Shown piece by piece: positions 1 to 46,162 of a stretch of DNA of 46,162 nucleotides. The translations under genes were made by a program, and so were the position numbers. Below the pieces are notes generated by a model. The model worked only from the letters and a program-made list of their open reading frames with translations. It did no database searches and had not been told where the DNA came from. How positions within the stretch are numbered: the first letter of the stretch is position 1; each line of letters begins with the position of its first letter. The stretch spans positions 34,668-80,829 of the forward strand of contig MSHD01000024.1 of NCBI GenBank assembly GCA_001941045.1, given 5' to 3'. The DNA is from Lachnospiraceae bacterium Zagget2. GTDB lineage: Bacteria > Bacillota > Clostridia > Lachnospirales > Lachnospiraceae.

Positions 1-513
1 GAGCTGACCGGCGGCACGGGTTATGATGATGTGATCTGTTTCGCTCCGGTGAAATCGGTTGTGGAACAGGCGGACGGTATCCTGGGACACGACGGCTGCC
101 TGAATTTCTTTGCAGGTCCGACGAACACGCAGTTTAAAGCGGAGTTCAATTTCTACAATGTGCATTATGCGAGCACGCATGTCGTCGGAACGAGCGGCGG
201 AAATACCGATGATATGCGCGAGGCGATCCAGATGATGAACAGCGGACGCATCAATCCGGCGGCGATGGTGACGCATATCGGCGGTCTGAACGCTGAAGCG
301 GAGACGACGCTGAATCTGCCGAATATCCCGGGCGGTAAGAAGCTGATCTACACGCAGATCGATTTACCGCTGGCGGCGCTTGCAGATTTTGAGGAGCTGG
401 GAAAGACGGATCCGCTGTTTGCGGAGCTCGACAAGCTGGTAAAGGCGAACAACGGCCTGTGGAATGGCGACGCGGAGAAGTACCTGCTGTCCCACGCAAA
501 ACCGATCGAGTAA
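1..513 (+). CDS. Zinc-binding alcohol dehydrogenase family protein, C-terminal part (L-sorbose-1-phosphate reductase-like)
   Basis: The reading frame is open from base 1 to a TAA at 511-513, so this is the last 170 codons of a gene whose start lies outside the window. The visible part resembles the C-terminal half of zinc-dependent medium-chain dehydrogenases of the L-sorbose-1-phosphate reductase type: it has the stretches CLNFFAGP, VGTSGGNTDD and MVTHIGGL that I associate with that subgroup. Such enzymes oxidise or reduce sugar phosphates or polyols with NAD(P) in the cytoplasm. The catalytic zinc ligands and Rossmann fold are upstream and cannot be checked. A strong terminator follows directly, so it is the last gene of its transcript. 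Family is fairly sure; exact substrate is not. Confidence 0.75.
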   Translation, partial: ELTGGTGYDDVICFAPVKSVVEQADGILGHDGCLNFFAGPTNTQFKAEFNFYNVHYASTHVVGTSGGNTDDMREAIQMMNSGRINPAAMVTHIGGLNAEAETTLNLPNIPGGKKLIYTQIDLPLAALADFEELGKTDPLFAELDKLVKANNGLWNGDAEKYLLSHAKPIE

Positions 514-529
514 GATCATCAGAAGACAA

Positions 530-567
530 TACGCAGTGGCCTGTAAAAAGCCACTGCGTATTTTTTT
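530..567 (+). terminator. Rho-independent terminator after the dehydrogenase gene
   Basis: An 11-bp perfect stem, TACGCAGTGGC (530-540) with GCCACTGCGTA (550-560), has a 9-nt A-rich loop and is followed by seven T residues (561-567). It lies 17 bp after the stop codon and separates this transcript from the sporulation operon. Confidence 0.9.
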
Positions 568-572
568 GTCTG

Positions 573-600
573 TCATAAAACCTGTCCCCTTTCATATATT
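573..600 (+). promoter_or_regulatory. Probable sigma-E-type promoter of the spoIIIA operon
   Basis: TCATAAA (573-579) and CATATATT (593-600) are 13 bp apart. They resemble the sigma-E -35 (ATA-rich) and -10 (CATACAHT) consensus known from Bacillus subtilis, where spoIIIA is a mother-cell sigma-E operon. Transcription would begin near 607. The -10 box sits in the loop of an 11-bp inverted repeat. Assignment rests on sequence similarity and operon identity. Confidence 0.55.
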
Positions 601-616
601 GAAACAAGGGGACAGG
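581..616 (+). repeat. 11-bp perfect inverted repeat around the spoIIIAA promoter and ribosome binding site
   Basis: CCTGTCCCCTT (581-591) is perfectly repeated in inverse orientation as AAGGGGACAGG (606-616), with 14 bp between. The right arm contains the purine-rich ribosome binding site for the ATG at 621. The repeat could be a DNA operator, or in a read-through transcript a hairpin hiding the ribosome binding site. It has no T-run and is not a terminator. Confidence 0.6.
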
Positions 617-620
617 GATT

Positions 621-1529
621 ATGAAGAAACGGGATATTTTCTCAATATTTCCGGAGATGCTGCGGCAGCCGCTTGTACATGGAGGATTTACACAGCAAAA
701 TCTTCGGGAGCTTCGCATCCGCGCAGAGCGTCCGCTCATTGTGAACAGCAGCGGACGGGAGCGAATACTGGATCGGCGTTTTACAGGGGCGGAGGTCGGT
801 GAGATCCTGGCATATCTGGGAAATTATTCTCTGTATGCCTGGGAGGATGAGATCCGGCAGGGCTTCCTTTCTCTTCCGGGAGGACATCGCGTCGGCATTG
901 CCGGGAAGACGGTGCTGGAATGTGGGAAGGTGCGCACGTTGTCCGAGGTCTCTTCCCTGAATATCCGTTTTGCACACGAGGTGAAGGGCTGCGCGGATGG
1001 GGTGCTCCCACATTTATGGGAAGGCGGGCGGTTGTGCCATACGCTGTTCGTATCTGCGCCGGGCAGAGGAAAGACGACGTTGCTTCGCGACTGCATCCGG
1101 CAGATTTCCGATGGGCGTGGTGAGCATCCGGGCATGACAGTCGGGCTTGTCGACGAACGATCGGAGATTGCAGGTTCTTTCTGCGGTATTCCATCCAATG
1201 ATGTCGGGCTGAGAACGGACGTGCTCGACGGCTGCCAGAAGGCGGAGGGACTGATGATGCTGATCCGTTCGATGTCCCCGGACGTAGTGGCAGCGGATGA
1301 GGTGGGAAGCCCGGAAGAACTGGCGGCGCTGCGGCATGCAATGAATTGTGGCTGCACGCTGCTGGCAACCACACACGGCGACTCGCCGGAGGAGCTGAAA
1401 AGAAAGCCTGTACTGGCTGAGATGATCGGGACTGCCCTGTTTGAGCGCTATGTGTTTCTGGAAAATGGGAAGGAGCCGGGGCGTATCAGAATGATTCTGG
1501 ACGGACAATACCGGAACATAAAAGTATGA
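621..1529 (+). CDS. spoIIIAA: Stage III sporulation protein AA (ATPase)
   Basis: This 302-residue protein is the cytoplasmic ATPase of the SpoIIIA-SpoIIQ complex that links mother cell and forespore after engulfment. It has a Walker A loop (APGRGKTT, about residues 146-153), a Walker B-like VGLVDERSE (about 173-181) and the ATTHG stretch near residue 253, all typical of SpoIIIAA, which is related to secretion ATPases of the type II/IV class. Length is normal for the family. It is the first gene of the eight-gene operon and overlaps spoIIIAB by 4 bp (ATGA), which implies translational coupling. The ATG at 621 follows an AGGGGACAGGG ribosome binding site. Confidence 0.95.
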   Translation: MKKRDIFSIFPEMLRQPLVHGGFTQQNLRELRIRAERPLIVNSSGRERILDRRFTGAEVGEILAYLGNYSLYAWEDEIRQGFLSLPGGHRVGIAGKTVLECGKVRTLSEVSSLNIRFAHEVKGCADGVLPHLWEGGRLCHTLFVSAPGRGKTTLLRDCIRQISDGRGEHPGMTVGLVDERSEIAGSFCGIPSNDVGLRTDVLDGCQKAEGLMMLIRSMSPDVVAADEVGSPEELAALRHAMNCGCTLLATTHGDSPEELKRKPVLAEMIGTALFERYVFLENGKEPGRIRMILDGQYRNIKV

Positions 1530-2041
1530 GGTGGTTCGGGATTCTTCTGCTTCTGGCAGGAACGGGCGGGCTCGGCATGCGTATGGCGGATGAGCTGGAT
1601 ATGAGGATCCGGGAGCTGCAGTCATTACAGCAGATTGTCCTGCTTCTGAATGGGGAGATCCGTTATCTTCACCGGCCGCTGCCGGAAGCGTTCAGCAGTG
1701 TGGAAAAGAGGGCGCAGCCGCCGTTTCAGGACTTCTTCCGACGTGTGGCGGAAGATCTTAGAAGACGAAACGGACAGAGTGCACAGATTATCTGGGAGAG
1801 GAATCTGAAAAGCTGCGTCAGGGAGCTTCATCTGACAGAGCAGGATGTGAGAGAGCTGAAGGAACTGGGCGGCATGCTGGGATGCCTGGATGTGAAGCAG
1901 CAGCTTGGGGCGCTGGACTATTATCAGGAAAATCTGAACCGCGCATTGGATGATGCTGTGGAGGACGCGAAGAAGCGAAAAAAGCTGTACCGTTATCTGG
2001 GGATCCTGAGCGGAGCGCTGGTGGCGGTTTTTATTCTGTAA
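1526..2041 (+). CDS. spoIIIAB: Stage III sporulation protein AB
   Basis: A 171-residue protein with an N-terminal hydrophobic segment (WFGILLLLAGTGGLGM, about residues 3-18) and a C-terminal one (YLGILSGALVAVFIL, at the very end), joined by a charged helical region. This matches SpoIIIAB, which resembles GspF-type platform proteins of secretion systems and sits in the mother-cell membrane. It starts inside the spoIIIAA stop codon and is followed 12 bp later by spoIIIAC. Identification is by operon position, length and topology. Confidence 0.9.
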   Translation: MRWFGILLLLAGTGGLGMRMADELDMRIRELQSLQQIVLLLNGEIRYLHRPLPEAFSSVEKRAQPPFQDFFRRVAEDLRRRNGQSAQIIWERNLKSCVRELHLTEQDVRELKELGGMLGCLDVKQQLGALDYYQENLNRALDDAVEDAKKRKKLYRYLGILSGALVAVFIL

Positions 2042-2053
2042 GGTGGGACGGTT

Positions 2054-2248
2054 ATGAGCGTAACGATGATCTTTAAAATTGCCGCGGTGGGGATTCTGGT
2101 TTCTGTGCTCTCACAGGTACTGAAACACAGCGGGCGGGACGAGCAGGCATTTCTGACGAGTCTGGCAGGGCTGCTTCTGGTGCTGTTCTGGTTGATTCCC
2201 TATGTCTATGAACTCTTTGAAATGATGCAGGAGCTCTTCACGCTCTAG
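2054..2248 (+). CDS. spoIIIAC: Stage III sporulation protein AC
   Basis: A 64-residue, almost wholly hydrophobic protein with two predicted membrane helices (about 6-20 and 38-58), the normal size of SpoIIIAC. It is a membrane component of the sporulation feeding-tube channel. The ATG at 2054 follows an AAGGTGGG ribosome binding site (2040-2047). It lies between spoIIIAB and spoIIIAD in the conserved order. Confidence 0.9.
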   Translation: MSVTMIFKIAAVGILVSVLSQVLKHSGRDEQAFLTSLAGLLLVLFWLIPYVYELFEMMQELFTL

Positions 2249-2260
2249 GAGGTGGATGAG

Positions 2261-2644
2261 ATGGTGCGGATCGCTCTGCTGGGAATCGTCGGCGTTCTGC
2301 TGGCACAGCAGCTGAAGGCTCTGAAATCGGAGTTCGCGGTTTATCTGTGTCTGGGTGTCAGCCTGCTGATCTTCCTGAGCCTGACAGAGCAGCTGGCGCT
2401 GATCATGGATACACTTGCGGCAATTCAGGAAAGTCTGCCGCTGAATACCGGTTATCTGCAGATACTGATGAAGATTGTCGGGATCAGCTATATCGCAGAA
2501 TTTGCATCGGATCTGTGCAAGGATGCGGGATATCAGACGATTGCAGGGCAGATCCGGATTTTTGGGAAGCTGACCGTTCTGGCAGTGAGTATGCCGGTTT
2601 TCTCCGCGCTGCTTGATGCGATACATGGATTCCTCGGGGGATAA
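2261..2644 (+). CDS. spoIIIAD: Stage III sporulation protein AD
   Basis: A protein of 127 residues with several membrane helices, typical for SpoIIIAD, which is related to SpoIIIAC and forms part of the same channel complex. I chose the ATG at 2261 because an AGGAGG box at 2247-2252 lies 8 bp upstream. An in-frame GTG at 2252 would add three residues but overlaps that box. The box itself overlaps the stop codon of spoIIIAC (2246-2248), so the two genes are tightly coupled. Confidence 0.9.
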   Translation: MVRIALLGIVGVLLAQQLKALKSEFAVYLCLGVSLLIFLSLTEQLALIMDTLAAIQESLPLNTGYLQILMKIVGISYIAEFASDLCKDAGYQTIAGQIRIFGKLTVLAVSMPVFSALLDAIHGFLGG

Positions 2645-2647
2645 AAC

Positions 2648-3679
2648 ATGGAAGAGATTGATTACGGGGAGATTCAACGCCTGCTGGATGAGCAGCTGGG
2701 AGGTTTCCCTGACTTTCAGAATATGGTAGAGAGCGGAGCCAGAGGAGAAAGTCTGCTTTCCTTAAAAGATATCGCTTCTCTTTTACAGAACGCGCTGTTC
2801 GGAGAGCTGCTTGCTCAGAGAGAACTGTGGCTGAATATTCTGATTCTGGCGATTGCTGCGGCCGTATTACTTCATTTTGCAGATGTATTCCAGAATCGCA
2901 GCGTGCCGGAGATCAGCTTCTGCATGATTTATATGATTCTGTTTCTGCTTCTGATGAGTTCGTTTCGTACGTGCCTGGGAATTGCAGAGGATGTGATGGC
3001 GGTGATGCGAAGCTTTATGACGGTACTCGCTCCGGCTTATTTCCTTGCGATGACCTTATCATCCTATCTTACGTCAGCGGGAGTCTATTATGAATTCTTC
3101 CTTCTGCTGATCAGCGGCCTGCAGTGGCTGATCGAGTCCTTTGTCCTGCCCTGTGCTGAGATCTATGTGCTGCTCATTCTGGTCAATCATCTCTCGAAGG
3201 AAAAGCGGCTCGGACAGTTCGCGAAGCTCGTGTCGATGGCGGCGGATTGGAGCCTGAAAGCTGCGATTACCCTTGTCTGCGGCTTTCACATGATACAGGG
3301 GCTGGTCTCACCGGCGGCGGATTCTTTCCGCAATCTGGCCGCGAGCCGGGGGATCGTCATGGTGCCCGGTATCGGCAGCGCAGGCAGCGGCGTGGCGGAT
3401 CTGGTGCTTGGCTCCGCGGTGCTGATCAAGAACGGAATCGGTGCGGCGGCTCTGATTGTTCTGATCCTGCTCTGTCTCGTCCCGCTCGCAAAGCTGGCAG
3501 TGATCATGGCGGTGTACTATCTGCTTGCGGCGGTGCTGCAGCCAGTGTCGGACGAGCGGATTATCGGCTGCCTGAGTGGAATGGGAAACGGTGTGCGGCT
3601 GCTCTTCCGCGCGGTATTCACAGTGCTTGCACTGTTTTTTCTGACGATTGCGCTTACGACGGTGTTGACGGGAGGCTGA
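2648..3679 (+). CDS. spoIIIAE: Stage III sporulation protein AE
   Basis: A 343-residue polytopic membrane protein of the SpoIIIAE family, the largest integral membrane part of the SpoIIIA channel. After a soluble N-terminus (about 1-55) come several hydrophobic helices and the conserved glycine-rich stretch VPGIGSAGSG near residue 240. Bacillus SpoIIIAE is about 400 residues with an N-terminal signal-like helix. Here the frame has a stop (the spoIIIAD stop codon) directly before the ATG, so no upstream extension is possible and the signal-like helix is absent. It is followed after 4 bp by spoIIIAF. Confidence 0.92.
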   Translation: MEEIDYGEIQRLLDEQLGGFPDFQNMVESGARGESLLSLKDIASLLQNALFGELLAQRELWLNILILAIAAAVLLHFADVFQNRSVPEISFCMIYMILFLLLMSSFRTCLGIAEDVMAVMRSFMTVLAPAYFLAMTLSSYLTSAGVYYEFFLLLISGLQWLIESFVLPCAEIYVLLILVNHLSKEKRLGQFAKLVSMAADWSLKAAITLVCGFHMIQGLVSPAADSFRNLAASRGIVMVPGIGSAGSGVADLVLGSAVLIKNGIGAAALIVLILLCLVPLAKLAVIMAVYYLLAAVLQPVSDERIIGCLSGMGNGVRLLFRAVFTVLALFFLTIALTTVLTGG

Positions 3680-3683
3680 AGAG

Positions 3684-3917
3684 ATGGAGGAAATACGGGA
3701 GATGGTCCGGGTGGTCACGGTTTTCTACCTGCTTGAACAGATGGTGCTGAACCTGCTGCCCGGAGGGGGTTATGAGAAGTATGTGCGGTTTTATCTGGGA
3801 CTGCTGCTGGTATTGCTCCTGCTGCAGCCGATTTCAGGAGTGGCTGGTTTTGCGGAGCAGCTGAATGCGGAGGCGGTGGTCCTGCAGCTGGAGCAGGAGG
3901 TGGAGAAGATCCGGTGA
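3684..3917 (+). CDS. spoIIIAF: Stage III sporulation protein AF, short form
   Basis: Only 77 residues long: two hydrophobic segments (about 7-26 and 35-50) and a short helical tail ending in LQLEQEVEKIR. Position between spoIIIAE and spoIIIAG and the two-helix N-terminus identify it as SpoIIIAF. The Bacillus protein is about 200 residues and carries a ring-building soluble domain after these helices; that domain is missing. The stop codon overlaps the GTG start of spoIIIAG (GTGA, 3914-3917), so the end looks settled and not a simple sequencing frameshift. Either a natural lineage-specific short form or a deletion. Confidence 0.8.
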   Translation: MEEIREMVRVVTVFYLLEQMVLNLLPGGGYEKYVRFYLGLLLVLLLLQPISGVAGFAEQLNAEAVVLQLEQEVEKIR

Positions 3918-4444
3918 ACAGGGAGAAATGGGAAAAATGGAGGAAAAAATACTGGCCGCCGAGGAAGGATCAGTTGTTGATTCTGGCGCTGCTGGGGCTG
4001 CTGCTTGCAGTTATTGCAGTCCCGGTGCAGAAGAACGACGGGGAAGCATCGGACGCGGCAGTGCTCCCGGCAGAGACAGAGGAGACCAGGGAAGATTATG
4101 AGAGCCGGCTGGAGAGCAGACTCGAGGAGATGCTCTCCCAGGTTGAGGGGATTGGAAAAGTGCGTGTCATGCTGACTTTTGCGGACAGCGGACAGAAACA
4201 GGTTGAGAAAGATGTGAACGTTACCGAAAATTCGACGCAGGAGGAGACGGTCTATGAGGATCAGGGCAGCAGTGAACGCACGCCCTATGTAAGTTCCGAG
4301 ACGCCGCCGCAGGTGGAAGGCGTCCTGGTGATTGCCGAGGGCGGCGACGACGGCGATGTAAAAGCGGATATCATAGAGGCTGCGCAGGCATTATTTGGTA
4401 TTGAAGCACATAAAATTAAAATCATGAAGTATGGAGGCGATTAA
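3914..4444 (+). CDS. spoIIIAG: Stage III sporulation protein AG
   Basis: A 176-residue protein with one membrane helix (LLILALLGLLLAVIAVPV, about 21-38) and an extracytoplasmic domain. In the family this domain forms the large ring between mother cell and forespore membranes. The stretch EGIGKVRVMLTF (about 77-88) and the C-terminal ALFGIEAHKIKIMK fit the ring-building motif. The GTG start overlaps the spoIIIAF stop by 4 bp, and spoIIIAH begins on the next base after the TAA. Confidence 0.9.
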   Translation: MNREKWEKWRKKYWPPRKDQLLILALLGLLLAVIAVPVQKNDGEASDAAVLPAETEETREDYESRLESRLEEMLSQVEGIGKVRVMLTFADSGQKQVEKDVNVTENSTQEETVYEDQGSSERTPYVSSETPPQVEGVLVIAEGGDDGDVKADIIEAAQALFGIEAHKIKIMKYGGD

Positions 4445-5167
4445 GTGAAAGCAAAGCAGCCCTTAAAGAAACCTGTGATAAAGAAACCCGTATTCAGGAA
4501 GAATCAGGTCATCATTACGGCGCTGGCGGCCATGATCGCAGTCGCCGGTTATCTGAATTATTCTGGCGCCAGCCTGGACGCGTCTCTGCTCAGCGCGAAC
4601 AGTGAATCCGTTGAGGAAGAGGACACGGATCTGGCGCTGGACATCTCGGCGGAAGACAGCTATGCAGGGACCGGGGAGACAGACGTCGCCGATCTTGGCG
4701 AAGAGTATACGGAGGAGATTGCCAGCCTTGATGAAGACTATGACAGCAGCGCTGAGGCGACGACGGAGACGGCGTCGGCGGGAGAAACCGTTCTCGTGAC
4801 GGGAACGGTGGGCGTCGGCATTGTGTCTGAGGCGAAGGTGACAAGGGAGCAGACCCGCTCGAAAAATAAGGAAATGCTGATGGAACTGATTGAGAGCAGC
4901 ACGATCACGGAGGAACAGAAGCAGAGCGCCGTCGATGCGATGGTGAGCATGACGGACGTGGCGGAGAGAGAGCTGGCGGCGGAGACGCTTTTGATGGCGC
5001 AGGGCTTTGATGAAGCTGTGGTAAGTATTACGGATGACAGCGCAGATGTGGTAGTCAGCAGCGCACAGGTCAGCGATGCGGAGCGCGCTCAGATCGAAGA
5101 TATCGTCAAACGCAAGACGGGAATCGAGGCTGCCAATATCACGATCACGCCGGTGACAGCAGAATGA
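4445..5167 (+). CDS. spoIIIAH: Stage III sporulation protein AH
   Basis: A 240-residue protein with a basic cytoplasmic start, a single membrane helix (VIITALAAMIAVAGYLNY, about 22-39), a long acidic linker (about 48-105) and a C-terminal domain related to YscJ/FliF ring proteins. In sporulation it meets forespore SpoIIQ across the intermembrane space. The GTG start directly follows the spoIIIAG stop, with an AGGCGATTAA box upstream. Last gene of the operon. The acidic linker of roughly 55 residues is long and low in complexity. Confidence 0.92.
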   Translation: MKAKQPLKKPVIKKPVFRKNQVIITALAAMIAVAGYLNYSGASLDASLLSANSESVEEEDTDLALDISAEDSYAGTGETDVADLGEEYTEEIASLDEDYDSSAEATTETASAGETVLVTGTVGVGIVSEAKVTREQTRSKNKEMLMELIESSTITEEQKQSAVDAMVSMTDVAERELAAETLLMAQGFDEAVVSITDDSADVVVSSAQVSDAERAQIEDIVKRKTGIEAANITITPVTAE

Positions 5168-5206
5168 CAAAGTAACTGTTCGTATCTGGCAAAAAAATCT
5201 GGCGTT

Positions 5207-5231
5207 TTGAACAAATGTATGATACTATAAA
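5207..5231 (+). promoter_or_regulatory. Possible promoter upstream of the pyrophosphatase gene
   Basis: The 94-bp gap between spoIIIAH and hppA is A+T-rich and contains TTGAAC (5207-5212) and an extended -10-like TGATACTAT (5220-5228). Their spacing is too short to form one sigma-A promoter, so the match is weak. A direct repeat ATCTGGC lies just upstream (5184-5190 and 5197-5203). No terminator hairpin is visible after spoIIIAH. Confidence 0.3.
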
Positions 5232-5261
5232 TGTATCAAACTACATATGAGAGGAAACTAG

Positions 5262-7244
5262 ATGGAGAGATGGATGTGCATTGTACCGGCGGCCGCTGTA
5301 CTGGCCCTGCTTTTTGCAGGTCTTCAGGCGCGAAAGGTGAGTCGGCAGCAGCCGGGTACGGACAGAATGAAAGAGATTGCCGCGGCGATCGCAGAGGGAG
5401 CACGCGCATTCCTGACAGCAGAGTATAAGATCCTCGTCATTTTCGTGGCAGTGCTTTTTATACTGATCGGTGTGGGTATCGGGAGCTGGGTGACAGCAGT
5501 ATGCTTTGTGGTGGGAGCAGTGTTCTCGACCGCGGCCGGATACTTCGGTATGACGGTTGCCACGAAGGCCAACGTGCGCACGGCCAACGCAGCGCGGGAA
5601 AGCGGCATGAACAAAGCGCTGTCGGTCGCTTTTGCAGGCGGTACGGTGATGGGGATGTGTGTGGCCGGACTCGGAGCGCTCGGCGTCAGTATGATCTACA
5701 TCCTCACCGGCAATGTAGAGGTGCTGTCGGGCTTCAGTCTCGGCGCTTCTTCTATCGCACTGTTTGCCCGTGTGGGCGGCGGTATTTACACGAAAGCAGC
5801 GGATGTCGGCGCCGACCTGGTCGGCAAAGTGGGAAAAGGGATCCCGGAGGACGACCCGCGCAATCCGGCGGTTATCGCGGATAATGTCGGAGACAACGTC
5901 GGCGATGTCGCGGGCATGGGCGCCGATCTCTTTGAATCCTATGTCGGTTCCCTTGTGTCGGCGCTGACGCTCGGAGCAGCCGTCGCAGCGGTCTCCGGCG
6001 TACTGTTTCCGCTTCTGATTTCAGCCTGCGGCCTGATCGCTTCCATTATCGCCACATTCTTTGTGAAGGACAGCGAGGGTAATGATCTGCAGAAAGCACT
6101 CACGAAAGGAAGTTATGTATCGGCAGCCCTGGTGATTCTTGCATCGCTGGTTCTGAGCCGGTATTTATTTGAAGATATGAGCGCGGCGATCGCCGTGATC
6201 TCCGGCCTGCTTGTTGGCGTTGTGATCGGTAAGGTTACGGAATACTATACCTCCGACGCCTATAAGCCGGTACAGAAGGTCGGTGAGCAGTCGGAGACGG
6301 GCGCTGCGACGACGATTATCAGCGGTGTCGCGGTTGGAATGAAGTCGACGGCCATTCCGCTCCTGCTGATCAGTGTTGCTATTTTCATTTCCTACCGTGT
6401 GAATGGACTGTACGGCATTGCACTTGCCGCGGTAGGTATGCTCTCCACGACGGGTATCACGGTCGCGGTCGACGCCTATGGCCCGATTGCAGATAATGCG
6501 GGCGGAATCGCAGAGATGTCCGGCCTCGACGAGTCGGTGCGTGAGATCACGGACAAGCTGGACTCTGTCGGGAATACGACGGCAGCTATGGGAAAGGGCT
6601 TCGCGATCGGTTCTGCGGCGCTGACAGCCCTTGCACTCTTCGTCTCCTATGCCAATGCGGTAGGCCTGGAGGCCATCAATCTTCTGGATTACCGGGTGAT
6701 CATTGGCCTTTTCCTGGGAGGGATGCTGACCTTCCTTTTCTCGGCACTTACGATGGAGTCGGTATCGAAAGCCGCTTATAAGATGATCGAGGAGGTGCGG
6801 CGGCAGTTCCGCGAGAAGCCGGGCATTATGGAAGGCAGGGAGCGCCCGGATTACACTTCCTGCGTGGCGATTTCCACGACGGCTGCGCTTCATGAGATGC
6901 TGCTCCCGGGCGTGATGGCGGTGCTGGTTCCTGTCGCGGTCAGCCTGCTTCTGGGCGTTGAGGCGCTCGGCGGTCTGCTCAGCGGCGCGCTGGTGACGGG
7001 CGTTCTTCTGGCGATCTTTATGTCCAATTCGGGCGGCGCCTGGGATAACGCCAAGAAATATATTGAGAGCGGCCACCATGGCGGTAAAGGAAGCAAGGCA
7101 CACAAGGCTGCAGTGGTCGGCGATACCGTGGGGGATCCGTTTAAGGATACGTCAGGCCCGGCGATCAATATTCTGATCAAGCTGATGACAATCGTATCTC
7201 TGGTGTTTGCGCCTTTGTTCCTTTCCATCGGCGCGATTTTGTAG
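5262..7244 (+). CDS. hppA: Membrane-bound, K+-dependent-type ion-translocating pyrophosphatase
   Basis: A 660-residue polytopic enzyme that hydrolyses pyrophosphate and pumps H+ and/or Na+ out of the cytoplasm. The acidic substrate-binding region with [16 protein letters not shown] and [11 protein letters not shown] (about residues 195-226) and the C-terminal [15 protein letters not shown] (about 621-635) are diagnostic. The stretch GNTTAA (about 437-442) has Ala where K+-independent enzymes have Lys, which points to the K+-dependent class. Whether it pumps Na+ or H+ I cannot decide. The ATG at 5262 follows GAGAGGA (5249-5255). The MocR-type gene starts 12 bp downstream, so both may share a transcript. 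Confidence 0.95.
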
Positions 7245-7256
7245 GAGCAGATTCTC

Positions 7257-8708
7257 ATGCTCACCTATTCTTTTGAAAACAGAGGGAAGGAAAGCCTGTA
7301 CACCTGGCTCTATAGATGCATGAAGGATGACATCCTGTCCGGAAAGCTCGTGAGCGGTGAGAAGCTTCCTTCAAAGCGCAGCTTTGCGCGGCAGCTTGGC
7401 GTCAGTACACTCACCGTTGAGAATGCTTACGCGTTGCTGCAGACGGAGGGCTATGTCAGCTCCCTTCCTAAAAAAGGCTATTATGTCGCGGATATTCCGC
7501 CTGCGTTTCACAGGTCACAGCCGGGGGCGGTTTCCGCCCCTGATTCTGTTGCCGTATCGTTTGAACAGCCGGAAGAGCAGCAGTTTTTTGCAGACTTTTC
7601 CAGCAACCAGACACGGAAAGAAAATTTTCCCTTCTCGGTCTGGACGAAACTGATTCGCCGGGTAATGACGGAACAGGGGGAGAATCTGCTGAAAAATTCG
7701 CCCGGCGGCGGTATCCTGCCGCTGCGTGAGGCGATTGCGGAGCAGTTGCGGGAATTCCGGGATATGCAGGTGTCGCCGGAGCAGATTATCGTTGGCGCGG
7801 GGACAGAGTATCTCTATGGCCTTTTGATTCAGCTGCTTGGCCTTGACAGCGTTTATGCCGTGGAGAATCCCGGTTATCAGAAGATATGGAAGATTTATCA
7901 GGCGCATGGAGTTGCCTGCAGGTATATCGATCTGGACCGCAGCGGGATGCAGCCGGAGCTCTTAAAAGTTTCCGGCGCGAATGTCATTCACATTTCCCCG
8001 TCGCATCATTTTCCGACCGGCATTACGATGCCGATCAGCCGGCGCCATGAATTGCTTGCCTGGGCCAGTGAGGAGGAAGAGCGCTATATTATTGAGGACG
8101 ATTATGACAGCGAGTTCCGTCTGTCAGGGAAGCCGGTCCCGACGCTGCAGAGCATTGATCAGAATGGGCGTGTGATCTATATCAACACTTTTACGAAGAG
8201 CCTTGCCTCTACAATCCGTATCAGTTATATGGTGCTGCCCGCCTCGCTGCTGGCCAGGTACCGTGAGCGGCTGGACTTTTATTCCTGCACGGTATCCAAT
8301 TTTGAACAGTACACGCTGGCGGCATTCATCCGGGAAGGACATTACGAGAAGCATATTAACCGGATGCGGAACAACTGCAGGAAAAAACGCAATCTGCTGC
8401 TGGATGCGATTGCGCGCAGTCCGCTCTCAGCGTTGGTCAGCATCTCGGAGGAGGACGCCGGATTGCATTTCCTCATGCATGTCAGGACAAATCTCACCGA
8501 TGAGGAACTTATGAGTCGCGCGGCCGAAAAGGGGATACGTCTGACAGGACTTTCTTATTATTTTCGCGGAGGGGAAGGACAGAGCCGATCTGCCCATACG
8601 TTTGTCGTCAATTATTCCAATATTGACGAGAATCGGATCGAGGAGGCGGTGGAGCGCTTATATCAGGCGCTTCATTTTTCGGTTGACGAAGCTGCTCTGT
8701 CATGTTAG
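7257..8708 (+). CDS. MocR/PdxR-type transcriptional regulator (GntR HTH fused to aminotransferase domain)
   Basis: A 483-residue protein. Residues about 12-78 form a GntR-type winged helix ([22 protein letters not shown], then [13 protein letters not shown]). Residues about 110-475 form a fold-type I aminotransferase domain with [12 protein letters not shown] and the PLP-binding Lys at about 314 in TFTKSLAST. MocR proteins use PLP or an amino-acid adduct as effector and usually control vitamin B6, GABA or amino acid genes. No such target lies next to it here. A TAGGAG box (7242-7247, overlapping the hppA stop) sits 9 bp before the ATG. Target genes unknown. Confidence 0.88.
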
Positions 8709-8768
8709 TGTGATTAATTGTGGCGATACTTTTTGCTGCACTTCAGAAAGAAAAGAGAAAAGAAGGCA

Positions 8769-9506
8769 ATGTCAGATCAGTTTTCCAGAACGAGGCTTCT
8801 CCTGGGCGAGGAAGGAATGAAAAAGCTTTTCGGGGCGCGTGTGGCTGTGTTCGGGCTCGGCGGCGTTGGAGGCTATACGCTTGAAGCGCTGGCGCGCAGC
8901 GGCATAGGCGCACTTGACCTGATCGATGATGACCGTGTCTGCCTGACGAATCTGAACCGGCAGATTCTCGCGACGCGTGGGACGATCGGAGAATACAAGA
9001 CAGATGTGGCACGAAGGAGGGTTCTCGAAATCAATCCGGACGCGCAGGTCACGGTATATCGGACCTTTTACGGGCCGGAGACGGAGGGACAGTTTGATTT
9101 TTCCCGTTACGATTACGTTGTGGATGCGATTGACACCGTGACCGGCAAGATCGAGCTGGTGCTGCAGGCGGAGCGATCCGGTACGCCGATTATCAGCTGT
9201 ATGGGAGCGGGAAATAAGCTGGACGCGTCCGCCTTTGAGGTGGCGGACATCTACGAGACGAGTGTCTGTCCGCTGGCGCGCGTGATGCGCCGTGAGCTGA
9301 AAAAGCGCGGTGTCCGGAAACTGAAGGTGGTTTATTCCAGGGAAGTGCCGATTACGCCGGATGGAGGCGGGGATACTGAGCCGGATGAAAAAAGTGCGCA
9401 GCGCCGCCAGACGCCGGGAAGTACGGCTTTCGTGCCCGCTGTGGAGGGGCTGATCCTTGCAGGCGAAGTGATTCGCGATCTGACAACTGACAGAAGGAGT
9501 CTTTAG
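8769..9506 (+). CDS. tcdA: tRNA threonylcarbamoyladenosine dehydratase
   Basis: A 245-residue ThiF/E1-like enzyme that uses ATP to cyclise the t6A base at position 37 of ANN-decoding tRNAs to ct6A. It shows the nucleotide-binding loop GLGGVGG (29-35), the DDDRVCLTNLNRQ stretch (about 53-65) and the family-typical YSREVPI plus the C-terminal PGSTAFVPA. I chose the ATG at 8769, which gives the usual start MSDQFSRTRLLLG; an in-frame TTG at 8718 would add 17 atypical residues. The upstream stretch is purine-rich (AGAAGG at 8761). The next gene begins 3 bp downstream, so the two are coupled. Confidence 0.92.
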   Translation: MSDQFSRTRLLLGEEGMKKLFGARVAVFGLGGVGGYTLEALARSGIGALDLIDDDRVCLTNLNRQILATRGTIGEYKTDVARRRVLEINPDAQVTVYRTFYGPETEGQFDFSRYDYVVDAIDTVTGKIELVLQAERSGTPIISCMGAGNKLDASAFEVADIYETSVCPLARVMRRELKKRGVRKLKVVYSREVPITPDGGGDTEPDEKSAQRRQTPGSTAFVPAVEGLILAGEVIRDLTTDRRSL

Positions 9507-9509
9507 ATA

Positions 9510-10382
9510 ATGTTTACAGCGCAGAACTGGAAGGATTATGAGGTGATCGACTGTTCCGGCGGCGAGAAGCTGGAACGCTGGGGGAAATATCTGCTTGTGC
9601 GTCCCGATCCCCAGGTGATCTGGAATACGCCAAAGGAAAATCCCGGCTGGCGGCGGAAAAACGGCCATTACCACCGGAGTGCGAAGGGCGGAGGCGAGTG
9701 GGAGTTTTTTGATCTGCCGCAGCAGTGGGATATTTCCTATGAACTGTCCTGCGGGAAGCGCCTGACCTTTCACCTGAAGCCCTTCAGCTTCAAACATACC
9801 GGGCTGTTCCCGGAGCAGGCTGCAAACTGGGACTGGTTTTCGGAAAAGATATGCAGCGCGGGCAGGCCGGTGAAGGTACTGAACCTGTTTGCCTATACGG
9901 GCGGAGCGACACTGGCGGCAGCGGCAGCAGGCGCAGCGGTCACGCATGTCGACGCTTCGAAGGGCATGGTAGGCTGGGCGAAGGAGAATGCGAAAACTTC
10001 CGGCCTTCAGGACGCGCCGGTTCGCTGGCTTGTGGATGATTGTCAGAAATTCGTCGAGCGGGAGCTGCGCCGCGGGAATCGCTATGATGCCGTGATCATG
10101 GACCCGCCGTCCTACGGGCGCGGACCCAAAGGAGAGATATGGAAGATCGAGGATGCGATTCATCCGCTTGTGCGGCTGAGTGCACAGCTTCTGAGCGATG
10201 ATCCGCTTTTCTTCCTTATTAATTCCTACACGACCGGTCTGCAGCCCGCGGTGCTCGCCTATCTGCTTGGAACAGAGCTTCGGCGCTTTGGCGGCAGGGT
10301 AGACGCGCAGGAGGTTGGCCTTCCGGTGACGGAGAGCGGACTGGTATTGCCCTGCGGTGCAGCGGGACGCTGGGAAAAGTAA
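9510..10382 (+). CDS. Class I SAM-dependent methyltransferase, RlmI/RlmK-like
   Basis: A 290-residue protein of the COG1092-type family, related to 23S rRNA methyltransferases such as RlmI and RlmK. The SAM site is seen as VLNLFAYTGG (about 123-132) and HVDASKGMVGWAKENA (about 146-161); the catalytic-type loop is MDPPSYGRGPKGE (about 197-209). There is no obvious N-terminal PUA domain, so it is a short form. rRNA is the likely substrate by family; the exact base is unknown. It begins 3 bp after tcdA with an AGAAGGAG box overlapping the end of tcdA. A terminator follows 29 bp after its stop. Confidence 0.85.
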   Translation: MFTAQNWKDYEVIDCSGGEKLERWGKYLLVRPDPQVIWNTPKENPGWRRKNGHYHRSAKGGGEWEFFDLPQQWDISYELSCGKRLTFHLKPFSFKHTGLFPEQAANWDWFSEKICSAGRPVKVLNLFAYTGGATLAAAAAGAAVTHVDASKGMVGWAKENAKTSGLQDAPVRWLVDDCQKFVERELRRGNRYDAVIMDPPSYGRGPKGEIWKIEDAIHPLVRLSAQLLSDDPLFFLINSYTTGLQPAVLAYLLGTELRRFGGRVDAQEVGLPVTESGLVLPCGAAGRWEK

Positions 10383-10410
10383 AAATTTTCGTTGATTTTT
10401 TTGAAAAAAA

Positions 10411-10438
10411 GGGCTTGCATTTTGCAGGCCTTTGTTTT
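10411..10438 (+). terminator. Terminator after the methyltransferase gene, overlapping the S10 promoter
   Basis: GGGCTTGCA (10411-10419) pairs with TGCAGGCCT (10423-10431) over a 3-nt loop, including two G-T pairs, and is followed by TTGTTTT. The same bases contain the -35 box of the next promoter. Confidence 0.7.
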
Positions 10439-10443
10439 ATACT
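10415..10443 (+). promoter_or_regulatory. Sigma-A promoter of the S10 ribosomal operon
   Basis: TTGCAT (10415-10420) and TATACT (10438-10443) are separated by exactly 17 bp, a good housekeeping promoter. It is the only strong match in the 302-bp gap before rpsJ. Transcription would start near 10450, leaving a leader of about 235 nt. Confidence 0.8.
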
Positions 10444-10449
10444 GATTCT

Positions 10450-10684
10450 TGCTGTGATATTGATAGCGATGAAGCGTGAGGTTGCCACGCTGTGCGCGTG
10501 GGTTTTTCCGTGGAGCGAATGTCAAGTTAGCAAACTGGCGACAAGTCACTGTATACAAATTGATCGGTCCTCTGAAGAAGAAGGAAACGACGTGTGAGAG
10601 TCCTCGCGACACACACGGGAGAGTGTACAGTCACCGCTTGTCGTACTGGTAGTCAAAAGTACGAAAAGGAGGCGACTTTTTTTT
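10450..10684 (+). promoter_or_regulatory. Long structured 5' leader of the S10 operon
   Basis: No gene is visible in this 235-nt stretch. It holds several hairpins: AGCGTG/CACGCT (10473-10478 with 10486-10491), CGTGTG/CACACG (10591-10596 with 10612-10617) and CGTACT/AGTACG (10642-10647 with 10658-10663). The last lies just before the AAGGAGG box (10666-10672), which is followed by eight T residues (10677-10684) running into the rpsJ ATG. Ribosomal operon leaders of this kind often bind an r-protein such as L4 for feedback control. That role is inference here. Confidence 0.55.
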
Positions 10685-11002
10685 ATGGCAAGTCAAGTAA
10701 TGAGAATCACATTGAAGGCGTACGATCATCAGCTGATCGATGCATCCGCAAAGAAGATCATCGAGACGGTGAAAAAGACGGGATCCAAGGTGAGCGGACC
10801 GGTGCCGCTGCCGACGAAGAAGGAAGTAGTTACGATCCTTCGAGCGGTGCATAAGTACAAGGATTCCAGAGAGCAGTTCGAGCAGAGAACGCACAAGAGA
10901 CTGATCGACATCATCGCGCCGACGCAGAAGACGGTGGACGCCCTGTCCCGTCTGGATATGCCGGCTGGCGTGTATGTTGACATAAAGATGAAAACCAAAT
11001 AA
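10685..11002 (+). CDS. rpsJ: 30S ribosomal protein S10
   Basis: 105 residues, normal length, with the S10 core [15 protein letters not shown] and the loop [10 protein letters not shown]. Part of the 30S head and, as NusE, of antitermination complexes. First gene of the ribosomal cluster. The AAGGAGG box lies 12 bp from the ATG, longer than usual, because of an intervening T8 tract. A small hairpin (GAATGC at 11018 with GCATTC at 11032) lies between this gene and rplC. Confidence 0.98.
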
Positions 11003-11068
11003 TCCTGCGGCTAGAATGAATGCCCTGTGGTGCATTCCGCTGTAGAGAAAACAGGAGGAAAAGAAAGA

Positions 11069-11704
11069 ATGAAGAAAGCTATTTTAGCGACGAAGGTCGG
11101 CATGACCCAGATCTTCAACGAAGACGGCGTGCTCACACCCGTCACCGTGCTTCAGGCCGGACCCTGCGTTGTGACGCAGGTCAAGACAGTCGAGAACGAC
11201 GGCTATGACGCGGTACAGGTCGGATTCGTCGACATCAGAGAGAAGCTTGTGAACAAGCCGAAGAAGGGCCACTTTGACAAGGCCGGCGTATCTTACAAGA
11301 GATTTGTCCGGGAACTGAAGCTGGAGAACGCGTCCGAGTACGCGCCGGCACAGGAGATCAAGGCGGATATCTTCTCCGCTGGCGATAAGATCGATGCAAC
11401 GGCTATCTCCAAAGGTAAGGGGTATCAGGGCGCAGTCAAGAGACTTGGACAGCACAGAGGACCCATGGCTCACGGTTCCAAGTTCCATCGTCATCAGGGT
11501 TCCAACGGCGCCTGCTCCGATCCGAGCCGTGTGTTCAAGGGAAAAGGCATGCCGGGTCACATGGGTTCAAAGCAGATCACGATCCAGAACCTGGAAGTAG
11601 TCAGAGTTGACGCAGAAAACAATTTACTGCTGGTCAAAGGTGCGGTACCGGGCCCGAAGAAAGCCTTAGTTACCATCAAAGAGACCGTGAAGAGCGGCAA
11701 ATAA
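11069..11704 (+). CDS. rplC: 50S ribosomal protein L3
   Basis: 211 residues starting [16 protein letters not shown], the usual L3 start. An in-frame alternative start at 11027 would add 14 unlike residues, and AGGAGG at 11053-11058 fits the ATG at 11069. The loop near [14 protein letters not shown] and GHMGSKQ, which reaches toward the peptidyl transferase centre, is present. Binds 23S rRNA early in 50S assembly. Confidence 0.97.
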
Positions 11705-11731
11705 GGCTGACGGGAAAGGAGGAACACGATT

Positions 11732-12352
11732 ATGGCAAATGTAGCTGTTTATAATATGGAAGGAAAAGAAGTCGGAACGATCGAACTTTCCGATGAGATT
11801 TTCGGAGTAGACGTCAACGAGCATCTGGTACATCAGGTTGTCGTGGCGCAGCTCGCAAATAAGAGACAGGGAACGCAGAAAGCGAAGACCCGTTCCGAGG
11901 TTTCCGGCGGCGGAAGAAAGCCCTGGAGACAGAAGGGAACCGGACATGCCCGTCAGGGTTCGACCAGAGCTCCCCAGTGGACCGGCGGCGGCGTGGTATT
12001 CGCCCCGACTCCGAGAGATTACACGATTCGCCTGAACAAGAAGGAAAAGAGACTTGCTCTCAAGTCCGTCCTTACGAACTGTGTAAATGAGAAAAAGCTG
12101 ATCGTCCTCGACGAGCTGAAGTTCGACGGGATCAAGACGAAGCAGATGCAGGCGGTTCTCGATGCGCTGAAGGTACAGAAGGCACTGGTCGTTCTGAATG
12201 AGAATGATGAGAACGTTGTGAAGTCTGCGAGAAACATTGCAAACGTCCGCACGGCGCTGACGAACACGATCAATGTGTACGATATCCTGAAGTACAGTAC
12301 CCTGATCGTCACGAAGGATGCCGTCGCCACCATCGAGGAGGTGTACGCATAA
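11732..12352 (+). CDS. rplD: 50S ribosomal protein L4
   Basis: 206 residues with the extended internal loop [15 protein letters not shown] that lines the exit tunnel. In many bacteria L4 also represses the S10 operon through the leader, so it is the natural candidate ligand for the leader upstream of rpsJ (inference). It has an AAAGGAGG box before the ATG, and its stop codon shares one base with the rplW start (TAATG). Confidence 0.97.
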
Positions 12353-12651
12353 TGGCTGACATTAAATATTATGATGTAATCCGCAAACCGGTCATCACCG
12401 AGAAGAGCATGGCCATGATGGGAGAAAAGAAATATACCTTCCTCGTCCATCCGGATGTAACCAAGTCCCAGGTGAAGGACGCGGTCGAGAAGATGTTCGC
12501 CGGCGCGAAGGTTGAGAAAGTCAACATCATGAACTGCCCGGCAAAGAACAAGAGGCGCGGCATGGTCACCGGCCAGACGGCGAAGACCAGAAAGGCTGTC
12601 GTGCAGCTTACCGCTGACAGCAAGGACATTGAGCTCTTTGAAGGACTGTAA
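12352..12651 (+). CDS. rplW: 50S ribosomal protein L23
   Basis: 99 residues with the typical N-terminal [11 protein letters not shown] and the CPAKNKRRG loop. L23 sits at the tunnel exit and is a docking site for trigger factor and SRP. Translation is coupled to rplD by a 1-bp stop-start overlap. Confidence 0.97.
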
Positions 12652-12702
12652 AGAGCCGACCAGTATCACGAAACCGCGCAGAGTTTGAAAGGAGATAACG
12701 TA

Positions 12703-13545
12703 ATGGGAATCAAAACCTATCGCCCATATACCCCTTCCAGGAGACAGATGTCCGGATATGATTTCGAAGAGATCACCAGGACCGCTCCTGAGAAGTCCCT
12801 GACGACTTCCCTCAAGAAGAAGGCCGGACGCAACGCCCAGGGAAAGATTACAGTGAGACACCGCGGAGGCGGCGCCAAGAGAAAATACAGAATCATTGAT
12901 TTCAAGAGAAAGAAAGACGGAGTTCCGGCAAAGGTTCTCGGCATCGAGTACGATCCGAACCGCACGGCGAACATCGCGCTGATCTGCTATGCGGACGGCG
13001 AGAAGGCCTACATCCTCGCGCCGCAGGGCCTGAAGGAAGGCATGGTCGTGATGAACGGACCGGAAGCAGAGGTTCATCCGGGCAACTGCCTGCCGCTGGA
13101 GAATATCCCTGTCGGTACCATGGTTCACAATGTTGAGATGCACCCGGGCAAGGGCGGACAGCTCGTTCGTTCCGCCGGAAACGGGGCGCAGGTGATGGCA
13201 AAGGAAGGCAAGTATGTGACTCTCAGACTGCCGTCCGGTGAGATGAGGATGGTGCCCATGAACTGCCGCGCGACGGTCGGTATCGTCGGCAATGGTGAGC
13301 ACAACCTGATCAACTACGGCAAGGCGGGACGCAAGCGCCACATGGGCATCCGCCCGACCGTCCGCGGTTCTGTCATGAACCCGAACGACCACCCGCATGG
13401 CGGCGGCGAGGGCAAGGCCGGTATCGGTCGCCCGGGTCCGTGCACACCGTGGGGCAAGCCGGCGCTTGGCCTCAAGACCAGAAAGAAGAACAAGCAGTCT
13501 AACAAGCTGATCGTCAGAAGAAGAGACGGCAAGACGTTTAAATAA
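12703..13545 (+). CDS. rplB: 50S ribosomal protein L2
   Basis: 280 residues, normal length. The start [15 protein letters not shown] at ATG 12703 fits the AAAGGAG box at 12688-12694; an in-frame TTG at 12685 overlaps that box and is rejected. The conserved [13 protein letters not shown] loop near the C-terminus, needed for peptidyl transferase centre assembly, is intact. Confidence 0.97.
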
Positions 13546-13564
13546 GAAATAGGAGGTTTCATAC

Positions 13565-13843
13565 ATGTCCCGTTCATTAAAAAAAGGACCGTTTGCAGAC
13601 GCCAGCCTGCTGAAGAAAGTAGATGAGATGAACGCCAGCGGAAACAAGGCCGTGATCAAGACCTGGTCGCGCCGCTCCACGATTTTCCCGCAGATGGTTT
13701 CCCACACATTTGCAGTTCATGATGGAAGAAAGCATGTGCCGGTCTATGTCACCGAGGACATGGTAGGCCACAAGCTCGGAGAGTTTGTGCCGACCAGAAC
13801 CTACCGGGGACATGGAAAAGACGAGAAGAAGTCCAGGCGTTAG
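13565..13843 (+). CDS. rpsS: 30S ribosomal protein S19
   Basis: 92 residues beginning [12 protein letters not shown] and ending in a basic tail, as usual for S19 of the 30S head. An AGGAGG box (13551-13556) lies 8 bp before the ATG. Confidence 0.97.
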
Positions 13844-13875
13844 TCGTCTATATTTTGGAAGGAGGTTAAACCGGA

Positions 13876-14274
13876 ATGGCAAAGGGTTCCAGAAGTCAGT
13901 ATAAAAGAGAAAGAAATGCCGTCAAGGACGAGCGTCCGAGCGCAAAGCTTTCATTTGCGCGCGTGTCCGTCCAGAAGGCATGCTTCGTATTAGATGCCAT
14001 CAGAGGGAAGGACGTGCAGACCGCGCTCGGTATTGTCACCTACAATCCGAGATATGCGTCCACCCTGATCGAGAAATTATTAAAGTCCGCAATTGCGAAC
14101 GCAGAGAACAATTATCCGGACAAGAACTACAGGGCTGAAAATCTTTACGTCGCAGAGTGCTACGCAAACAAGGGGCCGACGATGAAGAGAATCAGACCGA
14201 GAGCACAGGGCCGCGCTTACCGCATCGAGAAGCGGATGAGCCATATCACCATTGTGCTGGACGAGAAGAAGTAA
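13876..14274 (+). CDS. rplV: 50S ribosomal protein L22
   Basis: 132 residues. The beta-hairpin that reaches into the exit tunnel is seen as IRPRAQGRAYRIEKRMSHI near the C-terminus. The first 15 residues are a short, basic extension. AGGAGG (13860-13865) precedes the ATG. Confidence 0.97.
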   Translation: MAKGSRSQYKRERNAVKDERPSAKLSFARVSVQKACFVLDAIRGKDVQTALGIVTYNPRYASTLIEKLLKSAIANAENNYPDKNYRAENLYVAECYANKGPTMKRIRPRAQGRAYRIEKRMSHITIVLDEKK

Positions 14275-14286
14275 GGGAGGACAATC

Positions 14287-14940
14287 ATGGGACAGAAAGT
14301 TAACCCGCACGGCCTCAGGGTCGGTGTTATTAAAGACTGGGATTCCAAATGGTACGCAGAAAAAGATTTTGCGGACTGCCTGGTCGAAGATTACCAGATC
14401 AGAAAGTTTCTGAAGAAGAAGCTGTACAGTGCAGGAGTTTCCAAGATTGAGATCGAGCGTACTTCCGATCGCATGAAGATCACGATATCTGCTTCGAAGC
14501 CCGGCATGATCATCGGAAAGGGCGGCGTTGAGATTGAGAAGCTCAGAGTTCAGCTGCAGAAGATGACCACAAAGAAAGTCGTCGTGGATATCCGGGAGAT
14601 CAAGAGACCGGATCGCGAGGCACAGCTTGTGGCGGAGAACATTGCGCAGCAGCTTGAGAATCGTATCTCTTTCCGGCGCGCTATGAAGTCCTGCATGGGC
14701 AGAGCGATGAAGTCCGGCGCGAAGGGAATCAAGGCGTCCTGCGGCGGCCGTCTCGGCGGTGCGGATATCGCCCGTACAGAGACCTATTCGGAGGGTACGA
14801 TTCCGCTTCATACACTGAGAGCTGATATTGATTACGGTTTCGCGGAGGCGGACACTACCTACGGAAAAGTCGGCGTGAAGGTCTGGGTCTATAAAGGCGA
14901 GGTCCTTCCGAAGAAGGCGAAGGAAGGGAGCGATCGATAA
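14287..14940 (+). CDS. rpsC: 30S ribosomal protein S3
   Basis: 217 residues. It has a type II KH domain with [15 protein letters not shown] (about 74-88) and the C-terminal S3 domain. S3 lines the mRNA entry channel of the 30S subunit. The stop codon shares one base with the rplP start (TAATG). Confidence 0.97.
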
Positions 14941-15380
14941 TGTTAATGCCGAAGAGAGTAAAGCATCGCAAGCAGTTTCGCGGCAGCATGGCCGGGAAAG
15001 CGATGAGAGGAAATAAGATCACGAATGGCGAATACGGTATTATCGCCCTCGAGCCCTGCTGGATCAAGTCCAACCAGATCGAGGCAGCCCGTGTGGCCAT
15101 GACCCGTTACATCAAGCGTGGCGGTAAAGTCTGGATCAAGATTTTCCCGGATAAGCCCGTGACCAGCCAGCCGGCTGAGACCCGAATGGGTAAAGGAAAA
15201 GGCTCCCTGGAATACTGGGTGGCAGTTGTAAAGCCGGGCCGCGTGATGTTTGAGATTGCGGGTGTTTCCGAGGAAGTTGCGAAGGAAGCCCTGCGTCTGG
15301 CCACCCACAAGTTACCTTGCAGATGCAAGATCGTATCTCGCGCAGACTTAGAAGGCGGTGATAGCAGTGAAAACGAATAA
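14940..15380 (+). CDS. rplP: 50S ribosomal protein L16
   Basis: 146 residues starting [15 protein letters not shown], with [17 protein letters not shown] in the core. L16 helps place tRNA at the A site and is added late in 50S assembly. Its last 14 bases overlap the chosen rpmC start. Confidence 0.97.
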
Positions 15381-15567
15381 ATATGTGAAAGATTTACAGG
15401 AAAAGACAGCCGCTGAGCTGAATACCGAGCTGACGGCTGCAAAGAAGGAGCTTTTCAACCTGAGATTCCAGAACGCGACGAACCAGCTCGACAACACGGC
15501 GAGGATCAGGGAAGTTCGCAGGAACATCGCCCGGATTCAGACTGTTATCGCACAGAAGAACGCGTAA
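15367..15567 (+). CDS. rpmC: 50S ribosomal protein L29
   Basis: 66 residues, two helices, with the typical LFNLRFQ motif. I chose the GTG at 15367 ([13 protein letters not shown]), the usual start in related bacteria; an in-frame GTG at 15358 would add three residues. It overlaps rplP by 14 bp, so coupling is likely. Confidence 0.95.
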
Positions 15568-15607
15568 GAGTCCGGCAGCGCAGTGTGAGAAAGGAGAATA
15601 GGAAGCC

Positions 15608-15862
15608 GTGGAAAGAAATCTGAGAAAAACCCGTGTCGGTAAGGTGGTCAGCGATAAGATGGACAAAACCATTGTGGTAGCTGTGGAAAACCACGTAAAG
15701 CATCCGCTCTACGGAAAGATTGTAAAGAAGACATACAAGCTGAAGGCGCATGATGAGAACAATGAGTGCGGTATCGGCGATACTGTAAAGGTTATGGAGA
15801 CCAGACCGCTGTCCAAGGACAAGAGATGGAGACTGGTCAGCATCATTGAGAAAGCCAGATAG
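15608..15862 (+). CDS. rpsQ: 30S ribosomal protein S17
   Basis: 84 residues with the OB-fold signature [21 protein letters not shown] start at 15608 after an AAAGGAG box (15590-15596). S17 is a primary 16S rRNA binder. Confidence 0.96.
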
Positions 15863-15874
15863 GAGGATGTAGAA

Positions 15875-16243
15875 GTGATACAGCAGGAATCAAGACTGAA
15901 GGTTGCTGATAACACCGGTGCAAAAGAGCTCCTCTGCATCCGCGTTATGGGCGGCTCAACGAGAAGATATGCACGCATCGGCGATGTGATCGTTGCTACG
16001 GTTAAAGACGCAACGCCAGGCGGCGTTGTCAAAAAGGGCGACGTGGTGAAGGCTGTCGTGGTCCGTACGGTAAAGGGCGCTCGCCGCAAGGATGGTTCTT
16101 ATATCCGCTTTGACGAGAATGCTGCGGTCATCATCAAGGAAGACAAGAACCCCAGGGGAACCCGTATCTTTGGGCCGGTCGCGAGAGAGCTTCGTGAGAA
16201 ACAGTTCATGAAGATCGTATCCCTCGCTCCGGAAGTATTATAG
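15875..16243 (+). CDS. rplN: 50S ribosomal protein L14
   Basis: 122 residues, the exact usual length, starting [21 protein letters not shown] start at 15875 behind AGGAGG (15861-15866). L14 forms part of the intersubunit bridge and binds silencing factor RsfS in many bacteria. Confidence 0.97.
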
Positions 16244-16254
16244 GAGGTATCGGA

Positions 16255-16596
16255 ATGGCTACAATGAAAATCAAAAAGGGCGATACCGTCAGAGTGATTG
16301 CCGGAGCCGACAAGGGCGCTGAGGGCAAGGTTGTCATGGTTGACCACAAGAAGGGCAGAGTCGTGGTGGAAGGCGTGAACATGGTCACGAAGCACACGAA
16401 GCCCTCGATGTCGAACCAGCAGGGCGGCATCGTTCATCAGGAGGCTCCGATCGATGCTTCCAATGTCATGCTTGTGGTAGATGGACAGACCACGCGCGTC
16501 GGTTTTCAGGTCGAGTATAAGGAGCGCGAGAACGGCAGCAAGAAGAGAGTCGTGAAGCGCGTAGCGAAGGCGACCGGCAAGGTCATCGACGACTGA
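16255..16596 (+). CDS. rplX: 50S ribosomal protein L24
   Basis: 113 residues. The N-terminal KOW motif is seen in [20 protein letters not shown]. It is slightly longer than the usual 100-105 residues, the extra length being a basic C-terminal tail. L24 starts 50S assembly. Confidence 0.96.
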
Positions 16597-16621
16597 TGGA
16601 AGAGAGGAGGCCTGAAAAAAA

Positions 16622-17161
16622 GTGAGCAGACTTGGAGAACAGTACAAGAATGAGATCGTGGACGCCATGATCAAAAAATTCGGATATAAAAATATTATGG
16701 AAGTGCCGAAGCTCGACAAGATCGTCATCAATATGGGCGTCGGCGAAGCGAAAGAGAATGTCAAGGTTCTGGATTCCGCAGTGAAGGATCTGGAGACGAT
16801 CACCGGTCAGAAGGCGGTCGTGACAAAGGCAAAGAATTCTGTCGCGAACTTCAAGATTCGTGAGGGCATGCCGATCGGCTGCAAGGTTACGCTTCGCAAG
16901 GAGCGGATGTACGAGTTTGCGGATCGCCTGATCAATCTGGCGCTTCCCCGCCTGCGTGACTTCCGCGGCGTGAACCCGAACGCGTTTGACGGCAGAGGGA
17001 ATTATGCCCTTGGCATCAAGGAACAGTTGATTTTCCCGGAAATTGAATACGACAAGGTGGATAAGGTGAGAGGCATGGACATCATTTTCGTGACTACAGC
17101 CAGGACCGACGAGGAAGCACGTTATCTGTTGAGTTTATTCAATATGCCATTTGCAAGATAG
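16622..17161 (+). CDS. rplE: 50S ribosomal protein L5
   Basis: 179 residues, normal length, with [11 protein letters not shown] and [17 protein letters not shown]. It binds 5S rRNA in the central protuberance. GTG start at 16622, with an AGAGGAGG box (16602-16609). Confidence 0.97.
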
Positions 17162-17172
17162 GAGGGAATTTC

Positions 17173-17358
17173 ATGGCTAAGACATCGATGAAAATCAAGC
17201 AGCAGCGTAAACAGAAATTCTCGACGAGAGAATACAGCCGCTGCAGGATCTGCGGCCGTCCGCATGCTTACCTGAGAAAATATGGAATCTGCAGAATCTG
17301 CTTCCGCGAGCTGGCTTACGCTGGCCAGATCCCGGGTGTGAAAAAGGCAAGCTGGTAA
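17173..17358 (+). CDS. rpsZ: 30S ribosomal protein S14, type Z (zinc form)
   Basis: 61 residues with four zinc-binding cysteines (C24, C27, C40, C43), which marks the short C+ form. The long zinc-free paralogue used by some bacteria under zinc limitation is not in this window. Confidence 0.97.
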
Positions 17359-17378
17359 CCGGTAAGGAGGTAGAAAAA

Positions 17379-17780
17379 ATGACAACGAACGATCCAATCG
17401 CAGATATGCTCACAAGAATCCGTAATGCGAACGTCAGAAAGCATGACACGGTAGATGTCCCGGTATCGAAGATGAAGCTTGCGATCGCAAACATTCTGGT
17501 AGATGAGGGATATGTAGAGAAGTATGAGCTGGTTGACAATGGAAATTTTCAGGATATGCGTATTACCCTGAAGTATGCCAATAACAAGAGTGACAGGATC
17601 ATCTCCGGACTGAAAAGGATTTCCAAGCCGGGTCTTCGCGTGTACGCGGGCAAGGATGAGCTCCCGAAGGTGCTCGGTGGTCTGGGTATCGCCATCATCT
17701 CCACGAACAAGGGTGTGATGACCGACAAAAAGGCAAGAGAGCTGAACGTAGGCGGAGAAGTGCTGGCATTCGTCTGGTAG
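17379..17780 (+). CDS. rpsH: 30S ribosomal protein S8
   Basis: 133 residues beginning [17 protein letters not shown] and ending [10 protein letters not shown]8 binds 16S rRNA helix 21 and in Escherichia coli also represses the spc operon. A strong hairpin follows 31 bp after its stop codon. Confidence 0.97.
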
Positions 17781-17811
17781 CAGACCGAAAGACAGTAAAT
17801 TACTGAAAACA

Positions 17812-17832
17812 GAAGAGGCGCACCGCCTCTTC
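17812..17832 (+). other. Strong intergenic hairpin between rpsH and rplF
   Basis: GAAGAGGCG (17812-17820) pairs perfectly with CGCCTCTTC (17824-17832) over a CAC loop. No T-run follows, so it is not a standard terminator. It lies 32 bp before the rplF ATG and could be an RNA processing, stability or protein-binding site. Confidence 0.65.
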
Positions 17833-17863
17833 CGAAAATCTAAGTAAGGAGGATTTTTGATTT

Positions 17864-18403
17864 ATGTCCCGTATCGGAAGATTGCCGGTAGTGATTCCGG
17901 CAGGCGTCACAGTTGATGTGGCCGAGGGAAACAAGGTGACCGTAAAAGGTCCGAAGGGAACGCTGGTAAGAACGCTTCCCACAGAAATGACGATTAAGGT
18001 CGAGGATGGGCACGTTGTAGTGACGAGACCGAACGACCTGAAGAAAATGAAATCTTTACACGGACTGACCAGAACGCTGATTTCCAACATGGTGACCGGC
18101 GTCAACACCGGTTTTGAGAAGGTGCTTGAGGTCAATGGTGTCGGCTATCGCTGCTCGAAGTCCGGCAAGAAGCTGACGCTGAACCTGGGCTATTCTCATC
18201 CGGTCGAGATGATTGATCCGGAAGGCCTGGAGGCTGTGGTCGATGGCAACAAGATCACCGTCAAGGGTATCGACAAGGAAAAGGTCGGACAGTACGCGGC
18301 AGAGATCCGCGCGAAGAGAGCGCCGGAACCCTACAAGGGCAAGGGCATCAAGTATGCGGATGAAGTGATCCGTCGCAAAGTCGGCAAGACCGGTAAGAAA
18401 TAG
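17864..18403 (+). CDS. rplF: 50S ribosomal protein L6
   Basis: 179 residues with the duplicated L6 fold and the C-terminal [17 protein letters not shown] signature. It binds near the sarcin-ricin loop. AAGGAGG (17846-17852) precedes the ATG. Confidence 0.97.
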
Positions 18404-18420
18404 GTAAGGAGAGTGTAGAG

Positions 18421-18789
18421 ATGGTTAAGAAAAAATCAAGAAAAGAAGTACGCGCCAAGAAGCACTACAGGCTGCGTAACCATATCAGCGGCACTGCCGA
18501 GAAGCCGCGTCTGGCCGTATACAGAAGCAACCAGCATATGTATGCGCAGATTATTGATGATACCGCAGGAAATACCCTCGTCTCCGCTTCCACTCTCCAG
18601 AAGGATATCAAGGCAGAGCTTGAGAAGACGAACAGCGTTGACGCGGCAGCATATGTAGGAAAAGTGCTTGCCGAGAGAGCCCTTGAGAAGGGAATCAAGA
18701 CGGTTGTTTTTGACCGTGGAGGATTCGTTTATCATGGAAAAGTCGCAGCGCTGGCAGATGCAGCCCGTGAAGCGGGTCTGGATTTCTAA
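18421..18789 (+). CDS. rplR: 50S ribosomal protein L18
   Basis: 122 residues with basic N-terminus, [18 protein letters not shown] and the C-terminal [24 protein letters not shown]. Binds 5S rRNA together with L5. Confidence 0.97.
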
Positions 18790-18806
18790 AGGAGGAGGAG
18801 AAAGGC

Positions 18807-19316
18807 ATGAGACATGAGATCATTGATGCGAGCCAGTTGGAGCTGACCGATAAGGTCGTGACGATCAAGCGCGTCAGCAAGACGGTCAAGGGCGGACGCA
18901 CACAGCGTTTCACGGCTCTGGTGGTCGTCGGCGACGGCAACGGCATCGTAGGTGCAGGCCTTGGAAAAGCCCTTGAAATTCCGGAAGCGATCCGTAAGGG
19001 CAAGGAGGATGCGATGAAGAAGCTTGTCCGCATCTCGCTGGACAGCAACAGCAGTATCCCGCATGATGTCATCGGAGAGTTCGGCAGTTCTTCCGTACTG
19101 CTCAAGAGAGCTCCGGAAGGTACCGGTATTATTGCCGGCGGCGCTGTCCGTGCGGTGGTGGAGCTTGCAGGCGTAAAGAATATCCGTACCAAGTCGCTGG
19201 GCTCCAACAACAAGCAGAACGTGGTACTGGCCACCCTCGATGGCCTGAAGAGTCTGAGTGCTCCGGAGGAAGTCGCGAAGAAGCGCGGCAAATCCGTAGA
19301 CGAGATTTTGGCATAA
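18807..19316 (+). CDS. rpsE: 30S ribosomal protein S5
   Basis: 169 residues. The dsRNA-binding-like domain shows [18 protein letters not shown] and is followed by the S5 C-terminal domain. It lies at the mRNA entry site and affects decoding accuracy. AAAGGAGGAGG box at 18788-18798. Confidence 0.97.
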
Positions 19317-19330
19317 GGAGGAGAGCGGAC

Positions 19331-19513
19331 ATGGCAGAGAAGTTAAAAGTAACCCTGGTAAAATCTCCGATTGGCGCGATTCCGAAGCAGAGAGCTACGG
19401 TGGAGGCGCTCGGTCTTAAGAAGATGCACAAGACCGTCGAGCTGCCGGACAATGACGCAGTGCGCGGCATGATCTGGCATGTAAGACATCTGGTGAAGGT
19501 GGAAGAAATCTGA
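19331..19513 (+). CDS. rpmD: 50S ribosomal protein L30
   Basis: 60 residues starting with [12 protein letters not shown], the short bacterial L30 form. It ends 25 bp before rplO. Confidence 0.96.
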
Positions 19514-19538
19514 TGATTGCAGATAAGGAGGTGTCACA

Positions 19539-19979
19539 ATGGACTTATCGAATTTAACGTACGCGGAGGGCTCCAGACAGAGCGATAATTTCCGCAGAGG
19601 CCGTGGACATGGTTCAGGCAACGGCAAGACCGCAGGTAAGGGACATAAGGGACAGAAGGCCCGTTCCGGAGCTCCCAGGCCGGGTTTTGAGGGCGGTCAG
19701 ATGCCCTTATACAGAAGACTCCCGAAGAGAGGCTTCACATGCCGCAACAGCAAGGAAATCGTTGCGATTAACGTTGATGTACTTGAGAGATTTGACAACG
19801 ACAGTGTTGTCTCTGTACAGACTCTGATCGAAGAAGGGATCATCAGAAATCCGCACGACGGAGTGAAGATCCTCGGAAAAGGAGAATTAACCAAGAAGCT
19901 GACCGTCCAGGCGAATGCATTTTCCGCGGGCGCAGCAGCTAAGATTGAAGCTCTTGGTGGAAAAGCCGAGGTGATCTGA
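19539..19979 (+). CDS. rplO: 50S ribosomal protein L15
   Basis: 146 residues with the glycine- and basic-rich N-terminus containing [19 protein letters not shown]. Its TGA shares one base with the secY ATG (TGATG), the coupling often seen between rplO and secY. Confidence 0.97.
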
Positions 19980-21295
19980 TGTTCAAAACATTGCGAAATG
20001 CATTTAAGATTGAGGATATCAGGAAAAAACTGATTTTCACATTTTTAATGTTAATCGTTGTGCGCCTTGGTTCGCAGCTGCCGATCCCGGGCGTGAACAG
20101 GGAGTATTTCGCCGCGTGGTTTGCACAGCAGAACGGGGACGCGTTCAACTTTTTTGACGCGTTCACCGGCGGCTCCTTCAGCAGCATGTCGCTGTTCGCG
20201 CTGAGCATCACTCCTTACATCACATCTTCGATTATTGTCCAGCTTCTCACGATTGCGATTCCGCAGCTTGAGGAGATGCAGAAGGACGGTGAGGACGGAC
20301 GGAAGAAGATTCAGATGATTTCCCGCTACCTGACGGTGGCGCTGGCTCTGATTGAGAGCATTGCCATGACGATCGGTTTCGGAAACAGCGGACTGCTTGA
20401 AGAGTTCAACGCCCCGAATGTGATCCTGGCGGTGGCGGCCATGACTGCGGGCAGCGCATTTCTGATGTGGATTGGGGAACAGATCAGCGAGTATGGTGTC
20501 GGAAACGGCATCTCGATCGTGCTCCTGATCAACATTACTTCGAGAATTCCGGACGACTTTGTATCGCTCTATGAGCAGTTCATGCAGGGAAAGACGATCC
20601 TGAACGCGGCGCTTGCAGCGGTGATCATACTGGCGGTAATTCTTGTGACGGTTGTATTCGTCGTCTTCCTGCAGGGAGGCGAGCGCAGAATCCCCGTGCA
20701 GTATGCCAAAAAGATGCAGGGACGCAAGATGGTCGGCGGACAGTCGACCAATATCCCGATGAAGGTGAACACTTCGGGCGTGATTCCGGTCATTTTCGCT
20801 TCGTCGCTGATGAGCTTTCCGGGCGTCATCGTATCGCTGATGGGAAAGAGCGGCGGCACAGGGATCGGGTCGAAGATTATTGCGGGCCTGAGCTCCTCCA
20901 ACTGGTGTGACCCGAGTCAGCCGGTCTATTCGCTTGGACTGCTGCTCTACATCGTGCTGGTCGTGTTCTTCGCGTATTTTTACACGTCGATCACCTTCAA
21001 TCCGATCGAGATATCAAATAATATCAAGAAGCAGGGCGGCTTTATACCGGGCATTCGTCCCGGTAAACCAACGACGGAGTACCTGAGTAAAATTCTGAAT
21101 TATATTGTATTTATCGGTGCGGTTGGTCTGATTATCGTATGCGTGATTCCGATTTTCTTTAACGGAATGTTCGGAGCCGACGTATCCTTCGGCGGCACGT
21201 CTATCATCATCATTGTAGGCGTTGTCCTCGAGACACTCAAGCAGATCGAATCCCAGATGCTGGTGCGTTACTATAAGGGATTCCTGAACGACTGA
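19979..21295 (+). CDS. secY: Protein translocase subunit SecY
   Basis: 438 residues with about ten membrane helices. It forms the protein-conducting channel with SecE and SecG. Signature stretches are SMSLFALSITPYI, RRIPVQYAKKM in the cytoplasmic loop, and GFIPGIRPGKPT in the loop before helix 9. Normal length; one-base overlap with rplO. Confidence 0.97.
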   Translation: MFKTLRNAFKIEDIRKKLIFTFLMLIVVRLGSQLPIPGVNREYFAAWFAQQNGDAFNFFDAFTGGSFSSMSLFALSITPYITSSIIVQLLTIAIPQLEEMQKDGEDGRKKIQMISRYLTVALALIESIAMTIGFGNSGLLEEFNAPNVILAVAAMTAGSAFLMWIGEQISEYGVGNGISIVLLINITSRIPDDFVSLYEQFMQGKTILNAALAAVIILAVILVTVVFVVFLQGGERRIPVQYAKKMQGRKMVGGQSTNIPMKVNTSGVIPVIFASSLMSFPGVIVSLMGKSGGTGIGSKIIAGLSSSNWCDPSQPVYSLGLLLYIVLVVFFAYFYTSITFNPIEISNNIKKQGGFIPGIRPGKPTTEYLSKILNYIVFIGAVGLIIVCVIPIFFNGMFGADVSFGGTSIIIIVGVVLETLKQIESQMLVRYYKGFLND

Positions 21296-21304
21296 TCAAT
21301 ACGG

Positions 21305-21340
21305 CGAAAAGCCTGTACGGCTATCTGGTACAGGCTTTCG
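21305..21340 (+). other. Hairpin between secY and adk
   Basis: CGAAAAGCCTGTAC (21305-21318) pairs with GTACAGGCTTTCG (21328-21340) with one bulged A and a 9-nt loop. It begins 10 bp after the secY stop. No T-run follows (CGGCGTTC), so complete termination is unlikely; it may be an attenuator or processing site within the cluster. Confidence 0.6.
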
Positions 21341-21385
21341 CGGCGTTCACAGGTATGATATGGTAAAAATTGGAGAGACTTTATT

Positions 21386-22030
21386 ATGAAGATTATTATG
21401 TTAGGCGCTCCGGGCGCAGGAAAAGGGACGCAGGCGAAGAAGATCGCCGGGAAGTACGGGATTCCGCACATCTCAACCGGTGACATCTTCCGTGCAAACA
21501 TCAAGAACGGTACAGAGCTTGGAAATAAGGTGAAGACCTACATGGATCAAGGGCTTCTGGTACCCGATGAGCTGGTCTGTGATCTCGTTGTGGACCGTGT
21601 TCAACAGGCGGATTGCAGGGAAGGCTATATCCTCGATGGTTTTCCGCGGACGATTCCGCAGGCCGAGAGTCTGGACAATGCGCTGAAAGCCGCGGGTGAG
21701 TCCGTGGACTATGCGATTGATGTGAATGTTCCGGATGAGAATATTGTAAAGCGGATGGGCGGACGCCGCGCATGTGTGGGCTGCGGAGCGACTTATCACC
21801 TCGTCTACGCGCCGACGAAGAAGGAAGGCATCTGCGATGTCTGCGGCGGGGAGCTGATTCTCCGTGATGACGACAAGCCGGAGACGGTGCAGAAGCGTCT
21901 TGATGTATATCATGAGCAGACGCAGCCGCTGATCGACTATTATGATAAGAAGGGAATCCTGAAAACTGTGGACGGTTCCATGAGTATGGAGGATGTTTTT
22001 GCAGCTATCCTTGGGATCCTTGAGGCGTAG
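21386..22030 (+). CDS. adk: Adenylate kinase, zinc-lid form
   Basis: 214 residues. It converts ATP and AMP into two ADP. The P-loop [10 protein letters not shown] is at residues 7-16, the AMP site includes DGFPRT near residue 84, and the lid carries four cysteines (C130, C133, C150, C153) that bind structural zinc as in Gram-positive enzymes. Conserved place between secY and map. Confidence 0.97.
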
Positions 22031-22033
22031 GAC

Positions 22034-22789
22034 ATGGCCGTTACAGTAAAATCAGAGCGGGAAATCGAGCTGATGCGGGAGGCCGGACGTCTCCTGGAGA
22101 TCGTGCATGCCGAGATGGGTGAATTCATCCGGCCTGGTGTTTCCACGATGGATGTCAACCGGCACGGCGAAAAGATTATCCGAAAGCTCGGCTGTGTGCC
22201 AAATTTCCTGAATTACAACGGTTTTCCGGCCGCTATCTGCGTCTCGGTCAATGAAGAGGTCGTGCATGGAATTCCGCGCGATGACCGCATTCTCGAGGAA
22301 GGTGACATTGTCAGCCTGGATGCGGGCCTGATTTATAAAGGATATCATTCTGATGCCGCGCGGACGCACGCGGTAGGAAAGATCAGCCCCGAGCTGCAGC
22401 AGCTGATCGATGTGACCAGGCAGAGCTTTTTCGAGGGCATCAAACAGGCGAAGGCAGGAAACCATCTCTTTGATATCTCTGCCGCGATTGACGACTATGT
22501 CACACCTTACGGCTATGGTATTGTTCAGGATCTGGTCGGACATGGGATCGGTACGCATCTGCATGAGGATCCGCAGGTGCCGAACTTCCGGCAGAAGAAG
22601 CGCGGTATTCGCCTGGTGGCCGGTATGACACTGGCGGTGGAGCCCATGATCAACCTCGGCACCTGGAGGGTAAAGTGGCTGGAGGACAAGTGGACGGTGG
22701 TCACTGAGGACCGTAAACCCTCGGCTCACTATGAGAATACCATTCTCGTGACAGACGGCGATCCGGAAATCCTGTCGCTCACCATATAA
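22034..22789 (+). CDS. map: Type I methionine aminopeptidase
   Basis: 251 residues. It removes the initiator methionine from new proteins. The metal site is visible in VSLDAG, HSDAARTHAVG, GHGIGTHLHEDP and the Glu of AVEPM. No N-terminal or C-terminal extension. It begins 3 bp after adk. Confidence 0.97.
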   Translation: MAVTVKSEREIELMREAGRLLEIVHAEMGEFIRPGVSTMDVNRHGEKIIRKLGCVPNFLNYNGFPAAICVSVNEEVVHGIPRDDRILEEGDIVSLDAGLIYKGYHSDAARTHAVGKISPELQQLIDVTRQSFFEGIKQAKAGNHLFDISAAIDDYVTPYGYGIVQDLVGHGIGTHLHEDPQVPNFRQKKRGIRLVAGMTLAVEPMINLGTWRVKWLEDKWTVVTEDRKPSAHYENTILVTDGDPEILSLTI

Positions 22790-22806
22790 TATGGAGGAAA
22801 TACAGG

Positions 22807-23028
22807 ATGCTGAGAATCGAGGCCGGTATGCAGGCAAAATCCCTGGCCGGACACGACAGGGGCAGAATTTACCGCATAATCCGCGCAGACGAAGAATATG
22901 TATGGTTAGTGGACGGTATACACCGTACGGAGGAAAACCCGAAGAAAAAGAAACGCAGGCACATACAGGTGATCTATCAGGACGTGTCTGCAGACAGCCG
23001 GGCACGGCGGGAGGATAAACATGTCTAA
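22807..23028 (+). CDS. KOW-domain RNA-binding protein (L14e-like)
   Basis: 73 residues, the small protein found between map and infA in many Firmicutes. The N-terminus ([18 protein letters not shown]) is KOW-like and the C-terminal half is very basic ([12 protein letters not shown]). A role in translation is inferred from family and place; no exact function is known to me. GGAGG (22793-22797) precedes the ATG. It overlaps infA by 8 bp. Confidence 0.85.
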
Positions 23029-23239
23029 AGCAGATGCAATCGAAATCGAAGGAATCGTAGTGGAGAAGCTGCCGAACGCGACCTTCCAGGTGGAGCTGGA
23101 GAACGGCCATCGGGTACTCGCGCACATCAGCGGCAAGCTGCGGATGAATTTTATCCGTATTTTACCGGGGGACAAGGTGACGATTGAGCTCTCCCCCTAT
23201 GATCTCTCAAAAGGCCGTATTATCTGGAGGGATAAATAA
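23021..23239 (+). CDS. infA: Translation initiation factor IF-1
   Basis: 72 residues, the exact usual length, an S1-like OB fold with [21 protein letters not shown] and [14 protein letters not shown]. It blocks the A site during initiation. The start lies within the end of the KOW gene, with a GGGAGG box (23008-23013). Confidence 0.97.
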
Positions 23240-23251
23240 AAATAAAAGTTC

Positions 23252-23280
23252 TTGCAATCATGTGAGACTTTTGCTATACT
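23252..23280 (+). promoter_or_regulatory. Strong sigma-A promoter before rpmJ
   Basis: TTGCAA (23252-23257), a 17-bp spacer and TATACT (23275-23280) with a TGC extended -10. It lies inside the ribosomal cluster and would give rpmJ-rpsM-rpsK-rpsD-rpoA-rplQ their own transcript starting near 23287. Confidence 0.8.
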
Positions 23281-23286
23281 ATATAG

Positions 23287-23307
23287 GCGCGATTTTGCGA
23301 ATCGCGC
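23287..23307 (+). other. Hairpin at the predicted 5' end of the rpmJ transcript
   Basis: GCGCGATT (23287-23294) pairs perfectly with AATCGCGC (23300-23307) over a 5-nt loop, beginning 7 bp after the -10 box, where transcription should start. A 5'-terminal stem of this kind can protect mRNA from decay. Confidence 0.6.
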
Positions 23308-23345
23308 ATTCTATGTGTAAAAAATGAGAAAGGAGGACTGGTGCT

Positions 23346-23459
23346 GTGAAGGTTAGATCTTCGGTAAAACCTATCTGTGAGAAGTGCAAGGTTATCAAGA
23401 GAAAAGGTACTATCAGAATCATCTGTGAAAACCCGAAGCACAAACAGAGGCAGGGATAA
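23346..23459 (+). CDS. rpmJ: 50S ribosomal protein L36 (zinc form)
   Basis: 37 residues, [16 protein letters not shown] at the start and [10 protein letters not shown] at the end, the canonical L36. Zinc ligands are C11, C14, C27 and H33. GTG start at 23346 behind AAGGAGG (23330-23336). It lies between infA and rpsM as expected. Confidence 0.97.
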
Positions 23460-23696
23460 TCTTTTCGTGAGTGTCATTGCCTTTTAGTCCTTTTATAATA
23501 GAGAAAGACAAAAGAGCAGCGATTATTCATAATATGAGATGGACCTCACCTGAAACCGGGAAGGATGGGCGGCCGTATGTGCCGCGAGTACCGGAAAGAA
23601 TGGGCAGCTGCCCATTTGGGCATCGAATGGAATCCGTCATTCGAGCCTCATTTAGGAAAATGTAAGTAGTAAAAGAAAGATGGAGGAATAATCACA
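23460..23696 (+). promoter_or_regulatory. Structured leader region before rpsM, with possible promoter
   Basis: This 237-bp gap has no convincing gene: an open frame at 23471-23665 lacks a ribosome binding site and has no recognisable sequence. A perfect TATAAT lies at 23494-23499 with only a weak -35 (GTGTCA). Downstream are possible stems GCGGC/GCCGC (23569-23573 with 23581-23585), a 16-bp perfect palindrome ATGGGCAGCTGCCCAT (23600-23615) and CGAATG/CATTCG (23624-23629 with 23638-23643). It may be a feedback-control leader for the alpha operon (S4 is the usual regulator in other bacteria). Function inferred. Confidence 0.5.
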
Positions 23697-24065
23697 ATGG
23701 CTCGTATTGCTGGTGTAGATTTACCAAGAGAAAAGCGCGTTGAGATCGGCCTGACCTATATTTACGGGATCGGCAGGGCCAGTTCCAACCGCATTCTGAA
23801 GGACGCAGGGGTCAATCCGGATACCCGCGTCAGAGACCTGACTGACGATGAAGTCAAAAGGATCAGTTCTGTGATCGAGCAGACGCAGATCGTCGAAGGT
23901 GACCTGAAGAGACAGGTCGCGATGGATATCAAGAGACTGCAGGAGATCGGCTGCTATCGTGGCGTACGTCACCGCAGAGGTCTGCCGGTGCGTGGACAGA
24001 ACACGAAGAACAACGCGAGAACAAGAAAAGGTCCGAAGAAGACCGTTGCAAATAAGAAAAAGTAA
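23697..24065 (+). CDS. rpsM: 30S ribosomal protein S13
   Basis: 122 residues starting [21 protein letters not shown] and ending with [20 protein letters not shown]. It contacts the P-site tRNA and the 50S head bridge. Confidence 0.97.
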
Positions 24066-24092
24066 AAAGTAGAGAAAGCAGGTTAGTTTAGA

Positions 24093-24485
24093 ATGGCAAA
24101 GGTTACGAGAAAAGTGACAAAAAAGCGTGTCAAGAAAAACGTTGAACGCGGACAGGCACATATCCAGGCTTCTTTCAACAACACGATCGTTACCCTGACC
24201 GATACGGCGGGCAACGCTCTGAGCTGGGCAAGTGCCGGTGGTCTTGGTTTTAAAGGTTCAAGGAAATCTACTCCCTACGCTGCGCAGATGGCTGCAGAGA
24301 CTGCCACAAAGGCGGCGCTCATTCACGGACTGAAGACCGTGGACGTGTTTGTAAAGGGTCCCGGTTCAGGCAGAGAGGCCGCGATTCGCGCACTCCAGGC
24401 CTGTGGGCTTGAAGTTATCAGCATTACCGATGTGACGCCGGTGCCGCACAATGGATGCAGGCCGCCGAAGCGCAGAAGAGTTTAA
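24093..24485 (+). CDS. rpsK: 30S ribosomal protein S11
   Basis: 130 residues with [22 protein letters not shown] and the C-terminal [15 protein letters not shown], both hallmark stretches. Platform protein of the 30S subunit. Confidence 0.97.
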
Positions 24486-24503
24486 TCAGGAGGGTATGAA
24501 AAG

Positions 24504-25097
24504 ATGGCAGTAAACAGAACACCTGTCCTTAAGAGATGCCGGGCGCTTGATCTGGATCCGGTATATATGGGAATTGATAAAAAGTCAAACAGACACGCGA
24601 AGAGAACGAACCGCAAGGTTTCCGAGTATGGTCTTCAGCTCAGAGAGAAGCAGAAGGCGAAATTCATTTACGGCGTGTTGGAGAAGCCGTTCCGCAACTA
24701 CTATGAGAAGGCGGATCGCATGAAGGGCATGACCGGTGAGAATCTGATGGTGATGCTCGAGTGCAGACTGGACAATGTGATCTTCCGTCTTGGCTTTGCC
24801 AGAACGAGAAGAGAGGCTCGTCAGATCGTCGATCACAAGCAGGTGCTTGTGAATGGCAAACAGGTCAATATTCCGTCCTATCAGGTGAAGGCGGGAGACA
24901 CGATTGAGATTAAGGAGAAGTGCAAGAGCTCCGATCATTTCAAGGCGATTGCAGAGGTCACCGGAGGACGTCTCGTTCCGGAGTGGCTTGATGCAGATCT
25001 TGAGAACCTGAAAGGCAGCGTAAAAGAGCTTCCGGCCAGGGATATGATTGACGTTCCGGTCGATGAGATGCTGATCGTCGAGCTGTATTCCAAGTAA
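24504..25097 (+). CDS. rpsD: 30S ribosomal protein S4
   Basis: 197 residues. The N-terminus lacks the zinc cysteine cluster (C- form), followed by an S4 RNA-binding domain ([19 protein letters not shown], about residues 92-110). A primary 16S rRNA binder. In Bacillus rpsD is elsewhere, but in Clostridia it is commonly here between rpsK and rpoA. Confidence 0.97.
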
Positions 25098-25131
25098 TCC
25101 GTCGTCCAACACAGAACAGGAGGGGCTTTTA

Positions 25132-26094
25132 GTGGTGGTATTTAATAAACCGAAGATCGAGATAGCTGAACTTTCAGAAGACAGGAAATATGGTAAATTC
25201 ATTGTGGAACCACTGGAAAGAGGCTACGGCACTACCCTCGGCAATTCTCTGAGAAGGATCATGCTTTCCTCACTGCCAGGCACGGCAGTGAGCCAGGTGA
25301 AGATAGACGGTGTGCTTCATGAATTCAGTTCCATTCCCGGCGTCAAGGAGGATGTAACTGAGATCATCATGAACATCAAGAGACTTGCCATCAAGAATAT
25401 CAGCGAGTCCGAGGAACCGAAGATCGCCTATATTGACTTTGAGGGTGAGGGTGTCGTGACAGCGGCTGATATTCAGTGCGATCCGGACATCGAGATCCAG
25501 AACCCGGAAGTTGTGATCGCTCATCTGAACGGTGGTGCGGACAGCAAGCTCTACATAGAGCTGACGATCACGAAGGGCAGAGGCTATGTGAGCTCTGACA
25601 AGAATAAGAGTGATGATCTCCCGATTGGCATGATTGCAGTCGATTCGATCTACACACCGGTGGAACGTGTGAACATGACAGTGGAGGATACCCGTGTAGG
25701 CCAGCAGACGGACTTTGACAAGCTGACACTGGATGTCTATACGAATGGTGCGCTTGGCCCGGACGAGGCGGTAAGCCTTGCTGCGAAAGTGCTGAGCGAG
25801 CATCTGAGCCTGTTCATCGATCTTTCCGAGAACGCGAGATCGACGGAGATCATGGTGGAGACGGAAAATGACGAGAAAGAGAAGGTTCTCGAGAAGGATA
25901 TCGACGAGCTGGAGCTTTCCGTGCGTGCCTACAACTGCCTGAAGAGGGCAGGCATCAACACAGTGGAAGAGCTGTGCAACCGCACATCCGAGGATATGAT
26001 GAAGGTCCGTAACCTGGGCCGGAAGTCGCTCGAAGAGGTGCTTGCAAAATTAAAAGAACTCGGCCTGGAGCTGAACCAGAGCGAGGAATCTTAA
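25132..26094 (+). CDS. rpoA: RNA polymerase subunit alpha
   Basis: 320 residues. The N-terminal dimerisation domain shows [20 protein letters not shown] (about 29-48); the C-terminal domain (about 255-315) shows [14 protein letters not shown] and binds UP elements and activators. Two adjacent GTG codons (25132 and 25135) can serve as start; AGGAGG at 25118-25123 suits either. Confidence 0.97.
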
Positions 26095-26175
26095 AACAAG
26101 ATTAGTTGCAGCCAGACTCCGCGTCAGTAAGCCCGAAGACGCGTGGCGCGGAGGACAACGAATGGAGGAAATGAC

Positions 26176-26703
26176 ATGGCAGGATATAGAAAGCTGAGCA
26201 GAACGTCTGCCCAGAGAAAAGCATTACTGAGAAGCCAGGTGACCGCGCTTCTTGCAAACGGCAGGATCGTGACCACGGAGTCGAAAGCGAGAGAGACGAG
26301 AAAGATCGCTGAAAAGCTGATTGCACTCGGCGTCCGCGAGAAGGACAACTATGAGGTTGTCAAGGTGACGGCAAAGGTTGCCCGCAAGGATAAGGACGGC
26401 AAGCGCGTGAAGGAAGAGAAGGACGGAAAGAAAGTGACCGTCTACGATGAGGTCGAGAAGGAGATCAAGAAGGATCTTCCGTCCAGACTGCATGCGAGAA
26501 GACAGATGATGAAAGTGCTCTATCCGGTGAGCACACAGATCGATCCGAAGAAGAAAAAGACCAAAGAAGTTGACCTGGTCGCGAAGATCTTCGATGAGAT
26601 CGCTCCGAAGTACACAAACCGGAACGGCGGCTACACCCGTATGGTGAAGATCGGCCAGAGAAAAGGCGACGGCGCGATGGAAGTTGTGCTGGAGCTGGTA
26701 TAA
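26176..26703 (+). CDS. rplQ: 50S ribosomal protein L17, extended form
   Basis: 175 residues, against about 115-130 in most bacteria. The N-terminus MAGYRKLSRTSAQRKALLR and the C-terminus GGYTRMVKIGQRKGDGAMEVVLEL are typical. Between them are charged inserts (about residues 72-100 and 118-130, rich in K, E and D). I chose the ATG at 26176 because GGAGGAA (26164-26170) fits it and the usual L17 start follows; an in-frame start at 26143 would add 11 unlike residues. Last gene of the cluster. Confidence 0.95.
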   Translation: MAGYRKLSRTSAQRKALLRSQVTALLANGRIVTTESKARETRKIAEKLIALGVREKDNYEVVKVTAKVARKDKDGKRVKEEKDGKKVTVYDEVEKEIKKDLPSRLHARRQMMKVLYPVSTQIDPKKKKTKEVDLVAKIFDEIAPKYTNRNGGYTRMVKIGQRKGDGAMEVVLELV

Positions 26704-26718
26704 GTATGTGATTTCAGG

Positions 26719-26748
26719 AATCCCTGTGGAGCGATCCATGGGGATTTT
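26719..26748 (+). terminator. Terminator at the end of the ribosomal cluster
   Basis: AATCCCTGTGGA (26719-26730) pairs with TCCATGGGGATT (26735-26746), including two G-T pairs, over a GCGA tetraloop. A short T-run (TTTT, 26745-26748) follows. Confidence 0.75.
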
Positions 26749-26774
26749 CCGCGTATAAAGAGGAGGAGAGGGAA

Positions 26775-27962
26775 ATGACAGTAAACAGCGCAATGTATGA
26801 ATATGGAAGTAAGAGTTCAATCATCCGCGAACTTTTTGCCTACGGTCTGGAGAGAAAGAAAGTCGTGGGTGAGGACAAGGTCTATGATTTCAGCCTGGGT
26901 AATCCGAGCATTCCGGCGCCGCCGCAGGTGAAGGAGGCACTTCTGGGTCTTCTGGAAGAGCCGGCGGAGGCGCTGCACGGCTATTCGCCTGCGTCAGGCG
27001 ATCCGCAGGTGAGGAAGACGCTTGCGGAGTCGGTGAACCGGCGTTTTGGCACGCACTTCACAGCCGACAATTTTTATATGACGGTCGGTGCGGCGGCATC
27101 GCTGAATATCTGCATCCAGGCGACGGTTTGGGAAGGGGACGAATATATTACCTTCGCGCCTTTCTTCCCGGAGTATGCGGTCTGGGTGGAGAACGCGGGC
27201 GCAAAATTTCAGGTTGTGCCGGCGGACACGAAGGATTTTCAGATTGATTTTGAAAAATTTGAGAGCCTGATCACGCCGCACACAAAGGGCGTGATCATCA
27301 ACTCCCCGAATAACCCAAGCGGCGTCGTCTACTCGGAGGAGACGATCCGGAGGCTTTCCGAGCTGCTCCGTGCGAAGGAACAGGAGTACGGGACGGTGAT
27401 TTATCTTATCTCCGACGAGCCCTATCGCGAGATCGTCTACGACGGGCTGACCGTGCCTTATGTGCCCAATTATTATGCGGACACGCTGGTCTGCTACTCT
27501 TACAGTAAATCCTTGTCGCTGCCGGGAGAGCGCATCGGCTACATCATCGTGCCGGATGAAGTCGCTGATTCGAAACGGGTTATGGCGGCGGTGGCCGGGG
27601 CGGGCCGCGCACTCGGCTTTGTCTGCGCACCGGTGCTGTTCCAGCGCGTGGCGGCTCTCTGTGCGGACGTGCCGACGGACATCGAGGCTTACGCGCGTAA
27701 CCGGGAACTTCTCTATAATGGCCTGACGGAGATCGGCTACGAGTGTGTGCGGCCGCAGGGAGCGTTCTATCTCTTCGTCAAGTCTCCGGTGCCGGATGCG
27801 AATGAATTTTCCGAGTGCGCGAAGCGTCACGACGTGCTGATCGTCCCGAGCGACAGCTTCGGCTGCGAGGGCTACGCGCGCGTATCTTACTGCGTGGCGG
27901 AGCAGACGATCGTGAATTCGCTGCCGGCCTTCCGGGAGATCCTGGCGGAGCTGCGGAAGTAG
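26775..27962 (+). CDS. Pyridoxal phosphate-dependent aminotransferase (class I/II, aspartate aminotransferase-like)
   Basis: 395 residues, fold-type I. It has the N-terminal DFSLGNPSIPAPP, the NSPNNPSGVVYS stretch, SDEPYREI and the PLP-binding Lys at about 245 in YSYSKSLSLPGERIGY. Family members transfer the amino group of Asp, Ala or aromatic amino acids to 2-oxoglutarate; substrate cannot be read from sequence. An AGGAGAGGG box precedes the ATG. It stands alone after the ribosomal terminator. In many Firmicutes the ecfA-ecfT transporter genes and truA follow rplQ, but here they do not. Confidence 0.88.
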   Translation: MTVNSAMYEYGSKSSIIRELFAYGLERKKVVGEDKVYDFSLGNPSIPAPPQVKEALLGLLEEPAEALHGYSPASGDPQVRKTLAESVNRRFGTHFTADNFYMTVGAAASLNICIQATVWEGDEYITFAPFFPEYAVWVENAGAKFQVVPADTKDFQIDFEKFESLITPHTKGVIINSPNNPSGVVYSEETIRRLSELLRAKEQEYGTVIYLISDEPYREIVYDGLTVPYVPNYYADTLVCYSYSKSLSLPGERIGYIIVPDEVADSKRVMAAVAGAGRALGFVCAPVLFQRVAALCADVPTDIEAYARNRELLYNGLTEIGYECVRPQGAFYLFVKSPVPDANEFSECAKRHDVLIVPSDSFGCEGYARVSYCVAEQTIVNSLPAFREILAELRK

Positions 27963-27996
27963 GAAGCGACCTTTATATTTTGCAATGTTCGGGTTA

Positions 27997-28006
27997 GTGA
28001 GCTCAC
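27997..28006 (+). other. Short palindrome in the 119-bp gap before the membrane protein gene
   Basis: GTGAGCTCAC is a perfect 10-bp palindrome. The gap contains no clear promoter or terminator; the palindrome may be an operator or chance. Confidence 0.25.
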
Positions 28007-28081
28007 GACAGATCAGGTCGGTTATCGCATGAAGTTCGTTCTGGATCGTAGTAGACGGATCTCATTGAGGGAGATATACAT

Positions 28082-28615
28082 ATGGAGAAAGAGATGGCAT
28101 CGCTCCTGTGCCTGCTGACCGTGGGAGGCACGGGCGTATTTCTGATCATACTGGGAATTGTCTTTTCTCTTCTGCAGAAAAGGAAGGTGCGCAGCTGTAC
28201 CGCGTCGGTAAGCGGGCGCGTGATCAGCTACCGCTTCCCCGGCGAAGGGCGGATGGCCCCCATCGTCGAATATCAGGTCGCCGGGACCTCCTATACGGTC
28301 TGCCGGAAATTTCGCGGCTATGTCACGGTGCGGAAGACCATGCCGGGGAATTTATATGCGGACGACGGTGCCTGGGTGTCGGAGAAGGATGTGCTTCATG
28401 TGCCGATGTGCGCGGTGACGAATCTGGAAGGAATGGCCCGGCGGCTCTGGCCGCCGGGCAGTGAGATGCGCATATATTATAATCCAAACCGGCCGCAGCA
28501 GGCCTGTGCGGAGAAATTGCCGGCACGCAGGCCGGTGCTGACCACGGTTTATGTGTGGGCAGGGATTGGGGTGATCGCGCTGGCGGTGCTTGTGGCGTTT
28601 CTGATCAGGATGTGA
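28082..28615 (+). CDS. Small membrane protein, DUF3592-like
   Basis: 177 residues with one membrane helix near the N-terminus (about 8-31), an extracytoplasmic or cytoplasmic domain rich in beta strands (about 38-145, with VSGRVISYRF, APIVEYQVAGTSYT and RIYYNPNRPQ), and a second helix at the C-terminus (about 156-175). This pattern, especially the YNP motif before the last helix, fits DUF3592 proteins, whose function is unknown. A GAGGGAG box lies 9 bp before the ATG. Followed after 13 bp by a hydrolase gene. Confidence 0.6.
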   Translation: MEKEMASLLCLLTVGGTGVFLIILGIVFSLLQKRKVRSCTASVSGRVISYRFPGEGRMAPIVEYQVAGTSYTVCRKFRGYVTVRKTMPGNLYADDGAWVSEKDVLHVPMCAVTNLEGMARRLWPPGSEMRIYYNPNRPQQACAEKLPARRPVLTTVYVWAGIGVIALAVLVAFLIRM

Positions 28616-28628
28616 GAGGAACAAAAAA

Positions 28629-29177
28629 ATGAAAATTGCAGTCATATTTCCGGGCATCGGCTATCATGTGGATAAGCCGCTGCTCTATCACAGCAAAAAG
28701 GTAGCCGCCGCGCAGGGCTATGAACTTAAGGATGTGCCATACGGGAATTTTCCGTCCGGCGTGCGGGGTGACAGGGAGAAGATGAACGCCTGCTTCCTGG
28801 CTGCGCTCGAGCAGGCGGAAAAAATCCTGAAGGATGTTGATTTCTCGCAGTATGAGGAGATCCTTTTTCTGTCGAAGAGTATCGGCACGGCGATCGCCTC
28901 AGCGTATGGGAGCAGGCATGGGCTGAAGACGCGAAACATCTATTTCACACCGGTCGGAGAATCCTTCCCCTTTATGGAGCAGCCGGGAATCGTATTTCAT
29001 GGGACTGCCGACAGCTGGGTCGATACGGAGCTCGTCAGGACGGAGTGTGAAAAACGGGGGCTGCCCCTTCATATCACAGAGGGCGCCAATCATTCTCTGG
29101 AGACCGGAGACTGGAAACGGGATCTGCAGAATTTGCAGGGGATTATGGCGGAAGTGGAGAGGTATTTGCGGTCATAA
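28629..29177 (+). CDS. Small alpha/beta hydrolase family protein
   Basis: 182 residues, a minimal alpha/beta hydrolase. It starts with a beta strand (KIAVIFPGIGYHVDKPLLY), has a nucleophile elbow-like LSKSIGTAIA (Ser at about residue 84), an acid in FHGTADSWVD (about 117-126) and a His in EGANHSLETGDW (about 145-156). Substrate unknown. It is likely cotranscribed with the membrane protein gene upstream and is closed by a terminator. Confidence 0.65.
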   Translation: MKIAVIFPGIGYHVDKPLLYHSKKVAAAQGYELKDVPYGNFPSGVRGDREKMNACFLAALEQAEKILKDVDFSQYEEILFLSKSIGTAIASAYGSRHGLKTRNIYFTPVGESFPFMEQPGIVFHGTADSWVDTELVRTECEKRGLPLHITEGANHSLETGDWKRDLQNLQGIMAEVERYLRS

Positions 29178-29200
29178 AAGCATTTACAGAAACGCATATA

Positions 29201-29229
29201 AAAAAGACGGTCGCGAAAGCCGTCTTTTT
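29201..29229. terminator. Bidirectional terminator between the hydrolase gene and the Rpn-like genes
   Basis: AAAAAGACGG (29201-29210) and CCGTCTTTTT (29220-29229) form a perfect 10-bp stem with a 9-nt loop. A-rich and T-rich arms serve both strands. It ends the plus-strand hydrolase transcript and the minus-strand Rpn-like transcript. Confidence 0.85.
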
Positions 29230-29263
29230 ATGTTCACAGTTGCCGCAGGATGGGCGGTTTCAT

Positions 29264-29803
29264 TTACGTTGCGGGAGTCTCCTCCAGAGCGGCGAGGCGT
29301 TTCCTGAGTTCCTCGTTCTCAGCAAGAGCTTTTTCTTTTGCCGCGCGCTCGGCTTCTTTTTCTGCCCGTTCAGCCTCTTTTGCCATTCGTTCAGCTTCCC
29401 TTGCCGCCTGCTCTTCCTCAACCTTCTGCTGGAGCTCTTCCACAATAAATTTCAGGGTATTATGATCCAGTGTCCGTATCATCTCCGAATACATACCTAG
29501 CACCTCCCCAGGCCTGGTACGAAGCATGGTAATCTCCTGATAAATCTCCTCCAGCCATGGATAAATCTGTATCCATGCGTCCGCGTCTGCGAGCGTTTCT
29601 GTGGCGAGAAGCGAGAGCCATGCCGTCTGTCTGTTCTGAGGTTTATGATACTGGAAATTCCGGAATACGTCAAGGGAGACGAGGCAGTATTCCGTGAATA
29701 ATGCGGGCGATTTTTTCAGAAGCTGAACAGCTTCTTCGGCTGTCCCCGGCGGCGCAGGCCACTCGACGGGACTCGCATAGCTTTGTAAATTATAGTTGGT
29801 CAT
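29264..29803 (-). pseudogene. Rpn-family PD-(D/E)XK nuclease gene with internal deletion (copy 1)
   Basis: On the minus strand an open frame of 179 codons starts MTNYNLQSYASPVEW (ATG at 29803-29801, GGAGTG box 8 bp upstream) and ends in a long charged coiled coil. It matches the intact copy at 30297-31307, except that 174 codons holding the nuclease core are missing. The join is within TATTCC at 29688-29693. The frame is kept, so a short protein of N-terminal stub, helical middle (WIQIYPWLEEIYQEI) and coiled coil could still be made. The coiled coil has extra EAERxxK units compared with the intact copy. Enzymatically dead; a dominant-negative or binding role is conceivable. Confidence 0.8.
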
Positions 29804-29858
29804 AGGTACACTCCATTTTTGATGATACTGCTCTATTTCGTGGGGAAATGAGAGGAGA

Positions 29859-29881
29859 GCGCACACTGCGCAGGTGTGCGC
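29859..29881 (-). other. Leader hairpin of Rpn-like copy 1
   Basis: GCGCACAC (29859-29866) and GTGTGCGC (29874-29881) form a perfect 8-bp stem in the untranslated leader, between promoter and start codon. It is kept unchanged in copy 2. Confidence 0.6.
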
Positions 29882-29912
29882 GGTCATAAGTCCGGCCAGA
29901 CTGGATAGGGAT

Positions 29913-29941
29913 AGTATACACGAAGAAACGGGAAGTGTCAT
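29913..29941 (-). promoter_or_regulatory. Promoter of Rpn-like copy 1 (minus strand)
   Basis: Read on the minus strand: ATGACA (29941-29936), 17-bp spacer, TATACT (29918-29913). One mismatch to each sigma-A consensus box region. Transcript runs about 105 nt before the start codon. Confidence 0.7.
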
Positions 29942-30023
29942 TAGAGTTTACAAATTGTTCATATTATTTGTGAAAGTTGCACAAAAATCACGGGCTGGAA
30001 CTACTACTTGAATTTTTCTCAGA

Positions 30024-30224
30024 ATGGGTAAGTTTTATCGTCATACTTTGGAATTTGAATTTTTTAAAGTGTCACAGGATGACGCTTTAGGAGAAGAAGA
30101 TGTAAATCGCCTTTTTCTGTTAAGAGCAGAACTCTCCACTATGCAGGTGCTTGCGGTGGAGCAACTTGGTTTTTCCAAAAGAAAAGTACAGCGTATGTTG
30201 AAGAGTCTGGCAGAGCGAGATTAG
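30024..30224 (+). CDS. Hypothetical small protein or gene remnant between the Rpn-like copies
   Basis: 66 codons with no good ribosome binding site. The C-terminal half (MQVLAVEQLGFSKRKVQRMLKSL) could fold as a helix-turn-helix. No family recognised. It may be the end of a displaced DNA-binding or transposon gene. It sits in the 493-bp stretch between the two Rpn-like coding regions and stops directly before a long inverted repeat. Confidence 0.3.
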   Translation: MGKFYRHTLEFEFFKVSQDDALGEEDVNRLFLLRAELSTMQVLAVEQLGFSKRKVQRMLKSLAERD

Positions 30225-30262
30225 TTTTTCAATTTGGCACTCATAAGTGTCAAATTGAAAAA
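30225..30262. repeat. 16-bp inverted repeat between the Rpn-like copies
   Basis: TTTTTCAATTTGGCAC (30225-30240) pairs with GTGTCAAATTGAAAAA (30247-30262) with one G-T pair and a TCATAA loop. It begins directly after the stop codon of the small ORF. Neither strand has a T-run beyond the stem, though the arms themselves are A- and T-rich, so it may act as a weak two-way terminator or be the end of a mobile element. Confidence 0.65.
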
Positions 30263-30296
30263 GATATCCTTTAAAACGGACGGGAATCAGAGGCTG

Positions 30297-31307
30297 TCAT
30301 TGTCCTTCCAACCTGGCAAGGCGTTTCCTGAGTTCTTCGATTTCAGCGAGAGCCTTTTCTTTTTCTGCTCGTTCAACCTCTTTTGCCGCCTGTTCTTCCT
30401 CGACCTTTTGCTGGAGTTCCTCCACAATAAATTTCAGGGTATTATGATCCAGTGTCCGTATCATCTCCGAATACATTCCGAGCACCTCCCCTGGCCTGGT
30501 ACGGAGCATGGCAATCTCCTGATAAATCTCCTCCAGCCATGGATAAATCTGTATCCATGTGTCCGCGTCTGCGAGCGTTTCTGTGGCGAGAAGCGAGAGC
30601 CATGCCGTCTGTCTGTTCTGAGGTTTATGATACTGGAAATTCCGGAATACGTCAAGGGAGACGAGGCAGTATTCCTGCAGAAGCTCCATGTCGAGCCCGG
30701 TGTCAAAGACGGTCTTTCCGTAGTGGACATAGTGCTCCGGGCAGTCCGAGAAAGCTTTCGAGCTCTTCTCATAGATCACGATGACATAGACTTTTTTGAT
30801 ATCCCGGTAGGTAAAATCCTTTCCGCGCTCGCCTCTTACCCGCGTGTACTGCCGCATGAGCAGATCTGCCGAGTAGCAGGAGAGACGCTCTTCGGAGAAA
30901 GCGTAGGGCTGCTTCTGGATCTCGACCGCACACAGACCGCCTCCGCTGATCTGGACCAGCAGATCCATGACGACGAAGGATTCGCCGCTCAGCATGCTGT
31001 CCTCATTGGGCAGGATGTCGACGATTTTTACCTCCACACCCAGCAGACTGGAGATGAGGCTTTCCAGTCGATCCTGATGGATGTCAGGGTGAAAGATTCG
31101 TTTGAAAAATGGATCGTAGGTGAGTGGGAGACTTTTCTTCCCGGTCAGAAAATCGAGAAAGCGCTGTCGCCATTGTTTGTCCATGGCATGATATTCCGTG
31201 AACAGTGTCGGGGATTTTTTCAGAAGCTGAACGGCTTCTTCGGCTGTCCCCGGCGGCGCGGGCCACTCGACGGGATTTGCATAGCTTTGTAAATTATAGT
31301 TGGTCAT
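30297..31307 (-). CDS. Rpn-family recombination-promoting nuclease / putative PD-(D/E)XK transposase (copy 2, intact)
   Basis: 336 residues on the minus strand. The family (PF12784-type, Rpn-like) cuts DNA and promotes RecA-independent recombination; members are often multicopy and labelled transposase. Visible core: LTYDPFFKRIF (about 62-72), the acidic D115 in MDLLVQISGG and the active-site VEIQK (E129, Q131). Then comes a helical region and a C-terminal coiled coil (about 285-330). Start MTNYNLQSYANPVEW at 31307-31305, with a GGAGTG box. The extended open frame upstream to 31445 lies in the promoter and is not coding. No terminal inverted repeats or target duplications are clear. Confidence 0.85.
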   Translation of the reverse strand: MTNYNLQSYANPVEWPAPPGTAEEAVQLLKKSPTLFTEYHAMDKQWRQRFLDFLTGKKSLPLTYDPFFKRIFHPDIHQDRLESLISSLLGVEVKIVDILPNEDSMLSGESFVVMDLLVQISGGGLCAVEIQKQPYAFSEERLSCYSADLLMRQYTRVRGERGKDFTYRDIKKVYVIVIYEKSSKAFSDCPEHYVHYGKTVFDTGLDMELLQEYCLVSLDVFRNFQYHKPQNRQTAWLSLLATETLADADTWIQIYPWLEEIYQEIAMLRTRPGEVLGMYSEMIRTLDHNTLKFIVEELQQKVEEEQAAKEVERAEKEKALAEIEELRKRLARLEGQ

Positions 31308-31490
31308 AGGTACACTCCATTTTTGATGATACTGCTCTATTTCGTGGGAAAATGAGAGGAGGGCGCACACTGCGCAGGTGTGCGCGGTCATAAGTCCGGC
31401 CGGACTGGATAGGGATAGTATACACGAAGAAACGGGAAGTGTCATCGAAGTTTACAAAATGTTCATATTTTTTGTGAGAGTTGCACAAAA
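30316..31490. repeat. Direct repeat, copy 2 (Rpn-like gene with its promoter)
   Basis: Full-length counterpart of 29293-29987, in the same orientation. It contains TATTCC twice, at 30670-30675 and 31192-31197, 522 bp apart; these are the ends of the deletion in copy 1. Confidence 0.8.
31417..31445 (-). promoter_or_regulatory. Promoter of Rpn-like copy 2 (minus strand)
   Basis: On the minus strand: ATGACA (31445-31440), 17-bp spacer, TATACT (31422-31417), identical to copy 1. The leader hairpin GCGCACAC/GTGTGCGC lies between this promoter and the start codon. Confidence 0.7.
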
Positions 31491-31517
31491 AGCTTCCATG
31501 CAAAATGCAGGCTGTGC

Positions 31518-31547
31518 TTTACAATATGGCGTATCAAAGGATATAAT
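31518..31547 (+). promoter_or_regulatory. Promoter of the UPF0158 - restriction island operon
   Basis: TTTACA (31518-31523), 18-bp spacer, TATAAT (31542-31547). It points away from the Rpn-like promoter. The spacing of the genes downstream suggests it can drive everything from 31643 to 44459. No other strong promoter or terminator was seen in between. Confidence 0.7.
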
Positions 31548-31642
31548 GGACTGGAAGGAAGTGCGGGAAAATAAGAATAAGTTCGTGCAGAATGGGCAAC
31601 TGAACATGAGTCTGCAGTTTCAAGTTCCGACAATGAGGCGAC

Positions 31643-32065
31643 ATGAGGATGAAGATAAAATTACAGCAGGTTATTGACGCTGTAGAACAGGCGGATGATA
31701 ACTGGACGGGGTTCTATGACACGCATACTGGCGAAACGGTCTGGCAGGGAGACAGGTTTTTTGATGATGATTATGGGGAAACTGCAGAACTGATCGAGAC
31801 ATCGGGAAACCGTTTCTATCGTTTTCCCACGAAGTTCGATATCCATGAATATAGTATTATGGAAGACTTCGTGGACAATTTCCCGTCAGGAGCGATACGA
31901 AATGAACTGATGAATGCGATTCATGGCAGGGGCGCATTTCGCAGGTTTAAGGATACCCTTTACCGTTACGGCATCGAGCAAAGTTGGTACGATTATCAGG
32001 CGGAGGCGTATAAGCAGATTGCGATTCGATGGTGCCGGGATGAAGGATTGGAGTATGAGGAATAG
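31643..32065 (+). CDS. UPF0158 family protein
   Basis: 140 residues (or 138 from the ATG at 31649, which has GAGG at a better distance of 10 bp). The C-terminal part, AIHGRGAFRRFKDTLYRYGIEQSWYDYQ (split here: GRGAFRRFKD then QSWYDYQ), is the UPF0158 hallmark. Function of the family is unknown; members are small cytoplasmic proteins. It is the first gene after the island promoter and ends 35 bp before the helicase gene, so it may be part of the system or simply its landing site. Confidence 0.75.
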   Translation: MRMKIKLQQVIDAVEQADDNWTGFYDTHTGETVWQGDRFFDDDYGETAELIETSGNRFYRFPTKFDIHEYSIMEDFVDNFPSGAIRNELMNAIHGRGAFRRFKDTLYRYGIEQSWYDYQAEAYKQIAIRWCRDEGLEYEE

Positions 32066-32100
32066 TAGGGCAATAAAAATGCCAGTAGGAGATCGCATCC

Positions 32101-35100
32101 GTGGAGATATTTAATAATACGACGAAGGTTGTAAAAGATGACCTTGAAAAGACGATCGGAAAGGGAAGCCGCATATCGGTTGCCGCTGCCTGTTTTTCCA
32201 TCTATGCATATAAAGAGGTGAAGACGCAGCTCGAATCCTGTGAGGAACTGCGCTTTATCTTCACGTCGCCAACCTTTGTGGCGGAGAAAACGCCGAAGGA
32301 ACGCCGAGAGTTCTATATTCCGCGTCTCAAAAGGGAAAAGAGCTTATATGGCACGGAATTTGAAGTGCGTCTGCGCAATGAGCTGAAACAGAAAGCGGTT
32401 GCCAGAGAGTGCGCCGAATGGATACGCCGGAAGGTGCGTTTTAAGTCGAACGTGACCCGAGACGGCATGAATAATTTTCTCCTTGTGGAGAATGAGGGCG
32501 AGACTTACACGTATTCACCGATGAACACCTTTACTACGGTCGATCTCGGCTGTGAACGTGGAAATAACCTGACAAATCTGGTCACACGTCTGGAAAATCC
32601 AGAAAGCACAGAATTTCTGCGTATGTTCAACGCGGTGTGGAATGATGAGGAAAAGCTGGCGGATGTGACCGAGGAGGTCATCGACATGATCTCCTCGTTC
32701 TATCAGGAAAATTCGCCGGAACTGATCTACTATATGGCGCTTTATAATATCTTCAGTGAATTTCTGGAGGATATTTCCGAGGATGTTCTGCCCAATGAGG
32801 CGACGGGCTTCAAAGATAGCATTATCTGGAAGAAGTTGTATCATTTCCAGAAAGACGCCGCCCTTGCTATCATCAACAAGCTGGAGCAGTACAATGGCTG
32901 TATTCTGGCCGACAGTGTGGGACTTGGGAAAACCTTTACGGCGCTGGCGGTAATCAAATATTACGAAGGGCGAAATAAAAATGTCCTTGTTCTCTGTCCG
33001 AAGAAGCTCTCTGAAAACTGGATGACCTATCGAGGCAACCTGATCAACAATCCGCTGGCGGAGGACAGGCTGCGTTATGATATCCTTTATCATACAGATT
33101 TGTCCAGGAATAGCGGCAGCACGGCCATCGGGCTTCCGATTGAGCTCATCAACTGGAGCAATTATGATCTTGTTGTGATAGATGAGAGCCATAACTTCCG
33201 AAATGGGAATGGAACGAACAGCAGGGGCGGCGAAAAAGAAAACCGCTATATGCGGCTGATGAATCGCATAATCCGGCCCGGGGTCAGGACAAAGGTTCTG
33301 ATGCTGTCCGCGACGCCAGTCAATAACCGCTTCTATGACCTTCGCAACCAGCTGGCGCTTGCCTACGGAGGAAATCCGGCGGAAATCAACGAGAAGCTGA
33401 ATACGAAATCAGATATTGACACCATATTCCGTCAGGCGCAGAAGGTGTATAATGCATGGTGCAGGCTGCCTGAGCCAGAGCGAACCACGCAGAATCTTTT
33501 GTCGCAGCTGGATTATGATTTCTTTGAAGTGCTGGACAGCGTGACGATTGCGCGTTCAAGGAAGCATATCCAGGCCTACTATGATACAGCGGATATTGGC
33601 ACTTTTCCAAAGCGGAATAAGCCGATATCCCTGCGCCCAAAGCTGACAAGCCGTCCGGGAGCAATCAACTACAGCGAGGTGTACGAGCTGTTATCGAAAT
33701 TACAGCTTACCATATACACGCCTACGATATACATACAGCCCAGCAAGCTTCATAAGTATCTGGATGAAAAAGAGACCGAGAACTTCCGCAAGGGCCGTGA
33801 GCTTGGCATCCAGCGGCTGATGAGCATCAATCTGCTGAAGCGGATGGAAAGCTCCGTCCATTCCTTTCTGCTGACCGTGCAGCGCATTTATGATTATCTG
33901 CATGCCACTTCCCAGACGATTGAGCAGTTTATGAAGAGCGGAACAGGCGATCTGGATGAGATGAATGATCTCTCCGAAATGTCCGATGAATTTGATTATG
34001 ATGATCAAAATACGGATTTTTTCGGCGTCGGGAAGAAAATAAAGATTGACCTGCGGGATATGGATTATATCTCATGGAAGCGGGATATAGACGGAGATCT
34101 GGAGAACCTGGAGCTTCTCATCCTGATGATAGAGGATATTACTCCTGCGTATGACTACAAGCTGAACGAACTGCTCCGCGTGATTCGCGAGAAGGAGGCT
34201 GCCCCGATCAACACCGGAAATAAGAAAATTCTGATTTTCACGGCATTTTCGGATACTGCGGAATATCTGTATGAAAATGTCAGCCGCATGGCAGGCAGCG
34301 AGCTTGGACTGAACACGGCGCTCATCACCGGTTCTGTGGATGGGAGGACAACGATTCCCGGATTCAAAGCCGATATGAACCATGTCCTCGCCAGTTTCTC
34401 CCCGCTCTCGAAGGACAGAGATGTGCTGTATCCGGGGGACAAGGCGGATATTGACATCCTGATTGCCACAGACTGTATCTCCGAAGGTCAGAACCTGCAG
34501 GACTGCGATTACTGCATCAATTACGACATTCACTGGAACCCGGTGCGAATCATTCAGCGGTTCGGACGCATCGACCGTATCGGCAGCAGGAACGCGGTGA
34601 TACAGCTTGTGAACTTTTGGCCGGATCTGGATCTGGACGAGTATATAAACCTGAAGTCGAGAGTGGAAACGCGGATGCGCATTTCTGTCATGACGTCCAC
34701 AGGAGACGATGATTTAATCAACGCGGAAGAAAAAGGGGATCTGGAATACCGCCGCAGCCAGCTAAAGAGGCTTCAGGAGGAAGTGGTGGATCTGGAGGAA
34801 ATGACCAACGGCGTTTCTATCATGGATCTGGGTCTGAACGAGTTTCGCATGGATCTGCTTGCCTACAGAAAGGAGCACGGCGATATCGATCATACGCCGT
34901 TCGGCATTCACGCGATTGTGAGAGGCGAGAAGCCGGGTGTGATATTTGTCCTGAAAAATGTGAATGAGCATATGAACATAGAGAACCAGAACCGTTTGCA
35001 CCCGTTTTATATGGTTTATATTGGCATGGACGGCGAGGCGGTTACGAACCATCTGCAGCCCAGGGATATGCTCGATCTTATGCGACTGTTGACGAAGGGA

Positions 35101-35337
35101 AAGACCACGCCGGACAAGGATTTATGTGCAAGGTTCAACAAAGCTACGGGCAATGGAAAGAACATGGGCAGGCTCTCGCAGCTTCTGGAGGATGCGATCA
35201 GGACCATCCTGGACGCCAAGGATGAGAGCGATATCGACAGCTTTTTTGGCAGTGGACAGACAAGCTTCCTCTCCGGTGGGTTTTCGGGGCTGGACGATTT
35301 CGAGCTGATCTGTTTTCTTGTGGTAAGCAGTGAGTAG
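32101..35337 (+). CDS. SF2 (SNF2-like) helicase with PLD-like N-terminal domain
   Basis: 1078 residues. About 1-200 resembles a phospholipase D-like domain (SRISVAAACFSIYAYKEV), but the usual HxK catalytic pair is not visible, so it is probably inactive. Helicase motifs follow: Walker A ADSVGLGKT (about 270-278), DESH (361-364), LSATPVNNR (about 402-410), IATDCISEGQNLQ and the arginine-finger motif IIQRFGRIDRIGS (about 817-829). SNF2-like enzymes of this build move along duplex DNA and occur in DISARM and other defence islands. Start GTG 32101 behind AGGAGA (32087-32092). Followed by DUF4391, mod and res genes. Confidence 0.85.
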   Translation: MEIFNNTTKVVKDDLEKTIGKGSRISVAAACFSIYAYKEVKTQLESCEELRFIFTSPTFVAEKTPKERREFYIPRLKREKSLYGTEFEVRLRNELKQKAVARECAEWIRRKVRFKSNVTRDGMNNFLLVENEGETYTYSPMNTFTTVDLGCERGNNLTNLVTRLENPESTEFLRMFNAVWNDEEKLADVTEEVIDMISSFYQENSPELIYYMALYNIFSEFLEDISEDVLPNEATGFKDSIIWKKLYHFQKDAALAIINKLEQYNGCILADSVGLGKTFTALAVIKYYEGRNKNVLVLCPKKLSENWMTYRGNLINNPLAEDRLRYDILYHTDLSRNSGSTAIGLPIELINWSNYDLVVIDESHNFRNGNGTNSRGGEKENRYMRLMNRIIRPGVRTKVLMLSATPVNNRFYDLRNQLALAYGGNPAEINEKLNTKSDIDTIFRQAQKVYNAWCRLPEPERTTQNLLSQLDYDFFEVLDSVTIARSRKHIQAYYDTADIGTFPKRNKPISLRPKLTSRPGAINYSEVYELLSKLQLTIYTPTIYIQPSKLHKYLDEKETENFRKGRELGIQRLMSINLLKRMESSVHSFLLTVQRIYDYLHATSQTIEQFMKSGTGDLDEMNDLSEMSDEFDYDDQNTDFFGVGKKIKIDLRDMDYISWKRDIDGDLENLELLILMIEDITPAYDYKLNELLRVIREKEAAPINTGNKKILIFTAFSDTAEYLYENVSRMAGSELGLNTALITGSVDGRTTIPGFKADMNHVLASFSPLSKDRDVLYPGDKADIDILIATDCISEGQNLQDCDYCINYDIHWNPVRIIQRFGRIDRIGSRNAVIQLVNFWPDLDLDEYINLKSRVETRMRISVMTSTGDDDLINAEEKGDLEYRRSQLKRLQEEVVDLEEMTNGVSIMDLGLNEFRMDLLAYRKEHGDIDHTPFGIHAIVRGEKPGVIFVLKNVNEHMNIENQNRLHPFYMVYIGMDGEAVTNHLQPRDMLDLMRLLTKGKTTPDKDLCARFNKATGNGKNMGRLSQLLEDAIRTILDAKDESDIDSFFGSGQTSFLSGGFSGLDDFELICFLVVSSE

Positions 35338-35380
35338 TATGCAGTGACTGACTTTTGATTTCACAGTGGGAGGATACGGG

Positions 35381-36016
35381 GTGATAGAGTTTCCAACAAC
35401 CACAGCTGTACAGAAGCGCATGCCAAAGGAGGCGTTTTACAGGCATCTGTCGCTCACGAAGGCGCTGAAAGAGAAATTTGTCACGGATGTGGACAGAATT
35501 GTGGTGGAGAACAGTCTGACGAAGGAAAATCTGAACCTGACGGCAGATTCTGAGATAAAAGAAATTCTGCTGCTGTCCATATTCCTGAAGAAGCAGGATT
35601 TTGACGGAAAGATCCTGGAAGCGATAGCCAGACAGAATCCGCACAAGCTGGTTTTCCTTATGGTTTATGAGGGAAGCAGGGAGCTCGCGCTGTATCATGG
35701 AAAGCTGTACCGGACGGGCTGGGTGGACACCGCAGAGCTTCAGCTGCAGCCGCGCGGCGTTTCTCTGGATGGGATATGGGAGTCCTTTATAGAGCAGATC
35801 GCGTTGCAAACGGAGCGGGCGGAAAATATGGACGCTCTTTCCGTGGACGAGCGCCTTGCCCTGCAGGAACAGATCGGGAAGCTGGAAAAGCTGATAGCGA
35901 AAACAGAAACTGCGGCATGGAAGGAGCAGCAGCCGAAGAAGCAGTTTGAGTTGTACACAAGGCTTCGCGGGTATAAACAGGAACTGGAGAAACTGAAAGG
36001 CGACAAAGAGGCCTAA
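35381..36016 (+). CDS. DUF4391 domain protein
   Basis: 211 residues. The N-terminus (MIEFPTTTAVQKRMPKEAFY) and the middle (LVFLMVYEGSRELALYHGKLYRTGW) fit DUF4391, a family of unknown function that is often found between a helicase and a type III-like methyltransferase gene. The C-terminal 55 residues form a likely coiled coil (EQIGKLEKLIAKTETAAWK). I chose GTG 35381, 7 bp after GGAGG; an in-frame GTG at 35366 would overlap that box. Likely an accessory or bridging subunit of the island complex (inference from place and coiled coil). Confidence 0.75.
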   Translation: MIEFPTTTAVQKRMPKEAFYRHLSLTKALKEKFVTDVDRIVVENSLTKENLNLTADSEIKEILLLSIFLKKQDFDGKILEAIARQNPHKLVFLMVYEGSRELALYHGKLYRTGWVDTAELQLQPRGVSLDGIWESFIEQIALQTERAENMDALSVDERLALQEQIGKLEKLIAKTETAAWKEQQPKKQFELYTRLRGYKQELEKLKGDKEA

Positions 36017-36045
36017 ATGTAGGATAAAATTGGAGGAAGAGGAAA

Positions 36046-38037
36046 ATGGAGAAACTAAAGATGCACACGCCGAATCTGGCGGATGAGAATTACAAAAAGC
36101 TGGCGGCGCTGTTTCCCAATGCGGTGACAGAGACTCTGGACGCCGAGGGGGGGGTAATACGGGCTATTGACGCGGATGTCCTGCGTCAGGAGATTTCTGC
36201 TGCGGTCGTGGAGGGATCGCAGGAGCGCTATCAGTTTACCTGGCCGGATAAGAAAAAGTCTGTAGTGCTTGCCAATCAACCGATCAAAAAGACGCTGCGC
36301 CTAGACAGGGAAAAATCGGTTGGGCGGGATGGGACGCCTGGCAGTATCGACACGGAGAACATTTACATCGAGGGCGATAACCTTGATGCGCTGAAGCTTT
36401 TGCAGGAGACTTACCTTGGGAAAGTGAAGATGATATATATTGATCCACCTTATAACACGGGATCGGATGCGTTTGTGTACGATGATGATAAGAAAATCAG
36501 TGGGAGGGAATTTTCAGAGCGAAGCTGTCAAAGGGATGAGGATGGTAATTTGCTGTTTGATATGAGAATCAATAATGAGTCAAATGGGCGTTTTCACACG
36601 GACTGGCTTAATATGCTCTATCCAAGATTACGATTGGCGAAAACTCTTCTTTCGGACGATGGGGTTATTTTTATAAGTATTGATGATAATGAGTATGAAA
36701 ATTTAAAGAAAATATGTGATGAAGTATTTGGGGCAGCTAATTATTTGAACACATTTGCATGGGTTTCCAATATTACAGGACGCCAAATTTCTGGTAGAGG
36801 TGCGGCAAAGACTTGGGAAAGCATTTTAGCTTATTGTAAGTGTATCAATGATTCATTTAGCCTTAACGTGGATGTTTCTTTTGCCAAGGAAAAAATGCCA
36901 GATACTTATAAGGGGTTTGAAAAAGATATTCGCAAAGATGATAGAGGCGCATTTGCCGTAGGAGATACCCTTTATAACCACAATCGTAAGTTTAACGAAG
37001 AAACAAGACCTAATCTTGTATTTTCTATTTATTATAATCCGGTTACAGAAGAAATTGCAACTGGTGATATTGGGGAAGTGAGAGGAGGGTGGATAGAAAT
37101 TCCCCCGCATACGAATGGTGATGGATCTCATAAGTATCATGCATGGAGATGGTCAAAGCAAAAAATAGCGAATGAAAGTTATGATTTGATTGTTCTTCCT
37201 ACGAATCGTGGAGGTTATGAAATATATACAAGAATTAGAGAGTTTAATAAAACTCTTTTAAAAGATTGTATCACCAATATTTCCAATGGAGATTCTGAGG
37301 TTCAGAAATTATTTGAACGCAAGAAATATTTTGATTATCCTAAATCTGTGGATTTACTTTACACTTTTGCTTCTTCAATCAAAGATAAGGATGCGCTAAT
37401 TCTGGACTTCTTCTCCGGCTCTGCCACTACCGCCCACGCGGTCATGCAGCTCAATGCCGAAGACGGCGGCCACCGCCAGTTCATCATGGTGCAGCTTCCG
37501 GAAGTCTGTGATGAAAAGAGCGAGGCCTACAAGGCGGGCTATCGGAATATCTGCGAGATCGGGGAGGAGCGTATCCGCCGCGCGGGCAGGAAAATCAGGG
37601 AAGAGTCGCCTTTAACAACCGACTCTCTGGATGTCGGCTTCCGCGTGTTCCGTGTGGATGAATCCAACATGAAGGATGTCTATTACACCCCGGATCAATA
37701 TCAGCAGGAGCAGATAGAGTTGTTCGCTGACAATATTAAAGAGGATAGAACGCCGGAGGATTTACTGATTCAGGTGATGCTTGATCTCGGTATTCTCCTC
37801 TCCTCCGAGATAGAGGAGGCGGAAATCGCCGGAAAGCGTGTCTTTTCTGTCGCTGGTGGCTATCTGATCGCCTGCTTTGATTCTGAGGTCACGGAGGAGA
37901 CGGTCACGGAGATTGCGAAGAGGCATCCGTTTTATGCCGTATTCCGGGACAGCGGCATGGCAAGCGACAGCGTGATGGCGAATTTTGAGCAGATTTTTGA
38001 AACCTACAGTCCGAAGACGCAAAGGAAGGTGCTGTGA
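36046..38037 (+). CDS. mod: Type III-like site-specific DNA methyltransferase (Mod), beta class
   Basis: 663 residues. Motif IV DPPYNTG (D133-) comes before motif I DFFSGSATTAHA (about 454-465), the order of beta-class N6-adenine or N4-cytosine methyltransferases; type III Mod proteins are of this class and make m6A. Residues about 145-450 hold the target recognition region. It is much richer in A+T than the two flanks. A G8 tract (36147-36154) lies in codons 34-36: with 7 or 9 G the frame stops at once or within eight codons. In the given sequence the frame is ON. The stop overlaps the res start by one base. Confidence 0.92.
   Translation: MEKLKMHTPNLADENYKKLAALFPNAVTETLDAEGGVIRAIDADVLRQEISAAVVEGSQERYQFTWPDKKKSVVLANQPIKKTLRLDREKSVGRDGTPGSIDTENIYIEGDNLDALKLLQETYLGKVKMIYIDPPYNTGSDAFVYDDDKKISGREFSERSCQRDEDGNLLFDMRINNESNGRFHTDWLNMLYPRLRLAKTLLSDDGVIFISIDDNEYENLKKICDEVFGAANYLNTFAWVSNITGRQISGRGAAKTWESILAYCKCINDSFSLNVDVSFAKEKMPDTYKGFEKDIRKDDRGAFAVGDTLYNHNRKFNEETRPNLVFSIYYNPVTEEIATGDIGEVRGGWIEIPPHTNGDGSHKYHAWRWSKQKIANESYDLIVLPTNRGGYEIYTRIREFNKTLLKDCITNISNGDSEVQKLFERKKYFDYPKSVDLLYTFASSIKDKDALILDFFSGSATTAHAVMQLNAEDGGHRQFIMVQLPEVCDEKSEAYKAGYRNICEIGEERIRRAGRKIREESPLTTDSLDVGFRVFRVDESNMKDVYYTPDQYQQEQIELFADNIKEDRTPEDLLIQVMLDLGILLSSEIEEAEIAGKRVFSVAGGYLIACFDSEVTEETVTEIAKRHPFYAVFRDSGMASDSVMANFEQIFETYSPKTQRKVL
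36147..36154 (+). repeat. G8 homopolymer in the mod coding sequence
   Basis: Eight consecutive G residues span the end of Glu34 and Gly35-Gly36 and reach into the next codon. With one G less the next codon is TAA; with one more the frame ends at TGA within eight codons. Such tracts switch type III mod genes on and off in several pathogens by slipped-strand mispairing. Confidence 0.85.
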
Positions 38038-41000
38038 TGGTGGATATGAAGTTTAAATATACGATCCAGCCCTACCAGACCGAGGCGGTGGAGAGCGTGG
38101 TCGGCGTGTTTGCTGGTCAGCCCTACAATGATCGCTTCACCTATCGTCGGGATGTGGAGATTGAACGCGATGTAACTAACTGGAAGGTTTCCGATGAGGA
38201 ATTATACATGGGCTTTGCCAATGCCCGAGTGCAGCTGGATTCCGGCCAGCTCCTTGCGAACATTCACAGGATTCAGGCGCGGAACAATATCAATCTGTCT
38301 ACTGCCATTACAACGGCTGGCCTGGGCGTCTGCTCTCTTGACGTAGAGATGGAAACCGGAACCGGCAAAACATACGTGTATATCAAGACCATATTTGAGC
38401 TGAACAAGCAGTACGGATGGAGCAAATATATCGTTGTTGTGCCAAGCGTCGCCATTCGCGAAGGGGTGCGGAAAAGCTTTGAAACGATGGAAGAGCACTT
38501 CATGGAGTATTACGGCAGGAAGGCGCGCTTCTTCGTATACGATTCCAAAAATCTGGCGGAGATTGATAATTTCAGCCAGAGCGCGGAGATCCAGGTGATG
38601 ATCATCAATATTCAGGCGTTTTTCGCCCGCGGGAAAGACGCGCGCCGTATTCGCACGGAATTAGACGAGTTTGGCACCCGAAGACCGATGGATGTGATCC
38701 GGGCAAATCATCCGATCATGATTCTGGATGAGCCGCAGAAAATGGGAGGGACCGCAACGCAGGAGAGCTTGAAGGAGTTTGGCCCGCTTTTCTGCCTGAA
38801 CTATTCCGCAACGCACAAGCAGCACCATGATCTGGTCTATGTGCTGGATGCGCTGGACGCTTATAATAAGAGGCTGGTAAAGCGGATCGAAGTCAAAGGC
38901 TTCGATATCAGGAATCTGCGCGGGACAGACAAGTATCTCTTCCTGGAAAGCATTGTGATCTCCCCGAAGAAACCGCCGATGGCCCGCCTTGAATTTGAAA
39001 TCGGACATAATGAGGATATTAAGCGTGTGACGCGCGTGCTCGCGGTAGATGACGATCTTTATGCCCTGTCAAAGAATATGGCGCAGTACCGCGGGTATCG
39101 GATCAGCGAGATTGACCCGATCAGAGGGACGGTGGCCTTTACGAATGGTCAAATCATCCGCGCGGGAGAAGTGGTCGGCGATGTATCGGAATCTGATCTT
39201 CGCCGGGTGCAGATTCGGGAAACCATCCGTTCCCATTTTGAAAAGGAAAAGGAACTCTTTGGACGCGGCATCAAGACGCTTTCTCTGTTTTTTATAGACG
39301 AAGTGGCTAAATATCGTAAGTATGACGAGGAGGGAAACGAGGTCAACTCCGAGTACGGAGACATTTTCGAGCAGGAATATACAGATATTCTGAATGAGTA
39401 CCTTACGATCTTTAATACGCCTTATGAGCAGTATCTTCGCAGCATCGATGTGCATAAGACCCATGCGGGGTATTTCAGCATTGACAAAAGGGGGCGCAAG
39501 GTTGACAGCACCACAAAGCGCGGCAGTGATGAGAGCGACGACATTTCCGCCTATGATCTGATTCTGAAGGATAAGGAACGCCTTTTGTCCTTCGACAATC
39601 CTGTGCGCTTTATCTTCTCCCATTCCGCTCTTCGCGAGGGCTGGGACAACCCGAATGTCTTCCAAATCTGTACTTTGAAGCATGGCGGCAGCTCGCCGGT
39701 GCAGAAGCGCCAGGAGGTTGGCCGTGGTCTGCGGCTTTGTGTCAATCAGAACGGCGATCGCATGGATGTGGATGTGCTCGGCAGTCAGGTGCAGCAGATC
39801 AACCAGCTGACAGTGATCGCGTCCGACGGATATAAGGAATTTGTTTCCGATCTGCAGCGAGGCATCCGGGAGGATCTGTATGAGCGCCCGGTCATAGCGA
39901 CGCCGGATTACTTTATTGGAAAGACGGTTATGATCGGCGGCAATGCCATGACCGTTTCGGACAGGCAGGGTCGGGATATTTACCGCTATCTCCTGCAAAA
40001 TGCATACGTCGATGAAGATGACCACATTTCTGACAGCTATCGGGTCGATCTGGCGAATGGTACGCTGGCGCCGGTGCTGGAGAGCTGCAGGGATATATCC
40101 GATGGCGTCCACGCGCTGATACAGAGTATTTTCGATGAGCATTCCCTTGACGACATGATAAAGGACGGCCATGAGACGAAAATTCAGGAAAACGCGCTGA
40201 ACGACAACTTTTATAAGAAGGAATTTCAGACGCTCTGGAACTATATCAACCATAAGTATGCCTACACGGTAGAATTTGACAGCGAGGAGTTGATCCGCGC
40301 CGCGATAGACCATCTGGATGAGAAGATGTTTGTCGCGCAGCTTCAATATACGGTAACGACCGGTATGCAGGAAGAGAATATTAAGGCGGAAAAACTGAAA
40401 GCCGATGAGATGTTTATCGCAGAGCGGAGCCGCACCTTTACACTGAATCGTCCGCAAGGCAGCCTGGTGCCGTATGACCTGGTCGGTCAGATCGCCCGGG
40501 GTGCAAAGCTGACCAGGCGTTCCGCGGCAAGGATTCTCGCCGGTATCCGACCTTCTACCTTTGCGATGTTCAGGAAGAATCCAGAGGAGTTCATCAAAAA
40601 GGCGATTCGGCTGATCAACGAGAAGAAAGCCACCGTGATTGTGGAGCAGATCAGTTATAACCAGACGGACGGCACTTATGACAGCGGTATCTTCACCGCG
40701 GAGAAGAACAGTGATTTCTCCCGGGCGTACCGCGCGAAGAAGAATGTACAGGATTATGTTTTTACGGACGGTTATGCCCGGGATGGTCAAAGCGTGGAGC
40801 GAAAGTTCGCGGAGAACATGGACCTGGCGGATGAAGTCTGCGTATATGCCAAGTTGCCGAGGGGGTTCTCGATACCGACTCCCGTGGGCAATTACTCTCC
40901 GGACTGGGCCATTGCCTTCAATAAGGATACGGTGAAGCACATTTTCTTCATTGCCGAAACAAAGGGAACCATGGAGACGCTGAAGCTAAAGCCCATCGAA

Positions 41001-41114
41001 CAGGCGAAAATCAAGTGCGCGAATAAGCTGTTCAACGAACTGTCTACGGCGGATGTAGTCTATCATGACGTGAAGACCTGGCAGGATCTGATGAATATTA
41101 TGGAGAATCTGTAG
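38037..41114 (+). CDS. res: Type III-like restriction subunit Res (SF2 helicase-endonuclease)
   Basis: 1025 residues. Helicase motifs: METGTGKTY (105-113), VPSVAIREGV, DEPQ (231-234), NYSATHKQ, and REGWDNPNVFQICTLKHG plus QEVGRGLRL near 535-570. The C-terminus holds a PD-(D/E)XK nuclease site: PDWAI (D956) and AETKGT (E974, K976). This is the build of type III Res, which translocates or slides along DNA and cuts near unmethylated sites together with Mod. I chose ATG 38037, 7 bp after AAGGAAGG; a GTG at 38034 is the alternative. All key motifs are intact. Overlaps mod by one base (TGATG). Confidence 0.92.
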   Translation: MVDMKFKYTIQPYQTEAVESVVGVFAGQPYNDRFTYRRDVEIERDVTNWKVSDEELYMGFANARVQLDSGQLLANIHRIQARNNINLSTAITTAGLGVCSLDVEMETGTGKTYVYIKTIFELNKQYGWSKYIVVVPSVAIREGVRKSFETMEEHFMEYYGRKARFFVYDSKNLAEIDNFSQSAEIQVMIINIQAFFARGKDARRIRTELDEFGTRRPMDVIRANHPIMILDEPQKMGGTATQESLKEFGPLFCLNYSATHKQHHDLVYVLDALDAYNKRLVKRIEVKGFDIRNLRGTDKYLFLESIVISPKKPPMARLEFEIGHNEDIKRVTRVLAVDDDLYALSKNMAQYRGYRISEIDPIRGTVAFTNGQIIRAGEVVGDVSESDLRRVQIRETIRSHFEKEKELFGRGIKTLSLFFIDEVAKYRKYDEEGNEVNSEYGDIFEQEYTDILNEYLTIFNTPYEQYLRSIDVHKTHAGYFSIDKRGRKVDSTTKRGSDESDDISAYDLILKDKERLLSFDNPVRFIFSHSALREGWDNPNVFQICTLKHGGSSPVQKRQEVGRGLRLCVNQNGDRMDVDVLGSQVQQINQLTVIASDGYKEFVSDLQRGIREDLYERPVIATPDYFIGKTVMIGGNAMTVSDRQGRDIYRYLLQNAYVDEDDHISDSYRVDLANGTLAPVLESCRDISDGVHALIQSIFDEHSLDDMIKDGHETKIQENALNDNFYKKEFQTLWNYINHKYAYTVEFDSEELIRAAIDHLDEKMFVAQLQYTVTTGMQEENIKAEKLKADEMFIAERSRTFTLNRPQGSLVPYDLVGQIARGAKLTRRSAARILAGIRPSTFAMFRKNPEEFIKKAIRLINEKKATVIVEQISYNQTDGTYDSGIFTAEKNSDFSRAYRAKKNVQDYVFTDGYARDGQSVERKFAENMDLADEVCVYAKLPRGFSIPTPVGNYSPDWAIAFNKDTVKHIFFIAETKGTMETLKLKPIEQAKIKCANKLFNELSTADVVYHDVKTWQDLMNIMENL

Positions 41115-41135
41115 AGGGTGCAGGGGGAAGCTGTT

Positions 41136-44100
41136 ATGTGGCACGCGATGGAGACAGGTAAAATTCTGTCTGATATGACAAAGAAATACGGCTATGATAT
41201 TTTACAGGACGGTGAAAGATGCGCGGTACTGTGCGAAGACATGCTGACGATGTACGACCAGGAGAAAAAGGTTTTCACAATGTTGTTTCGGGCTGGATTC
41301 GGGGAAAGCTTAAAGGGGGTTCCTTATTGCCGGGAGAGCGAAATCAAAATCGGTATGTTTTCAGTCGAAAAATTTCTCAAAAGTCAAGGGATTGTCGCGG
41401 AAACTGCTAAAAATGTTGTCGATGTAATTATTCAGGCATTTGTGGAGGAGAACGTTCTGGTCGGAGACAGCTATTTCAGACCGATCATCCGTAAAAACTT
41501 TAATGATGTTCATTTTAAACTGAAAATTCCTGTCTATATGGAATATGACGATCACCTGGAGGTCACATCCGAATTTATATACAGAGCGACTGGAGAATTG
41601 GTGGATTCTGTTTTTGAAAAATGCGAAGTGACAGATGCTTTTAATGGAGTCTATTCTTCTGCAATGGATTATCGCTTGTTTCGGGCAGAGGAAATGATGG
41701 TAAAGTTTTCTACAGATATACCAACGCCTGAGAAGAAATTTTGGCTGAAGAATTCGAAGATAGAGTTGACATTCCTTTGTAGCAATCGGAAGAGAATTGC
41801 GATTACCTATTTCTTCTCCAATTCAAAGGCATGGACGTTGCAGTCGATTTCTATTTACAGGATGACGAATGTCGAACATAAAAAAATGCAGGACATATGC
41901 GAACTCCTGAAAAACAGAGCCAGAAAAACAGACATCGGATTGGGTAGCAGTGATTCCGTCGGAAATCTGACATATGATGCTGCTTCGGAGACTACGTCTT
42001 TTAGCTCAACGAATCTTGCCGAGTATTCAGAAGCCCTGAAAAATGAAATTCACTATTTGAAACAGGGAAGAGGAAAAAAATACAGGGTCGTCAATGGCGA
42101 AAGAATTCATAAAGACAATAAGGGAGCTTACACTTATACTTTTGAAATGGAGACCGAGCTTCACCTGCCAGATGATGCGCCGGTAACAATTGAGACAAGC
42201 GCGGGTTCACGGGCTGCAGGTTCAGTACTTGTCTGCGATGATTTCCAGATCATGCTTATATTAGACCGAGATTTGAGCGAACGTGTGAGGACCGCGCATA
42301 TTACAGTGGAACCCTGGAAATTACTGGGAGGTCTGGACAAGAAAATGAGCGCACTGAATCTGAATGACCATAAGCTTGCCGTAAGATTGATTCAAAAAGG
42401 GCCAAAGCTGGGCAGACAATCTGATATCAAAAAAATTCCCAAGGGTCAGCAAGCGGTAATAAACAAGCTGAAAAAAGAAGATATTGTGGTGGTCTGGGGC
42501 TCTCCGGGTACGGGAAAGACTTATACAATGGCGTCGATTGCATTGAATTGTTTAAAGCGCGGAAAATCTGTTTTGATCGTTTCACATAGTAATGTCTCTG
42601 TGGATGGTGTGATCAAACAGGTATTAAATATACCAGATCCTGTTTTGGAATCTTATCTGCAGAGGGGCAGCATCCTTCGTTATGGATATGTCCGTGATGC
42701 GGAACTGGCAAATAATGAATATGCAACTTCTTTTTCTTATGCCCTTTCAAAGAATCCAACGCTCAGAATGGAACTTGACGCTCTGAGTGCCAGAAGAGAT
42801 GAGATGAAGGCCAAAAACCAGACAAAGACAGATGCTTATCATTCAGTCGAAAAAAGGATTAAGGAAATTCGGGAGGCAATCAGAAAAGAAGAGAGGAGAT
42901 ATGCGGAGAACGCCGGGATTCTTGGAACAACAATTTCAAAAGCTACCGTGGATGGTATGTTTGATGACCAGCAATATGATCTCGTGATGTTTGACGAGGT
43001 TTCGATGGCCTACGTTCCACAGATTATAGTAGCTGCCATGCTGGCCAGAGAGAAGTTCATGTGTGTTGGAGATTTCAGACAGCTATCTCCTATTGCACAG
43101 AGTCCCAAAGCGGAACAGACTTTGCGGAGAGATATTTTTTCCTATCTCCGGATTACAGATAATCTGGGAAATATGTATGGGCACCCCTGGCTCGTTATGC
43201 TGAATGAGCAGCGGCGTATGCATCCGGATATCTCAGAATTTCCCAATCGATTCGTATACAAGGAACTTTTGAAAAATCATGAGTCCGTATATCATGGTCG
43301 GGATTCCATTGTGGCGGCAACTCCTTCGCCGGGAGATGCCATGAACCTGATTGATTTAACAGGTACTTACTGTGCGGCTTGTAAAAACAGCGATAATTCG
43401 AGATTCAACATCTTAAGCGCCATTATTTCTTTCGCGACGGCTATTAAGGCAGATCAGGACGACACGGCGGAATCGGTAGGTATTATTACGCCTTATGCGG
43501 CACAGACACGTTTGATACGTGCCATGCTGCGGGATTACTATAAGTCTGGAACAGGGAAAGTCAGCTGTGCAACGGTACATCAGTTTCAGGGTTCAGAATC
43601 AGATGTTCTGATTTTTGATGCGGTAGAAAGCTATCCAACCCACAGGGTGGGATACATCTTCAGCAAGGATATGGATGCCGTTGTCAGATTGACGAATGTC
43701 GCCATCACTCGTGCAAGAGGTAAGTTCATCACAGTGGCAAACATGCGATTCTGGGAGGATAGATTCGCAGGGCAAAAACATATTTATTATCGACTGGTGA
43801 ATTACATATTGGATCATCATACTGAAATAAACCATGCTGTGAAACATAATCTGGAACCATATATTGAATCTATAAATCCAGACAGGATGATTCAGATCTT
43901 TAGAGATGAGACGACTGCGATTGCTCAGTTTGCAAAAGATATGCAGCAAGCCGGAGGTAAAGTGCTGGTATCGATCCCTGACGGAGATCTCCGGGAAACG
44001 GAAAAACAGATCCTGGATATGATAGATGCGGCCTACTGTCGTGGGGTTACGATTCTTATGAAATCTAATGGGTACCGGGAACTGCCGGATTCCTGGAAAG

Positions 44101-44459
44101 AGTATTGTTCCGGTACGGATAACGCGGTATTTCCCTTGATTGTGATTGATGACAAGATTGCCTGGTATGGCCTTCCGACATCCAGATTACGCTTTCAGGT
44201 GGATAAATATACAGTGCAGAATACGGTTGTCCCTGTCATAGCTCGAATCAATGGTGTCAATACAGTTGAGATGATCAAGACTCTGACGAATCTCGAAATG
44301 ATAGAGATAGAGAAGGGGAAAGGGAAAAATACGAGGCCGTTGTTGCAGAAAAAAGGAGCCTCTGTACATCCTCCGGCACGCAATGATGAAGAGGGGGGAG
44401 ATTATTCCTTCGGGACTTGCAGGATTTGTAGAAATAAAGGAATTCTGTCCAAAATGTAA
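41136..44459 (+). CDS. UPF1/DNA2-like SF1 helicase with degenerate PLD-like C-terminus, frameshifted at the end
   Basis: 1107 residues. The N-terminal 420 residues are unassigned. SF1B motifs follow: GSPGTGKT (455-462), DEVS (620-623), GDFRQLSPIA, NEQRRMHP, ATVHQFQGSESD and NVAITRARGKF. Residues about 915-1060 look like a PLD-like module: IVIDDKIAWYGLP fits the second half of a PLD motif, but the HxK is absent. The last 20 residues (GDYSFGTCRICRN) read in a different frame from the zinc ribbon that follows; the switch is at a G6 tract (44393-44398). Start ATG 41136 is 8 bp after AGGGGGA; GTG 41118 lacks a spaced box. More A+T-rich than res, so possibly of separate origin. Confidence 0.85.
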   Translation: MWHAMETGKILSDMTKKYGYDILQDGERCAVLCEDMLTMYDQEKKVFTMLFRAGFGESLKGVPYCRESEIKIGMFSVEKFLKSQGIVAETAKNVVDVIIQAFVEENVLVGDSYFRPIIRKNFNDVHFKLKIPVYMEYDDHLEVTSEFIYRATGELVDSVFEKCEVTDAFNGVYSSAMDYRLFRAEEMMVKFSTDIPTPEKKFWLKNSKIELTFLCSNRKRIAITYFFSNSKAWTLQSISIYRMTNVEHKKMQDICELLKNRARKTDIGLGSSDSVGNLTYDAASETTSFSSTNLAEYSEALKNEIHYLKQGRGKKYRVVNGERIHKDNKGAYTYTFEMETELHLPDDAPVTIETSAGSRAAGSVLVCDDFQIMLILDRDLSERVRTAHITVEPWKLLGGLDKKMSALNLNDHKLAVRLIQKGPKLGRQSDIKKIPKGQQAVINKLKKEDIVVVWGSPGTGKTYTMASIALNCLKRGKSVLIVSHSNVSVDGVIKQVLNIPDPVLESYLQRGSILRYGYVRDAELANNEYATSFSYALSKNPTLRMELDALSARRDEMKAKNQTKTDAYHSVEKRIKEIREAIRKEERRYAENAGILGTTISKATVDGMFDDQQYDLVMFDEVSMAYVPQIIVAAMLAREKFMCVGDFRQLSPIAQSPKAEQTLRRDIFSYLRITDNLGNMYGHPWLVMLNEQRRMHPDISEFPNRFVYKELLKNHESVYHGRDSIVAATPSPGDAMNLIDLTGTYCAACKNSDNSRFNILSAIISFATAIKADQDDTAESVGIITPYAAQTRLIRAMLRDYYKSGTGKVSCATVHQFQGSESDVLIFDAVESYPTHRVGYIFSKDMDAVVRLTNVAITRARGKFITVANMRFWEDRFAGQKHIYYRLVNYILDHHTEINHAVKHNLEPYIESINPDRMIQIFRDETTAIAQFAKDMQQAGGKVLVSIPDGDLRETEKQILDMIDAAYCRGVTILMKSNGYRELPDSWKEYCSGTDNAVFPLIVIDDKIAWYGLPTSRLRFQVDKYTVQNTVVPVIARINGVNTVEMIKTLTNLEMIEIEKGKGKNTRPLLQKKGASVHPPARNDEEGGDYSFGTCRICRNKGILSKM

Positions 44460-44688
44460 GAGCCATATGATTCTTACCAGGAATGCAAAGGGGACTGCAT
44501 ATCTAAAGTGTTCCAGAAAGAATTGCAGCTATCAGAAGTTCCTGGAAAAGGATTTCATGGACTGGTATATTTCTGCGAAAAATGTATCGTGCCCGAGGGA
44601 TGGAGGGCTTGTTTTTGGAGCTGTCGGGAAGTATGGTCCTTACATTTGTTGTGACAGAGGACATTTCCTGAAACCATGGGAGATATAA
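44383..44688 (+). CDS. Zinc-ribbon segment, probably the out-of-frame C-terminus of the upstream helicase
   Basis: The frame overlaps the end of the helicase gene by 77 bp. Its useful part, after the G6 tract, reads EIIPSGLAGFVEIKEFCPKC and carries two cysteine pairs (CPKC and CSRKNC), then CPRDGG and GKYGPYICC, a topoisomerase-like zinc ribbon. No ribosome binding site precedes ATG 44383 or 44386. Loss of one G from the G6 tract would fuse helicase and zinc ribbon in one frame. It is therefore best seen as the helicase tail, cut off by a 1-bp indel or a slippage switch. Confidence 0.75.
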   Translation: MMKRGEIIPSGLAGFVEIKEFCPKCKSHMILTRNAKGTAYLKCSRKNCSYQKFLEKDFMDWYISAKNVSCPRDGGLVFGAVGKYGPYICCDRGHFLKPWEI

Positions 44689-44712
44689 GCGGGATACTTT
44701 CATCTTTTTTCG

Positions 44713-44880
44713 ATGTGTGATATATTGATTGAAACAATCAATGTAATTGAATATACTGAACTGGTTGTCGTAATGCAAAAAGCAGAGATTGATGGGACGA
44801 AGAGTGGAGCTGCTGTTGATAAGCAGATTGCATTATTGGAAGACGATGATATTGTGGAATTGGATGAAACAGATGAGTGA
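44713..44880 (+). CDS. Small acidic hypothetical protein
   Basis: 55 codons: MCDILIETINVIEYTELV at the start and LLEDDDIVELDETDE at the end. No recognisable family. There is no ribosome binding site before ATG 44713, and it is in frame with the zinc-ribbon segment after its stop. The acidic tail and clean end before the next gene hint at a real or recently decayed gene. An 8-bp inverted repeat ATTGATTG/CAATCAAT (44724-44742) lies in its first codons. Confidence 0.35.
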   Translation: MCDILIETINVIEYTELVVVMQKAEIDGTKSGAAVDKQIALLEDDDIVELDETDE

Positions 44881-44907
44881 TTCTTTAAAGCGGTTGGAGG
44901 TTGAAGC

Positions 44908-46162
44908 ATGACTCGTGAAAAACTGGAATCAATGCTGCGTGAGGGCGAAGGCTTCACGGTAGAATTTAAGGAATGTACAAACAGTCTGAGCAACAGCGTG
45001 TTTGAGACAGTCTGCTCATTTTCCAATCGTTATGGCGGCTATATACTGCTGGGCGTTAAGGAAATTGACGGTCAGGGCGTTGTTACTGGCGTCAATCCCA
45101 GATGCGTGGCCGGTATGAAGAAGAATTTTGTAAACATGCTGAATAACGCGCAAAAGATACACCCTTCCCTTTATCTGAATCTGGAAGAAATGGAGTATGA
45201 TGGGAAAGTCGTTCTTTGGGTATATGTGCCGGTCAGCTCACAGATAGAATTCTGTGACCGGAAGATCTTTGATCGTAATGAGGATGCAGATCAGGATGTT
45301 TCCACGTCCGCGGATCTGGTTGCCAATATTTCCAGTCGGAAATCTTCAACCTATATTGAGCGAAAGACCTTCCCTTATGCGGATATGGATGATTTGTGCG
45401 TGGATCTGATCGGGAAGGCGAGGCAGATGGCGGTCAATCGGGATAAGAATCATCCATGGAAGGATATGGACGATGCAGATTTGTTAAAAAGTGCCGGTTT
45501 GTATGAAAAAAATCGAGTGACCGGAGAAAAGGGATTTAATATGGCCTGTATTCTGCTCTTCGGAAAACCGGAGGTGATCCAATCCTGTGTGCCTGGTTAT
45601 AAGACGGATGCCATATATCGCGTGAAGAATATGGATCGCTACGATGACAGGCTGATCGTAGAAAACAATCTGATTGAAAGCTATGACATTTTGATGCAGT
45701 TTATTTCCAAGCATACGGATGACAAATTTTTCCTGGTTGATAATGTCAATATGAGTGTGAGAAGCGCAATCGCAAGGGAGGTTGTTAGCAATCTCTTGGT
45801 GCACCGCGATTTTGGCAGCGCTTTTCCGGCTAAGCTGATTATCGAGAAGGACAGGATATATACGGAAAACTGGAATCGGACACAGCGCATCGGAAGACTG
45901 GAACTGGAAGACTTCACGCCGTACCCGAAAAATCCGATTCTGGCCAAGTTTTTTGTCAATATAGGCTATGCTGATGGTTTAGGCTCGGGCGTCAGAAATC
46001 TGTACAGATTCACGAAAATATATTCCGGCGGAGAACCTGACCTGGAAGAAGGCGAGGTCTTCCGACTGACGATCCCCTTGACTGCAAGTGGACGGGTAGA
46101 TTCGGCGATCGAAGCGGAGGATTCGGCGATTGAGACTGAAAAAGTGCCAGTAACCACCGAAA
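44908..46162 (+). CDS. AlbA_2/Schlafen-type ATP-binding protein, 3' end outside the window
   Basis: 418 codons to the window edge, no stop reached. The N-terminus (VEFKECTNSLSNSVFETVCSF, then GGYILLGVKE) is an AlbA_2 domain (about 1-130). The C-terminal part (REVVSNLLVHRDF about residue 291, then NPILAKFF and YADGLGSGVRNL) is the HATPase_c_4-like domain common in RecG-like putative DNA-binding regulators. Such proteins are frequent in defence islands; their activity is not well known. ATG 44908 follows TGGAGG (44895-44900). The last visible codons contain a repeated heptapeptide DSAIExE. Confidence 0.85.
   Translation, partial: MTREKLESMLREGEGFTVEFKECTNSLSNSVFETVCSFSNRYGGYILLGVKEIDGQGVVTGVNPRCVAGMKKNFVNMLNNAQKIHPSLYLNLEEMEYDGKVVLWVYVPVSSQIEFCDRKIFDRNEDADQDVSTSADLVANISSRKSSTYIERKTFPYADMDDLCVDLIGKARQMAVNRDKNHPWKDMDDADLLKSAGLYEKNRVTGEKGFNMACILLFGKPEVIQSCVPGYKTDAIYRVKNMDRYDDRLIVENNLIESYDILMQFISKHTDDKFFLVDNVNMSVRSAIAREVVSNLLVHRDFGSAFPAKLIIEKDRIYTENWNRTQRIGRLELEDFTPYPKNPILAKFFVNIGYADGLGSGVRNLYRFTKIYSGGEPDLEEGEVFRLTIPLTASGRVDSAIEAEDSAIETEKVPVTTE

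Follow-up and report, generated by a model that had tools for sequence, protein, structure and literature searches.

A conserved SNF2–DUF4391–Mod–Res gene set in Lachnospiraceae bacterium Zagget2, a candidate expanded type III restriction-modification system

The usual form of a type III restriction-modification (R-M) system consists of two genes only. In EcoP15I-like enzymes the recognition site is asymmetric and Mod methylates it on a single strand. Mod and Res together recognise unmodified DNA, which the PD-(D/E)XK domain of Res then cuts in an ATP-dependent reaction. In Lachnospiraceae bacterium Zagget2, mod and res lie within a longer run of genes on one strand, which raises the question of which neighbours belong with them and what these would contribute. 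The window, i.e. the whole stretch of DNA that was analysed, comprises 46,162 nucleotides (contig MSHD01000024.1, positions 34,668 to 80,829); an earlier note had read all genes from UPF0158 to a zinc-ribbon ORF as one composite defence system. The features are, in positions of the window:

31518..31547, + strand: promoter-like site TTTACA-18-TATAAT, 11/12 consensus matches, candidate only
31643..32065, + strand: UPF0158 gene (Pfam), precedes the cassette, not met with it elsewhere
32101..35337, + strand: SNF2-type SF2 DNA motor, core gene 1; 1078 aa, N-terminal PLD-like domain at about residues 1-200
35366..36016, + strand: DUF4391 protein, core gene 2; 216 aa, Pfam 2.2e-47, C-terminal part coiled-coil-like
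36046..38037, + strand: Mod, type III N6-adenine methyltransferase, core gene 3; 663 aa, PADLOC MTase_III 674 bits
38034..41114, + strand: Res, type III restriction subunit, core gene 4; 1026 aa, PADLOC REase_III 959 bits
41118..44459, + strand: SF1 helicase (AAA_11/AAA_12; Pfam/PADLOC) with a PLD-like tail lacking HKD residues, apparent passenger
44383..44688, + strand: zinc-ribbon ORF, the other-frame end of the SF1 gene; continuous ORF in loci L140, L229 and L230
44908..46162, + strand: SLFN_AlbA_2 and HATPase_c_4 protein (Pfam), possible passenger, runs past the window edge

The ORFs, their strand and their coordinates agree with the earlier note, as do the protein identities, which Pfam and PADLOC give as UPF0158, SNF2-type helicase, DUF4391, N6_N4_Mtase/MTase_III, ResIII plus RE_endonuc/REase_III, SF1 helicase (AAA_11/AAA_12) and zinc ribbon. 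The tight packing is likewise confirmed, with spacings of 35, 28, 29, -4, 3 and -77 bp from the UPF0158 gene to the zinc-ribbon ORF and 219 bp from there to the next gene. A strong promoter-like site lies upstream of the run, but it is weak evidence because the scanned region (31300-45000) contains 29 comparable sites, against 19.7 +/- 3.7 expected.

Mod and Res carry the motifs of a complete type III enzyme. In Mod, DPPY (133-136) precedes DFFSG (454-458), which is the beta-class order, with the DPPY columns kept in 39-40 of 40 rows, and the protein matches EcoP15I Mod (4zcf_A) at 1.5e-60. Res combines an SF2 motor with a C-terminal PD-(D/E)XK endonuclease (P956 D957 ... E975-T-K977), of which D957, E975 and K977 are kept in 36/36 rows, and matches EcoP15I Res (4zcf_C) at 9.8e-71. 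Both proteins are thus homologous to those of EcoP15I, with the catalytic motifs and the adjacency of the genes on one strand that mark EcoP15I and EcoP1I, whereas SNF2 and DUF4391 are additions; the Mod-Res of phage P1 comprises two genes (5.1 kb record). In a Res tree of 45 of the 106 four-gene rows and 13 others, phage P1 Res forms a deep separate branch alongside two Res without SNF2. Despite its two further co-inherited genes, the window cassette is treated as a variant within type III R-M, which the accessible part of PMC10059834 describes as Mod plus Res.

Whether the neighbouring genes travel with Mod and Res was examined in 199 loci (45 + 80 + 74), with gene order taken from six-frame ORFs and purpose-made profiles. 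All four core genes are present in 142 loci, or 137 distinct ones, as five pairs are identical or near-identical loci, and all 142 show the order SNF2-DUF4391-Mod-Res on a single strand. At least one core gene is missing from the other 57, of which 44 run out at the end of the stretch and 13 are exceptions. Conservation of gene order in unrelated genomes, the check that the earlier note had put forward, is thus strongly positive for four genes, and only these four qualify as a co-inherited unit; SNF2 and DUF4391 are usually found beside mod-res, the SF1 helicase rarely. Rare adjacency to mod-res, by which the earlier note would have its proposal refuted, applies to the SF1 helicase and not to the SNF2-DUF4391 genes.

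The cassette occurs in many bacterial phyla and on an archaeal plasmid. Eight of ten stretches from plasmid and phage records carry the order, namely plasmids of E. coli, Listeria, Lactococcus, Raoultella, Photobacterium, Mycolicibacterium and the archaeon Methanomethylovorans, these seven having been chosen through an SNF2 or DUF4391 match, and an Erysipelothrix phage record; DUF4391 is recognised by profile and the HKD residues are lost in 8/8. Furthermore, the protein distances co-vary over 106 loci (Mantel r of 0.85 for SNF2-Res, 0.82 for DUF4391-Res, 0.81 for Mod-Res and 0.80 for SNF2-DUF4391; at most 0.17 in 200 permutations), and the values without near-copies (94 loci) are 0.85, 0.81, 0.81 and 0.79 in the same pair order. 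SNF2 and DUF4391 distances follow Res as closely as Mod does; joint transfer by itself would also produce such co-variation. A chance neighbourhood is rejected on the fixed order in 142 loci and the co-variation of distances. Taken together, the sequence comparisons support the view that Mod-Res, the PLD-like/SNF2 helicase and DUF4391 make up what would be one conserved system. Viewed from Res, 43 strong matches in a sample of the phylum, which overlaps the DUF4391 sample in genomes, include 23 with SNF2-DUF4391 or a part or remnant upstream and six without, while 14 places were left out (10 at a contig end, three not retrieved and L251 ambiguous).

The SNF2 protein retains intact Walker A, DESH and QRxGRxDR motifs and matches the PADLOC family C3a139 'HKD+Snf2' over its whole length (401 bits, residues 2-1075). 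The PLD-like domain named in the earlier note is present, but its H-x-K ... GSxN catalytic residues are gone, and an active PLD nuclease in this protein is rejected on that ground. The loss is general: the HKD residues are missing from 145 of 148 SNF2 proteins in type III context, two having only a stray H-x-K and one being intact, while Walker A is kept in 175 of 176 SNF2 rows (164 at 98.5% identity); both the 145 and the 176 include a different SNF2 protein that is 22% identical (L136:1120-4293). A sister clade in the SNF2 tree, built by a quick method, has intact HKD residues in 5/5 rows, which form one clade. Its loci L206, L209, L211 and L223 combine an HKD-SNF2, related to that of the window at 38-40% identity, with a type IIG-like (Eco57I-type) methylase in place of Mod-Res, and three of the four contain an SMC-like ATPase. 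Three of the four methylases and the cut ORF of L204 match Pfam DUF4391 below the cut-off (19-23 bits against 29.9), and the purpose-made DUF4391 profile matches weakly in all five sister loci, a weak indication that DUF4391 may be fused to the methylase there.

The SF1 helicase presents a similar picture. Its PLD-like tail and zinc ribbon exist as the earlier note had described, but HKD residues are absent from the tail in the window protein and in three relatives, and the zinc ribbon has been frame-shifted off. The window copy is considered frame-shifted near the ORF overlap because the three relatives L140, L229 and L230 have one continuous gene. The loss of HKD residues from both PLD-like domains weakens the case for modules that handle DNA ends or branched DNA.

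The best conserved columns of DUF4391 (P10, K21, E187 and Q189) show no PD-(D/E)XK-like pattern, for which they were inspected. In a PDB profile search the C-terminal part matched three chains, of which two are designed coiled coils and one a receptor fusion. DUF4391 is proposed to link the SNF2 motor with Mod-Res. Within the literature searched, which left out most subscription papers, DUF4391 appears only as an entry in a domain table for bacterial host strains, and the SNF2-DUF4391-Mod-Res combination was not found described.

DISARM is marked by drmA and drmB. It shares an SNF2-type helicase with the window, whose SNF2 protein matches the NCBIfam DrmD model at 136 bits, far under its cut-off of 610; the one trace of DrmA is a partial match of 66 bits within this helicase. 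Among the matches listed for the eight proteins of the window, which for SNF2 cover 25 of 45 PADLOC families, there is no drmA or drmB in the operon, DUF1998 is unmatched, and neither PglZ, BrxC nor DUF499 occurs; the BrxHI helicase model matches the SNF2 protein partially, at 82 bits. In agreement with the earlier note, DISARM and BREX are rejected on these missing markers, and a single-gene PLD helicase (NF042964) is rejected at 111 bits against a curated cut-off of 1100. Mokosh type II has a catalytic PLD (HKD) tail. Only the SF1 gene resembles Mokosh, with strong partial matches of its helicase part to the MkoA (1.5e-51) and MkoC (3.3e-33) models, which come with no cut-off, and a PLD-like tail, and it differs in its zinc-ribbon end, frameshift and lack of HKD; the portions of the Mokosh literature searched describe nothing like the SNF2-DUF4391-Mod-Res combination. 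According to the accessible part of PMC12839542, type-2 BREX-related (BR) systems likewise have an HKD plus Swi2/Snf2 helicase, an N6-methylase and a small DUF protein, together with a DUF499 ATPase and DUF3780, and their HKD nuclease is described as effector, whereas the window has Res and DUF4391, no DUF499 match and a lost HKD. LlaFI of Lactococcus lactis may be another close counterpart: the parts of the sources available class it as type III, its cofactors being Mg2+ and ATP (PMC3874151), and term an R-M system on the Listeria plasmids pJ0161/pLM80 LlaFI-related (PMC2932693). The four-gene order is present in a plasmid record of Listeria and in one of Lactococcus.

The reading preferred here, which we put at an even chance of being correct, is a four-gene expanded type III R-M system in which Mod-Res gains an SNF2 motor with a dead nuclease domain, docked by DUF4391. 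Judging from the motifs, Mod would methylate an asymmetric site on a single strand, Mod and Res would recognise unmodified foreign DNA, and Res would cut by its own PD-(D/E)XK domain. The SNF2 protein would act as an ATP-driven motor on double-stranded DNA that has lost the ability to cut, and DUF4391 may dock it on the methylase complex. The system would thereby gain a second, directional motor that may assist Mod-Res in locating, comparing or acting on unmodified sites, for instance single sites, sites in the wrong orientation or sites hidden under proteins. Counting against this reading are the related Mod-Res pairs that do without the two genes, the four natural deletions of the pair and the three loci that keep SNF2-DUF4391 with a fragmentary Mod and no Res found, all listed below. 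The gaps between core genes serve as settling places for other defence genes: in the surveyed loci they often hold such genes, and AlbA_2 proteins recur there (4/69 and 7/50 ORFs), while the core gaps of the window are empty and its AlbA_2 gene after the SF1 helicase is perhaps a passenger. A broader proposal, offered tentatively and with the balance leaning against it, is a widespread distinct type III class that took over an older HKD-SNF2 restriction motor; on joining Mod-Res the motor would have lost its nuclease and kept its ATP-driven activity, with DUF4391 coupling it for directional translocation, and the operon would be a mobile rack that swaps toxins, abortive-infection and restriction genes in its gaps.

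A rather unlikely alternative is that the operon has two arms sharing one self-label, SNF2-DUF4391 being a non-cutting, BREX-like arm that reads the same Mod methylation and blocks phage DNA replication or packaging, and Res the cutting arm. Intact SNF2 ATPase motifs without a nuclease site would suit such an arm, as would four natural deletions that remove SNF2 and DUF4391 together and leave Res at full length. Res-less systems with HKD-SNF2 and an N6-methylase also exist, in the sister clade and in the type-2 BREX-related systems of the accessible part of PMC12839542, and so do related Mod-Res, from the same side of the tree, without the pair (L245, L252 and the Clostridioides phage L264, and L244 and L248 with a different SNF2 helicase; L245 and L264 are absent from the Res tree). 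However, SNF2 and DUF4391 are co-inherited with Res no less tightly than with Mod, and SNF2-DUF4391 with a fragmentary Mod and no Res found is rare (L143, L156 and L166, two of them in viral contigs).

It is distinctly improbable that SNF2-DUF4391 is a safety or loading factor controlling Res, e.g. by removing it from host DNA or by holding restriction back until the host DNA is methylated, even though R-M systems need such control, SNF2 motors can strip bound proteins and the pair stands at the start of the operon. Three of the four deletions (L033, L069 and L243; Mod is split in L068) leave Mod and Res at full length, which would put the cell at risk if an active Res had to be tamed by the pair, and the related Mod-Res without the pair argue in the same direction. 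Less probable still, and very doubtful, is that SNF2-DUF4391 is the leftover of an older HKD-SNF2 system hitch-hiking in a cargo-collecting operon: the lost HKD, the other genes settling there and the retention of Mod-Res in the four deletions would fit, but the motor is strongly conserved over phyla, as its Walker A motif illustrates, and most loci keep both SNF2 and DUF4391. The full composite of the earlier note, with SF1 helicase and UPF0158 included, is scarcely credible despite the short gaps in the window, since the one close SF1 relative in 199 loci (41% identical) is separated from SNF2 by 4.4 kb on the upstream side and thus lies beyond the cassette, weaker matches (23-32%) occur near three more loci (L049, L055 and L061), two other SF1 relatives have no Mod-Res within the 0.9-1.5 kb examined on either side, BLAST finds no UPF0158 relative in the neighbour loci and the SF1 gene is frame-shifted. 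Both genes are rejected as core on this scarcity or absence, and the SF1 helicase after Res looks like a passenger.

What a second motor does for a type III enzyme is open to direct testing, given the dead PLD-like domain, a sister clade with intact HKD and the natural deletions, and the cassette is available in E. coli plasmid versions. The cassette gaps may be a hunting ground for new defence genes, with five of 20 singly scanned gap ORFs lacking any Pfam match. In the phylum sampled, 23 of 29 readable type III Res loci have SNF2-DUF4391 upstream, whole or as a part or remnant; should the two genes matter for restriction, the picture of Mod plus Res would hold for only part of the type III family.

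The genes of the operon lie on the forward strand of the window (contig C24, 34668-80829) and were assigned with Pfam and PADLOC profiles as follows:

31643-32065, + strand, UPF0158 protein (Pfam/PADLOC)
32101-35337, + strand, SNF2-type helicase with a PLD-like N-terminus (Pfam/PADLOC)
35366-36016, + strand, DUF4391 protein (Pfam)
36046-38037, + strand, Mod (PADLOC MTase_III, 674 bits)
38034-41114, + strand, Res (PADLOC REase_III, 959 bits)
41118-44459, + strand, SF1 helicase (Pfam/PADLOC)
44383-44688, + strand, zinc-ribbon ORF (Pfam)
219 bp after the zinc-ribbon ORF, + strand, AlbA_2 gene, running off the window end

In profile searches, the best PDB match of both Mod and Res is EcoP15I, and on these sequence matches the two are assigned to a type III restriction-modification (R-M) system. 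Ahead of the operon, the minus strand carries near-copies of one gene (29264-29941 and 30297-31445), of which the longer matches a PDDEXK_2 transposase in Pfam and the shorter, without a Pfam match, appears internally shortened. Past the window end (L034, 13723-19090) follow three long ORFs of 838, 615 and 368 aa on alternating strands, without Pfam matches. The window genome also encodes a second type III-like Mod (L035, G000:C65:14100-34000) of 636 aa and 30% identity, followed by an 884-aa ORF that blastp does not call Res; no SNF2-DUF4391 match was found at this locus.

The order helicase-DUF4391-Mod-Res, part of the longer order (ending in the SF1 helicase) which the earlier note wished to see traced in unrelated genomes, was followed through 199 loci. 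In the window's family, a search with PF14335 (DUF4391) gave matches in 10 of 200 genomes, 8 of them above the cut-off, and in its phylum in 34 of 398, all above it, with the window genome counted in both samples; 45 loci besides the window's were taken from this search, leaving out two sub-cut-off family matches. A scan with the SNF2 alignment contributed 80 loci with named organisms, being the best 80 of 559 confirmed candidates, and 74 loci on viral contigs. Loci were scored with custom profiles, supplemented by Pfam for divergent DUF4391 proteins of the 45-locus set. The complete four-gene set is present in 35/45, 62/80 and 45/74 loci, respectively, and the order SNF2, DUF4391, Mod, Res on one strand is kept in all 142 complete loci (137 distinct loci and five duplicates), bearing out that part of the proposal. 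Among the 57 incomplete loci, 44 run out at the end of the stretch; L037, in which DUF4391 starts at the contig start, was left out of the DUF4391 count. The 13 exceptions comprise L033, L068 and L069 (SNF2-DUF4391 decayed), L125 (DUF4391 seen by tblastn, not as an ORF), L143, L156 and L166 (Mod a fragment, Res not found), L206, L209, L211 and L223 (a sister clade, see below), L212 (SNF2 then Res, Mod not found) and L224 (a Res piece ahead of SNF2, Mod not called). In L143, from Pseudoxanthomonas, DUF4391 is joined to about 490 extra residues of unassigned kind (13279-15438), and large ORFs separate this fusion from the Mod fragment.

According to the record titles, the four genes occur together in Bacillota, Bacteroidota, Pseudomonadota, Actinomycetota, Verrucomicrobiota, Spirochaetota, Synergistota, Campylobacterota, Gastranaerophilales and Ozemobacter; many of these loci come from metagenome bins, others from isolates. 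The SNF2 protein matches 102 plasmid records, and in 93 the match spans 80% or more of the protein; among the records are 14 of Escherichia, 20 of Listeria and 18 of Enterococcus. Eight of ten plasmid or phage stretches have the four-gene order, namely seven plasmids (one archaeal) and an Erysipelothrix phage, and DUF4391 is profile-confirmed in all eight. In this phage, phi1605 (L265), the annotation of the DUF4391 gene (5251-5964) reads methyl-accepting chemotaxis protein. An E. coli plasmid copy (L237, NZ_CP029688) has its four genes at locus positions 8647-17675. The 5.1 kb phage P1 record contains mod and res but not the four-gene order, and the Clostridioides phage pCD1602_4 (L264) has Mod and Res that match the custom profiles well (9007-13931), with no SNF2 or DUF4391 found within 24.9 kb. 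Of 5426 E. coli genomes, 10 hold relatives of a 9 kb E. coli cassette, and in 9 the match covers 80% or more of the cassette. In several plasmid copies from Gram-negative bacteria (L238, 11096-12001; Citrobacter, Enterobacter and Sphingobium records), the SNF2 gene is adjoined by a WYL-domain regulator gene, which possibly controls the cassette.

The SF1 helicase, which the earlier note had counted as part of the system, falls outside it, as its close relatives are few and none was found inside another cassette in the stretches examined. At E ≤ 1e-40 the gene is present in only 3 of 200 family genomes, the window's included. No Mod-Res was found near the relatives L229 and L230 in the 0.9-1.5 kb examined on each side (stretches below 6 kb); in L140 the relative shares an island with the cassette and sits 4.4 kb upstream of the SNF2 gene. 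Weaker matches occur close to the cassette in L049, L055 and L061, and an unrelated SF1-type helicase follows Res in L026. Helicase, PLD-like tail and zinc ribbon form one ORF in L140, L229 and L230; in the window, the helicase and zinc-ribbon ORFs overlap in two different frames (44340-44688), so that this copy is probably broken by a frameshift, or else reflects an assembly error. The PLD-like tail lacks the HKD catalytic residues in the window and in all three close relatives. The SF1 gene is therefore taken as a separate, Mokosh-like one.

Within the four-gene core, the motor and nuclease signatures of the SNF2 protein have had different fates. Nearly all of 176 SNF2 rows retain Walker A, DESH and QRxGRxDR, while 6 have an intact H-x-K ... 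GSxN motif (HKD) in the PLD-like domain and 3 more a stray H-x-K. For the 148 SNF2 proteins with Mod or Res downstream, HKD is lost in 145, stray in 2 and intact only in L040; for the 23 rows with neighbours cut off or not seen, it is lost in 22 and stray in 1. The remaining five, all intact, belong to the sister set. Since Res D957, E975 and K977 are kept in 36 of 36 aligned rows, the recognisable cutting site of the cassette lies in Res and not in the SNF2 protein.

Distances between the four proteins were compared over 106 loci, each with four single intact genes. The Mantel r with Res was 0.85 for SNF2, 0.82 for DUF4391 and 0.81 for Mod, and the other pairs gave 0.80 (SNF2-DUF4391), 0.71 (SNF2-Mod) and 0.71 (DUF4391-Mod), against a maximum of 0.17 in 200 permutations. 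With near-copies removed (94 loci), the values were 0.85, 0.81 and 0.81 with Res, and 0.79, 0.70 and 0.69 for the other pairs in the same order. Such correlations fit co-function and co-transfer alike. In the Res tree, a deep branch unites the phage P1 Res with two Res that lack SNF2, and all 45 sampled four-gene Res lie on the opposite side. That side also holds rows labelled "other": contig-truncated loci (L247, L250, L253-L255), L265, which in fact has the four genes, a decayed copy (L243), and, as genuine exceptions, L244 and L248, where another SNF2 helicase lies upstream, and L252, where Res precedes Mod. Owing to these rows, the pair-association label needs 9 changes on the tree, so association with the SNF2-DUF4391 pair is not neatly confined to one clade. 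A search with PF19778 (Res) through 299 genomes of the phylum found matches in 48. By hand count of the 43 Res places of at least 70 bits, 23 have SNF2-DUF4391, a remnant of it or, in L037, DUF4391 at the contig start; 6 are without the pair (L244, L245, L248, L252, L256, L257) and 14 were left out of the verdict. The Res of L244 and L248 are nearly identical and a 273-292 aa gene lies next to Mod; with their different SNF2-like helicase, these loci are possibly another combination of a motor with a type III system.

The sister set offers a further view of DUF4391. In L206, L209, L211 and L223, an HKD-intact SNF2 gene is followed by an Eco57I-type methylase of 1200-1560 aa (with one 277-aa ORF in between in L206), and in L204 by a 441-aa ORF truncated by the contig end; an SMC-like ATPase gene comes next after the methylase in L206, L211 and L223. 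Pfam DUF4391 matches at about residues 105-228 in L206, L211, L223 and L204, below the cut-off (19-23 bits vs 29.9), with no match in the L209 methylase, and the custom profile matches all five proteins weakly. If these sub-cut-off matches are true, a DNA methylase can carry DUF4391 as a fused domain, and it is for this reason that DUF4391 is proposed as a docking piece. The five SNF2 rows form one clade (SH-aLRT 100) and thus count as one case.

EcoP15I-like Mod-Res are known to act on paired asymmetric unmodified sites, the helicase-like domains of Res triggering diffusion along the DNA. The gene set, its order, its joint inheritance, the intact Mod, Res and SNF2-ATPase motifs and the lost HKD are established by the present analysis. 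In the proposed mechanism, DUF4391 would dock the SNF2 motor onto Mod-Res, the docked SNF2 protein would provide a directional motor, and this motor would help at sites or DNA states poorly handled by diffusion. An expanded type III system of this kind, with the SNF2 motor docked by DUF4391 on Mod-Res, has in our judgement an even chance of being correct. A separate, non-cutting defence arm made up of SNF2 and DUF4391 is a less probable explanation.

Four loci show natural deletions of the SNF2-DUF4391 pair. In L068 and L243, an N-terminal piece of SNF2 stands ahead of a C-terminal piece of DUF4391; L069 retains several pieces of each and L033 only a C-terminal piece of DUF4391. All four keep a full-length Res and three a full-length Mod, which is split in L068, and the Res of L243 is nearly identical to that of the complete cassette in L040. 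SNF2 and DUF4391 are therefore lost together, and Mod-Res can stay. In the reverse case, L143, L156 and L166 keep both genes of the pair whole, while Mod is broken and no Res was found; the pair is thus not evidently lethal without methylation. That the pair serves as a safety factor is improbable, and that it is a relic, its ATPase motifs being kept in nearly all rows, more improbable still. The duplicates, the phage locus L264 and the Mantel values free of near-copies leave the ranking of explanations unchanged.

The cassette also hosts other genes. Over the 142 loci, ORFs of at least 120 aa lie in the DUF4391/Mod gap in 54, in the Mod/Res gap in 46 and in the SNF2/DUF4391 gap in 12; 131 run in the direction of the operon and 6 against it, and 200 of 243 spacings around these ORFs are at most 60 bp. 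In the DUF4391/Mod gap, the 69 ORFs match 63 Pfam families, each found in at most 4 ORFs, including SLFN_AlbA_2, TIR, SIR2, HerA, OLD-like TOPRIM, UvrD and Fic, with matches to the PADLOC HerA, SIR2, SoFic and GajA models (among 25 of 266 families listed). AbiJ_NTD4, trypsin-like and KilA-N were among the gap ORFs examined singly, and in L064 a SieB match falls on an ORF that also contains the end of a broken DUF4391. The 50 ORFs between Mod and Res include RhuM (9), AlbA_2 (7), YhcG (4), Fic (4) and Abi_C (2), and genes after Res elsewhere include McrB-like AAA_5 with EVE and a DUF2130 and AAA_13 pair. As these counts cover cassette gaps alone, "preferred slot" is a description of the gaps and not a test.

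No published description of the four-gene set was found in the open-access papers searched. In PADLOC 2023, three of the four proteins are known, each separately, and no match to the window DUF4391 protein was found. Because the testable features of type III systems are present together with an extra pair, the cassette is best classed as a type III R-M variant, and LlaFI-like systems may be members of it that have been described as Mod-Res only.
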